From Bryum argenteum (lineage: Eukaryota > Streptophyta > Bryopsida > Bryales > Bryaceae): a DNA stretch of 64,000 nt. Location of the stretch: positions 1,413,409-1,477,408 of the forward strand of contig CM073328.1 of NCBI GenBank assembly GCA_037043015.1. Direction: 5' to 3'. Made by a program: the position numbers and the translations under genes. The notes beneath the pieces were generated by a model. The model was given only the letters and a program-made list of their open reading frames with translations. It made no database searches and had not been told where the DNA came from. Positions 1 to 64,000 of this stretch are shown here, piece after piece (the stretch's first letter is position 1; every line of letters starts with the position of its first letter).

Positions 1-612
1 CCGTCTTCAAGCAACTCTGAAGATGCAGTCCCTTTGCATGCCTGCGGGTAAACTCTTTTTCCACACTGACATGTTATAACAATTCATGAACTACCATAGT
101 GTTTACCTCGAGGGTTAGTAGTCATGACCTCCCGGCAGAACAGATTGAATGAACACTGGCCTTTTTCTAAAAATGAATTGACTAGCAGCATCATTCATAA
201 ACTTGTTGCATCATTCATGGATGTGTTTCAGAGTATGTGATGTTCATTGCCACTCCGAAGTTGTCCTCCGATCTCATTTCAACGGCAAAAAACACGCTAA
301 GAAAATGGAGCTTGCGGCTGAGAGTGGAGACAACTCGCCCACCGATTACCTTCACTGCAGGTTAGTCGACAGATCTCATTTTCGTATGCTTGTTTTGTAC
401 TGTTCAGTCTGGCAATCAGAAAAGAAGCAAATATAGATCTGTGCTTGTTGGTACGTGTATTTGAATCGAGTTTGATTGTGCCCTATGTTTCAGCATATGT
501 GATATCACATGTCCGGCGAAGCGGAACTTGGTACAACATTTCAATGGGAAGAAACATGCACAAAACATGAAGGAAGACGAAGAAGAGTCCGAGGAGTACT
601 TCTCAGAATAGC
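1..612 (+). CDS. U1-type C2H2 zinc-finger protein, 3' end only (paralogue of the gene at 6263-10734)
   Basis: This is the last part of a gene cut by the left edge. Three exons are supported: about 1-47, 232-360 and 494-612, all joined by GT-AG introns and ending in TAG. They encode two U1/matrin-type zinc fingers of the form C-x2-C-x12-H-x5-H (for example CDVHCHSEVVLRSH followed by FNGKKH). Each finger's first cysteine pair is split by an intron, exactly as in the complete gene downstream, and the middle exon is 129 nt in both. The protein ends in an acidic tail (KEDEEESEEYFSE). U1-type fingers usually bind double-stranded or structured RNA, so an RNA-related nuclear role is plausible but inferred. 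The same orientation and exon plan mark this gene and its neighbour as a tandem duplicate pair. Confidence 0.8.
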
Positions 613-704
613 TCTTCGTATTCACAGTCTTCGTATTTTGGGTGTGGGTTCATACTAAATGTGTGTGTTTTACTTATCCTCAACTTATCACCTGGCTTAT
701 GATA

Positions 705-786
705 TCGGTCATACTAAATTGACCGAGGTTTCGGTTACACTAAACTGACCACTTGGGTTTCGGTCACACTAAATTGACCGAGGTTT
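705..786. repeat. Short tandem repeat with unit of about 30 bp
   Basis: Three imperfect copies of a motif like TCGGTCACACTAAATTGACC lie just past the zinc-finger gene's stop codon, probably in its 3' UTR or directly downstream. Confidence 0.6.
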
Positions 787-899
787 TGGAGCCAGGCTCT
801 TTTTTTTGGTAGATTGAGTTATCTTGCGCTTCTTTAGGTTGATTTTGGTCCATTCTCAAATTGATTCTTTGACTTGATCAATTTGAACATTAGATAGTC

Positions 900-1640
900 A
901 ATTAAAGTGTCCTATTGAATTACTTATGAATTTTTTTAGAGTTCAACAACGGGGAAAATTTCAAGATATCAATGTTTTTTTACACAATACGTGTGGCACG
1001 TGCTCTTTGGTTTTAGAATTGATAATAGCATGTTAACTCTAAGTAAAAAGTGATGGAATTTTATTGTTTATATTTAAGACTTATACAATATGATCTCTTG
1101 CAATTTATTTAGTTATGCGGCTTCAATTTGATCCACATCACTCATACTAAGTCTAAAATAAGATTGTACTATTCGGATCAAGATAACTTACCTTCATTTA
1201 TATTAAAGTCACTTGAATGACAGAAAAATTATGGTTGTGACTAAAATTTGACAAAGACATCCTAGGAGTTGATTGACTGCAACATTTGAGTACCAATCAA
1301 TAACCTTGATTTACGTGCATAGAATCACTTCTTATTTTTAAAGGTCATGTGGCTTCAAGAAGAGTAACCGAAGTACACATGCCGTGTGCATCATATGAAA
1401 ATTTATTTCTTTACGTACTTATTTGAATACAATGTTTGAAACCAAACTTTCTTTTGACATATACACATGTATTTAATCTATTTTTCAAGGCCATGTGATT
1501 ACTAAAAAAAAACAAAGTGCACGTGTCACGCGCATTGTGCAGGGTTGTCTTATGGACACACTTTTCCGAATGTTTGTCAGAATTGTCCGTATTCAACATG
1601 TCTGTCTGACATTCAATTCGACAGGAATGTCGACCATACT
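900..1640. repeat. Left part of a degenerate satellite
   Basis: The AT-rich sequence carries recurring blocks such as GCAACATTTGAGTACCAATC, ACACATGTAT, GCCATGTGATTAC and AAGTGCACGTG in a fixed order. The same blocks recur at 3860-5480. Copies of the 'aatgcaacgtttgaaaaccaa' core start near 1284 and 1424. No gene is seen here. Confidence 0.5.
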
Positions 1641-3860
1641 AGAAATTGCATAGTAAAAACACGTTGAGAGTTTTGCATTTTGACGTTGAGGCAAAAGCTA
1701 TTTTCATACGTGGCGAAGGGTGATAATGACGCAGAAAAAGGAATATTGGTGACACTAGGCGATAGCGGGTGGGCGAGCGCGGGTAGGCGACTGACGGTCG
1801 CCTATGGCGATCGCCAGCCGCCCTGGGCCACCGCGCCTATGGCGATCACCGGTTGCCTCGACCGCGCCTGTGGGCGACCAACATTATGGTTGAATCCAAA
1901 ACAATCAAGATAGTTATATATTGGTACAAACCGAGCAACAATGTAATTTGTAAATGCCTTTTTGAGCGAAACACGATGCTACATGATTTTAGGGTAGAAA
2001 GTTGTCCATGTCTACTAATATAGTATTCATATATATGATGTCACTATTACATATACGGATATACCCAACAATATATATTATACTCCGAAACATACTAAAT
2101 TACTCATATATTATAAACTAATAGGAACCCAACTTGCACTACATTGTACTAACTTCCAATCCAAAATAAAAAAATTCTAACAACACGTCTTTAGGTATCC
2201 TTCAATGTATATGTATCATCGCTTAATACTTCATCTGCGTATGGATCGGTTTGGATCAGTGCTCTTCCATCTTGCATCTTCTCGAGCAGGACGTGCATTT
2301 TCCACAGAAAGCCGCTCCCCTTCTTCCAACTTCTCCTCATACATTGCTCATGTTTTTTCGAGATTTGATTGCAATCTTGCTATGACATCGTTTCTGCTCT
2401 TTAAAAGAGCTTTGAGATCAGAAGACGTGTGAAGTTCGTCCAATGGTAAGATGTCAGTACCATGGGGCTCTACTACGGTAGAATGATTACTTGCTATTAG
2501 AGAGCTAGAGCCACTTGTTTGTGGAACGCGGTCTGACAAAATACAAGGATGATCCGCATCAATCACAATGCTGGAAGGAAGAATACCACAGTGTACTTAA
2601 CGCACCTCTTTACGAGGCCGTGAACCATCTGAGTCACAGTCCTCATCCGATGTAGTACTATGATATGAAGCATCTTCCATAACCTTGGTAATAGACCTCG
2701 TCAATCTCATGCGACCATTAGGAGCTCTAGAAATCTTAGAATGCCTCTCGGAATGTCACTCGTTGAAGATCGTGTTACATGCTTCTCCTCTTTGACAGTT
2801 GTCTAATTCACTCGTTTACTAAGAGCAACCTTACTGTATACTCCATGAGCAAGAAACAAGGGAACCTCATTGCCCTCCACACATGGTGTGCCATACAAGA
2901 CTTGGTAAACCTCAATGCATCGTTGTTTGAAGTTTAGGCAATCGCAATACTTAAGATTTGCCTTGTTGGTGTGCCGATGGAAATGGTGACGCGAGAGAGG
3001 GAATTTTTTGTCAATGTGACACCTTTCAATGTACAATTCGCAGGTTGCCATGGTCCACATATCTCGTTCATCTTCCCAACCTCTAAAGGCAAGCATTTTT
3101 GAATTTTGAAGCACGTGCAATCTTTTTTAGTTGGGGGTTGCCCCTCCTCTTTCTCTTCTTGTCGTTTTCTGCCTTCCTAAGTTGCACGGGAGTAGCCATG
3201 GATCGTAAGAAATAGCTAAAATCGGTACAATAGAAGAGTCTTCACCCACCCAGTACGAGCATGCAATCAAATTAATGGATGCAAGTCTACGTGCCAAGTT
3301 GGTAATTGAAGTACACTCTGCACCCTTTATTGTCACACCTTGGGTGACCAAAATGCATGTGATAGTGAAGAGGTCTCTAGTGTTAATTTCGATTTGTGAT
3401 TGTAAAGAATTAATTGTAAGTGTGATATTATGGAAGTGTTTAGAAATGTAAGAGGAAGCACTACATTCAATGTGAGTCGGCTAATTAAGACACAGTGACG
3501 GCGCTTCTTTATTAGCACATTTGAACGGAAGTGCTTGTGACATTATCGGAAGTGATAGTGACAATTCGGAAGGAATTTTAAACGGTGCACATCTGTTCCC
3601 TAGGGTTTCGTGATACTACAGAGGATGTGATAATCCAGAATGTGACAATAAAGGGTGCAGAGTGTAATGAGGTCACGAACGATGGGGGAATATATAGGTT
3701 ACAGAAAAGGCAACCCGCGGTCCAATTAGGGCTACTACGTTGTCGCATGGGCCAAGGGGCGACTGCGGGACCAAACTGCTCGTGCATGGGCGACCTCGGG
3801 TCCAAGGGGCGACCGGCGGTTCACTCACCATTGTGTGAAAAAACATTCCTTCATGTATAT
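1640..3860. mobile_element. GC-rich-flanked insertion of unknown type within the satellite
   Basis: This block interrupts the degenerate satellite. It has GC-rich patches near both ends (about 1750-1880 and 3700-3830), both built of GGCGACC/GGTCGCC-like words. Between them are only short minus-strand reading frames. An exact 26-bp inverted repeat (3312-3337 and 3641-3666) lies near the right end. No clear terminal inverted repeats or target duplications were found, so calling it a mobile element is inference from its position and composition. Confidence 0.3.
2803..3351 (-). pseudogene. Fragmentary ORFs inside the insertion, weakly like a Myb/SANT-type accessory protein
   Basis: Two consecutive minus-strand reading frames (3351-3127, then 3120-2803) read through this stretch. 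The second has a Trp/Leu/Phe pattern (WEDERDMWTMATCEL, then FHRHTNKANLKYC and KQRCIEVYQVLYG) that loosely recalls the Myb/SANT-like domains of transposon accessory proteins. No start codon or splice structure stands out and no transposase is recognised, so this is probably a decayed transposon gene. The family assignment is weak. Confidence 0.2.
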
Positions 3861-5480
3861 ACTTGAATGGAACGTTTGGAAGTCCAAAAATAATCTCAAA
3901 ACAACAAGAATCTCAAAATTTGTGTAAGTAAATAATACATTTATCTTTTTCAAGGTTGTATATCTATGAATGAATTATATTAAATATGTCATTTGCCTAA
4001 TATAAAAAATAGCTTTACACGTGTCTATTTTTATACAATGTTTCAAAACCAAACAATAACCTTCGTCATACACGTATACAATCAAATATTATTTTTTGAA
4101 AGCACGTGACTACCATGATTGGTAAGACAATTAGAAAACAAGTTTTAACAAAGTCTTGCTATTGTAATATTGACAAAAATGTGATGTAGACTAAGATATA
4201 AAACCAAGACGTTCATGATTTATTCTTGATCACCAAATACCCAAAGTGCACATGCTATATGCATATTATAAAAAATAGTCTAACGCAACGTTTGAGAACC
4301 AAACAACAACTTTAACTTATATGCAGACAATTCATAAGTATTTTCCATAGCCACGTGACTACCATGATTGGTCAAACAATTAATAACATATATCAACAAA
4401 GCACATAATATTTCTTGATAGATTGATTTAAAAGAAAGAAATTGCTACATTCATCTTTTAAAATGATGATGTAATCGGAAACTCTCGACATAAGGTACTA
4501 TTATAAACATATAGTACGTATAAGTTTTGTTGATAGAATAAGAAATAAAAAATTCAATTTCATACCGTTTTAGCAAGATGATACTTGAGTAATTCTGAAT
4601 TACTCTAAAAAGAATATTGTGTTAACTTTCTAGACTAGACTAAAACCTTAAGGATCAATTGAATGCAACGTTTGAAATCCAATATTCAACTGCAATTCAC
4701 ATGTATATAATTAAATTATATATGCAAGGCAATCATATCGAAGAAAATTAAAGTGTATTATACAAAAAATAGACAAACACATGTTTGATTGAATGCATTG
4801 GGTTGAAACAACAACTTGAGATACATTAAAGTACAAAACACAATAAATTTATAATCACTTAAAAAAAAATTCATAGAAAAAAAAATTCATAGAAAAAAAA
4901 ATTCATAGAAAAAAAAATTGTGACACATATACATTTTGATTACCTTCATATTCATGTATACAATCACATATTATTTTCCAAGGCCATGTGACTACAATGA
5001 AAACCAAAGTACACTTGCAAAAAAATAAAAATAAAATAATAGTTTCACACATTTATGATTCGATGCAACTTACGAAAAATCAAGCATTAAGTGTGGGAAC
5101 CATACATGTGTACAATTTTTTTTATATTCACTAAGGCTATGAGAAAACCAAGTGCATGCACCACATACATATTCTAAAAAAAATATTCTAAGACGTAATT
5201 AATAATATGCAAAGTTTAAAAGTCAAAGAATATCTTCATCAAACATGTGTACAATTTGTTTATAGATAACGTGGCCATGTCACTCAAAAGAAACAAAGTG
5301 CATCTGGAGAAAACAAAAATATAAAAAGATGCACGCGCCATGGGCTGTTTGTGAAGATTCAGTCCAACGTGTATTTGGTTGAATGCAATGTTTGAAATCC
5401 AAACAATAACCTTGAAATATACATGGAGCCATGTTTACAATAATTTTATTCACTTAAAGTCATATTTGAATTTAACGTGA
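3860..5480. repeat. Right part of the degenerate satellite (irregular unit of about 130-270 bp)
   Basis: Diverged copies of a unit containing GCAACGTTTGAAAACCAAAC, ACACATGTATACAATC, GGCCATGTGACTAC and AAGTGCAC recur with their cores near 3871, 4035, 4281, 4661, 4790, 5059, 5205 and 5382. The spacing is irregular and the copies are strongly diverged, so the array is old. A 16-bp A-rich motif repeats about four times at 4861-4920. No gene is seen. Confidence 0.55.
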
Positions 5481-5650
5481 AGGTTATTGACCATGTAACC
5501 TTCCGACAAACTCTGAATCTCGAGCATTTCACATTCATCCCAACTTCTCATAAAATTGCGGATGAACCTTGTTGAGATATTATCCATTCTCTCTAGAACC
5601 TACTACTATAGTATCTACTTTTTTAGTCCTTATCTTAATAGCATATGTAT

Positions 5651-5723
5651 TACTTACACTGTACTTAACTCATGGTTAACTGGTTGTACTTACACTGTAC
5701 TTAACTCATGGTTAACTGGTTGT
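5651..5723. repeat. 36-bp tandem duplication
   Basis: Two essentially identical copies of a 36-bp unit beginning GTACTTACACTGTACTTAAC lie about 540 bp before the SAM/zinc-finger gene start. Confidence 0.85.
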
Positions 5724-6262
5724 AACCGTACAATATACAGGAATGAAGCTCTTCGCTCATTCCAATCCTTTCCTACTTATTTTCTGTGTTCTCTCTTCCT
5801 TCTCCTTCTCAACGAAACTTTCTCCCGATTGTTCAACGACGGATAACTTCATCAATTACTGTGTATTGAGCCGCCACATGCAGTAAATGGTCAATCGTTA
5901 CGCACACGCAACCCAAAAGTGCGTGATTGCATCTCTCTTTTTTTCCCAAACTCAATCCCTCCGCAAAATTAAACCAAAGCTTTGACCTTTCGCCAGTATC
6001 ATCAACACCCACATTGGCCCCACACAATTCCGTTCATTTCCTGTATAGTTCACACTTCAGCAGAATTCTAGAACCCGGAGAGATCTCGCAGTTGGGCGAA
6101 GTCTCAGCTTTTGATGGCGAATTGTGCACATCAAGGGTGAATCAAGTCCACGGACGGTTTCAGTTGCTGACGGTGAAGGCTAGCGCTACTTTTTTGCTGA
6201 AGGAGCTTTTTGTGTTTGTGATCGGAGGTTTCAGGTGAGGAGGATTGTGGGCAGGATTGGGC

Positions 6263-9200
6263 ATGGCAGACCCTTTGGAGAAGAAGGTGGGGACATGGAC
6301 CACCCCCGTGTTTTGGTTTCTGAAGGGGGTGGAGGGATTCGACACGAGCCGTGCGAATGATTGCGCGAAGAAGCTGGACGACAAGCACTACGACACAATC
6401 GAGGTTCTCAAGCTCGCGGAGAAGCGGGACTTGATCGAGGACGCCGGCATTCTCCCTGGCGACGCGCTCCGGATCGTGGTCGCTGCCCGAGCTTACGTCG
6501 CGGCCTGCGAGCCTCCTTTCAGCCCCGGCGCTTCTCCCAGGCCCGGTACTCCATAGCCAACTCTCTCAACCTCCAATTACACATGCAATTTCCTGCTCGA
6601 TCAATCGCATCATTGCAAATTGGATATTAGGGCTAACTAGAGTGAGTAGTCCTGATTCTAACCGCACATGCAATTCGCTGCTTGATCCATCGGATTCGTC
6701 ATTAGGGCTAATTAGAGGGTGTACAACTGATTGCAGTCAAGCGATTTCAGAAGCATCCGAGTCCTTCAGAGCCGCAGCATCATCTTGATGCGATTAAGAC
6801 GGCATTGGAGAGCCTGAAAGCCAACCTTACCCCTGATCGGGATTCAGATTCTACCTCTCCAGCGAAGCAGACGGCATTGGAGCACCTGGAAGCGTCTCAC
6901 GCACTGTGCATTGCGGCCTATAGCCTCACCCCTGCTAGGGCTTCAGATTCAACCTCTCGACCGGTTCCTCAGCTGCACCCAAAAGCAGGTTCTCAAGCGT
7001 TTCAAGCATGGGGATCAGATCCAACCCTTCGAGCGCTTTTTCAGCAACTGCCTGCTTCAACCTTTCAATCGTCTCCTGGGGCTTCGGATTCAACCGCGAT
7101 TCCTCAGCAGCCGCCACCTGGGATTTCATATGGAACCTTTCGAGCATCTCCTCAGCAGAAGGTAAGCTTTCGCGGTTTATAAATGATGATTCTTCTTTAA
7201 CATGTCGTTCTTCCGCTGGCGTCCAATTCGGGTGTTGTGATTCTGAATCTTGTATTTGTGCTTCCTCGGTGTAGGCTACATGCATTGGACACTATTTCGT
7301 GTTCGAGTAATCTTTTGTGTTAGCGCATGTTATGAATCAGGGCGCAGCAGTTTCACAGCAAGTTGCTCCCAAATCAGAAGCTGTCAAGGATCCGTGGTCG
7401 CCGCTCCCGTCAACAATTCAAGCCGTTCCTTATCAGCAGCCTAGTGCTTCAGTCTTCACCTTCAAAGCGGTTCCTCATCAGCAGCAGCCTGGAGCTTCAG
7501 ATTCAATCTTTCAATCGGTTCCTCAGCAGCAGCCGCCTAAAGCTCCGCATTTGACCTTTCAAGCGGTTTCTCAGCAGCAGACGGTAAGCTTCTTTCGAAA
7601 AGTTTAACATGGACGTGGTTATTCAACCATCCTTGTTCTTCCTCAAGCTTCTGATTTGAATGGTTGTAACTCTAAATGTTTGTATTTTTGCTTCCACGGC
7701 GCAGTATATATGCATCGGACGCTACTTCGTGTTCCAGTTACATGGTACTCATATGTTCTGAGGCATGTTATGAATCAGGGCGTCGCAGTTTCACAGCAGG
7801 CTGCTCCGAAATTAGAACCTGTCACGGATCCGACGGTGCCACTCCCGTCAACAATTCAACCGGTTCCTCAGCAGCAGCAGCCTGGGGCTTCAGCTCCAAT
7901 CTTACAATTAGTTCCTCAGCAGCAACCTGGGGTTTCAGATTTTCCTCCTCAACTGCAGAAGGTAAGCTTCTAGCCATGAATTTACGATACTTCAGCTCGA
8001 ACATGGTATTCAGTACATTCTTCTTCTTTCCCGAACTTCTGATTTCGATGCTGTAATTCTCAATCTTGTATCTTCGGATAGCCATCGGACATTATATTAT
8101 GTTCCAGTGATACATAGTGTTGGGGCACGTTATGCATCAGGGCGCTGCAGTTTCACAACAAGTTTCTCCGAAGTCAGAAGCGGTTAAGGAACCGCTCCCG
8201 TCAATCATTCAAGCGGCGTTTCCTCAAGAGCAACCCAGGGCTTCAGTTCCAACCTTCAAAGCGGTTCCTCAGCAGCAGCCGCCTAATGCTTCAGTTCCAA
8301 CCTTCAAAACGGTTCCGCAGCAGCCTGGAGCTTCAGATTCGGCTCCTCAACAGCAGCCGCCGCTGGGACCTTCAAATGTAACCTTTCGAGCGGTTCCTCA
8401 GCAACTGCAGGTTAAGGCTTCAGATCCAATCCTTCAAGCATCTTTTCTAGCTCCTATCGCGGAGCAGCATGCATATTTCCAAAAGCTCCATGTAAGCGTC
8501 CACCACTCAAGGAGTTTCTCAGCGTAACAAGACATTTTCATTCTTCTCATTCAACTGTAACTATTATAGCGAAAGGCGAGCATCTAGCGACAAGTTAATG
8601 ATACTTCAGCTCGAACATAGCATTTTCGTTCCTCTACAAGGTTTCAATATGAATGTTGTAGTCTCAATCTTGTATCTGTGCAAACACGGCGCAGTGGATA
8701 GGCATCCGACACTATTTCGTACTCATACTCATATGTGGTGAGCCATGTTATGAATCAGGGCACGGCAGTTGCTCCCAAATCAGAACCTGTCAAGAATCCG
8801 ACGGTGCCACTCCCGTCAACCACTCAAGCTTCGTCTTCAGATCCGGTTCCTCAGCCTGGGGCTTCATATACAACCTTACAAGCAGTTCCTCAGCAGCAGT
8901 CTAAGGCTTCAGTCCCAACCTCACAAACGCCTCCGCAGCAGCAGGCGAGGGCTTCAGATTCAACCGCTCAATCGGTTCCAGTGGTTTCAGATTCGACCAA
9001 TCAAGGAGTTTGTCCGCAACAGCCTAGGCTTTCAGATCCTATCCTTCAACTTCAGGCGACTCTTCCGCAGCTTCATGTAAGCTTCTCCAACACATTCATG
9101 AGCTTGTACATGATTAACGAAGCTTCTTCTTATTCAACTGTAACTCTCCAAACTTCTAAATGCACTTCCACCTTAGAAACACGGCGCACTTGGTAACTGT

Positions 9201-10734
9201 TTCTTTTCAAGTAATACCAGCAATGGCACGGTACCTCATGTTTGTCGCATGGTTGCATTGCTTGACCCTCTGCAGCCCAGGCCTTCAGATAAAACCGTTC
9301 AAGTGGTTTCTCAGCAGCAGCCCAGAGCTTCAGATACAACCACTCAATCCGTTTCTCGGCAACAGCAGCCTTGGACTTCAAAGTCAACCTTTCAAGCGTC
9401 TCCTCAGCAGCAGCCTAGGGCTTCAAATTCAACCTCTCAAGCGGTTTTCGATGTAAGCTTTCTCATTCCTCTCATTCAAATGTAGCTCTCCAATTTCGTA
9501 CCTTCACTTGCCACGTGAGATACACGGCGCACTGGGTACCTGTTTTGCTTTCCAGTAGCATCGTACTCACATGTGTTGCATGGTTTCACCATTTGAGAAG
9601 GGATGGGGACGACCACACGAGAGTTGCAATGGGTTCGGATCTTTCGACTATGGGTATCACGGATCTACGGAGAAAGACAGTTACCCGAATGAGTTCGGAT
9701 ATATCGGGAGCACGCGGGTTAAAACCTCGCAGTTAGTGAAATACCCTCATATTTGTCGGTAAGTACTCGCATCCAATGGTATTCCGATTCCAACTCTGAG
9801 GGTTACAGAACTGATTGAGTATCAACTTGCAGGCTATGTAACGTAATGTGTATTGGTGAGAAGCAATACGATACGCATTACAGTTGTCAGAGGCACTATG
9901 AAGCAGTCGATATCTGGGAGGCGAGGAACCGTCCTCAACCTCATCCGGAGCATCCTCCTCTCTCCGGGGATGGAACCCCCGAGCATGTCTGCGGGTAAGA
10001 TAGACAAACATATGTTCGATTGTTAAGAAAATGTTGAATGAACATGATTGAATATGCCTATGAAAGAGTCATTCGACAGAACGTGCGTGTATTATCATTG
10101 TCAACGTTGTAGTAGAAATGAGGTTCATTCGTCACTGTCAAGTTCATATTGGAAATGAGAGTAGTTTGTTGGGTATCGAGATCCAGTTTGGTAAGAGGTG
10201 TCTACATTCGAAATTGGGAAACTTTCTTGACTCATTTGACATCTGAAATGCTGCAACAATTTATTGATGAGCAGCATCTTTGTTGCAGGGTATGTGATAT
10301 TTGGTGCAATTCCGAGAATGTCCTTCGCTCTCATTTCAACGGCAACAAACACGCCAAGAATCTGAAGCTAGCGCTTGACAGTAAAGACAACCGGCACACC
10401 ACTTACCTTTACTGCAGGTTAGTCATTTCAACACAGCAAATCTCAATTCTGTACTATAATCTGAAAAGAGCCAGACATGGTAGGTTCAGAGATACCACCA
10501 TGCTATTGATATTGAGGTCTCTCGATACATCTCAAAATGACAAGTTTAACAAGATCGAGGCTCTCACCAAAATGGGACTTTCCATTTGTTTTCAGTGTAT
10601 GCGACGTCCATTGCAATTCCAAGTGGAATCTGGTGCAGCATCTCAACGGAAAGAGGCATGCGGAAAACATGGAGGAAGACTATTCAGACGAGGACTACTC
10701 ACTGGGCAGCACTTGCTACTCAGAATATTCTTAA
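6263..10734 (+). CDS. SAM-domain / Gln-Pro-rich / U1-type zinc-finger protein, 11 exons, 855 aa
   Basis: The exons are 6263-6545, 6737-7161, 7341-7583, 7779-7961, 8141-8491, 8759-9076, 9276-9452, about 9601-9758, 9833-9994, 10289-10417 and 10596-10734. All use GT-AG sites, and the total is 2568 nt in one frame. Residues about 14-75 look like a SAM-type helical bundle (VFWFLKGVEGFD ... ILPGDALRIVVAARAY). The middle is low-complexity sequence of ASDSTFQAVPQQQ-like repeats, made by exons 3-7, which are mutual duplicates and all phase 0-0. The C-terminus has two good C-x2-C-x12-H-x5-H U1 fingers, preceded by a diverged one in exon 9 (CNVMCIGEKQYDTHYSCQRH). It then ends in an acidic tail. Known features of the domains suggest protein multimerisation plus RNA binding; the actual role is unknown. 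The partial gene at 1-612 is its tandem paralogue. Confidence 0.85.
7162..9600 (+). repeat. Tandemly duplicated exon-plus-intron modules inside the SAM/zinc-finger gene
   Basis: Exons starting at 7341, 7779, 8141 and 8759 share the acceptor context GTTATGAATCAG|GGC and the following MNQGAAVSQQ...APKSE-like coding. The preceding introns share words such as CACTATTTCGTGTTC. The exon at 9276 is a more diverged member. The spacing of 360-620 bp shows unequal growth or loss within units. Confidence 0.8.
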
Positions 10735-13700
10735 GAGCCAGGCGGTAAGCTTTCTTCCGTATTTGAAACACTACACAAAGTTGAATGCTTTAGGGAGGAA
10801 TCATTTGACATGTAAAGTGTACTAAAAAAATGAATAAATTTGGTTTCTAATCTAGTCATAGATTAGACTCAGTGGTTCTATTCTTAATAGAGTGGTCTAA
10901 AATGGAGTAGGATTCATATGATGCTCTAGTAATCTTCACTCCTAGGTACGTAATAGCTTCTCCATGCAATAGTAGCATGTACTCACTTTCAGTACCATTT
11001 CAGAAACACCTATATTTCCAACTTCAGAGATTCATAACTCTTTGCAGAAGAGCCCAAAAATGACGATTCCACTTGCTCTATCTTTCTACTAATTTTCCCT
11101 ACGCATGAAACTTGTAACATCCCTGTAGATTTCCCGTTCAATTGAGCCATTATTGAACAAAGCAAAGCATGTATCGGTTGGAGTGAAGGAATGGAGATAG
11201 TCAATCATGAGGCAAATAGTAGAGGAGCCGTTCAATGATGAATATGTCTACATGACATTGGGGCCAGACATTGTTTTTTTTTTTTTTTTATTTTTTTTAA
11301 TTTTTTGTGAATTTACAGGTCGGTTTGCCGGAATAAGATCCGAGGGATGAGGGGAGGTGCATTAATGATTGATGGATGGTAATCTTCAAACAGTTAATTC
11401 AAGTTTTGACCTTCCAGAAGTGCTGGAAATAGTGACTATAGACTGCTTCAATGCTGACCCTTGTTTGTTATTTGCAGCCCAATTCCCTTTACAGTGGGAA
11501 AATGCTCAGTCCAGTAATCACTTGGTTATCCCTTGAACGCTCAGCCCCTGTGAAAATACACTGAAAAGCAAGCCCCAAGGGCATGCTTGGGCGTTTAAGG
11601 GTTGAGGGAACTAATGTAATGGGTAGAACATGAAGATTGCAATTTAGGATTAAGGCAGTTGAGGCTTCTGCATGAATTTTACAACCTGATTTGATAAATT
11701 CTCATCATGTTTGTCTTCAATAATGGCTTGAAGAATCCTTCTATGAATCTCTTTCAATCTTTGGAGTAAGATTATTCTCAATTGTCACGTCAAGAGCTCC
11801 TTGCAATGCACATTTTGTCACAATTTCCTTCTTCTACGCTACATCATTCCCTTCAGATTTCACACCCATCAAATGTTCTCTTTGTTTTTTGATTTCTATA
11901 AGACCTCCATTAGAAAGTGTTGTTCATGAGAATTCAGAATTATTAAAAACGGTAGTGGGGGGTCTAAATAAAAAATTCCAGGGATTTTGAAGAAAAAAAA
12001 TGCCATATTTACAACATACACCTTGTATGTATTACCACACCTCCACCAATTTACCACTCAAGAATAATGAACTTTACTCTTCGTCTAAGGAGCGTGAAAC
12101 AAGAAAACAACTATTTCAGCTTTGAAGTGATTGAAGGAATGTTCAAAAGTGCCCACCCTTTCAAGTATCAACATTTATTTTGCTATCCTCGAACCATCTA
12201 AGATCCAAATTGCAACCATTGCATATGGTATTATTTTCATAGACTTTTTCTCACATGTTTCTTTATGTGAATGAACAATGTTTGGAGGAGGGAGAAACAA
12301 TGATACAAAATGTATATCAACTTTCTCTTGCTTTGGTTAACTTAGATAAAGGATCAAGTTTTACTAATTCAAGCATGGATGTGGTCCCTACATTTGAAAA
12401 GTAGAATTTCAAATTTTAAAAATCTTTTATAGCTAAACCTGGTTTTCAAGCCGAAATGAAGCACATAGAAGTTTCTTTTTCAAATTTTAATTGAGAAAAT
12501 TTGACTTTATGATTTCACTCAAGTTTCTACTCTAAGTTATTAATAGCCCATTCAAGTTGAATGTTTGAGAGATTTTTAAAAGGAAAGTTTGATATTTCTA
12601 ATTATGCTCATTAGTTTAATAAGTGCTTATTCAAGATCATAACTTAAAATGAACAATAGCATTTTATTTTTTTTAACAAAACAATCTATTGCAACACTAT
12701 TGTCAATTTTAGTTGATGTTGAGATATATATATGTATGATATTATTGATCTTCGAGTAAAAAGTTTGTTAAATTCACTTTGAGCTAGTGAAAGAATATTA
12801 GTATAGCACAAATCTTCATACTTTCAAAAAAAAATATGAATATTCCTCCCTCTCTTGTTTGTCGCGGCCAAATAATGACATAGTTACCACAAGGATACAT
12901 TTGTATAAATATTGGATTATTGGTTTTTCCTTCCTATTGTTTGGGCTCAAAACTACAATTGACTTTTTCCGAAAGTTGATGGCCTTTTTTGTGTATACTT
13001 CAATAATTGTAGATATAATAATGATATTCAACATATCTATGTTAACCTTCTTATCATGCCAAGATTTTTACTGTACATACAAGAACATGACTTAGATTAT
13101 AAGAATGTGCCTTAAATATAAGTATTCTTTTTCCCTCTTTATAACAAACATTCCTCATCCACTATAGGTTAGTGTGTAAAATGATATCTCAAAATGCGCT
13201 TCAATGAACAAGAAATTCACAATTTTGCAATGACCTTCACACTGTGAAAATATATCCCTTTGTTTTTGGATTCTCTTGTATTGATAAATTCACCTTTTAA
13301 TTATCAATGAAGAGTTGCATAGTATCAAGGCTCTAGATACAATCTCACTTAAGAATTGATTCAATGCCTGCAATAATTGAATTGCTTCTTTTTGCGGTTA
13401 AGAGTAACTTCACCACAAGGAAACTATTACTTTCAGCGATGGATTCTTTAAAGGAGCTCATGCACTAAAGGTTATCTTGAAGTTTGATTTACATTCAGAA
13501 TACTCCAAACACACACTAAAACTCTCAATTGAATACAATCGAATTGAAAAGGTCAAGTTAAGCATTGCTAAGTATAGAAATGGAGATACAAGACTCACAT
13601 CCATCCCTTCAGACTCTGTTGTAAAGGACTCACATCCACCATACAATGTCCGAACCATTATGATTTTCATAATCAATATTTGAGTGCCTCACTATGAATA

Positions 13701-13922
13701 TTAACACACATATACATTCAATTCAACCTTTTGCTACAAACAATTTTAAAACCTTTCAAAACTCAACCAAGAACAAAATTGATAATGTTCAACACATCAA
13801 TGTTGATTATTGAAGAGAGGAAAGTATTACAAAGCTAATGAGACACAAACTTCGAGTTTACACTCTGCACTTGATCATTATGCAAGAAACTAAGGCCATC
13901 TAAAAAGATTGGAATTGATGAG
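10735..13922. other. Intergenic AT-rich region, no gene recognised
   Basis: This 3.2-kb stretch separates the zinc-finger gene from the 3' end of the convergent FN3 gene. Only short random-looking reading frames occur. It contains a T-rich run near 11275-11305 and one tiny MITE-like palindrome (11530-11601). No RNA gene or conserved motif was recognised. Confidence 0.6.
11530..11601. mobile_element. Tiny MITE-like element with CCCTTRAACGC termini
   Basis: The left end CCCTTGAACGCTCAG and the right end TTGGGCGTTTAAGGG form an imperfect terminal inverted repeat. The same terminal sequence bounds the larger element at 53441-54413. The flanks are TTAT and TTGA, both near TTAA. It is only 72 bp long and probably a deletion derivative. 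Confidence 0.5.
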
Positions 13923-16397
13923 CTACGGCGCTGAATAAAAATAGTCTTGGAAGAACGTGAATGAGGAAAAAGAAATAACGGAAATTAGCACAATCCACAC
14001 ATGCCAAAACCGCTTGAACCGCTTGACGAAATCAACTCCCTTCTCCAACCACGATTGGTGAGCTTTCTTCACGAGCAACTTCATCTCCTTCTTCGACTTG
14101 ATGCTCTTGACGGAAGAAGATGCTGATGTTGGTGCTGCAATTGCAGTTTCTGGTCGTGCTCGTGTAGGTGATGTTGGCTTCGGAGCTCCTGAAGCCGCTA
14201 CCACAATTGTTGCAGGTGCCACGGATTTCTGCCTCTTTGACAACGACCCTAAAGACTTTGTAGCCGGAGCCTTCTCCTTCTTCGGTACGAGCTCCCGTTT
14301 CGGAGCCACAATCGGAAACTTAGCAAATCCTGACTTCTCCAGCTCTCGTGGTGGTGCCCCGGTAAGCTTCTTAGGTGCAGGAATCTCACCTTTGGCTTTT
14401 AGCTTAGCGAGTTTTGGCTTCTCCTCCTTCGGTGGTGTTGCCTCTGCGAGCTTCCTACGTGCCGATTCAAGCTTGGTGTTTGGGTGTGTAGGCGCGTAGG
14501 GGGACTCCACCTTCACACGAACCTTTTTCAATGTCTTAGGCACCTGAACTACAAGTGGCAAATGTGCCCTTTCCGGAGGACCCTGATGTGTTGGCCTCTC
14601 CATATTTGGCACCTCCAATGCTGCAATCTTCGGTCGAGGGGCAGGAACTGCAACATTCTCTCGTGCTTTGCTCTCACAAGGGAGCTCTTTGATGTCAATA
14701 GTTGCAGGTGGCTCTATTGGTGGCAGCTCGATCACAGCCACTTTGCTAAGTTCACTCGCACCGTGAGCATTGATAACCTGTTGTTTAAAAAAATAATTTG
14801 GTCACTCTAGCAATGGTAGAAAATTCGTTATCGATCCAACTCTCGCATTGTCAAAAGTACGAACCTGCACTGCTGCTCTGTAATTTGATGCTCTGATGAA
14901 GTTTGACAAGTTGTGTAGTCTAGCCTCCTCTTCGTAAATCTTTCTTAACGGCCCTCCTCGGTTGTCGTCCAAGTGAAGTGCATACCTGCAAAACTCCAAA
15001 ACAGAGCAGTGGTGAGTTTCAGAGATAAGCACACCCAGCTCCAAAGGTTTAGATTCATGCATATTTGTTGAAGCACCAATTTTTGCTTCCTTTTACCCAA
15101 CTGAATTTCAGTACCTTGAAATCAGCATGCTATTATCAGGTTGTGGAGCCTTTGGTACCGCTCGTGGGGCAGGGTCCGTCATCACCACTGAAACTGTACA
15201 GAACCGAAATGAACATTAGCAGATAAGCAGAGTATAAGAACAAACCTCAATTTTTGTGTATACGTACTTACCAGAGTGAGCGCTATCCCCTAGCTCGTTA
15301 TGTGCATAAACACACACGACGTAGTTGGTGCCGGGCTCCAACTCTTTCGCGACAAACTTGTTGTCGTGGGTTGTGCTTACGCGGCGACTTTTGGAATTTT
15401 GAGGACTAGACTGTGTCTGTACGTACATCTGCACCTTGACTGTTGCATTAGATTTTTTGCAGAAAAAAAAATTCATAAAAGTAATTGTTTGTTGCAATCA
15501 CACATTATCAACAATCATATGAACTCTTACCTCCACGCAGTAGAATTCAATGAATCTCCCGCCGTCATGCACAGGAGGGCGCCAGGCCAATTCAATCGAA
15601 TGAGTGCCATGTTTCGAAACCACTGGCTTTGATGGCTCTGATGGTGGACCGGATTTCGTAAGAAAGGTAGCTGCCAATCAAAAAAAAAATGGTAAGCTTG
15701 CAACTCGTTTTTTAAAAAGAAGTATTGATAAGCATGATGGGCACGATTCACTTACTTTCAAATGTCCATGATCCCACCGTGGTTAGAGTCCGGATGCGGA
15801 CTCCAACCTTTGATGCAGGTGGAAGAGTAGTCAATTGATACGAGTGGGCACTTCCATAATATACTATGGTCCAAGCCATAGCGGTTCCTAGCTTCGTCTC
15901 AATCTGGAATCTGCAGGCTCAATTATTCAACATGAATATCTATTCGACAAGAATAATCGTTTATAACACATCGAGAATGGTGAATAAGATGCTTACATGG
16001 TTCCGGGAGGAAAGATGTAATTCTTGTGGCACCAATCGAGGTCAATGGTTGTTGCAGTGATTTTCCATGTAACATTAGGCTCTGCAACATGAGAAACCCG
16101 AGACTCTCCTTGGATCTCTTCATCGCCATAGCCTTCATCACTCTCCACACTGGATCCTCGAGCATTGTCGCTTGGAGGCTCTTCGGTGCTTGCATTATTG
16201 AAAACCACCTTCATTTTGTCTTTCCTATCCGCCATCTGTTCGGCTTGGGCGGCCTCGTGTTTGGCTTCCGAAGCGCTGGAAGCAGTCTCCTTCTCCAAAC
16301 AGATCTTCGTGAGCTCGACTATCTCCTCCATGGTCCCCTCCGCCGTAGCAACCATGTGTGCTACCACCTCTAGCGCTTTAACTCCTGGAGCAAACAT
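13923..16397 (-). CDS. Tail-anchored fibronectin type III protein (FNDC3-like), 7 exons, 635 aa
   Basis: Reading on the minus strand, the exons are 16397-15997, 15910-15756, 15670-15531, 15428-15272, 15193-15115, 14985-14865 and 14777-13923. All have GT-AG junctions and the total is 1908 nt in frame. An acidic/Ala-rich N-terminus is followed by about three FN3 repeats, the second clearest (GPPSEPSKPVVS ... ELAWRPPVHDGG ... LEPGTNYVVCVYAHNELGDS). The third ends YRAAVQ/VINAHGASE across an exon junction. The last exon adds a Lys/Pro/Ala-rich linker and a single hydrophobic C-terminal segment (WIVLISVISFSSFTFF), which predicts a tail anchor in the ER or another membrane. Animal FNDC3 proteins share this order of FN3 repeats and a C-terminal anchor. 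The start ATG is the first in frame, but an upstream exon cannot be excluded because a minisatellite abuts it. Confidence 0.8.
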
Positions 16398-16930
16398 AGC
16401 ACAAACACCTCTATCACTACAACCTTGCGTGCACGAACCTCTTGCGCGCCGACCGCTCGCACTACGAACCCTGGCACTTCAAACCCACGCGCTTCAAACC
16501 TTCGGGCTACAAAACCCTCGCGCTACAAAACCTTCCCGTTACAAGACCGTCGCGCTAAGAAACTCCCGCGCTAAGAAACCCTCGCACTATGAAACCCTCG
16601 CGCTACAAACCCTTGCGCTAAGAAACCCTCGCTCTACGAACCTTCGAGAGACGCACCTCGTGCACCAACCTCTCGCGCACCGATCGCTCGCAGTACAAAA
16701 CCCTCGCCCTACAAACTCTCGAGCTACTCACCTTCCTGCACCTACCTCTTGTGCACCGACCGCCAGCGCTACGACCTTGGGCGCTAGGTCCTCTCGCACC
16801 ACAACACCCTACGCGACAACTTCCGGCTCGCTCGCACTGACACCACGCACACTACGCACACTGACCTCTCGCGCACCGATATCTCACGCTACACCTTTCG
16901 CGCTACAAACCCTCGAGCTACATGTTCTCG
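16393..16930. repeat. GC-rich minisatellite (unit about 16-20 bp, CGCGCTACAAACCCTCG-like)
   Basis: Dozens of imperfect copies of GCGCTACGAAACCCTCG and related words run from directly upstream of the FN3 gene's first codon to about 16930. Its composition contrasts sharply with its AT-rich surroundings. It creates a long plus-strand reading frame of repetitive sequence that is not a real gene. Confidence 0.8.
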
Positions 16931-17157
16931 AGAAGAGAGTTGCAATGGCGGTCTGCCCCTCATTCACTTCTGAGACCTCTTCGGAATCAGTGGATCGTTC
17001 CCGAGGCTACCACTTGTGGAATGATATTGTGTTGTTTAAGCCTACATGTGAAGCGTCTTGAATATATTGTTCTTCACCCTCGACCCTGGCCGCAGCAATG
17101 AAATCTAGGTATCATAATATTCAAGTGGCTTCCAAACGCACCCTTATATGTATGTGT

Positions 17158-17160
<3 letters not shown>

Positions 17161-17245
<85 letters not shown>
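17161..17245. repeat. (TA)n microsatellite
   Basis: This is an uninterrupted run of about 42 TA dinucleotides. Confidence 0.98.
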
Positions 17246-17249
<4 letters not shown>

Positions 17250-17380
17250 CTTTAGAATCTTTTTCTCTCTATTTTAGTTGAGTATAAAAATTATTCTACA
17301 AATTGTTCATATTTGAGTAAAGGGTTTTTTACTTAAAATTATGACTTTTTGACAAATTTTTAGTGTGACATCATTCTAAA

Positions 17381-17500
17381 ATATGGTTGGGTAAAGAACT
17401 TGATGAAGTTTCAAAAGGCATAATATAGTTGGGTAAAGAACTTGATGAAGTTTCAAAAGGCATAATATGGTTGGGTAAAGAACTTGATGAAGTTTCAAAA
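17381..17500. repeat. 42-bp tandem repeat, three copies
   Basis: Units start at 17381, 17423 and 17465 with ATATGGTTGGGTAAAGAACT. They are nearly identical, so the array is young. Confidence 0.9.
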
Positions 17501-18719
17501 GTGCATGTAACAAAATTTACAAAGCCAAATTCCAATGTTAGAACCTTTATCAAGAAATTTTTTGTTTCAAGTCAAAAAAGGGCAATTTTAAATTATTCTT
17601 TTTTTGAATGTTTTTTTCTAAAAAATTAATCATTACAAAGTTACTACTCAAGCTCCAAAGTGACCTAAGTCAAAGAGATTGCAAGTTTTACAAGGGCAAC
17701 CTCCAAAAAGTATAAAAACAATCTTCAAGAATTTTGGTAATTTCACAATTATTTCTCTCAAAATTTGTCGATTGAGATTTTGAATTTTTCTTAAAGAAAT
17801 TTCACCTAAAAATCATAAACTCATAAAGGTATCTACTTACCATTTACTATTTCTATAAATAAAAGACAATAAACGTGATGCTTGCTTTCTTGAATTGCTG
17901 ATTTTATACCTTCATCTATGAGAGAATTTGAATGAAGGTACAAAAAGCAAAATGAGTCTGTAAATTTTGCACAAGCATGCTTTTCTTAGTTATCTACATG
18001 GAAAAAAATATGAGCAAAATGTTGGGGGCAACAATCATCAAGTCCCTCCTTGTTCAAAGTAGACTATTTCTCCTCGACAATGCCCTAAAAAATTTTTGCA
18101 TCAATTTTGAAAGCTATGATCTCACAATTGTTGTAAATTCGATGGTTGAAATGTGACATGGTATTTCTAATAGTAGTTTCTTTTGAGATCTTATAGTTGA
18201 AAATCCTTTTAAATGGTAAACATATCCGCCTTACCTCAATCTCTAGCAGGTGGTCAAAAATTGGAGTTTTTGAGTTTAAAGCTCCAAAAAATGCTTCGAC
18301 CTTTATAGATTAGTCAATAAGTGCTTCCCTTTCGATAAATTTGTGACATCCTCTAACCACTTATTGCTGAACAAGGGAGTGTATTCATTCTTTCCTCTTC
18401 ATGGCAACATGCGAAGTATATGAAAACAATAACAATTTCACCTTCAACCAAATTTGGAAAGTTAAACACCCTAATTTTTTTCGTTGATCTTTATTTATAA
18501 AAGTTTACAATCGGTCTGTCTGCCTGTCCTTGGCAATCCATACATGCGTGGCCATGATCATGGCCATCATCATTTGGTCATGAATACACGGTATCAAGAG
18601 TTTTGAAGATTTGGAAGATTTTCCGTTAGTGGCATCTGGGTTATTACTAAGAGTTTACTAGATCCATATAATATAACTAGAAGTAAAGGGACAAGGATTA
18701 TGGTATATTAAATGGGAGC

Positions 18720-19165
18720 AAAGAAGGAGCGAACAGGAGAGCAAGGGAACATCGGAGGTAAACTAGGATGCGGGAGGAAAGGATAGGAACTCGGAACAAA
18801 GGACGGAAACCACGAACGAGGAATGATAGGAATGAATGATGAAAACTAGGAATATATGATGGTAACCGGCAACGAGAACTAGACAAATGAGAACTAGAAA
18901 CAAATGATGGGAACTAAGAACAAATGATGGTAACCGGGAAGGAATGATGTGAACTATGAACAAACGATGGGAACTAGGAATAGATGATAGGCACCTAGAA
19001 CGATTGATGGAAACCAAGAAAGGAAGTTGTCGGACGAGGAACTCGGAACAAAATATGGAAATCAAAAAGTGGATTTTGGAGGTAGAGAACCGGTATCAAA
19101 GAAATGGGGAATGAGGAACAAGAACATAAGACGAGGAACTAGGAACAAGGGAACGAGGAAACTTA
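18720..19165. repeat. Purine-rich minisatellite (about 24-28 bp, GAACAAATGATGGGAACTAG-like)
   Basis: Degenerate copies of a GGGAACTAGGAACAAATGAT-like motif run through about 450 bp. The minus-strand reading frames here are by-products of the repeat. The rest of 17.5-20.4 kb shows no gene. Confidence 0.75.
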
Positions 19166-19609
19166 GGACATGCCATAAATCTCAAAAAGGAGGATGACCA
19201 TCAACTACGGATCCGAGGATAGAGGGTAGTTTTTAAAGACTACCAAATAAAGAGCTCACCCATTAGGATGAGGGGGGTCTTACTCACGAATTAATCAAAT
19301 GTTTTTATTTGTGTGTCGGGAGGACACAATATATACTAGTACATAATACTTTCTTAGCACTCTTTTAGAGGCGTCCTAAGAAAGGCTTGTGCTGAAGAGA
19401 AGGGTAACCAATGATTGGGAAAACCAACAACTAGTTCATTATGAGCCGATGGAAATAGCCCATTAGCTAGTTGATTCTTGGAACTACCAACTTAAAACCA
19501 ATGAAAATCACAATTATTTTTCTATTCTTAGTATAACATGAGGGCACCGTAACTAGAGGATATAACTAGTAAGGATGAAATTATTTCCCAAATCCAACTC
19601 TCTCTTTGA

Positions 19610-20395
19610 AATTTCTTTTTGGAGGTAATTGAGAATAAAAGCTAACCATTACATCAGATATGGATGTGCTTAAAGGAGGCCAGCGAGCTGGTCACTGAGC
19701 CTCTTGTGGGGCAAATAATCCCTGCCTAGCAAATAAAAATTGGGGTATATTTGCCCCCTAATTTTTAATGGTTGATGTCACCCATAGTTCCATGAGTCAC
19801 CCACTAGTGTAAAACGGGGTCGTAGTCCTCATTCCTAAACTCAAATTTAAAAAAAAAAAAAACATAGTAAGGTAGAATGACCGTAAACCGCTCAAATAAG
19901 AGATTCAGTATGGTTGTGGACCTCGTGTGTACTGTTTGTAATTTTTCTTGGATGGGAAAACAGGAGGGAGAGTGAATGCAAAAATTTCAAAAATAAAATA
20001 GCAAAAATTGAATTTACTACAAATTTTTGAAGTCAAAAGTGTACATGACCTTGAAGTGATCAGTAGACTCTCCTTTTTATCCGGGAGATGAGTACTTTGT
20101 GGCACTCACGCATGTAGCTAAAACCGTGCAAAATAGAGTTAATGAACCATGAACCATGAACCAACCACCTCCCTACAAATGTCCATATCGAGTCACTATT
20201 TATGAAAGTGCTGTGCACGCAATAAGGTCACGCCATGGGCAGCTACAGGGGCGGTCTACCCTGTACTTTTGGGAGGCCGCACGGTTTAAGGTCATTCTAA
20301 GCTTACCTTAGGGCATCCCAAAACGCAAAAAAACAAACAAATCCCTTTGAAATCCCTTTTTGGAGGTAACTGAGAAAAAAAGCTAACCATTAAGG
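19610..20395. repeat. Pair of short dispersed repeat copies
   Basis: The motif TTTTTGGAGGTAAYTGAG followed by AAAGCTAACCATTA occurs at about 19615-19650 and again at about 20355-20392, with similar flanks. This suggests a local duplication or two copies of a small element. Confidence 0.5.
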
Positions 20396-20398
20396 CAG

Positions 20399-20619
20399 AG
20401 AGACCCAAAACCGACAGGCGACCAATAACCAATCTAGCCCAATTCCTAGATTTTGAAAGGACAGATGTACCTCATTTGTATATTTGAGCATGAGGTCGGT
20501 TTTAGGTCGCAAGCAACTTTTCACTTCAAACAATTATAACTATTTGAATAATGCAAATAAAATCACAAAACTTTTTGCATTCAACAAGAACCTTATGTTT
20601 GCACACATGAAAATTCTAA

Positions 20620-20718
<99 letters not shown>

Positions 20719-20763
20719 AATATCATGTGCTAAAATCCTTAAGTTGTCGGTTATAGGTCTGTC
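20399..20763. mobile_element. MITE with AGACMCCYATAACCGACA-type inverted repeats, carrying an expanded (TA)n
   Basis: The left end GAGACCCAAAACCGACAGG and the right end GTTGTCGGTTATAGGTCTGT form imperfect terminal inverted repeats. The interior is similar to the element at 62231-62502 (shared CCTAGATT..TGAAAG and GATGTACCTCAT..GTATAT blocks). A (TA)43 run at 20629-20714 lies within this copy and is absent from the other. Confidence 0.65.
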
Positions 20764-20840
20764 TACCTTACATCAGGTATCCCTGATCCCAACTCGCTTT
20801 TTAGTATACAGAATCAAAGTACCCGACTGACTGTAGAGCA

Positions 20841-22390
20841 CTAGTGGGACCCGTGCCGTTGAGCACGTTCAACTTGGATTGCCTAAAGCTATAAAACATT
20901 CATAAACTTCAAATAAGTTTATACGAAAAATATTAAAAATACATATCGAATTTATATATTTAGATTAATAAAATATACATCAATGGTCTCAAACATGGTC
21001 TCTATTGGATCATTCCTCAAAATGGGTATTGACCGTTGGAATCCCTTTACTCTTTGTAAAAGGGTATTATAACATTCGTTTGCGGGTTCACTCTTGAGCA
21101 ACCATAGGCCATGAGTGTATATCTTATAATCATGGACGAAATCTCACCGTCTTCATCAAAAGGCCCTATAATCCAAGATGCTATCCTTGATGTAACATAC
21201 ACATCGGTAGCTAAACTAAATTTAGCTACTTTTGATCCATAAACACTCATTAAAGATGGATCCACCCAAGGCCGTCTTATTCTATCTCGCCTCCAATTCT
21301 TTTTGTGATGGATATGCATAGTTGGATAGCGGAGGAAACTCTATCTTACATGCAAATCCCCAATCACAAACACCTATGTACATATTATCTTCTTCTCTCG
21401 TGTAATAAGATGTTGTCGGAGACAAATCACAATGTATGCTACCATTTATATACGTAAATAGCATACCAAATAAAAAGTGCCAAGACAATCGGATTCGTAG
21501 TCGTTGAAACAACTTCACATTGTCGCATCCACTCCTGGCTCCATACGTGATTTTCCATTGCGCTTCAAGACCATACTTCTCAAAGTTCCAAAGATTCCAC
21601 CATCGCATATATCCATGCGGTTTAGAAGGATGTATGGCAAATAATTTCATAAATAGAGGATGGACCAAAGAACAACTTGTGGCTTCTATGTTCATTGATT
21701 GAAAACTATTTCTATGAACAAGACTAATGAAGGCTTTACAAGCGTACTCCTCTTCTCTTGGAATGAAATCGACTCCTATTATGTGACACTTAAAAATCAC
21801 ACCGTAGCTACGTCTAGCAACCTCCCTATTACCGTTCAAATCAATAACCTCCGCATCGAGTGGGAGGAAATGCAACAAAGATCCATCTAACGGATCTTTG
21901 TTTATCCCATGTACTAACCTACGAGGTTCAATTACTAATTCATCAACTCGGCATCAAGCCATGAAATTTTTGTCATTAAAGAGTCAAAATTGGGATCAAA
22001 AGGATCTAAAACTTGAAGCATCCAATTTTTTAAATTAGTGGTACCACTATTGACCTCCTCGCAAATAAGACTATCAAACCTCTCAAAAGACATCCGCTAC
22101 CTATTTCTTTCTAACACATTTATATCTTTTTACTATCTAAACACCTAAAAAAACTAAAGACTACTTCTAGTCTTTTTATTTTATATTCCAATTTTAGAGC
22201 TAACGCATAGATCTTCCTATCTTTTAACCGTAGGTCTAAAACAATCTTATCTCTTTGAGAGAAGTTCCTTTCTCAAAAGACCAACAGTCTACTCCTACTC
22301 TTTTTACTTTCAGTTCCTACTTTAATTCTAAGTCATAGATTTAGCTACAATCTACTTCTAGTTTTTTTACTTTCTATTCCAATATTGGTT
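20841..22390 (-). mobile_element. Non-autonomous or truncated Helitron copy with kinase cargo
   Basis: On the minus strand the element ends at 20841 with CTAG followed by a host T. A perfect 5-bp-stem hairpin (CGTGC-TCAACG-GCACG at 20867-20852) precedes it, which is the hallmark of a Helitron 3' end. The sequence is highly similar to 51026-53000, including the kinase-like gene, but lacks about 540 bp of the kinase N-terminal region. The left boundary near 22390 is where similarity stops; a 5' TC end is not proven. No Rep-helicase sequence is present. Confidence 0.7.
21047..21890 (-). pseudogene. Protein-kinase-like pseudogene (Helitron cargo, short copy)
   Basis: Two overlapping minus-strand frames (21878-21282 and 21319-21047) match the kinase-like gene at 51188-52643 almost residue for residue. 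The glycine loop (ARRSYGVIFKC), the HCDLS catalytic segment and the CDWGFAC segment are recognisable. The N-terminal third is missing and the frame changes just after HCDLSP and again near KKNWRRDRIRRPW. This copy keeps a Trp codon (RIRLSWHF) where the other copy has a stop, so the two copies decayed separately from an intact ancestor. Confidence 0.7.
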
Positions 22391-24002
22391 GTGTGGATAC
22401 AGGAGGCAAGTCTCCATGACGGATTCCAGCGCGGAACCGTCGTGTGAGACAAAGCCTCCTGTATTGTAATATAGATGGGACAATCTACAATTGCCTTTTT
22501 GGCATTATTGAGAAAATATAACACGATATCAGACCTTTTCTTTTGGATACAGAATGAGTCCAGCTCAAAAGCCTGGCGACATTGACGAGGAGTTTGCGTG
22601 CCATGTAAATCATGTTGGTACAATCTTCCACTCTCAAATAGAAAAAAAAAGAGGCAAGCCTTCCACTGTGCAATTTTGATGAACACAAATGGTTTACTTG
22701 AAGTACCTTATTGCTGGAATTTGACGTACATTTTTATTTATTTATTGAGAAATATTTAATATTTGGTGCTTTTTGTATTTAAGAAATAAATTAGTGTAAT
22801 TATTTCTTTATTATTGGTGGATTTTTGGAAAACAAGTGCCTTGTTTGGATTTTTGGGTCATTCTGTAGTCAATTTTTATCATTTCTTTGCATCGTAGATG
22901 CAAATCGGTTGAGTTTATATGTTCTGATATACGGTAATAAAAAAAAGGAAGACACTTGTTGTTAGTGGGTTCTTTTGTGATGTGGCTAATCTGATGAGGT
23001 TTGTGTAATTATACATAAGTATGTTAAGCTTGATACCCTTGTAACATTTTGGGAGGCTAACGAGGATAAAGAAGGCACCATGAGCACTTTTTGGAAAGCT
23101 ATGGAGTGGGTTATAAGAACAATATCATCTTCATTTTTACTTCTGTCCTCTTAGCCGTGTCATTGTTTAGAATGATACAATTATAAATTGGTATTTTGCA
23201 CTCAATGAAGGGATTTTTGTACATAGAAAAATTATCACGAGATACACTCTACATCTATTCCCAAGAGAAGCATCTCTCTTCAGTTAAAAGCACGTGGTTT
23301 AATCATTGCAGTACAATCTTTTCTCTTTCTTATTTTTACCAATCAATAAAGTAATCAATTGTGAAGAGCTATGGATTTTTGTTTGGATTTTTTTGAATTG
23401 ACTTTGTTTCAACCATGAACTCCTCTCGCAATTTGGAATTTCATCGTCACCATCACATATTTACCGCTGACATTCCTCGAATACTTCGATCCAGCTTGAT
23501 GGCACAAGAGCCACATGTTACCAAAGAATGCCGCAGCACACTGGCAAACTGACGCCGGTGATCTGTCCAATCCGCAACACCTGGCTTTTTTTAACTTAAA
23601 CTGTCCTAAATGACTCCCACATGCTCAACACTCCATCTGGCAACGCCATATCCAGCTAGCGCCATGCCCCCAATCCAGCACCCAGCGCGCAACCCGCGTC
23701 ACGCACCCACGCCCGCATCACACTCATCATTCCACTCACTTTACCATACTCACCACCCTGTCACCCACCCCGAACGCTCCAATTCCTCAATCCCAATCAC
23801 CCCTGCCCAGACTACGAAACTCTCGATCACCCATACCCAGAATAGATTCTCAAGCCAATTGCATTCAAGTAGGTCGCGATACGAGTGCACAGTCATTGAT
23901 TGCATGGGCACATCCTTAGGTTAAGAGTGATGGATTGAATGCGGACTCGATCTTGCTAGTGTTGAGGGAGTGGACGGATCGAATGCGGAGTGGTTAAGAG
24001 TG
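22391..24002. other. Intergenic region, no gene recognised
   Basis: A minus-strand reading frame at 22686-22345 gives no recognisable domain. The stretch 23600-23900 is C/A-rich and looks like 5' flanking DNA of the oxidoreductase gene. No RNA gene was seen. Confidence 0.5.
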
Positions 24003-24140
24003 GTGTGAGGATTGAATACGGGGCCGAGCGTGTTGCGAGGATTTGTGGGATTGAATACGGGGCCGAGCGTGTTGCGAGGATTTGTGGGATTGAATACGGG
24101 GGTGGAGAGTGTTGTGAGGATTTGTGGGATTGAATGCGGA
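24003..24140. repeat. 39-bp tandem repeat upstream of the oxidoreductase gene
   Basis: Units containing GTGTTGCGAGGATTTGTGGG followed by ATTGAATACGG start near 24030, 24069 and 24109, with a degenerate copy before them. The array ends about 60 bp before the ATG at 24199, so it lies in the 5' UTR or core promoter. Confidence 0.85.
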
Positions 24141-24198
24141 GGCTGGTTTCTGGTGTGACAGTGGATTTGTGGCAGTGGGAGTGGGAGTTTGGTGGGGC

Positions 24199-25299
24199 AT
24201 GGAGGGGGATGGTGAGATTCGGAGGTTGCCGGCGATAGCTCTTCTGGGGTGCGGGGTGTTTGCGCGCGATGCGTATATTCCCGTGCTCTCCTCCTTGTCA
24301 TCTCTCGCCACGCTCCGTTACGTATGGTCACGATCGGAGTCACAAGCGCGCGTGATGGTGAGCAAGGTCATCGCATTCGCACCGGATGCCGAGCCAGAAT
24401 GGGGAGAATCCGGGTTAGAGGTGATCCTCGCTTCCCCCCTCGTGCACTGCTGCGCCGTGGCGCTCCCGATACTCACACAACCGGCTGTCGTCACGCGGTG
24501 CTTGCGCGCCGGGAAGCACGTACTCCAGGAGAAGCCAGTCGCAGGATCCGTCTCCGTCGGCCTCCAATCGGTGAGAGTGTACCACTCGCTCCTGTCCCCG
24601 AAGCCAATCTGGATCGTTGCGGAGAATTACCGGTTTGAGCCTGCGTTTCATTCCGGGGCCGCGATGGTGAAAACCCTAGGGACGATGGTGTCAGTGACAG
24701 TGACGATCGACGTCCCAATGACGAAGAGCAACAAGTACTTCGGATGCGAGTGGCGTCGTGACCCAGCCCTCAAGGGAGCCTTCATTCTCGACTGTGGGGT
24801 GCACTTCGTGGCAGGATTGCGCGTCATGACCGGGTGCGACATCAAGCTCGTGACGGCCATAGCCACGCACCGGGACGCATCAGTCCCAGCGCCCGACACG
24901 CTCACCACGCTTATAAAGTTCGACAATGGCTGCGCGGGGACGATGGTGATCTCATACGCGGCGAGCGTTTCCAAGGCCTGCTGGCGCGTGGTGTGCTCGA
25001 AAGGAACAGTCACTGTGGAGCGCGGCGGCGGCCATGGCGGCAAGTTTGGGTACCACTTGAAGCTCCAGCCGCGCGTTGGCGACCCCGTGGTCCAATTCTT
25101 CCCATTGGCAGGATTGGAAGAGGAGTGGCGGTCGTTTCTGGCCGAAGTGCAAGGCGCCATTGATCACAGGAGTGGCGGCCCCCTCGATGACCGAGGCTCC
25201 CCTCGCGAGGCCTTGAAGGATCTGGCCATTGTGGAAGCCGCGCTCGCGTCCGGGTTGCACTCCGATGCGCCCATGAGCATGAAGCCACAGGTGGTTTGA
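24199..25299 (+). CDS. Gfo/Idh/MocA-family NAD(P)-dependent oxidoreductase, intronless, 366 aa
   Basis: A single exon encodes an N-terminal Rossmann dinucleotide fold with GCGVFARD at residues 17-24, the family's EKPV motif at 111-114 and an ENYRFEP segment at 142-148. A C-terminal substrate domain follows, with LDCGVHFVAGLRVMTG around 197-212. The family oxidises or reduces sugars, polyols or related compounds using NAD(P); the substrate cannot be read from the sequence. The start at 24199 is the first ATG in frame; the open frame extends upstream without an ATG into the tandem repeat. Third-codon positions are GC-rich, unlike the surrounding DNA. There is no signal peptide, so it is probably cytosolic. 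Confidence 0.9.
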   Translation: MEGDGEIRRLPAIALLGCGVFARDAYIPVLSSLSSLATLRYVWSRSESQARVMVSKVIAFAPDAEPEWGESGLEVILASPLVHCCAVALPILTQPAVVTRCLRAGKHVLQEKPVAGSVSVGLQSVRVYHSLLSPKPIWIVAENYRFEPAFHSGAAMVKTLGTMVSVTVTIDVPMTKSNKYFGCEWRRDPALKGAFILDCGVHFVAGLRVMTGCDIKLVTAIATHRDASVPAPDTLTTLIKFDNGCAGTMVISYAASVSKACWRVVCSKGTVTVERGGGHGGKFGYHLKLQPRVGDPVVQFFPLAGLEEEWRSFLAEVQGAIDHRSGGPLDDRGSPREALKDLAIVEAALASGLHSDAPMSMKPQVV

Positions 25300-25337
25300 T
25301 CCGATCCTTTTCCACCGATGATTGACTCCGTAGCAAG

Positions 25338-25950
25338 TTGATGTAGATACATTCTTTCTGTACATATCACTCATTATAATACAAGTTACTATGGAGCCAT
25401 GTGAATTGTTACCTCAGTTTTCTGCATTTGGGTTTCAACTACTGTTTGAAACTCGTGCTGTTACCATATACAGTTGCTTGTTGTCACTCACTCTGTCAAT
25501 TTTAGATGAGGTCTTGTATTGCACTTCGTACTCACATGTTGATACATTCTTTCTGTATGTAACTGATTATAATATAAGTTACGGAGTCACGTGAATGTGT
25601 TACCACATTTTCATAGTGCCAAGATATGGTTTGAGGCTCTGATTACTGTTTGAAACTTGAGCAATTACTTGTTGTTAATCATACTCTTAATTTTGGATTG
25701 AGGTGCTACATTGCACATTTGTACTCACATGCTGATACATTCTTTCTGTATGTGCTTTATTTTCATTCAAAGTTGCTATGGAGTCACGTGAATGTGTTAC
25801 GACATTAACCTCAATATTGAGTGGTTTCTGCATGGCCTATTGGATTTTTGAGCTCTAATTATTGTTTGGAACTCGAGCTGTTACAGACGCCTGTCACTCT
25901 TACTCTCAAGGGAGTCATGTGGATGTTACCACAGTGCCTGGCAACCTTGG
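25338..25950. repeat. About 195-bp tandem repeat directly downstream of the oxidoreductase gene
   Basis: Units beginning GTTGATACATTCTTTCTGTA start near 25339, 25537 and 25731. Each also contains GGAGTCACGTGAATGTGTTA and a TACTGTTTGAAACTYG block. A partial fourth copy ends near 25950. The array begins about 40 bp after the stop codon, so the transcript's 3' end probably lies in it. Confidence 0.85.
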
Positions 25951-28226
25951 TTTACTAGGTAGAACTTCTGCTATTGCTGAAGAGCTATTTCTTGTCCTTC
26001 TTGTCTATGTTGGGAAGCGGCACTAGTTGTCATGAAGTTTGTGATTACATTTTAACTGAAACTGATCTATGGGAATGGGACATGCAATCCAGTGTGATTG
26101 ACATCTTTCATGGTGTCAAATTTATGGTTACCTTGAAGTTGCATATTCAAGGTCATTTTCACCCATTAACTGATTATCGTGTTGTTAATATTAGAGAGCG
26201 AGTTTAAACTGTCAAGATTGGTTGATTCGAGTTTAAACTGTCAGAATTGGTTGTCAAGATTGGTTGTCAAGATTGATTGTCAAGATTGGTTGATTCGAGT
26301 TTAAACGGTCAAGATTGGTTGATTGGTTTTGTCAAAATTTAATTGTTACTTCTATGAGTGTGGCTTACAAATGTATTAAAAGGCACACATGACAATTCTA
26401 AGAAACACACTCTTGCAAAGATGTATAACGTGTGTACAAGAGTTTGAACATGCATGCAATCTCAACAATCTCAACGTGCACACACATGACTTGGCAAACA
26501 TATGCCTTTACATGCACACAACTCAAGTCCATAAAATACACTACTTTGGCAAAAGGTCTTTTACTCTAACCAACCTGTACAACCAAAATATACATCTTTA
26601 CAATCACTCTAAGTGGTTGCACCTCAGCCGATTGGCTTGAGACACACACACGCTTACACGGAATTGGGTTTCTCCAATCAAACAAAAAAAGAGCACATCG
26701 CTTGTCTTTGCTTAGTTGTCTTTCACAGATGCTCGTCACCATCCACTCCCATGTGCTTACACATGAATCTTGCCTTCACTCTTTTCATAGATCAGCCTTA
26801 TTGTCCACTTCCCTCTAGGATCTCATCGCTTTTCAAGCATCACTCCGAAAGATCGGGAGGCTTTGCGGCAAATCACCACAAAAATTCTTGTCATAGGAAA
26901 CACAATCATTAACAATTGATTTAAGAGACAAATGATGAGAATTAATCTACCTAGTTGTGAACGAATATTTACAAGCACGTGATCTTGTCTAATGTTCCAA
27001 CTGCTACTCTGTCATTTTCTTCACAATGTACACAATGATAAACTTATCTAGAGGTGCAAGTTTTGCCTTTGATTTTCCAATTGAAAGCCGCCTTTTTTGC
27101 TTCAGGGATCCCTACTAGATAGTGGATGAAGTCATCATGATAACAAAAGGTTGTTAATTGTGGTAAGAGTATCACAAAAGAAAATGATGTGTGGATGGAT
27201 GTTTGAGGGGGTAGAAAGTTAAGTACGTGAAGGTGCTGAAGATGAATATTCCTGCTATTGGGGGAGGCAAGACTATCGGTTGAGAGGCGTGACCAATTCA
27301 AACACCTTATCCAAGCTTACGCCACACTCTCATCTTTCATTTCCATCCGCCGTTCACACTCCTCTTACATATTTTTAATTCATGCCCTCCAAATATGTGG
27401 TTACAAATTTCCAAAAGAAGATGGTGAAATAACGCGATGTAATGTGGGCAATACTCAATGCCTACCAAAAATTTTAAAGTATTATCAAATTATTTTCTTA
27501 TAATATTTGGTTTGTGCCAACAATATACCACTTTTTGTGATACTCACTCAATTGAACACTACAGTACTACAATTACTCCTATGGCATTCTTCCTTTTTAC
27601 AACAAACAATGGTAATTTTAGTCTTCTCTGCAACACAATACGATTACAATAACCATGGGAGGCATGATTGGTTGACCATTTAAGGGTTGCGATTGATAAA
27701 CCGTTTAAGGATTGTTATCCGTATACCTTTGAAGTGTTGTAATTAATTGACCTTTGAAGGGGTGACCGGGTGAGATTGGTCGACCTTTGAAGGGGTGAGA
27801 TTGGTCGACCTTTGAAGGGTGAGATTGGTCGATCTTTCAAGGGTGAGATTGGTCGAATATATACGTGAGCATATTTACTCATTAAGAACAAAAAAGAGGT
27901 GCACTTGCGGCCAAATGGGTTGATCTCGTGGCACTTGTATCCATTTATATTTGAAACACTTTACAGAGCCTCCAGGTCCAAAAGATTCCATAGAGCAACT
28001 TCAAAATCATATTGCACCGCTTTATAATTAGGGAAAAATGATCATGGTCTTGAATGCATCTCAAGAAGGAGAATCTGGAACCTGCGCTTGAATTGTAGTT
28101 TTCTTAAATCACAACCCATTAGAAGTGTTCAAACCACTTCTGAAGGAGTATGAAGTGCCAAGTTACCAATGATTATATGAGTAGCAGGGTCATAGTGACC
28201 TCTTCAAGATGCAAAAATAGGTCTCG
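25951..28226. other. Intergenic region with short tandem repeats, no gene recognised
   Basis: Between 26196 and 26315 the motif GAGTTTAAACTGTCAAGATT repeats about four times. Between 27760 and 27855 the motif GTGAGATTGGTCGACCTTTG repeats four to five times. The remaining sequence is AT-rich and holds no recognisable coding or RNA gene. Confidence 0.6.
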
Positions 28227-28299
28227 TGGAGATGCGGGGTATCGATCCCCGTACCTCTCGCATGCTAAGCGAGCGCTCTACCATCTGAGCTACATCCCC
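28227..28299 (-). tRNA. tRNA-Ala (anticodon AGC)
   Basis: The 73-nt minus-strand sequence folds as a complete cloverleaf. The acceptor stem is GGGGATG with CATCTCC plus discriminator A. The D arm is GTAGCTCAGATGGTAGAGC (A box), the anticodon stem CTCGC is followed by the loop TTAGCAT, and the T arm has GGATCGATACC (B box). There is no intron and no encoded CCA, as expected for a nuclear plant tRNA. All invariant positions look intact. Confidence 0.97.
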
Positions 28300-28503
28300 A
28301 AGTGATGTCAGGAGAAGCGGATGTGTACAATATATACGTGTGTAAACTTCACAATTCTTCACTGAAAATCGTATCAAGGCAGTCTCTGTACTGAGCATCT
28401 TTTTTGTTTCGCAGACGTTTTTCAAGCTCTCGAAGCTTTTGATCCATCTTCTCTAGCACTTGAGTAATCGTAGAGGGCAAGGTATTGCAAGTGTGCAGGA
28501 GCG

Positions 28504-28791
28504 ATGGATTGGGAGGGGCAGAAATTAGCGGAGCAGCTGATGCAGTACTTCTTGTTGGGAGCGGCGCTGATTGCATTTCTGACGGGCTATTTCTCGGGCT
28601 CTTACAGTACCATGCTCTACGTCTATCTCGCGGGCGTGGTGGTGACGTTCTTGATCACCGTTCCGGACTGGCCATTGTTCAATCGCAACAAGTTCACGTG
28701 GTTGGAGCCTATGTACGCTGAGAAGCCGAGCCAACGATTGGCCGCGCGCCAGCAAGCCGCTGGGAAGAGGGGCACTAAGAATCGGAAATAG
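28504..28791 (+). CDS. SPCS1: Signal peptidase complex subunit 1 (SPC12/SPCS1), 95 aa
   Basis: A single-exon gene. The protein starts MDWEGQKLAEQLMQ, has two hydrophobic segments (about residues 15-35 and 37-55) joined by a short GSYSTM turn, and then the family's conserved VPDWPLFNRNKFTWLEP segment. It ends in a basic Lys/Arg-rich cytosolic tail. The length fits plant SPC12 (about 90-100 aa). The protein is a non-catalytic membrane subunit of the ER signal peptidase complex, which removes signal peptides from secretory proteins. It lies 205 bp from the divergently oriented tRNA-Ala gene. Confidence 0.93.
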   Translation: MDWEGQKLAEQLMQYFLLGAALIAFLTGYFSGSYSTMLYVYLAGVVVTFLITVPDWPLFNRNKFTWLEPMYAEKPSQRLAARQQAAGKRGTKNRK

Positions 28792-29921
28792 TCTTAATCG
28801 CCACGATCCAGCTAGCTACCCCCGATACGAAGATTTTAGGGTTTGGTATGCGCTTAGGGTTTAGTAGAGCAATTGGCAATTGTTTGTGATCACAATCTGT
28901 AAGCAAAACGCTCGTCAGAGTACCTCTGTGAATAGCGATGAATTTTCTTGTTCGCATGATTTGCGTTGCCCGAGGAGGGTGTTTCAATTAGGTCAATCCT
29001 GGCCTCTGATGCTGTTTTCTCCGATCTCGTCTGCACACCTCGATTGTGGAAGGGTAGTGGGAATGGAGATGATCGTGTAATATAATGTGTGCTGGCTGCG
29101 ACTCTAGAGCTCAATCGGAGAGGCTTCTTTCTCGATCGCTGGAAGTCTTCAACTAGTGTGTTAGTTGCCCATGGGATCCTGACATCGCAATGTGCGCCTT
29201 CAGCTTCCGATCATGTCCATGGCAATGGTGATCCTCTGCAATTATGCTACTCCGACATATTGTTGTTTTGTAGGGGAAATGCATACATTGCACTGCTCCT
29301 CTGTGCGTTGTCTTAAAAATTGCAGATGGAGGCTTGGGCATCAACGTAATGCTCATCATGCAGAGGAGCATGAGGAATTCGTATCCTGATTCTGAAGAAT
29401 GTGCAGTTTGGAGGAGATGATGCCACGACCAGGCTTTCGATATCTCATCTGGTGAGCCTCATATAGGATACATTTTCACGGAAATTTTAACCTTTATAGT
29501 ATTACACATCTTTTAACATGACTCTCTTCTCTTTAAATTGAGGTTGTCGGATGTTCATTGCAATTTGGAAAGTCTCATGATCGTCTATGACACAACTCTA
29601 TTTGTGTGATGAGTTTATATTTTTTAGTTGTCACATATTAATCTGATTCAAGAGAGGTAATATTATCATATCATCAAGTTTCATAATGGAGACGGTTAAG
29701 TGCATATCTGCGAGTATCTGGAGCCTCGGCAATGAGGTGGAGGGATTCGATGACGGCGGTCCTAGCTCAAGCTTTTCTTTACCTCCCTGCAATTGACTAA
29801 GTAACTCCGAATCAAGCTCTCCGAATCTAGTGAACCTTGGAGCCGCACCTCTCGAGAAACCGCATAGAATGTAAGCACTGGATGGATGAATTTAAATTTG
29901 TGGATTTTTATTTGCTTGATA

Positions 29922-30007
29922 CTCCCTCTGTCCCATTATAATCATAACTGTCCAGTCAGTCCCTTCTCTAAAGGGAGGTAGATTGACACAGAGGGACACA
30001 GAGGGAG
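29922..30007. mobile_element. Stowaway-type MITE (Tc1/mariner)
   Basis: The ends are CTCCCTCTGTCCCATTATAA on the left and GGGACACAGAGGGAG on the right, flanked by TA on both sides. The CTCCCTCYGTCCC terminus and TA target duplication are the plant Stowaway signature. Confidence 0.8.
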
Positions 30008-30100
30008 TACATTGGAATGTGTTTACCCGATCCTCTTGATTATGACATGTTTAGGACCTCCTTAGTATGACACATTTTCACACATCTGATGAACCCATCT

Positions 30101-30181
30101 TTTCTATCCGATGAATCCTTCTATTGTAGATTTGAGTTGTTCTTCTATCCGATGAATTCATCTACTGTAGATTTGAGTTGT
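30101..30181. repeat. 41-bp tandem duplication
   Basis: Two copies of a unit with TTCTATCCGATGAATYC and TGTAGATTTGAGTTGT lie side by side. Confidence 0.8.
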
Positions 30182-31684
30182 CACAGCGTGATGTGCAACT
30201 TGAGTAAAGAGAGGATTTATTAGTATCATATATACGAGAGGCGTGAGTGTAGAAGTTGAAGGTAGAACATGGTTTTAATGAAGTTGCGTTCTTGTTGAAA
30301 TTCATGGTATCCATTCCTGTGGAACTCAGCTTCGGAAGTTGATTGGGCATGAGCAGGTTTGAGATGCAATAGTATACTACAAAGGGAAGCGCATTCGAAC
30401 CTGATCAATTGTGGATTTTGTGGATTGATTGCTTTAAGCCGTTGTGATTTCTCAGTTGATCCGCCTTCATTACTAGGTCGTTAACACTCAAACTTGCCAC
30501 CTTAAGCAATCTGCTTGAACTTTCTGAATCATATTTTTTGTATTTCAAAGTTAATGTTTGTGAAATAATGTTTTATTTGATTTTGATTTATATTCATTTT
30601 CATGACAAACGGAGAAAGGTATCATGTTTATAGGTCACATATCGATGTGCATTGATATTTCCAATTGCCAATAAAATGGTAACCAAATATTTTATTATAT
30701 AGGTGATTTGTGATTTGTGATTTGTTTGTAGGTTTTCCACAGATTGGTTCAAATGTTTTGTATCAACCTAGTTGGTTGTGACATTGTTGACATTACCAAG
30801 TTGTCCGGTAAAGGTATAGTTGTGTTTAAGCGGTGGTCCGTGTTCGAATCGCTATGGTCTCGTCTAAGCATCTTTTTATGGTCTCGTCTAAGCATCTTTT
30901 CACACGACGATGTCATCTCTTGAGCTAGACTAAATTCACATCAACCTAAGCCTACATGTTCCTTTTGTGACAAGATTTACTTTCTTTGTAAATGAAGGTG
31001 GTTAAGCTACCACTATTTCATACTTTTGGTCTGAAATCTAATACCTTTATAGTTAGAATACTCTTTGAACCCCTAAATGGTTTGACTCATTGGTAGAGAA
31101 AAAAACACATCTTCAAAAAAAATGAAAATGAAGGTAAGTTCTTTAGATCTCAACAGTGGAATCTTGTAGTCGACACATTCTACATGGTGTGGCTCAAATC
31201 TTGGGTCATGAGGCCACATAGATTGCAAGATTATAATATATATTCTTACTAAAAAAACATCACAAAATTCCAATATTTTCAGTTTAAAGTACTACACTTC
31301 CGATTCAAAGACACAAAATTGCACCATTCGCTTGAAGTTCCAATCAAGACATTGTTCCAAGTGCTCAACCTACACGAAATTCCAATTCTAACATGGAGGT
31401 AAACACCGAATGATAAAAACGTACAACAAACGTACACGGATTGTACATTTATTTTCCACGGTCAGCATTCAAAAGAAACACTTTCAGGCCACAGACAGAT
31501 ACATTGCCTTCATCAAAATCATTCCGGCATCAAAACTCCCCCAAATTGCACCAACAGAATGAAGGAAGTCATACTTTACAGTACTATTGTGGAGCAAAAG
31601 CGCGTACAAGTACCACACATAGTTTGACAAGGAGGCTCAAAAGTGGTAGAGAATCAATGAGTACACAAGAGTTGTTAATTGGTA

Positions 31685-31789
31685 CTCCCTCTGTCCCATT
31701 ATTATTGTCCAGTAGGTTCTCTCAAATCTACCTTGGAAGATAGATTTGAGAGAGCCTACTGTACAATTACAATGGGATAGTCTAGGGAG
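31685..31789. mobile_element. Stowaway-type MITE, strongly palindromic
   Basis: The left end CTCCCTCTGTCCCATTATTA and the right end ACAATGGGATAGTCTAGGGAG are flanked by TA. The interior is an inverted repeat (GTAGGTTCTCTCAAATCTA with its complement about 10 bp away), so the whole 105-bp element folds into a hairpin. Confidence 0.85.
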
Positions 31790-33162
31790 TATTACATGGA
31801 GACTAGTGAAACAGGTAACTTTTGGTCAATAGCACTATTTCTCAACTCTCTTAAAATTAGTGTTCACTTTAAACCGCCATTGCAATCAATATCCCTTGTC
31901 TTTTCTTGAAGTCACCACTTTCAGTAGATTCTCCACTTGCAAAACAGTTTGCATGCTCTCACAATTACTGTTATGGTTTGACAATTGGTGTTGTAACACT
32001 TTAGTGATGTGTGACATTTAGTGTTACAGTTTGCAATTAATGTCTGTAACACTATTTATCAACTCCTGTGTAGCAGCTTGTATGCAAGGCTTGATGAAAC
32101 TCAGCTTCTCCAGTACAGTACATGTGCATATCATTCATTATCCCCTAAAGATCCTCGATACAAAATTGTCTAAATTATCACAAAGGACCCTCTTCTACTT
32201 CAAGCCTGAAAAACTCAATCTATGCATTGATTAGAAGATCTAACTGTAGGATCTTGAAGTTAACTTAACCCCCTACTCATATGTCAAATCTTTAACTGTT
32301 AATTAATCTCCAATTTTGAGATTATAATGGTCAAAGTTGGCTTGTTTTTTGTCCCAAAAAGCCATCTCTGCTTTCTTGGATCTTTAGGGGTTATTTGTCG
32401 AAGGTGCTGATTCATTCTATTACGAAGGTGATGGTGAAGGTGGAGGACCTCTGGAAGTTGTTGCTTGGTGCTGCCAATCCATAGGAAATGGTAACAAGAT
32501 TTGAAGTAAAGCTATCTTTTTAGTTTCTATGGCAACCAAATCAAAAAAATAAGTCTTGGAAGTCTTAGATGTACTTGTTTCGTGGACTATCATTATTCAA
32601 ATGTGCATATGAATGTACATTTTGAGGTATTGGAATGTTAGATACTGATGAAATTAGGGGTTGGGACTAAGAGTTTCTCTTCTTGGTTCAATGAATGTGG
32701 TTATGATTGTATTAGTTAGAGGTAGTCATTTTGATGTTATGTAAAGATTCTGTAAAGGTACGCTATATAAGATTTGGTTGATTATTTACATTTTGCATAT
32801 AGATTTGACTTTAAGAAAATGAATAACCTTCCACAAGTATGTAGGATACAAAATACTTCCTCAATCTTGTACTAGTTGTCACATGGGTTGTATCGTATTT
32901 ATGACAATAGATTTGAAACAACCTAGGTGACAATTATAATGTAATATGAAAATAGAATACATGGACAATATACATATATAAAAATTGATGGTAATCCATA
33001 TCATGATTGCTGATCATAAACGAAAAGTGTTTGAAAATCAATTTGTGTATTGATTGATTAAATGCCAGGGCCCCAACAATATGAAAGAAAGTACAATTGA
33101 GTAACCTTTTTGATCCATTGTGCTCTACAATAGAGAAGCAACCCTGCCATAACATGGAAGAT

Positions 33163-33578
33163 CCTCAATTCCGTTAAAATGGCGCTTTTTGGGGTGCTCA
33201 AAATGAAAAATATATAACATTGGTTTTTGTCGAGTTTTGACATGATAGGGTAAATATATTTTTCTAAACCGCATTCCAAAAACAACAATGTTTTTGAACA
33301 GCCGTTCAGAAATATTGCCCTTTGATTATGTCCAAAGGTCAGAAATCATAAAAAATGTGTGATATTATGGAAATTTTGGTGATATTACAGAAATCAGTTG
33401 ATATTACAGAGTACATGTGTGATATTAATGAACATGCCATTTTGCACCCATAAATACTTATGAACTTCAGTTCAAAAATATGCTTGTAAAATGGCACGTT
33501 TTAGAATGCGGGCAAAATGGCTCATAGGGGATTTGGCAAAATTGCACAAAGAATACTGCCATTTTAACGAAATTGAGG
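33163..33578. mobile_element. MITE with CCTCAATTTCGTTAAAATG inverted repeats, copy 1
   Basis: The left CCTCAATTCCGTTAAAATGG and right CCATTTTAACGAAATTGAGG form terminal inverted repeats. The interior has AACAACAATGTTTTTGAAC and repeated GATATTAYRGAA motifs shared with the copy at 36122-36611. Confidence 0.8.
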
Positions 33579-33822
33579 TTGAAGGACCAAGTGGGTTTCC
33601 TAAGATATCGTAGATGGAGTGCCAAATTTTGCCATGTTTTCAAATGTCTGCGTAACATGGTTGGGGGGGACAAGAAGAATGGTACTTGAAGAAAACAAGG
33701 TTAGTCTAAACAAGCCAATGTTGCATGGGCGCCCTCGTAGCCCGCACGGTAGTACTTTGGTTGAGAGTCAAAGGATAAAGTTGCCCAACTTAGCAAGGTA
33801 AACTATCCTAAGTCTCTACTTC

Positions 33823-34310
33823 TTTAATTCCTATAGTCCCAAGTCCTCAAAACCGTCAAAAAGCCTCAAAACTGCCAAAATAGCTTCAAAATCATCGAAA
33901 AGCTTTAAAACTACTCTCTTTCATTGTTAGATGGAGATTTTGAAATTTTGAGGTACTTTCAAGTATGTAACACTAAGATCAAGTATCTAACTTGTATATG
34001 TATATATACCCTGACCTTAGTTTCAAATTCCTTATTGCTAGTGAGATCATAATGTTTAAAGTTAAAAATTAAAAATCACTAGTTGCAAAAGGGGTTTGAA
34101 TTATTTTGTGAGCAAGAAAAACCAATTTTAAGAGTAAGTTTGAATGGAGGCTCTTCGAATGCTTGTTCACGAATATGTATATTTAATTTTTACCCTCTTA
34201 GGACCTAAAAAACATAAAAAAATGTTTGATCTCTCACGTGGAGGTATGCCGAAATTCAAATACAAAGGCCAATGTTTGATATTAACATTGGCATGTCAAG
34301 AATTATTGAA
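33823..34310. repeat. Dispersed repeat, copy 1 (related to 61198-61625)
   Basis: This stretch matches 61198-61625 over most of its length, with shared blocks such as GTGAGATCATAATG, GGAGGCTCTTCRAA and GGAGGTATGCYGAAATT in the same order. The left end is a degenerate form of TTAACCCCTAAAGTCC. The right boundary was not found. Confidence 0.6.
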
Positions 34311-34493
34311 CAAATCAATAGCAAGGAATGTAGATATTAATAAAAACTAGCCCCATGGGCTTGCTTTTCCTTCTACAAGTCAACCCCAAAGACTTTACAT
34401 ATAGAGGAATCAACCCACACTTTATTAATTGTACAATGTGTTCCCCAAGAGGTTCATTGAGCCAATTAGGCTCAAAATGTGAGTAAATTAGAA

Positions 34494-34856
34494 TAATCTG
34501 CTAAGTACTACCGAAACACCCAATTTTGGTCGGAATGGGGACCAAATGTCGAACTTGGCACCAAATCTTTACTCTAAGATTGAACTGGGGAATAAACTAA
34601 AAAATGCATGATTTTGATGATATTCTAAGTTTGGTCCCTAGTACAACTTGGTGCCCAGTCCGCAACGTGATGCGTGGAAGACCGAAGGAGCACGGTTGTT
34701 GTTCATCTGTGTGTGAGGGTCCCTAGTTACATCTGGTCCCCAGTTTGGTGCATTTGGTCCCGAGTCCGTTCTACTTAGCGGATAACTCAAAAGAGGGCAC
34801 GAAACGACGGATTGGGGACCAAATGGGTCCAAAATGGGGACTACTTAGCAGATTTC
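34494..34856. mobile_element. MITE with AATCTGCTAAGTAGTCCCC inverted repeats
   Basis: The left end AATCTGCTAAGTACTACC and the right end GGGGACTACTTAGCAGATT are inverted repeats. The interior is rich in GGGGACCAAAT / ATTTGGTCCCC words in both orientations, so the element is largely palindromic. No coding sequence. Confidence 0.7.
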
Positions 34857-35329
34857 TGGAAATTTATTAGCCTTGACTCCCCATGTAAAGCGTCCCTAAG
34901 GTGTTCTTACCTTCGAGAGTCCGAGGAGATCTAGACCAATGGAATAGAATGTGTTGTCGTATTTATAGATGAAAGTGCTGGGATATACCAGACCACAGCA
35001 ATCCCTGGTTTGCCATTTCCAGAGCAAAGTAAAAACTAGACCCTAAGAATAATAATAAATTCTCATTCTCTCCTCAGATGAGGGGGCCTATTTTGCAACG
35101 CCAGGTACTCAAAGTCTAATACCATAAGTGGCACCCTCTAATATCCACAAGCGTTGTTCATTTTGCACATCAAAGGAGACCAAATATTTGGAAGACTCGA
35201 GATTATTTCTTTGGATATTTTTTAATAATTTTCCACTCAATTTACAGCTGAATTTTAATATCCATTTAAGTGTTGTAATGATTGGTTTAACCCCTAAAGT
35301 CGAGATTGACCACATTGTGGTGTTGATAA

Positions 35330-35762
35330 GGGCCCATTCCCATGTAAGACCCGTTTCCGTATTTTCACTGTAGCTACCCGTATTCTTTCACGGGTTGTTT
35401 CTCATCACAAGTTGCTTTCCATGTGAGACTTGTCATGCTTGAAAATAAGCAGGTGGTGGACAAAGCTTTTGTATTACTCACTGTCACCCCATTCTAAGAT
35501 GAAATTGCTAGTGACTAGGACAAAAGCTTTGCTCACCACTTGCTTATTTTCATGTAAGTCTGAAGACAACATCTGTTGGACATTGTCTTTGTATTGCGGG
35601 AGCCGGTCATATTTCAAGGGCCTCCCACCTCCCCTTGGCAAGCCCTTGGAATATTAAGGGTTCCCGTGAACCAATTAATGGTTGGGTTACATGGGAATGT
35701 TCTGCTTTTTTGAGACACCCTCTTCAATTTTATGAGTAGGGGTCTCACATGGGAATGGGCCC
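35330..35762. mobile_element. Tourist-like MITE (PIF/Harbinger) with TAA target duplication
   Basis: The ends GGGCCCATTCCCATGTAAGA and TCTCACATGGGAATGGGCCC are inverted repeats with one mismatch. Both are flanked by TAA in direct orientation (35327-35329 and 35763-35765), fitting the TWA duplication of PIF/Harbinger. A second, inner inverted repeat pairs GAAAATAAGCAGGTGGTGG (near 35440) with the complementary stretch near 35545. 433 bp, non-coding. Confidence 0.8.
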
Positions 35763-36121
35763 TAATTATGCTATTTTTGCAAAAACTCAAATTTTGACTT
35801 AATATATTTTAAGATTTGTATGGTGAAATTTAATAGTACATGTTCGATGGTTCAAGGGAAAAAGAAAGCATAAACGGGGTTGTACTACATTAAGAGTTGA
35901 AAATCTTCATGCATTTTGAACCATTATTTTACCCCCAATGACATAAAGCTCTCGTTACAACAAAGAGTAAAATAGGTATAGTTAAAGACCGTGAAGTTTT
36001 TTTTATGAGGAAAAAGGTGGCCACCATACTAGTCCATGGAATTACCTATATCCAACTTTGTTAGTAAAAAGATATTATAACAAAAAAGATAAATTAATTG
36101 CTAGTCAATTGATCAGTTAAT

Positions 36122-36611
36122 CTCAATTTCGTTAAAATGACGTTATTTGAGGTGTTATTTTGTCAAAACCCTAACGTGCCATCTTGACCTGTGTGCTAAA
36201 ACGTGTCATTTGAAAGACATATTTTAAAACTCGAGTTTTAAAATAATTACGCATGTAAAATGACATGTTTTTAATATCACGCACGCTCTCCATAATATCA
36301 ATTGATTTCTATAATATAATAAAAAATTCCCCAATATCGTCAAAAGTTCCCTAATATCACACATTTTGATGGTTTTTAACTTTTGAAAACAGGTCAAAGT
36401 GCAATAATTTTGAACTGCGATTCAAAAACATTGTTGTTTTTGAAAGGCCGTTGAAAAATATGTTGTCAAAGGGCAAATATTTCTCAACGGCCGTTTAAAA
36501 CAACAATGTTTTTGAACCGCTCTTTAGAAATATTGTTCTTCAAGGTCAAAAAGTGACAAAAACCTTGGTTATTTGTTTCCTTTTTGCACCCCAAAACACA
36601 CATAATTGAGG
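36122..36611. mobile_element. MITE with CCTCAATTTCGTTAAAATG inverted repeats, copy 2
   Basis: It lies in the opposite orientation to 33163-33578 and shares its interior blocks (AACAACAATGTTTTTGAAC, GATATTATGGA, CATGTCATTTTRCA). It is somewhat longer (490 bp) because an internal GCCGTTSARAAATAT block is repeated. Confidence 0.75.
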
Positions 36612-36974
36612 TTGTTTTTTATTTCCACTTAAACTCCTTTATGTTGTAGAGATAACCTGGACTCATCAAGTCATCATATGATACAAGCATGATTACATAT
36701 GATTCTATGTATTGATTATAATACACTCTTGGATGAGATTGTAATTTTTACCATCAAATATACCTTATGTGGATTCTGATTCAACAAATCTGGTCAAAAA
36801 CACACTTCAGAGAAAGAAGTTGTGTCTATTCAAAGTTTCAACCGATGATCAAAAATATCAAATTCAAATTGGGGACATCTATGCATGAGAAAGGAATAAC
36901 CTCTTCACTAATGTAACAAAGAAAATCATAAGGGTATTTTTGTGAAGTCAAAACATTTTCAATTCCTTGTTTTG

Positions 36975-37675
36975 ACGTAAAATATCGTTCACAAGTCGAC
37001 CGCTAACACCCGCCTCCTTAGTGTGCACAACACGTCGTTCAATTGTTGACCACTAACACCGCCTCTGTAACGTGCACGACACGTTGTCCAATTGTCGACC
37101 ACTGAGACCGCCTCCATAGCGTGCACGACACGTTGTTAAATTGTTCACCACTAACACCGCCTCCACAGCGTGCACGATACGTAGTTCAATTGTCGACCAC
37201 TAACACCGCCTCCTTAACGTGTGCGACACGTTGTTCAATTGTCGACCATTGATACCGCCTCCATAGCGTGCACGACACATTGTTCAATTATTGACCACTG
37301 ACACCGCCTTTATAGCGTGCACGACACGTTGTTCAATTATCAACCACTAACACCGCCTCTTTAACGTGCACGACATGTTGTTCACTTGTCGATCGTTGAC
37401 ACCCCCTACATAGCGTGCACGAAACGTTGTTCAAGTGTCGATCACTCAAACCGCCTCCCTAGAGTGCACGAAACATTGTTTAAATGCCAACCACTAACAC
37501 CCGCCTCCTTAACGTGCACGACACGTTGTTCAATTTTTGACCACTGACACCGCCTCATAGCGTGCACGACACGTTGTTCAATTGTCGACGACTGATACCG
37601 TCGTCATAACGTGCACGACACCTTATTCAATTGTCGAGCCACTCACACCACCTCCCTAACGTGCACGACACGTTC
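36975..37675. repeat. 49-50 bp minisatellite, about 14 copies
   Basis: The unit reads roughly GTGCACGACACGTTGTTCAA, then TTGTCGACCACTAACACCGC, then CTCCATAGC. Copies start near 37022, 37072, 37121 and so on to about 37675, with 10-20 percent divergence. The unit holds short palindromes (CGTGCACG, TTGTCGACCA). Confidence 0.9.
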
Positions 37676-38659
37676 ATTTGCATCAAACAATGACTCATCT
37701 ACGTGTGCAACACATACATTTGCGACAAACAATGACTCCTAGCCTCTACATGCTCAACACGTTCAAATTCACTGTAAGTAACGCTTGAGTTGAATGTTGC
37801 TGCTTCAAATGGCTTATAAATTTGATACTTATTGGAACAACACATAGAGTCAAAAATAACACTAACGTTACAAATTGTGACATGAAAACGGAAAGGCACC
37901 TTGGGTAAGCCGTAATTCCCAAAGAGTGTGAAAAAAACAGTTCAAGTAAGCACACCTAGAAAGAAAACATAAAAAAACAAAAACAAAGATATTTTCCCAG
38001 GGAGGAGGAAGAAAGTGGTCAAAAGGACAAAAGTGGGGCTCGGAGGAAGAGAGAGGACTGGTGGTGATGAAACGAAAAAGAGCAGAAGAGCAGTAGTCAG
38101 CACGCTCGTGAGCCCTCCTCGTAGGCGAGCAGCGGCGGATATCCATTTATTCCCCTGCAGCGCCTGGCATCTGCTGCAGCCCCCATTCTCCAGCCGCACT
38201 CCACTCCACGAGCGCTCGTGAGCCTTTTTCCCTTCACAACGCTCACACGCCCACTCAGTCTCACGCACTCCCTCTCCGATCCCATTCCATTCATCACCAC
38301 CCTCCCGATCGAGCCCAACCAGCATAATCTAATCACGAGGCTCACCGCCACCGCGCGTGATGAGTAGTCGGGTTTTGCGCATTGTTTCGATTGTGCAGGC
38401 TCCCCGCTCTCGCGAATTCCTATGAGTTTCAGCCTTGCTGCGGTACTCGATCGCTCCCCAGGGGAGTGTTTCACGCGTTAGCTGGCCCCTGATCAGCCGC
38501 TTTGCATACAGCGCAGACCAAGGACGATCGTTTGCGGCATAGACTACGCGCCGCACGCCCCATCTGCGAGTTCCGATTCCATGTATACATAGTGAGGGAG
38601 GCCCCTTCTGTGCCTAGTTTGCGAGTCCGCAGAGCGATGTGAGCCCGACATCGTTCAAG
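37676..38659. promoter_or_regulatory. 5' flank and 5' UTR of the phosphate transporter gene
   Basis: GC content rises sharply from about 38040 towards the gene. The minus-strand reading frames here are low-complexity by-products. A TATA-like TGTATACATA lies at 38582-38591, about 70 bp before the 5'UTR intron donor, and is a plausible core promoter element. No established phosphate-response motif (P1BS, GNATATNC) was noticed, though the scan was by eye. Confidence 0.35.
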
Positions 38660-38789
38660 GTAGGTGTTTTAGAGGTCGGAGGCAATATCTACTGGGAGAA
38701 GTGTGCATGCGGAGGGAATTTGAGGGTGTAGCGTAGAATGGGGAATGGGTGCGTTGAACCCTACGTGTGTGGGTGATCTTGTGTGGCAG
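38660..38789 (+). other. Probable 5'UTR intron of the phosphate transporter gene
   Basis: A donor TTCAAG|GTAGGTG and an acceptor TGTGTGGCAG|G bracket 130 bp, ending 17 bp before the ATG. Leader introns are common in plant transporter genes; this one is inferred from splice-site quality only. Confidence 0.45.
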
Positions 38790-38806
38790 GGGTGAGGTGA
38801 GCGGCG

Positions 38807-40790
38807 ATGGCGATCGGTCAGGGGACTTCGGAGGTGTTGGGCGCGCTAGACAGAGCACGCACGCAGTGGTACCATTTCACCACAATTATCATCGCCGGCA
38901 TGGGATTCTTTACCGACGCGTATGATCTCTTCTGCATCAGCACCGTTGCGAGGCTGCTTGGGAGATTGTACTACTACGACCCCAGTGTGCACACGCCCGG
39001 TGTTCTTCCTCCGAATGTCGCCGCTGCCGTCAACGGCGTCGCCCTCTGTGGCACCTTCTGTGGCCAGCTCTACTTCGGTCAGTAGCACCCGATCACGTAA
39101 TTAAAATCGTGCAATGTCTTTGTTCAAAAAATGTGGTGGTGGCCATTTGCTGCACAGGATTCGGAATCGGTGAAGAAACGTATTGGGTGTTGGACTTGCA
39201 GGATGGCTTGGGGATCGGCTGGGGCGAAAACGTGTCTACGGCTACACGCTCGTGCTCATGATCATCACCTCGATAGCGTCGGGTTTGTCATTCGGGAGCT
39301 CGGCGAAGGGGGTGATGAGCACGCTCTGCTTCTTCCGCTTCTGGTTAGGGGTCGGCATAGGAGGTGATTACCCATTATCAGCAACAATCATGTCAGAGTA
39401 CGCCAATCAGCACACGCGAGGCGCGTTCATCGCGGCCGTGTTTGCCATGCAAGGTGATAATCCACTGGGAATAAGCCGTTGCATGATTGCGGAGGTTCGG
39501 AACATTATGCTAAGAATGTGATGACTGCAGGCATTGGGATTGTGGCGGGCGCGACGGTGTCCATCATCGTGAGCTCAATATTCCGCCGAAGCTATCCGTC
39601 GCCGGCGTTCGATGTGAACGAGGTCCTGTCGCAACCACGAGAAGCCGATTACGTGTGGCGAATCATCTTCATGTTCGGGTCAGTTCCTGCCGCCGTGACG
39701 TTTTATTACCGCATGCAGATGCCGGAGACCGCGCGTTACACCGCGCTCGTGGTCGGAAACAACCGACGCGCCGCGCAGGATATGGGCCGCGTGCTGCAAG
39801 TCTCATTCCCGTCGATCATCGACAACCCCGTGGAACAGGGGCGAGGTACGCACCATCTTCCTACTCCTCCCCCCCCCCCTATCACGCACTTTCCTCGCAA
39901 CTCGTAACGCAATTTCGTATCCTTAAATTGCAGTGCGCGAGTACGGGCTGACATCGAGGAAGTTCTGGCGGCGTCACGGCATCGAGCTTCTGGGATGCAC
40001 AAGCACGTGGTTCCTGCTGGACATTGCGTTCTGTTCGCAAAACTTGTTTCAGAAGGACATTTTCACGGCGGTGGGGTGGTTGCCGCCGCAGAAGACGATG
40101 AGCGCGTTGGAGGAAGTTTTCATGGTGGCACGCGCGCAGTCACTGATCGCGCTTTGCTCAACAATCCCGGGGTACTGGTTCACAGTGGGGTTGATCGACA
40201 TAGTGGGACGCTGGATTATCCAACTCGTAGGCTTCTTCTTCATGACTCTCTTCATGTTCATCATCACGTTCATGTACTATGAGCTTCGGGGTCAGCCCTG
40301 CGGCGACGACGGGAAATACTGCGGCGGCAACCACGTCGCATTTCTCGTGCTGTACGCGTTCACATTCTTCTTTGCCAATTTCGGCCCGAACGCGACCACG
40401 TTCATCATCCCGGCGGAGCTTTTCCCCGCGCGCTTGCGATCGACCTGCCACGGAATCTCGGCCGCGGCGGGCAAGGCGGGCGCGATTGTGGGCGCGTTCG
40501 GATTCTTGTACGCGGCCCAGGGAGTGTCACCAAGCTCGCGGGACAAGGGCTACCCAGACGGGATCGGACTCAAAAACGCCTTTCTGCTGCTCTCGATCAT
40601 CAATGCGACTGGATTCTTGTGCACTTTCATGTTGCCGGAGACCAAGGGGCGGTCACTGGAGGATCTGTCTGGTGAGAATGATAATGATCAGCGGCGCGAC
40701 TCCTCTGTGCTTCATCACGAGCTTGATGACAATGACGAGAAGCAAGCGTGGGACCCCGCGCTGCGGTCGCCGCGGATACCCAGCATGTAG
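38807..40790 (+). CDS. PHT1: PHT1-family inorganic phosphate:H+ symporter, 4 exons, 564 aa
   Basis: Exons 38807-39077, 39202-39453, 39531-39845 and 39934-40790 join at GT-AG sites (all phase 1) to give 1695 nt. The product is a major-facilitator transporter of about 12 membrane segments. Visible hallmarks are the MFS loop motif [10 protein letters not shown] at residues 91-100, the PHT1 signature [14 protein letters not shown] at 144-157, and [11 protein letters not shown] before the central loop. The C-terminal half has the [30 protein letters not shown] segment. It should import phosphate across the plasma membrane with protons. The C-terminal tail after [10 protein letters not shown] is acidic and cytosolic. 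Many flowering-plant PHT1 genes have few or no introns in the coding region, so three introns hint at another plant lineage. Confidence 0.95.
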
Positions 40791-41498
40791 ATCAGTGTAA
40801 CATGTAAGATTCTGTACAAAGCTTTTGCGTTCATTTTCACGGTGTCCGAGTACTCGTTTATGTTTTCCTACACTTTTTATCTTCAATGTGTTCAATGTTT
40901 GTTCTAGCGTTGATGGGAAATCACATCAATTCTGGTTAAATTGACTGATGAGCTTGTTTGTTGCATTTTGGACCTTCTTCTACTACTGAACTGAGAACTC
41001 TTGCCTTACTTTCCAAAGTGGGTTTTAAGGAATAAAAGCACTTCTATTTCGCTGTAAGGGAATGTGCCTACCGCCCGCGACTTCTGTTTTCAAATCATTG
41101 AACATATGCTGTAGTGTTGATGAAGTATCGCACCAACTTCTGTTTATATTGGTTTGAGAGCTTTCCTTTTTGTGTCTTAGTGATAAACCTGAGAGTTTGC
41201 TTGTGTGTATGATTGCCTTACGTACCTTCTAGCACTGAATTGAAAGGTTCTGCCTTTATTTTCACGATGATTAGTTGTTGCGTTCTTGTAAAGTACTCGA
41301 AGAAATCTGCAGGTGAGGGTTCAGTTCCTTGGATGCTCTATCTAAGAACAGTACGCTTGTAGCTCTGGTCAGCGTCACGTTTACGTTTTGTTGCTATCAC
41401 TCATTGTCACTTTTGGAGCCTGAATAGATCTCCTGAATCTCACTAGAAAACGATCGTGTGTCGTGAAAACGGAAAAAATACCTGCAAAACTATGAGTT

Positions 41499-41570
41499 CA
41501 AAGTCCAAGCACCTGCGAAACTATTTCAAAGTCCAAGCACCTGCGAAACTATTTCAAAGTCCAAGCAAGT
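41499..41570. repeat. 28-bp tandem repeat, about 2.5 copies
   Basis: Units start at 41499, 41527 and 41555 with CAAAGTCCAAGCACCTGCGA. Confidence 0.85.
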
Positions 41571-41675
41571 GCACCAACCAACGAGATTGTTTGTTAGCAG
41601 CCTTCGCTTATGAACTATCCACTTTCAATACCCTCCCTTCAAATATGTCAACTGAAAACGAATGTGTGATCTTAA

Positions 41676-42000
41676 CCCTCAAACGCCCAGAATAATAAAA
41701 ATAAAATTGAATGACTCTGAAATTTTGAAGAGCTAGAACTTCATCTTCATCAGTTGTTTTTTAGTTTTTTTTGAGGATATCATGTGGGTTGGTTGTAAAC
41801 CGAGTTTTCATTTTCATCTTGAGTTGTTTTTTAAGGATATCACGTGGGTTGGTTCTTAACCAAATTTAGTTTGTGTGATTAAGATTGCAAACTCATCCAA
41901 GGTGTTATGAATTAATGGCATGCATTTTAGTATACACGGTTTGTGTTTGGAATTTCAAACATGGGGCATGCAAGTTTTGTCATTGCAAGCCAAATCAATT
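41676..42000. mobile_element. Partial TTAA-type element, related to 53441-54413
   Basis: The left end TTAA|CCCTCAAACGCCCA matches the termini of the element at 53441. The following 300 bp (ATATCACGTGGGTTGGTT, GAATTAATGGCATGCATTTT, GGAATTTCAAACATGGGGCA) matches 53540-53700. The right end was not found, so this copy is truncated. Confidence 0.65.
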
Positions 42001-42263
42001 TGGTTAAATATGAAAGCCTTCAATATGAAATCCTTCCCTTTATCTTAGAGTTGCCAAAAGAAATCCATTTATCGTCTTTGAGTGTACACTTATTTGTTAC
42101 CATTCGTCACTATCTTCAACCTTATTGGACTTTGTAATTACAAAATGAAAATTATCGCCCATATATAATCACACCTACAACTTGTCATGAAGGTATTACC
42201 CCTTGGAACTACACTTCACTAGTTCGAAACTAACTCTTGAAGGGAAGTCTTTTGCATGTTTTG

Positions 42264-42361
42264 AATCGGTAACCTTATGGTAACCATGACAACACCCTGG
42301 GTAGAACGCTAATCGGTAACCTCATGGTAACCATGACAACACCCTGCCTGGGTAGAACGCT
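42264..42361. repeat. 47-51 bp tandem duplication
   Basis: Two copies of AATCGGTAACCTYATGGTAA ... GGGTAGAACGCT lie in tandem; the second has a 4-bp insertion (GCCT). Confidence 0.85.
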
Positions 42362-43133
42362 CGTGGTATCCTCACTTCCTAGGCTTCACTTGGGCTCGCT
42401 CTATAAACCCTTCATATTGTAACACATGCTCCAACTTTTTATTTTGGCTTGTATAGATTTACCTATTCATGGCTGAGAGTTTTTTTCTTTACTTTTGGCT
42501 CAGTGATAATTTGATATTATAAGGCTACTTGGTTTTGACATCAAGATTGTTCAAAATGAGAGCCTCCCTATTGTTTCGTCTCTCACAAGACATGTACAAA
42601 TTTGTAAGTGATTCATAGAAGTGAAACTAAGATAAAAAATTATGTTCAAATGAGACTTGATAATAAGTTGTTAAAATGGTACAAATTATGTGTATAAAAT
42701 GAGGACATAAAGTGTCCTTTATTGCCCATAAATGCTCAATCTCAAACTCATTGAAAGTGAACCTTACGAGCATCCTAAAAAGATTTGTATATCTTTCTTA
42801 CAATGGTATCACTTCTATATTCCTCGTATCAGAGCATTCCCTCTCAAAGTTCAAAAGTCAAGTTAGAACGTTTGAGCATAGCTTCTTAAACATATTTTAT
42901 GTCATCAAAATATATATTTTGTCGATTGAACATGCATTCTTGGCTCAAATTCATTACAAAGTTGTAGTTCACACAACTTGGGACATGCAGACAATTTGCA
43001 TTAATTAAAAAGTAATTGATGACAATAAAATTTAATATAATGTTTTGTATAGGTTATAGTAACCTAATGAAGGATTGTACAATCATCAAGAACTCTAAGT
43101 ACTTCCTTCAATGATCTCTTGAAATGATGAAAT

Positions 43134-44682
43134 CTACAAATAAGCCATCATAAACGGATGAGCTATGCTAATTAACTTCGTTGCCATTGGTTGAGACAAA
43201 GATAATCCACTCTTGAAACCTCCATGAACATGCATTGGATAATGATGACGCGCTCCAAGTTTCATCTTGGTGATACCACACTTGGTCACAATCGTTTGAG
43301 CTTTTTGCAAGTCCATGGACAACCAACGCTTATAAAGTGCAGTTGTTGCATTGGCTTTTGGCTTGGATGAAGTTGATATACCAGTTGGTGTATCCCAAGT
43401 CAACCGTGGCACACTTTTGTCTATGGTTGGTGCATAGTTCTGCATAATAAGTTTTGAGAAACTGTAAGGATGATTGATATTGAGAGGTTTTATCAACTAG
43501 ATTGTCAAGCACATAGGTATATTACTTTGTGCAGATTATAACAAGTTTTTTCTTATCAATGAAACTTGGTTGGAACATCACCTTCAAGCCGTCCAAAAGA
43601 ACATCGGCCGTAGGTGCAGAGACCACAATATTGCGGCTTGCAAGGTTGAGAAAGCCTTCTTCAAATGCCTTGTCAAACAAAGCAAGCATTGCATCATAGT
43701 AGCCGTTCACATTCAAAAGTCCCACCTACATACAAGTATAAGATTTAGTGAGATGATGATTTCCTAAACAAAACGATTCTATGGACATTGCACATGGCAC
43801 TCTCTTATTGCAAAAAGAAAGAGAAGTCCCAACTTACTGGTTTCGTGAGGATGCCAAGTTGCGCCCATGTTATGATTTCCAACACCTCTTCAAATGTACC
43901 AAATCCACCTACCATATAATCCTCAAAAATGAGATTCTTTGTTTATTTCAAATAAATATGTTCCTATGATATATATGTAACGTGCATGAAAAATGTAACA
44001 ATACTCGTACACAAAATACCTGGAAGAGCAATAAAAGCATCGGCTCGGCGTGCCATTTCTGCTTTTCGTTGATGCATATCATCTACAGCCACAAGGTCTC
44101 CAAAGGTAGCTCCACATATCTCTTTTGGCATGAGAGCTCGAGGAATTACCCTATAGTTTTCAAAGTAGTAATGCAATGGAGATGCATCAGTTGAATTGGA
44201 AACTTGTACAATCTTAATGAATGAGCAAAAACTTTGACACGCATACAACAATATACACTGAATTTATACACAAGCTTTGGTACATGCATACAACAATATA
44301 CACCAAATTTATACACAAGCTTTGGTACATGCACGCTTTACCCAACAACATGACCGCCGTTATCTTGCACGGTCTTAGCAACTGTCCCCATAAGTCCAAT
44401 GCTCCCACCTCCGTACACAAGGTCAAGGTTGCGCTTCACCTATAAAACATAATTACAACTCATTTATAAGTAAGAATCAAGTTGTGTGGAGAGAAACCTA
44501 GATGGAGGAATTGGATTAATAAGATAAAATCTTTAATCAAGAAATTCAAAAGGTTTTTCTGTGATTACCATTTCCACGCCCAATTGTTGGGCTACCTCGG
44601 AGTAGATAGCTTTATTTCCGCTACTACTCCCGCAAAAAACACAAATGCGGGAAAAGCTGACTTGGGCGCTTGTTTGATCCAT
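43134..44682 (-). CDS. LOG: LOG-family cytokinin riboside 5'-monophosphate phosphoribohydrolase, 6 exons, 287 aa
   Basis: Minus-strand exons are 44682-44569, 44439-44342, 44150-44020, 43908-43838, 43725-43582 and 43439-43134; the 864 nt stay in frame. The enzyme releases active cytokinin bases from their ribotides in the cytosol. Hallmarks are the FCGSSSGNK start (residues 16-24), [38 protein letters not shown] (the catalytic Arg/Glu region), PGGFGTFEE at 114-122, and GLLNVNGYY. Plant LOG proteins are usually about 210-240 aa and end shortly after the YxPxx...LxW segment, here [14 protein letters not shown]. This one runs on for about 85 more residues with no recognised domain. Exon 6 is placed by family fit to that segment. 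Confidence 0.88.
44239..44328. repeat. 43-44 bp tandem duplication in LOG intron 2
   Basis: Two copies of GCATACAACAATATACACYR ... ACACAAGCTTTGGT lie in the intron between exons 2 and 3. Confidence 0.9.
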
Positions 44683-44826
44683 GATGACACAAGATTAGCA
44701 GAAAAAAATCTACTCTAATTTGAACATAGGGCAAGCGGCGTGTTGAAAACAAAGAGAGAGCTAAAAAGTAAAGCACATGAGGGAACGGCAAGAAGAAGAA
44801 GCGTGAGAATAGAGACCATGTGGTCC

Positions 44827-44834
44827 TATTTATA
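44827..44834 (-). promoter_or_regulatory. TATA box of the LOG gene
   Basis: TATAAATA on the minus strand lies about 145 bp upstream of the ATG at 44682. This is a reasonable spacing for a plant gene with a short leader. Confidence 0.6.
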
Positions 44835-44865
44835 TCGTGAAGTTGGAACAACTACCGAGAATAAA

Positions 44866-44904
44866 AATCTTCATTCTCGGATTTAACCACCGAGAATGAA
44901 GATT
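44866..44904. repeat. Perfect 15-bp inverted repeat upstream of the LOG TATA box
   Basis: AATCTTCATTCTCGG and its exact complement CCGAGAATGAAGATT are separated by 9 bp. A third partial arm (ACCGAGAAT) lies at 44854-44862. The hairpin sits about 30 bp upstream of the TATA box. Confidence 0.9.
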
Positions 44905-45296
44905 CTACTACCAAGAACACCGAATTCGTTAATTTTGCACCCAAGAAGTGCAATGTACATTTGCAATCCGTTTTGACCAAAATCCTTAATTTTTTCAAAT
45001 TGGTATACCAAACCACTATCAATGTAGATCCTATCTTCGTCATGACAACGTACACTTAATAAATGTCATTGCAGCAAGCAAAACTTTTATACAAGAATTT
45101 TTAAAACACTCATGAAATTTTATCAACATTTTGGTAAGAATCGTTCATACGAGAACATGCAATTATTGCGATTTAAAACTCAAATACATTCATGACAAAA
45201 GAAAGCTTTCATTACTTTACTCCAAAAAAAACATTACATGCTTTCTCGTCACAAATCAAATATATATTTGACACCATCCAAATATATTAAAACCTA
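44905..45296. other. AT-rich spacer, no gene recognised
   Basis: LOG upstream DNA passes into the 3' flank of the large gene that follows. No terminal inverted repeat or other structure was found that would mark an element boundary. Confidence 0.5.
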
Positions 45297-46428
45297 TCAA
45301 TGCAAGTCTGGAGGAGTTTCCGCTATTAACTCGACACTTTCACATTGCGGTTGCTCCTCTCTGATGACAGGTGTAACTCCTCGCCCTTCACGTGGCCGCA
45401 TCTCCCATGCAATCGAGGGGTCCGCATAATCCATTGCCCCTTCCGCCACCATAGCATCTATCACTCCAGATGGCACTCGTTCCAACCCTGAATTTTCCTC
45501 CAAAATAGACGATGCCTCCACAAAAGTATGGTTGCCTTCTTCACCAATGCGGCCAAACCTCACCCCCTCTGGATTGAAGTAGAAACCTTCATTCCCTGGG
45601 ATCATTGCATGCTCGGTGTTTGCCCATTCAAAAGGTGCCTGCGAAGACGTTGTCTCTACTGGTAGCGGTAAATTCCTTGTAACCGGTTCTTGATGTGCTC
45701 TATGAATTGGACTATTACCAACAGCTTCTCCAATAATGCCCTCCCCCTCTACCAACTGACTTCTAGGTACCGCATCAAGTGGTCTCGGAGTTTCTTCTGT
45801 CCCTCCATCATTAGTACTCGCCGTCCTCATCCTTGATGCGTTCGTTGTTCTTGGTTGGGTATCATCATCTACTATTGCCGATTGTGCAACCGTCTTCCGT
45901 CTTCTCTCCAATGGCTCCACAGATTCTGACTCCGTGTCAGAATCATCGGAAACATGATCATCACTATCATCTTCATCGGTTGTAATGAACCTTTCTTCTT
46001 CAGATTCTTCTTCAGAATCTCTTTCATCCCCCTCTTCAATTTCATCTTCAGTATCTTCTGCATGTACTGTTGAAGGTCCTGCTACGTCTGCCAAATTTTG
46101 TGGTGGTGATTGTCTCATGAAGCCCTTGAATTCTCGTAGTAGGGTATTGTACAAAAATGTTGTTCGGGCTTGAGATTGATCGAGACAAAATTTGTTGCCC
46201 TTCGAATCCACCCGTCAAGATCTCGGGAATGGATGTCGTAATCCCAAATGCCACCAAATACGTCCATTTAGGATGCAAATATGATTGAACAAGTCTACGC
46301 AATTCCATAGGATCTCTCTCTAGCTTGTCAACGCTTGAAGGCACCCTTCCAGCTGTCCAAGAGTCCAGAAAAAGGATTGGGAGTACATCTTTTTTCTTCG
46401 GCAAATTCTTGATAGCTCTCTGTATCAA
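45297..46428 (-). CDS. Downstream reading frames of the ParB-like gene (acidic C-terminal region)
   Basis: Two further minus-strand open frames (46428-46048 and 46211-45297) follow the 1011-residue frame with no other gene between. The first has a hydrophobic core (KKKDVLPILFLDSWTAG ... LRRLVQSYLHPKWTYLVAFG) resembling the end of an alpha/beta fold. The second is strongly acidic (EDTEDEIEEGDERDSEEESE), then Pro/Glu-rich, and ends in a stop at 45297. They are probably parts of the same ancestral gene, now in different frames, either spliced or decayed. No function is assigned. Confidence 0.4.
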
Positions 46429-46478
46429 CCGGGTGTTCCATCAACACTACAATACTTCCAAGCGCTTGTACTTTGCGT

Positions 46479-49400
46479 CTAACCCCGCCGCCCCCTAAAA
46501 TTCTTCTTGTAATCTTTAACGGTGTCTGATTGGAACGCCCAGATCCCTCTCACGCACGTCATTCCTTCTATGTCACCCAGAACATCCTGCATCTCGTCGC
46601 CATAGGTTTCTCCTGGTGGAAATAAAAAGACTATAGTCCATCTTAAAATCTTACTCATCCACTTTCGTACCTTACCAAGTACGCTTTTGTATTCTCCCCT
46701 TGTCCAAGCTTTGTCCCGGCCATCCATACTCCCCCTTCGACAATCGAATACCCACAAACAAGGCATTTGCATTTCATGGTATTCATCACTAAAGAATCTG
46801 GAACTGCCTCTAATTGGAATCGTTCCCACACTATGGTCTTCATCTCCTTGCTTGACATCAACTCTCCAATCCCATCGGAAATTTCCTCTTGATCTCCCTC
46901 TTATTCCCAAACCTTCGTAACCTCTACCACCAATATTCACGTCTTCGAAATGTTGTTTCACATGGGCGTTGATTTTCTCTCCAAATTTAACCAAACTCCC
47001 CACGGTTTTCACGGATGGCATTGACCAAGTATTCTTCATGTCTTTGTCTATTTCCTCTGCAAGCGCTTGAAACTGTCTTGCCTTCTCTCCACCGTACCGC
47101 TCAACATCTATGTTGTAGAAATCTTCCATGGACGTTGGGCGCTCCATTCCTTTAGATACTATCAACCACCGCAATGCATTTTGAACTGCCCGTCGACGTT
47201 GTAGTCGATCTACTATCCATTCGAGAGTTTGTTTTTCCATAGAACCCCTATGAGCCCTATTAAAATAGTACTTTTGGGAATTCCTCTTTCCATTTACAAT
47301 AGGTTTAGCTACCATCTCCTTAGCCAATTGTAGGCACTCCTCAGGTGGTACCCTTGTTAAAGGCCTCAACCATGTTTTCTCCATCTTTGGTTTTTTTGGT
47401 CTTAGATCCCTCGTACTATCCAACCCCTTCTCCTTAGCATACTTCTTCCACTTTTTCTCATCTGCTTTACTATACCATAAACAACCATCTTCGTAGTCTT
47501 TGCACACCTCCAAAACAGCTTTGTAGCATTCTTCATTCTCGTTCCAGGCATGCCTAGTCCAATCCAACATCCGTTTTGCCACTAGTCCCAAAGGCTCCCG
47601 TGAAGTCATTTGTACGCTAAGATGCAGCGCACTCACTGCCATAGCTATTGCTTTGGCCCGGTTGGCGTCGTGAGCTCTCACCTCCGCATTGGGTTTCCCA
47701 CAAGACTCCCAGATCTCCCTGAGCTTTACCAATTGGTCTTGTAGTGACATGTAAAATTTTCTCTCAAACTGCTTTGCATTGATCCGCACAGAGGCCTCAA
47801 TGTAAAACTGAGGGTTGTTGTATACAATAAATTTTGCTGCCCGTTCTGCAAATATACTTGCATATTCTTCTTGAGAGAGTCTTTGGGCCGCCAATTGTTG
47901 TTTTGCAAACTTGCATGCTTCTATAATGTGTTGGCCATCCACCGGTTCCCAAATTATTGCATTTCGTAACCATTCCGTTTTTAAAATGCCCATCGTATTG
48001 TCTTGTTGCCTTTGATACTTCTCAAATACGGTTTTGAAATGGTCCACTGTATCCTCCTTCCTGAATGGAACCTCTTTTTCTACTATATTGCCATTACCAT
48101 CCACTCTCTTTTCAAGAAATGCAACTGGCCGAAGTGTAATGGGGGACACGAGGTCCTCATCATCTCCCCGTAGCCGTTCATATATCTCAGCCATACGCTT
48201 CTTTGACAATGCCCGATGGTTGGTTTCTGCAGTAACTGCACGCCGTACATTCTCCGTGCGAATCTTAAACACCGCCTCCATCCCCCACACATATCCAGCT
48301 TTAAATTCCTCCTCTGTTGGGAATGCAACTGTAGGGCCTTTAGTACTTTTCTCCACTTCTCTTGGTTCTTCCTCATCGGAAGAAGGGTTGTCCAAATCTT
48401 CTGATCCTCCGCCCTCTTGCTCTGCTCTGGGAGTTTCTGTTATTACTGTGTTTTGTTGTACAACACGTACTTGCCTTCTAGCAGCAGGTGTTTGAGTTTG
48501 TGGAGCTCTTGATGTGGATGATCGTCTTCCACGTCCTCTAGTTGATTCGCTGCTAGTCTGAGTTGGTGCTACTGATGTAGCTAGTCTTGCACTCCTTGAA
48601 ATATTAATACTCGTAGGAGTAGTAATATTATGAGCGCTTCGAACTTCTGCTGTAATTGGAGCTCCACCATGTGTACCTGTTTCAGAACTTTCAGGTCGTC
48701 CTCGTGATATTCCTCCTCCACTTGATTTGTTTCCCCTCGATACCGCAACATTTGGCACACGTGATGTGGATGCTGGACTTTGAGTAGAAGCACGTGCTGC
48801 ACTTCTTGCCCTCCTCACGTTAGAAGACGGACCCACTTCTGTAGCCTTCTGTGTTGGTGTTGGTCTCGTGGCACTTGGAGGTTGTGTTTGTGAAGAAGGT
48901 GCCTCTACTGGCTCTGTTTGTAGCACTGGATGTGTGACATGCTCTGGTTGTGATAGAATATCATCCCTTACTCTATTACTAACCACATCTGCATACGATC
49001 GATCAGGACTAGTGTGAGGTCCATGTGATGCCGCTCCTGACACTACGAAATCTGCTACGTTAGGTCGTTCTTGCTGCTCGATTAAATCCCTTCTCTGCCG
49101 AATATACTGATTTCTCATTTCCAATATCTCCTCAGGATTGCACTGCCTAGCTTTCACAATGGCAGCAGTACGTTCCATTCTCACGTCTTCAGTCAAACCT
49201 TTCCAAAATGATGCTAAAGAGCGCAATGTTCGGAGCGGTTTTGCAGCTTCAAACAACAAATTAGGAATTTCTGCCAGCATATTCCCCTTCTCAATCTTGT
49301 ATTGGGTCACTACATGTGCACGAGTTCGGACTTTCACTTGAACCAACCCCTCTGGAATCGCTACAATTTTCTCAATCTGACCGACGTCCTTGCCGATTGC

Positions 49401-49514
49401 ACAAATCTCTTGACCACGTACCAACAGGTAGTCTGAAATCCATAATCGAGCTTGGTCCTTGTTTGGAGCCAATATCATCCACCCGTGCTCACTCCATTGA
49501 CTTTGAGGTGCCAT
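46479..49514 (-). CDS. Large unrecognised protein with ParB-like DGQH motif and methylase-like tail, 1011 aa
   Basis: A single open frame of 3036 nt starts at the first ATG (49514). Residues 1-160 are a compact N-terminal domain, and 180-400 are low-complexity Ser/Thr/Arg/Pro-rich. Residues about 400-620 hold a segment with WEPVDGQHIIEACKFAK (DGQH at 526-529) followed by KFIVYNNP. This recalls the ParB/sulfiredoxin fold, whose signature is an Asp-Gly-x-His-Arg-like turn. A long helical region follows. From about 920 the tail reads LWVFDCRRG ... KAWTRGEYKSVLGKV ... LRWTIVFLFPPGETYG, which resembles an adenine-methylase core, but without the catalytic DPPW/DPPY residues. ParB plus methylase fusions are known from bacteria and phages. 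The call is by eye and tentative; it may be part of an unknown mobile element. Confidence 0.5.
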   Translation of the reverse strand: MAPQSQWSEHGWMILAPNKDQARLWISDYLLVRGQEICAIGKDVGQIEKIVAIPEGLVQVKVRTRAHVVTQYKIEKGNMLAEIPNLLFEAAKPLRTLRSLASFWKGLTEDVRMERTAAIVKARQCNPEEILEMRNQYIRQRRDLIEQQERPNVADFVVSGAASHGPHTSPDRSYADVVSNRVRDDILSQPEHVTHPVLQTEPVEAPSSQTQPPSATRPTPTQKATEVGPSSNVRRARSAARASTQSPASTSRVPNVAVSRGNKSSGGGISRGRPESSETGTHGGAPITAEVRSAHNITTPTSINISRSARLATSVAPTQTSSESTRGRGRRSSTSRAPQTQTPAARRQVRVVQQNTVITETPRAEQEGGGSEDLDNPSSDEEEPREVEKSTKGPTVAFPTEEEFKAGYVWGMEAVFKIRTENVRRAVTAETNHRALSKKRMAEIYERLRGDDEDLVSPITLRPVAFLEKRVDGNGNIVEKEVPFRKEDTVDHFKTVFEKYQRQQDNTMGILKTEWLRNAIIWEPVDGQHIIEACKFAKQQLAAQRLSQEEYASIFAERAAKFIVYNNPQFYIEASVRINAKQFERKFYMSLQDQLVKLREIWESCGKPNAEVRAHDANRAKAIAMAVSALHLSVQMTSREPLGLVAKRMLDWTRHAWNENEECYKAVLEVCKDYEDGCLWYSKADEKKWKKYAKEKGLDSTRDLRPKKPKMEKTWLRPLTRVPPEECLQLAKEMVAKPIVNGKRNSQKYYFNRAHRGSMEKQTLEWIVDRLQRRRAVQNALRWLIVSKGMERPTSMEDFYNIDVERYGGEKARQFQALAEEIDKDMKNTWSMPSVKTVGSLVKFGEKINAHVKQHFEDVNIGGRGYEGLGIRGRSRGNFRWDWRVDVKQGDEDHSVGTIPIRGSSRFFSDEYHEMQMPCLWVFDCRRGSMDGRDKAWTRGEYKSVLGKVRKWMSKILRWTIVFLFPPGETYGDEMQDVLGDIEGMTCVRGIWAFQSDTVKDYKKNFRGRRG

Positions 49515-49544
49515 GTTTACTGTGCAGATATATCTAATAAACAA

Positions 49545-50610
49545 ACGATCATCAGTATATATATAAAAATAAATAAAGTTCTTAAGTACTAAATTATCAT
49601 GTGATATTTACATTTATCAATGTAATATATTTATAAATATTTATTATTTTAAAAGTGGATAAAATGAAAAAAAATAAAAGTTTGTACTTTTACATTGGTT
49701 TTTGTAAAAGTAATTTTATTTGTTTATTTTCTAAAAGTTTGTAAGATAGAATTTAACAATGTTGTAAGAAATAATGATTTCACAAACACATATAACTTTT
49801 GAGTTGACTGCATTTTTCTGTAGGTTTTGGAAAATCAAATATCAAAACTAAAAAAAATCTAAAAAAGATCTATATCCACAAAAATCCACAAATTACAAAA
49901 AACCTCAAGGCAACCATCACAAGTAAATTCAAAGAATGATTTTGCAATGAAAGTCATGAGTTACATAAAGCTTTAATTTAATAGAAAAATAAAACTTGAA
50001 AGAAACTTCAAAGCTCAAAATACAACAATTAGTACCAAAACCTCAAAAACCCACAATCAAACAAAAAACCTAGAACTTGAAAATATTCTTGAAATGAAAT
50101 TCTAAAATTGCTAAAAAAGAAAACTACAAAAATAGCAAAAAGTCCAAAAACTACAAACGACACAAAATCCTATAACCACATAAAAGCATTGCAATAAAAT
50201 CCTAAAACTCCAAAATAAACTACAAAATCTATAAAACCACAACAATATGGAAATTAAAAAAAAAAATAAAAAAATCAAACTATGGAAATTCTTAAAGCTA
50301 CAAAATAAATTTGCAATGAAACCCTAGTATCTCATGAAAAATTTATATAAACACAAAAAACATTGAAACAACCAAAAAAATAAAATAAAATACAAAACCC
50401 TAAAACTACAAAAACATTAATTTGCAATGAAACCCTACCATTGTAAAAGAAAACTTACATGAACTTGAAAAATCATGTAAAATTTAGATTCTTAACAATG
50501 AAACCCTAATTTGTTTGGTATAAAAGGTTGAAATGGTGGTTAGTTCTTGTTGTTTCAAAAAAATCTCACCTTCAAGGTATTTGCAAATTTTCAACTGATG
50601 GAAATAAAAT
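49545..50610. other. Very AT-rich upstream flank of the ParB-like gene
   Basis: The stretch is dominated by A-rich words (AAAACCTAAAACTACAAAA-like) with recurring TTTGCAATGAAACCCTA motifs near 50310, 50430 and 50495. No gene or RNA is recognised. Confidence 0.5.
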
Positions 50611-50790
50611 GTGGGGAGGGGTACTTATACCCTCCCCATGCCGCCTCACTTGTTGCCGCAAAGGAGGCGACCTGCGGCGAGGTGGCTAGTCGCCCGCCGG
50701 GCGGCGGCTAGGCGACCAACCCGACCACCCCTCCGCGCGCGGAGGAGTCTCATTACGCTTGCAGGCGGCGAAAGGGTTGTCCGTGGCGAG
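50611..50790. promoter_or_regulatory. GC-rich island with short palindrome upstream of the ParB-like gene
   Basis: A near-perfect 10-bp inverted repeat (GGGGAGGGGTA / TACCCTCCCC, 50613-50637) opens a GC-rich patch built from GGCGACC/GGTCGCC-like words (for example GTCGCCCGCCGGGCGG). It stands in otherwise very AT-rich DNA. Similar patches flank the insertion at 1640-3860. Confidence 0.4.
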
Positions 50791-50951
50791 GCTATTTTGT
50801 TTTTTTTAAATTTTTTTTAATGTTTTTTTAAAAAAAAAATTATGTTTTTTTAAAAAAAAAAATTTGTTTTTTTTTTACATTAAAAAAATCTGAATTTCAG
50901 AAGAAAATTAAAGAATTGATTTGAAACCATTGTTGCTTAATACTTTTTGAA

Positions 50952-50953
<2 letters not shown>

Positions 50954-50992
<39 letters not shown>
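50954..50992. repeat. Poly(T) run
   Basis: About 39 consecutive T residues lie just outside the Helitron 3' end. A run this long is hard to sequence accurately. Confidence 0.95.
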
Positions 50993-51187
50993 CATTTCTG
51001 TTTAGTATTTGATCTTGTTTTCTTACTAGTGGGACCCGTGCCGTTGAGCACGTTCAACTTGGATTGCCTAAAGCTATAAAACATTCATAAACTTCAAATA
51101 AGTTGATACAGAAAATATTAAAAAATACATATCAAATTTATATATTTAGAATAATAAAATATACATCAATGGTCTCAAACATGGTCT

Positions 51188-52643
51188 CTATTTTATTTTA
51201 CGATAACATTCCATTGGATCATTCCTCAAAATGGGTATTGACCGTTGGAATCCCCTTACTCTTTGTAAAAGGGTATTATAACGTTCGTTTGCAGGTTCAC
51301 TACTGAGCAACCGTAGGCCATGAGAGTATATCTCATAATCTGTGGACGAAATCTCACTGTCTTCATCAAAAGGCCCTATAATCCAAGATGCTATCCTTGA
51401 TGTAACATACACATCAGTAGCTAAACTAAATTTAGCTACCTCTGATCCATAAACACTCATTAAAGATGGATCCACCCAAGGCCGTCTTATTCTATCTGCA
51501 TCCAATTCTTTTTGTGATGGATATACATAGTTGGATAGCAGAGGAAACTCTATCTTACATGCAAATCCCCAATCACAAACACCTATGTACATATTATCTT
51601 CTTCTCTGTGTAATAAGATGTTGTCGGGAGACAAATCACAATGTATGCTACCATTTTTATACAGAGATAGCATACCAAATAAAAAGTGCTAAGACAATCG
51701 GATTCGTAGTCGTTGAAACAACTTCACATTGTCAGCATCCACTCCTGGCTCGATACGTGATTTTCCATTGCACTTCAAGACCATACTTCTCAAAGTTCCA
51801 GCATTCCACCATCGCATATATCCATGCGGTTTAGAAGGATGTATGGCAAAAAATTTTATAAATAGAGGATGGACCAAAGGACAACTTGTGGCTTCCATGT
51901 TCATTGATTGAAAACTATTTATATGAACAGTACTAATGAAGGCTTTACAAGCGTACTCCTCTTCTCTTGGAATGAAATCGACTCCTATTATGTGACACTT
52001 AAAAATCACACCGTAGCTACCTCTAGCAACCTCCCTATTACCGTTCAAATCAATAACCTCTGCATCGAGTGGAAGGAAATGCAACAAAGATCCATCTAAG
52101 AGATCTTTGTTTATCCCATGTACTAATCTACGAGGTTCAATTACTAATCCTGTCAACTCGGCATCAAACCATGAAATTTTAGTCATTATTGATTCAAAAT
52201 TGGGATCAAAAGGATCTAAAACTTGAACCATCCAATTTTTTAAATTAGTGGTACCACTATTGACCTCCTCACGAATAAGACTTTCAAATCTATCTGAAGA
52301 CATTCGGTTCTTTTCAGCAGAAAATTCTTCGCTAAAAAACACATTTAATATTATTTTTTCTAAATGTCTCTTATATTCTCTAACCCCTTCGACTTGACTG
52401 CTTAAAAACATACGTTGCAAACTCTGTTTAGATAGACTTTTGAACCAATTTATGACAGTTTCATGAATTTTAGCAAGACACGGTCTAGAAAAAAACCTAT
52501 CCTGATCTTTTTTCTTTCTATGACGGGATCCACGGGTTCCAGACCTTTTTTTTTCGTTTTTTAGGTTGTTCTGCATTGACATTGCTAGGTCCAACATCAA
52601 TTGGACGGGGAGGAGACCCACTCGAACTACTCGTACCGCTCAT
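51188..52643 (-). pseudogene. Protein-kinase-like gene carried by the Helitron
   Basis: From ATG at 52643 the protein starts MSGTSSSSGSPPRPIDVG followed by a Lys-rich stretch. The frame changes in a run of A bases there, then reads on from about 52560 to 51689. A single stop follows (Trp codon in the copy at 20841), then 51673-51188. Kinase landmarks are the glycine loop ARGSYGVIFKC, the lysine segment EYACKAF, the catalytic loop HCDLSPDNILL and DWG in place of DFG (GVCDWGFAC). The APE segment is not obvious. The N-terminal 200 residues are helical and unrecognised. The closest kinase family is unknown. Two separate copies at two Helitron 3' ends show it is stable cargo. Confidence 0.7.
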
Positions 52644-53440
52644 CGTGAATGATATCAAATACTCTACGGTTAGTCACCAACTTACAAACTTCTAATCAAA
52701 AGAAATATATGAAAATGATCCAAGAATAAGTACAATCTACTTCTAAATAATTTTTATAATCAAAATACACAAAAGAAGTACAATCTACTTCTAGTTTTTT
52801 TACTTTCTATTCCAATATTAGATCTAAGTAATAGAGGTGCCTATTTCTTTCTAACACATTTATATCTTTTTACTGTCTAAATATATAAAAAAACTAAAGA
52901 CTACTTCTAGTCTTTTTATTTTATATTCAATCTTAGAGCTAACTCATAGATCTTCCTATCTTTCAACCCTAGGTCTAAAACAATCTTATCTTTTTACCAA
53001 CTAAACATCCAAAAGGGCTATAGCCTAATTTTGGTCTTTTTACTATCCACTCCAATCTTAAAAATCTCAAATTGAAACAAATTTTGAAAATACAGAAGAC
53101 CTTGGAAATTTTTGTACTTTATTCTTGAGGCCGCCTTAGCAAGCCAAGAATACAATGAACATGGATCATTTTTAAATTTTGAGCCAAAAACTGTGAGAGG
53201 CCAGTCTCCAAAATAAAAATTTGAAGAAATGATTGTAATAAAAAGTTTTTAATGCACAAGTTCCGCTTGAAACTAAAAATTTCAACAACGATATTAGTGA
53301 AACTCAATTTGACTTTTTGATTTATACCATTAACACATTGTATATATAACCACGTCCATGCCAAATTATAATCTTAAATTCTTAATTTAAACCCTCCATC
53401 TAAGTTTCTTAAAATAGCTAAAACCCATTTTGGCTTTTAA
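52644..53440. other. 5' flank of the kinase gene, with short subterminal repeats
   Basis: The motif CTACTTCTAGTTTTTTTACT followed by TTCTATTCCAATATT recurs about every 100 bp between 52740 and 53060. It also occurs in the short copy at 22100-22390, in a partly different order. It belongs to the Helitron family. Confidence 0.6.
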
Positions 53441-54413
53441 CCCTTACACGCCCACAATGTCGAAAAACGACATTTTGGATGTACTCCAGAAACTTTGAAG
53501 AGCCATAGCTTCTTCATCCGGACTCCGTTTTGGATGAAATCACTTGGGTTGAGTCCCAAATCAAGTCTAGTTTGTGTGATAAAAATTTCAGACCCATACA
53601 ATGAAGTATTAATTAATGGCATGCATTTTAGTGAAGGCAGCTTTCATTTTTGGAATTTCAAACATGGGGCATGTTTTACCATTGCAATCCAATTAAGTGA
53701 AATCAAATATAGTTTTTCATGTATTTTTTTTACATAATCATGATCCTAAAATGAAACCTAAAAACTTTCTAGTTGGAAGATTTTTAATTCAAATACTTTT
53801 GGTATGAGATTTGCAATGATGTTTCTACAATAAAAAAGTAAACAAATGGATGATTTTTGAGGAGCTAGATCTCCTTCATCCACCGTTGGATTTCGACTTT
53901 ATTTTTTGGGATGGATTCCAAATCAAGTCTAGTTTTAGTGGTAGAAACCTTGACTAAATCGAAGATGTATTGTAGATTAGGCATAGATTTTATTACAAAG
54001 GGTCTAGTTTTGGACTATTCTTCCTTTGTAAAGATTTTGGCAAGATTCACCATTGCAAGGCTATTATTTGAGCAAAGATATTTTTTTGATGATTTTTTTT
54101 GGTTCAAGGTTATTTTTTAGATATAGGTGAACAACTTTCTAGTTGGAGATTTTTTCATTGCAATAGGTCTATTGGTAGTATTTCCACTCTAAAGTGAAAA
54201 TGATGAAATTTTGTAGGCTGTTTTGAGTCCTAATATGTTATGATCTCGCAATCTATGAGGGTTCATGACTCAAATTTTGGTCCACATGACCCACAATAGG
54301 TCTATTACAAGATTGTACGGTTGAGATCTAGATGGCTTGCCTCTATTTTCATCTATGAAATTGTTTTCAAAAATGTGTTCCTAGGCTTGGGACCCCTCTT
54401 GGGCGTTTAGGGG
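53441..54413. mobile_element. TTAA-flanked, piggyBac-like non-autonomous element (973 bp)
   Basis: Both sides have TTAA (53437-53440 and 54414-54417). The left end CCCTTACACGCCCA and the right end TGGGCGTTTAGGGG are inverted repeats. Internal ATGCATTTTAGTGAAGGCAG and similar blocks are shared with 41676-42000. No transposase is encoded. A TTAA duplication and CCC-starting ends are typical of piggyBac, but no piggyBac protein is seen, so the superfamily is tentative. It lies inside the Helitron and is younger. Confidence 0.7.
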
Positions 54414-54622
54414 TTAAAGGCTTTTAGAAGTTAATATAGTATAACAAGAAGACAAATTAAAAAGAAGCAATATGAAATATTAGATATCATAATGATTCTT
54501 TTGTAATCAAGAATCTTATAAATAAAATGATAAGTCAACTTAATGTAATTTGCAATTTTGAAAAAACCAAACAAATTATTAAAACTTATAATAAAAAAAA
54601 TAGATAAAAAAAAAAAAAAACT

Positions 54623-57600
54623 TTATTGTAATAGAATTTCAGAATAAACAACATTGACAGTTTTGAACACCGTATCATCTTGCCGTAGCAAAGCTGCAAT
54701 ATGATTCGAAGAAGTTGCTCTTGAAAGCGCAACATATAGTTGTCCATGATCAAAACTCGGGATTCGAATATCTAATCCTACATACTTTACGGATTGCCCT
54801 TGGGACTTATTAATAGTCATAGCAAATGCCAATCGCACTGGAAATTGCCGCCTAGTGAAATGAAAAGGCAAGGCGGTAGAAGATGGAGTTAAAGAAATTC
54901 GTGGTATAAAAACATGCTCGCCAAAGATGCGGACTGAGAAAGTAAACGTGCTTCTAAAACACGGTGCGAGAAGCGCGTGAGAACCATTCTAGCTCCATTG
55001 CAAAGTCCCCTGTTTAGGAGCAAGGTTTCGCAATAAAATAATAGGACATCCAATTTTCAAGTCGAGTTTGGCCAATGGAATGCCGGACAAATCCAATGAG
55101 TTCAAATACTCGATGGATATGCGGCATGATTATCCGCACCAACTTCAACAATATTTGAATCAAGACTCTAAAAGTTTCGAGATTGCCGGGAAATATTGCA
55201 AAATCTCCTTGTTGATCAAATCAACATCTCATTCTGAGCACTTAAAATAGTCCGATCTCGAAAATATTGATCCTCATGAGAAGATATATCGCCAATGTTG
55301 TTGTAGATATTGTCGATAAGAGATCGAAACGAAGAAACAATATTAATGCAAGTATGCAATAGAATCATATCACTACTTGAATCATCAAAATTAGAGCCAT
55401 CGCCTACTTTTAATAACCATTGAGCATATTCCCTATCTTCATGCGATCGTTTGACAAACGATATTGATGGAAAGGGGCAAGATTATAACATGTTGCCATA
55501 TTATAGATCGTCGAAGGCGTGGCTCCAACAATTTGAGGTCCGGAACCTCTTGGAATAATCTGGTAGGATTTGTCGGAAGTCACCTCCAAATACAACAAAG
55601 AGCACCACCCAAAGGAGAATTCGAATCACGAATGTCTCGTAATGATCGATCCACCGCTCCGCACAATGTCGGTGTTGCATAGGAACTTCATCCCAAATAA
55701 TCAAAGAAGCCTCACGAAACACATCCGCATATTCGGAGTTCTTGTTTATAGAGCACATGGAGTATTCATCAACTTCAATAGGAATTTTGAAAGTTGAATG
55801 AGCGGTCGACCTCCATGAAGAAGAAGTGCGGCTATTCCGGAAGAGAGGCAACACATATGACGATTTTCCCTTTGCTTCGCACATTTGCGAGAGACTATGT
55901 TATAGAGAAATGTCTTTCTGTGCAGTGGGGCCATTAACAAAAATACAATACAGTTGGTCCTCAATGGAACTCAAAATGGCATCATAACTATGGCGTTGGT
56001 CTCTATTTAGAAGAGGCTCGTGCTCCCGAACATAAAGTTCAAGTTCTTCACGATTCCATTGCAACTGTTCATTGACAAATCGGTTACCACGATGACGGGA
56101 CCAATTTAGAGTTGAAATTGGCATAGGAGGAAACAAAGAAAGGTTTTTGTTTGACTGTTCACGTAATATTTCATCGATGAGAAAAAGGCCAAAATCGTAT
56201 ACTTCTTCTTCACTTGGTTCAGATAACTCATAGAGTTGGCGAAGACGATGACGCAAGTCATCACACAGATGAGGACGAAATTGTTGCCATAATAACTCGG
56301 GATGAGTGGGGTTGCATTCCGAGAGTATGAGCACAAACAAATTGCGCAATGATGCACCGGTACGCATAGTAGATGCTTCTTCCAAGCACTGTATCCACTC
56401 TCCATCGTCTTGTAATAAGCCTAGAGCGTTACAAGCATCTTTAAAGGTTCCATGTACCACTCCATTCACCGTCCGTAAATCTTCAAATGAGCGAGGCCCA
56501 ACAATAGTTGTCAATAGGAGTCGCAAGTAGAAACGTTCACCTTCACTTGGTCTTGCAAAATACAACCTACCGATTGCAAAGCCTTTTTCGCGGATCTTCC
56601 ATGTGCTCTCAGGTTGTCTCCAAACGTAATGCTGGGGAAACTCTTGATAAGTCAATTGACGGGCATTTTCATCCGTAGCACATATTCTAAAAAACTCTGT
56701 CAATCTAGTTCTTTGGACTTGGCCGCGATTCAAAATAGTCATAGGATCATCGCGAGTATTGAAAACAACACGATGCATCCCTGGCAAATGTAAATGTAGC
56801 CTAACAACATTGGGATCTTCTTCGTGCATCGTCATCTTCAGTAAACGCCGTACAGCCTCCGAGGCTCCAATATAACGTGCATCTAGGTATTGTTTGATCT
56901 CATCTTGTTCCTCCCCAATCCTCAGAGTAGCCCTGTCATGACCTTTATAGATGTATTTATGAATATATTTAACCGCTTGAACAAATGCACAAACTTCAAT
57001 ATTAATATGGTAGTCATACTTTCGAATCAAATCAGGGTTGTATGGAACAACATGGCTATTGTTGAAGAAAAACCCATGTTTTTCAAAACTACGCCCATCG
57101 TTAAGTCGACGATAAAGAGGGTAACCATCTTGGTCCATTGCGCTTTGATCTTGGAAAGATTTGGGAAAGCGTTTTGTGCATTGTCCGGTCTCGTTGAGAC
57201 ATCGATCACGTGTGCATGGTCCATGGACCATGTGTTTTAGAACCATACCAAAAAGTTCGGGATCCTCTTGTTCATCGGGGAACTCCGCACATACTCTTCT
57301 ATCAACTTGACCCGGTTCTCTTATCTTGTCTTCATTGGCAAGAAAGATTAGAAAGTGCATATGGGGCAAAGTCCGCTTTTGGAACTCAATGACATATACA
57401 TGGGCAATGATTTTCCAAAACACCGCATCTTTCGATATCGGCCCACGAGAGCATTGGGTTTAAGTTCAAATACGCGTGCTACAATATCGGGCCGATCACC
57501 GCAGCTTTGTCCAAGTAAGAGAGCTTCTTGTATCTCACGCCAATTCGGATTTGCCGTCATAGTTCCAAAATATCTGGATGTTGGAAAAATCTTGTTATGG

Positions 57601-58993
57601 CCATGGAATCTTGAAACAATTCAAACATGTTGCGAGCACTACCAATATGACTTGAGGGAAGAATAACACGACGCCCTTTGGTTTTCAAGATTCATATTTC
57701 TTTCTCCATCACCTTGTAATGCATCAAAGAAGACCTTGGTAGAGATCGGCACGCAAATCCGATTGATTCATTCGAATATAGCCGAGTCTGTTTTGTTGAT
57801 TCACCAAGCATCAACAATAAATTGTTGAAATAACTTCCCGCCACGAAGAATGGTAGAATATTCAGTGCTCATGGAATAACCGAAAAGCAAAATATTCTCT
57901 TTGAGTCAACCGACCTTCACCATTAGAATGTGTTAGATCTTCATGCCATCCAAGTTCCCCAAATGGAAATAAAACCACGTAGTGCAATGGCAAATAAGCC
58001 GGATGACACTCGTTAATACGTTCCAGAAAATGACCTTCTCCTCTTAGTCGAAGCACAATATCTCGTGTTCCTTGTGGTCGATCTTCCTCTCCAGGTATTA
58101 AAACAACTATTTCACTGCCAGCCGGAAGATTGTAGCGTCTTCGATCCATTTGGCCTTCAAAATGCAAATGCGCAACAACATTTGGAATTCTTCGACCACA
58201 TTGTGGTTGTCGTTGTTGTTGTTGTTCGAACTCCATCAGGATTTGATAAGCTTGTTTGTAGTGTCCATGAAATGCATGATGAGTCCGTAATAATTCTTGA
58301 ATCTCCAACATGGTAGTTTCTGTACACTCTGGATTACGCTCCATTCGAATGTTGATTGCCTCAGTAGTATCAATAAAATATAATTGAGCATATTTGGCTG
58401 TTTCACCAACAGTAGGCAACAACGATCCACTCAAATGTCTTAATTCTCCATGAAATTTAAAGACATATGGACCATTTCCTGCAACATGTGTGTTGGAGTT
58501 TGAAGTACCAAGAGAAGTAAATGCAAAGGCAGCGTTGTATCTCCGAATATTTCTTCGAAATTCTTTAGCTTGATCGCTGTCACATTCAAATAATTGGCGC
58601 AACCGTTGTGGAGGATCTTGTAATAAAGGAAGGTTCACCTTGCCTTTTAGACAACAAGAACCAAATACTGGATTTCGATTACTTGAAGACGTTAATCTTT
58701 CATCACTCCAATGTAGTCCTTGACAATAACTACAAACTCGATCCATGGAACCCAAATAATGGGGCGTCAAATCCATGGGACGAAAAAGTGTCTCACGTCT
58801 TGCATTTCTGTAAGCTATTCGTGCCCTCCCCAAGCGTACTTCATGTGCACTGCCATCTTCTCTAACTCTGCTAATTCTTCGCCGCACGTCGCCTCAATAA
58901 TCGTTCATACATACTTTGACTTTGCTCCTCGGCAACACCTCCGGCTCTATGGCTAGAAAGCAAAGACTCTCCTCCTACCAATGAATCGTCCAT
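54623..58993 (-). pseudogene. Helitron Rep-helicase, degenerate
   Basis: The frame begins at ATG 58993 (MDDSLVGGESLL), with a frame change near 58890. 58887-57862 holds the N-terminal zinc-binding region (CSYCQGLHW ... NPVFGSCCLKGKV) and HPAYLPLHYVVLFPFGELGWH. 57560-55900 holds the HUH Rep nuclease (QKRTLPHMHFLIF; two-tyrosine segment KYIHKYIYKG) and the start of the helicase, whose Walker A is altered (NGPTAQKDIS). 55884-55501 has Walker B (LIIWDEVPMQ) and GGDFRQILP. After a decayed stretch, 54871-54623 has the last helicase motifs ([20 protein letters not shown]). Plant Helitron proteins of about 1300-1500 aa share this order. At least four frame changes or stops make it inactive. Confidence 0.88.
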
Positions 58994-59738
58994 TTTTCAT
59001 GGACAAAAAATATATGTCACCTACAACATTCCAAATGTAAAAATATAAGTTTAGGATATCAAATACTTATTTTCAATATCAATTTAAAACAAAATATCTT
59101 AAAATACATATAAATTTCAAAATAAAATAGGGAATATGGCATATAGACACTTTCAAGATATTTGAAAAAAGTGTTTGAATTATTAAACTTTTGATATCAT
59201 CAATTATACAAGTATCTTTCTACTATAGAGAAAGGGGATACTTACAACATGCATAAATTAAATTCAAAGACGATAAAATTAGAAGCATAAATAATTTTCA
59301 CATTTTTAATTGGTAACAAAAAATTTAAGATTTCAAATTTCATCATTGAGATTGAAATAACACAAATTCCAAAAACCTTTGAATAAAATAATGAATTGAT
59401 TTAAAAATTTAGAGCATAAACTTTATTATCATCAATTCTTCAAGGTTCTTTGTACTTTAGTGAAAAAGCGAAGCTTAGAACAAACATAAATTGAATTCAA
59501 AAAAGATAAAATTGAAAGCATAAATAAACTTCACTTCCAACATTCATAACAACAATTTTAAAAAATCAAATTTCATCATTGAGGTTGAAACAACACAAAT
59601 TTGAAAACCTTGCAATAGAATCAAAAGTTTACTCAAAACTTAATAGCATAATAACAACAATATATTATTTTATTCCAAATAAACGCTACACTATCAATAA
59701 AAAAGCAAAAACATCTAAAGTCTATTTGAACTACAACA
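58994..59738. other. AT-rich spacer within the Helitron
   Basis: Two similar blocks are seen, with ATAAACTTCACTTCCAACAT-like and TCAAATTTCATCATTGAGGTTGAAA-like words at about 59270-59360 and 59500-59600. They suggest an internal duplication of about 240 bp. No coding sequence. Confidence 0.4.
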
Positions 59739-60335
59739 TCAAACATTAATATCTTCTTCATCAGTTTCTGAAATGTGACCTGGCGATTGCGGCAACGGAA
59801 CTATATTTTCTCGAGCCAATGCTATATTTCTATTCAACAACGATCTAGCACGTTGTTCATCTGCAAGCCTTTGCCTACGAATATTGAGAGCAACTAATCT
59901 ATTACGTTCTGATCGAGATTGTTGCTCAATTCTAATTCTATTCCTTGTTGCACAAATTGCCAATGCCGCATTTCTATTTCGAATCATCCGTTGGCGCTGA
60001 GAGTTTGCACGTCGGACCAAAGCTTCTTGTCTGTTCATTTCTGACCATAAGAAAACAAGATCTGGAATAGCTGTCACATCACTTGAAGGAATTCCTTGAT
60101 CCAATAGTGCAGGAATTGGCCCACTGATAGAAGAAAGAGCTACATGATTTATAGAAGGTTCAATTTCTATGCATAAAGAAACAGAGTTTGGAATCTCCAA
60201 TAACTCTGAAGCTAACAATGAGCCTTGAGGTGACATAATCACGGAGATTTCAGATGGTTGTTGTCGTCGTACTCGATCTCTAGCTATAGCGCGTAGTGCA
60301 CGCAAACTTATAGCTTCGTGATGAAATTGATTCAT
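59739..60335 (-). CDS. Arg-rich accessory ORF of the Helitron, 198 aa
   Basis: An intact frame from ATG 60335 (MNQFHHEAISLRALRAIARD) to a stop at 59739. The first half is mixed; the second half is a long basic helix with recurring R-N-x-A / R-x-R patterns (RMIRNRNAALAICATRNRIR ... RSERNRLVALNIRRQRLADE), ending in an acidic tail (ETDEEDINV). It may be a predicted coiled coil or nucleic-acid-binding accessory protein, or the first exon of the Rep-helicase. It is not recognised as the RPA-like ORF known from some plant Helitrons. Confidence 0.5.
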   Translation of the reverse strand: MNQFHHEAISLRALRAIARDRVRRQQPSEISVIMSPQGSLLASELLEIPNSVSLCIEIEPSINHVALSSISGPIPALLDQGIPSSDVTAIPDLVFLWSEMNRQEALVRRANSQRQRMIRNRNAALAICATRNRIRIEQQSRSERNRLVALNIRRQRLADEQRARSLLNRNIALARENIVPLPQSPGHISETDEEDINV

Positions 60336-61197
60336 ATTGATAATAATATGAAACAATGTCTTGTAAATGTTCTGTAATATAAAATAAAATTAGATAAATT
60401 TATCAATGTACAATACAATATTCAAATTCAAAAATCTATTGAATCTATTACAAGATTATAATAAAATTGAGAAATTATAAGATAAGATATGATTTAATAT
60501 GTAACATCCAGATATGTGTATCCTCAAAAAAATAAATTATTTAAGCATCTCATAAATAAAAGATAAAATTGAAATTGAAAATCTATCTATACATCATGCT
60601 TTAGATGATACGTTATATCACTAAATATAATCAATGAAATCAAGGCATGAAATATCAAAAAAAATTATTTCAATATTATATGTGAGTATTACCTACATCT
60701 AATTGAATAGAGTACAAAATATTTCAATCCGTTGTTAAAATAATTCATTAATTGCGTAATATAATACTTGAAAATTTTAAAGTCTATCATTTTTTTCCTC
60801 ATTTTGAGTTTCTAAAAAAACATCTTTAGCCATATATAATTTGATTTCATTGTGGTGCATGATTTTTTAGGGTCTCTTTAGTACTTGATTAGAAAGAATA
60901 AATTAGACAAACTTTAAAATTTATAAACAAAAATATCCTTATTTGTTTGTCACATGATTAGATGTGGTTTTAGTTTTCTAAACTTATGAAGTTTCAAGAA
61001 AAAGAAAAAAAAAAAAAAACAATAATCAAAGATATTGCTCAGGCAATTTTATTTGATTTTTTGGTTGAAAAAGTAAGTTATGACCTACTTACCTACAATC
61101 CATAAAATCAAGCAAATAAAACATCAAAAATATTTATTTTAATATTATATTTTAGAATGACCTACTCCTAATTGTGTAGGATACAAAATAATTTATT

Positions 61198-61625
61198 TTA
61201 ACCCCTAAAGTCCAAAGGCCTCAAAACAGCCACAAACTCTAAAAAAACAACCCTCTTTCAAAGCAAGGTGCAAAATTTCAATTGATGTAATTTTGGGGAT
61301 GTAATCGTACGATCTACTACCTTACTTGTACATGTATATGTACCCTAAATCTTAGATTTGAATTCCTCACCCTTAGTGAGATCATAATGGTCAAACTTGA
61401 ATAAAAATAATTTTTTTCTCTTGCTGCAAAATGTGTTTGAAGGATTAATTTGAGTTGAGGCTCTTCAATACTTTGTCCCTAACTGGGTTTGGATTATGTC
61501 TATTAATTCTTACCCTCAAAGGACCTATAGAACCTCTAGAAATGCGTGATTCTTCACATGGAGGTATGCTGAAATTTAAATACAAAGGCTCCTTTAGACA
61601 GTAAGAAAGGCATGTGAATAATTAT
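61198..61625. repeat. Dispersed repeat, copy 2 (related to 33823-34310), with TTAA|CCCCTAAAGTCC left end
   Basis: It starts with TTAA followed by CCCCTAAAGTCC and then matches the copy at 33823-34310. The matching right end was not found. Its left terminus is like those of the TTAA-flanked elements at 53441 and 63525 and the isolated TTTAACCCCTAAAGTCGAG at about 35287. Confidence 0.6.
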
Positions 61626-62230
61626 TGGATAGAAAATCCGAATGGTGAGATCCTGCCTTGGTACTTTATTTACACACTTACAAAACTAAACTTGAAGAGA
61701 ATTAAAAATTCAAATTGAGGTGAATTTTTGAAGTTTCTGCGACTTAATTGAATTTGGGCAGATTTTGAGAATACATGGGCATACACCACAATTTGGCCAA
61801 TTTTGGACAATTTTAAAATCAAAATTTCAAACTTTGACTACAAATATCTCCTAGAGCATGATGAATTTTTGAGCATGAATAGTCTTTTCTAAAAGGTATG
61901 GAAAAACTCTACAATTTGCGAAAAAATTAAGCTTCAAGCGCTCTAAATTTAGTAAGTCAGAGGCTGACCAAGGGAAACCGACCATAGTATGATCAATTTT
62001 CACTTTAGCAGTTAATGATCAAATAATTGATTAATTGTGCAGTATAATGCTTGCAAATCCCAAAATTCATCATTTTTACCCTCATCTACAAATGGATCTT
62101 AAAAGAACTCTTGAGGCATATAGATGATTCCATTGAGGTGTTTGATTTATTAGGGTCTTTTAATTGACCAAATGAACAAATTGAACAAACTCTACAAATT
62201 TAACAAACAAAGTTCTCTCGATTTAGGTGG

Positions 62231-62502
62231 AGACACCCATAACCAACAGTGACCAATAGCCGATATATCCCTAATTCCTAGATTGTGAAAGAATAGATGT
62301 ACCTCATGTGTATATATTGGTTATTGGTTCTAAGGTACTTTTCACTTTGAAAAATTGTACAAGTTTCAATATTGGGAGATAATTCATGAAAAAATGCTCA
62401 TTCGTCATGAACCTTATTTTCCTCTGAACAAAAACTATCTCCTTATCAATAACCAAAGCTTTGATATGCTAAAATGCCTTAAGTTGTCGGTTATAGGTGT
62501 CT
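62231..62502. mobile_element. MITE with AGACACCYATAACC inverted repeats
   Basis: The left end AGACACCCATAACCAACAG and the right end TTGTCGGTTATAGGTGTCT are inverted repeats. It is 272 bp long, non-coding, and related to the copy at 20399-20763. Confidence 0.75.
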
Positions 62503-63524
62503 GTACTTTAGTGTGTCCAAAAAGTGATACCCCAATCTCACCTTCAGAATAAATGTTCTAAGCTAACCAAATTAACAAAAAAATACAAAAAAATATAATA
62601 ATCACAATTTTTAATCAACATTCAATCCATCACACTCCAAATAACCTCCCTACCTAATTATAAAATTCAATGGGCAAACTTGTTTTTTTACTTACCACAG
62701 TGACCAAAAATGTAACGATGGATAAAAAGTAGTAAAAAGTAGTAATAAATACATGTCGATCGTTCGCAATTGTCCAAGGGTTTTAAAACCTTCGGTCAAT
62801 CCTACAACATCCATAAATTCCACTCCCGGTACAATCTAAGAGCTCAAATGCAATATAGCACGAGTCCTTAAGACTAACCGGAAGTGGAACAAGTAACAAA
62901 TAAATAAATAGATCTCAGCTTCACACCACTTCGTAGAACTCAAAAAAGTCTGTACATGAGCCGCAAAATAACAATAATCAATAAATAAGTGCCAAACATT
63001 GCAAAAAACCACTCTTTCGTGGTTTAAAACTTCAAAATCCAATATCAATAACAAGAAGACTTCATTTGTCATCTAATCCAAGTGATCTCATTAAAAACAA
63101 AGTCTAAGTGATATAACTCTTCAAAGTTTTTATAGTTCATGCAAAATGTTGTTTTTTGACATTCTGACATCTAAGGGTTGAGCATTATTAGAAGCAAACT
63201 ATGTAAAATCATGTGCAAACAGAAGGTTAAAATTCTATTTGAAAACTGCCCAAAACTGGCCAAACTGCAGTATATGCTCATTTCTCCTCAAAATCTGCCC
63301 AAATTCAAATTTAGTTGCATAAACTTCCTTGAAACCGTCCATGCATTGCATCAAATTAAAGCAGCAGGAGTGCAGGACACCATAAATATATTGCAGTAAG
63401 TTGAAGTAACTCTACACCATGGCTTTCATGCTTTGTTCTTTAACAAAAGAGAACACACAAATATTGGAGCAAATCGCTTTTTGGACCTAGCTGTGTTAAT
63501 TCAAGTACTGCAGATGCTGCTTAA

Positions 63525-63799
63525 CCCCTAAAGGAGAGTGAAGCCCGGGTCACTCTGCCTTAAAAAAGATAAGCTGTTTTTACAAAACATTAAACTTTGA
63601 CTGAAAATATCTCAAGATCCGTACGGTCAAATTTTATGAAACTTGGTGGGTAGATTAATTGGATGGCTCTGAACAAGATCCTACGGTTGAATTTCTCAAA
63701 CTCAAGTTTTTAAAAAAATTGTTCAATGATTTCAGAACGGATCGTTTCGAGTCCACTGTTGAGCACTCTACAGTACTCTCCTTTACTCTCCTTTAGGGG
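63525..63799. mobile_element. TTAA-flanked MITE with CCCCTAAAGGAGAGT inverted repeats (275 bp)
   Basis: TTAA lies on both sides (63521-63524 and 63800-63803). The left end CCCCTAAAGGAGAGTGAAG and the right end CTTTACTCTCCTTTAGGGG are inverted repeats of about 19 bp with one mismatch. Non-coding; it shares the CCCCTAAA start with the element at 53441-54413. Confidence 0.8.
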
Positions 63800-64000
63800 T
63801 TAATGGGATGAAAGCAAGTACATATCAGCTGCTCAAAAGCTTTTTCAGGGTCCCAATTTGTTCCCAAAAAAAAAAAAAAAAAAAGAAACTTTTGCAGAGG
63901 AATTGGTAGAGGGGCACAGATGGTAACCATCAATTACAGTAAATAAGTTTGCTGCCATGCCCCATGGTTCATGCCCCCAACAATATATTTTAGTCAGTTC

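Follow-up and report, generated by a model that had tools for sequence, protein, structure and literature searches.

The window, a 64,000-nucleotide stretch of the Bryum argenteum genome (contig CM073328.1), contains a Helitron with a protein kinase gene, cut by the window edge, and a short derivative of the same element. The features, all on the minus strand, are as follows:

51026..64000, minus strand: full-length Helitron as far as it lies in the window, its ends and ~98% identity common with four other copies
51026..51051, minus strand: 3' terminus, a short hairpin followed by 11 nt ending in CTAG and the host T (A on the plus strand at 51025), with 277 genome matches
51188..52643, minus strand: kinase gene of about 485 codons, with a PF00069 match and Lys, HCD, and DWG motifs
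54625..58887, minus strand: RepHel (Rep and PIF1 helicase), broken in the window copy, identified by Pfam matches in L024/L010
59739..60356, minus strand: Arg-rich ORF of 205 aa upstream of RepHel, without a Pfam match
60357..64000, minus strand: largely noncoding 5' stretch, continuing to 65220 with a 5' hairpin there
20841..22475, minus strand: non-autonomous derivative of 1,635 bp, comprising the 5' end with its hairpin, the kinase, and the 3' end

The window Helitron is 14,195 bp long and runs from position 51026 to the equivalent of 65220, with its 5' end 1,220 bp past the window edge, as seen in L033. The original prediction of a Helitron with a kinase near its 3' end was correct as to the hairpin and CTAG|T at 51026, the kinase (52643-51188), the Rep-helicase (~58887-54625), and the Arg-rich ORF (60356-59739) on one strand, but the other end was wrongly set near 60400. 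RepHel and kinase lie between the same ends in five full-length copies, namely the window copy and four further copies of 14.0-14.45 kb that are ~98% identical to it. All five have an A|TC 5' end and a CTAG|T 3' end, lie in unrelated flanks, and carry the kinase at one and the same position, with RepHel on that strand too; window positions 62000-63500 are present in full at five places in the genome, the window's own included. Because both ends are common to the five copies, RepHel does not lie outside the element bounded at 51026. RepHel and the kinase could in principle be parts of two elements, nested or side by side, that mimic one, given that the kinase adjoins the 3' end and that kinase-bearing elements without the helicase exist. 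This is improbable in the extreme, as the five copies are alike at both ends and in the interior amid unrelated flanks, and elements of the L011/L027 type join the 5' parts of the long element to the kinase end. Moreover, a scan of 3.6 kb of the same strand (51025-54640) found no second hairpin with CTRRT between RepHel and the kinase, the sole one of its kind being the 3' terminus itself.

The 3' terminus reads CGTGC-TCAACG-GCACG...CTAG|T, in which the stem CGTGC/GCACG stops 11 nt short of the end and CTAG occupies 51026-51029. Its 28-base end was found at 277 genome places (two mismatches or fewer) and the 5' end at 274, with none for the reversed control in either case. Hairpins are present at both ends: the 5' end folds into a hairpin of ~65 nt (z -8.8 and -10.5), and the fold of the 3' hairpin is hardly better than that of shuffled sequence (z -0.79; 42 of 200 shuffles of the 50-base stretch were equally good). 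Among 20 kinase loci fetched without a terminus requirement, CTAG occurred in 15, each time followed by T. Empty-site paralogues were found for two of the five copies queried, both short (L019 and L020). The L019 site shows an exact A|T junction without target duplication, and the L020 site fits as well, except that the paralogue has C in place of the expected T. The same search gave no paralogue for W2, L024, or L011, and no empty site of a full-length copy was found among the copies queried. These junctions are consistent with insertion at A|T and no duplication of the target.

RepHel of the window copy retains PHMHF, which we take to be the HUH-type motif of Rep, and YIHKYIYK, presumably with the Rep tyrosines. 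The L024/L010 sequences match Helitron_like_N (PF14214, 8.5e-58), PIF1 (PF05970, 9.2e-81), and Pif1_2B (PF21530, 3.5e-17). The Arg-rich ORF is possibly the N-terminal part of RepHel, and a 216-codon open frame is present at its position also in L024 and L025. A search with the Rep piece found no relatives in viral_contigs, which holds viruses by description and has little bearing on plants. RepHel is fully open in none of the five full-length copies. Sequencing errors were considered as a possible source of the frame breaks; of the 170 distinct indel events in these copies, 157 span 1-2 bp. Indels common to two of the five copies form 9 conflicting pairs and substitutions form 10, a pattern that recombination between copies would explain, so that sequencing errors may or may not account for the breaks.

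In the window kinase gene, compared with L010 and L025, the frame shifts within a run of A near 52548-52556, close to the start of the gene, and an in-frame TAG lies at 51689-51691, where the commonest codon is TGG. This TAG occurs in four of nine long-type copies, which are four of the five full-length copies (the exception is L025). Of the conserved full-length kinase that had been predicted, the catalytic motifs are present, but the window copy is not intact. The read-through protein matches PF00069 (E 1.7e-7), as do all five aligned kinase members (best E 4.8e-10), and P0001 scored 31.3 bits, slightly below the cut-off of 31.7. In copies readable in the frame of L034, the catalytic Lys is retained in 30/31, the Asp of HCD in 33/33, and the D of DWG in 39/41, and the glycine loop reads ARRSYG in 20 of 32 and GRGSYG in 3. 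Many copies have long runs of open frame, and the N-terminus of L010 and L025 is MSGTSSSSGSPPRPIDVGPSNVNAEQPKKRKKRSGTRG. An NCBIfam search gave no match, and no alpha-kinase model was hit by the kinase up to E 10; the AlphaFold model had a mean pLDDT of 33.9, which is too low for use.

The kinase had been reported at two sites, a marked undercount: at least 151 matches to the kinase occur in the genome, with 150 of the 766 candidates scored, and those listed (150) mark 128 places that are 1 kb or more from one another. The protein kinase family of plants is very large, and in the part of the genome checked (C2-C5 with the first part of C6) 8 of 59 kinase clusters lack an exact terminus within 2.5 kb, both of which count in favor of an ordinary plant kinase family surrounded by Helitron ends by chance. 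We regard this as very unlikely, as the other 51 clusters have an exact terminus within that distance, the best match to solved kinases is remote (E 9.4e-4), and the scored matches, a list crowded by Helitron copies, include no obvious standalone host kinase. Nor did the kinase prove, in the part of the genome checked, to be the ordinary single-copy gene that the original prediction had named as its counter-case. A host parent of low similarity may be absent from such a list. No relatives of the kinase were found in viral_contigs or genome_contigs, which by description cover viruses, bacteria, and archaea and say little on plants.

The second locus, predicted at 20841-22390 with the same terminus and the kinase without the helicase, is present as described except that its true span is 20841-22475. 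Its kinase is N-terminally truncated with frame breaks, and the locus shares 97.9% identity with L017 from end to end. Size classes were derived from 100 listed exact 3' ends, 62 of which had a partner among the listed exact 5' ends. Most numerous are copies of 1500-1750 bp (32), followed by those below 600 bp (21, spanning 112-472 bp and many too short for kinase sequence), copies longer than 1750 bp (5), and copies of 600-1500 bp (4). We rejected two independent retentions of the kinase, as the 20841 locus is an internal-deletion derivative belonging to a large size class. Its kinase therefore does not support long-term cargo, and the ratio of nonsynonymous to synonymous changes (N:S) is neutral-like. 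Since paired copies of 112-282 bp exist, the kinase is, judging by copy structure, dispensable in cis for this Helitron.

Comparison of the kinase across copies, proposed earlier as a test of selection, detected no purifying selection: variants common to at least two of 39 copies comprise 64 nonsynonymous and 17 synonymous changes against a neutral expectation of 2.52:1, in a shallow test that counts mostly non-autonomous copies. Over all variants the counts are 168:63 (expected 2.52), stops make up 1 of 82 shared variants (~4% expected, a lack that is not significant), and the kinase changes look neutral. RepHel of the five full-length copies appears to be under some constraint (69:45, expected 2.68, p 0.003), although variants in at least two copies (24:13) give p 0.18, which is not significant, and neither is the difference from the kinase on such variants (p 0.12).

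The kinase might instead serve the autonomous Helitron as a genuine accessory gene, nuclear by virtue of an N-terminal PKKRKK-type signal and aiding transposition. It could act on Rep, host repair, or silencing, by analogy with the helper roles proposed for RPA and TET genes in other Helitrons, and derivatives would have shed the kinase N-terminus because the kinase is supplied in trans. The uniform placement of the kinase on the RepHel strand in all five full-length copies, the N-terminus of L010 and L025, the mostly retained catalytic motifs, and the majority differences between long-type and mid-size subfamilies (w 0.52, p 0.14) speak for such a role. However, no constraint was detected on the kinase whereas RepHel of the five full-length copies shows some, a stop in the kinase is common to four of these five copies, and L062, the only further RepHel locus whose downstream sequence was read, has no kinase match in 4.1 kb. 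On balance we consider a present accessory function doubtful, though a past one is possible. Somewhat less likely again is that this lineage encodes a nuclear kinase as a factor for transposition or escape from silencing, with the derivatives forming a mobile kinase family.

We favor, as the probable explanation, a Helitron1-type rolling-circle element with a captured and co-amplified kinase. Judging from the family, Rep would presumably nick at the 5' TC, one strand would be peeled off by the helicase, and transfer would be terminated by the 3' hairpin and CTAG, the element inserting between A and T. What Helitrons acquire is usually a gene fragment; here, a whole intronless kinase gene would have been taken up in the past between RepHel and the 3' end and carried along inside full-length elements. 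Internal deletions would then have produced the ~1.64-kb form (5' end, truncated kinase, and 3' end) and forms close to ends only, down to 112 bp. RepHel would mobilise these deletion forms in trans, and the kinase would thereby have become multi-copy by hitch-hiking. We infer host capture, mobilisation in trans, and passenger status for the kinase; the capture step has left no direct trace, since neither a host parent nor a relic terminus between RepHel and the kinase was seen.

The element resembles the canonical plant Helitron1 (termini as in PMC5148889) in its 5' TC, 3' CTRR, hairpin ending 11 nt before the terminus, insertion at A|T with no duplicated target, and RepHel with Helitron_like_N and PIF1, but differs in its complete kinase ORF and ~65-nt 5' hairpin. 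Helitron2 is defined by asymmetric terminal inverted repeats together with hairpins at both ends, and the comparison here covers the hairpins. RPA-carrying plant Helitrons and their semi-autonomous derivatives (Mothra; PMC4683698) similarly show an extra gene beside RepHel, a mother element retaining the accessory gene alone, and short derivatives in high copy number. The extra gene here, however, is a kinase on which no constraint was seen, and does not encode a single-strand binding protein. TET/JBP genes in fungal Helitrons and alpha-kinase genes in IS3EU (PMC12730594) are likewise cases of DNA transposons, Helitron1 among them, that encode an enzyme unneeded for DNA cutting, and IS3EU is a known example of a transposon with a kinase gene; unlike IS3EU, the present element is a Helitron with a PF00069 kinase in a plant host. 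Captured genes are also described in maize and Pleurotus Helitrons, in Pleurotus downstream of RepHel (PMC2267711, PMC2575219, PMC4289320; review PMC6431247), where full-length host gene capture is called exceptionally rare (PMC6431247). In contrast, all five full-length copies here contain a complete kinase ORF. In the part of the open-licence literature covered, we found no description of a Helitron in which RepHel is accompanied by a complete kinase gene, which is no proof of absence.

A complete kinase ORF in all five full-length copies makes this family well suited to studying the entry of whole genes into Helitrons, and also allows one to ask whether a self-carried kinase regulates the enzymes of a transposon. 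The copies of 112-282 bp, in turn, narrow the apparent cis DNA needs of this Helitron, including its uncommon 5' hairpin.

Of twenty 10-kb loci picked for strong terminus and kinase matches, and hence not a random sample, four are similar to the window along the entire 10 kb. With upstream DNA added, five copies of the Helitron are complete, at 14,195 (window), 14,168, 14,003, 14,307, and 14,449 bp. From 5' to 3', the element comprises 4–5 kb of mostly noncoding DNA, an Arg-rich ORF, the RepHel gene (Rep plus PIF1 helicase), the kinase gene, and the 3' end. The original prediction that kinase and RepHel share one element holds, as all five complete copies carry both. A 1.5-kb query taken from the 5' region recovered these five copies complete, three partial copies (0.9 kb, 95–96%), and weaker matches to other DNA (45 matches listed; best 40 of 2,649 candidates scored). 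RepHel domains were identified in the full-length copies L024 and L010. The gene is fully open in none of the five, although in L024 just two stops interrupt its 1,099 codons, and an identical in-frame TAG occurs in the kinase of four of the five.

The termini were searched in the genome (258.8 Mb in 25 contigs, window included). Read along the minus strand, the 3' end consists of a hairpin (5-bp stem), 7 nt, and CTAG, and is followed by a host T; its 28-base pattern occurs at 277 places (138 + 139) with ≤2 mismatches, and the reversed control at none. This pattern already includes the host base. In a separate set of 20 kinase loci fetched irrespective of terminus, CTAG is present in 15 and is followed by T in all 15, in differing flanks. 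Comparison of copies revealed the 5' end as A|TC followed by a hairpin of approximately 65 nt, found at 274 places (143 + 131) with ≤3 mismatches (control 0). This hairpin folds better than shuffled sequences (z -8.8 and -10.5; 0/200 shuffles equally good). Judged by eye, the full-length type and the derivatives differ by a G-to-C change in one arm paired with a C-to-G change in the other.

Pairing of termini used the first 100 places listed for each, every one an exact match; 62 of the 3' ends have a listed exact 5' partner and 38 are unpaired.

Sizes of the 62 paired copies
112–472 bp: 21 copies
600–1500 bp: 4 copies
1500–1750 bp: 32 copies
longer: 5 copies

A kinase match, among those listed, lies within 2.5 kb of 52 of the 100 3' ends. 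Six of the remaining 48 were read: three have both ends inside 159, 282, and 300 bp, the last retaining the final codons of the kinase, and three lack the exact 5' motif and have 5'-like sequence nearby.

Empty sites were sought with the joined flanks of five copies (L019, L020, W2, L024, and L011). Those of the short copy L020 align through the junction with an adjoining tandem unit (97%), and for the short copy L019, 27 of 45 matches span the junction over nearly the entire query at 77–87% identity. The aligned insertion point is A|T, with C instead of T in the L020 paralogue. The joined flanks of W2, L024, and L011 matched their own halves alone, and this search found no empty site for any full-length copy; the placement of RepHel inside the element bounded at 51026 therefore draws its support from ends common to the full-length copies in different flanks.

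At the end of L015 (position 226 of L053; G000:C2 ~26439225), the CTAG of one copy abuts the 5' TC of the next. This head-to-tail junction resembles that of Helraiser circles, as described in PMC4778049, although the two copies differ in type, so that insertion of one at the 3' end of another is also possible. At G000:C9:15255075-15260756, three kinase places approximately 2.5 kb apart on one strand are perhaps a tandem run of Helitrons.

The kinase has at least 150 listed matches in the genome, forming 128 places ≥1 kb apart. It is similar to PF00069 by profile match, and its start is NLS-like in the full-length copies L010 and L025. Similarity to solved kinases is remote (best E 9.4e-4 with a single sequence, 9.8e-5 with a profile), the best stretches mostly covering the catalytic-loop region alone. 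With motifs read in the frame of locus L034 and rows with gaps at the motif excluded, the catalytic residues are retained in nearly all readable copies (Lys 30/31, Asp of HCD 33/33, D of DWG 39/41).

Glycine loop in 32 readable copies
ARRSYG: 20
ARGSYG: 7
GRGSYG: 3
AIGSYG: 1
PRGSYG: 1

GRGSYG fits the usual kinase glycine-loop motif, from which we infer that it is the ancestral form. Separately, kinase-fragment matches spaced approximately 330 bp apart in a single direction form a satellite-like array at G000:C6:3056724-3063892, which seems to derive from part of the kinase gene carried by the Helitron.

Neutral N:S expectations, from mutation rates measured within the same element, are 2.52:1 for the kinase and 2.68:1 for RepHel. 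Across 39 kinase copies (L026, L039, and L040 left out), there are 168 nonsynonymous, 63 synonymous, and 8 stop variants, or 64, 17, and 1 among variants in at least two copies. Majority differences between kinase subfamilies give w of 0.99, 0.78, and 0.52; none of these departs significantly from 1. The analysis does not support long-term functional cargo status for the kinase. Drift is expected in non-autonomous copies, which make up most of the kinase set, so the N:S test has limited force for the full-length lineage, for which the nine long-type copies give 29:9. In the five RepHel copies, N:S is 69:45 for all variants (p 0.003) and 24:13 for shared variants (p 0.18), and the difference between kinase and RepHel has p 0.026 (all) and 0.12 (shared). 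C-to-T change rates are 3.4% at CHG, 1.85% at CG, and 0.22% at CHH. The strong concentration at CHG and CG is seen across the five full-length copies (window 51026-64000 and four others); such an excess is typical of plant transposons that are methylated and silenced. Indels of 1–2 bp repeat across conflicting pairs among these copies, reflecting either recombination between copies or assembly errors.

Past the 3' end of the Helitron and on its strand, window 45297-49544 (minus) holds two long ORFs of 304 and 1,021 aa with no Pfam match above cut-off, perhaps another element. The window ORF at 39933-40790 is presumably phosphate-transporter-like; this gene content and the CHG bias of the C-to-T changes both suggest a plant host. 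Helitron_like_N has 110 matches in the whole genome, nine of them inside the five full-length copies; those outside include open frames of 1,303 codons (C1:13145357) and 1,122 codons (C6:197435), and such long frames indicate additional Helitron families.

The closest parallels are plant Helitrons carrying RPA (PMC4683698), fungal Helitrons carrying TET and IS3EU elements carrying alpha-kinase (PMC12730594), and captured genes in maize and Pleurotus (PMC2267711, PMC2575219, PMC4289320); further sources are PMC6431247, PMC5148889, PMC4778049, PMC5030654, and PMC4905642. The features of the element agree well with Helitron1, and we conclude that it represents a Helitron1 family carrying a full-length kinase ORF as cargo.
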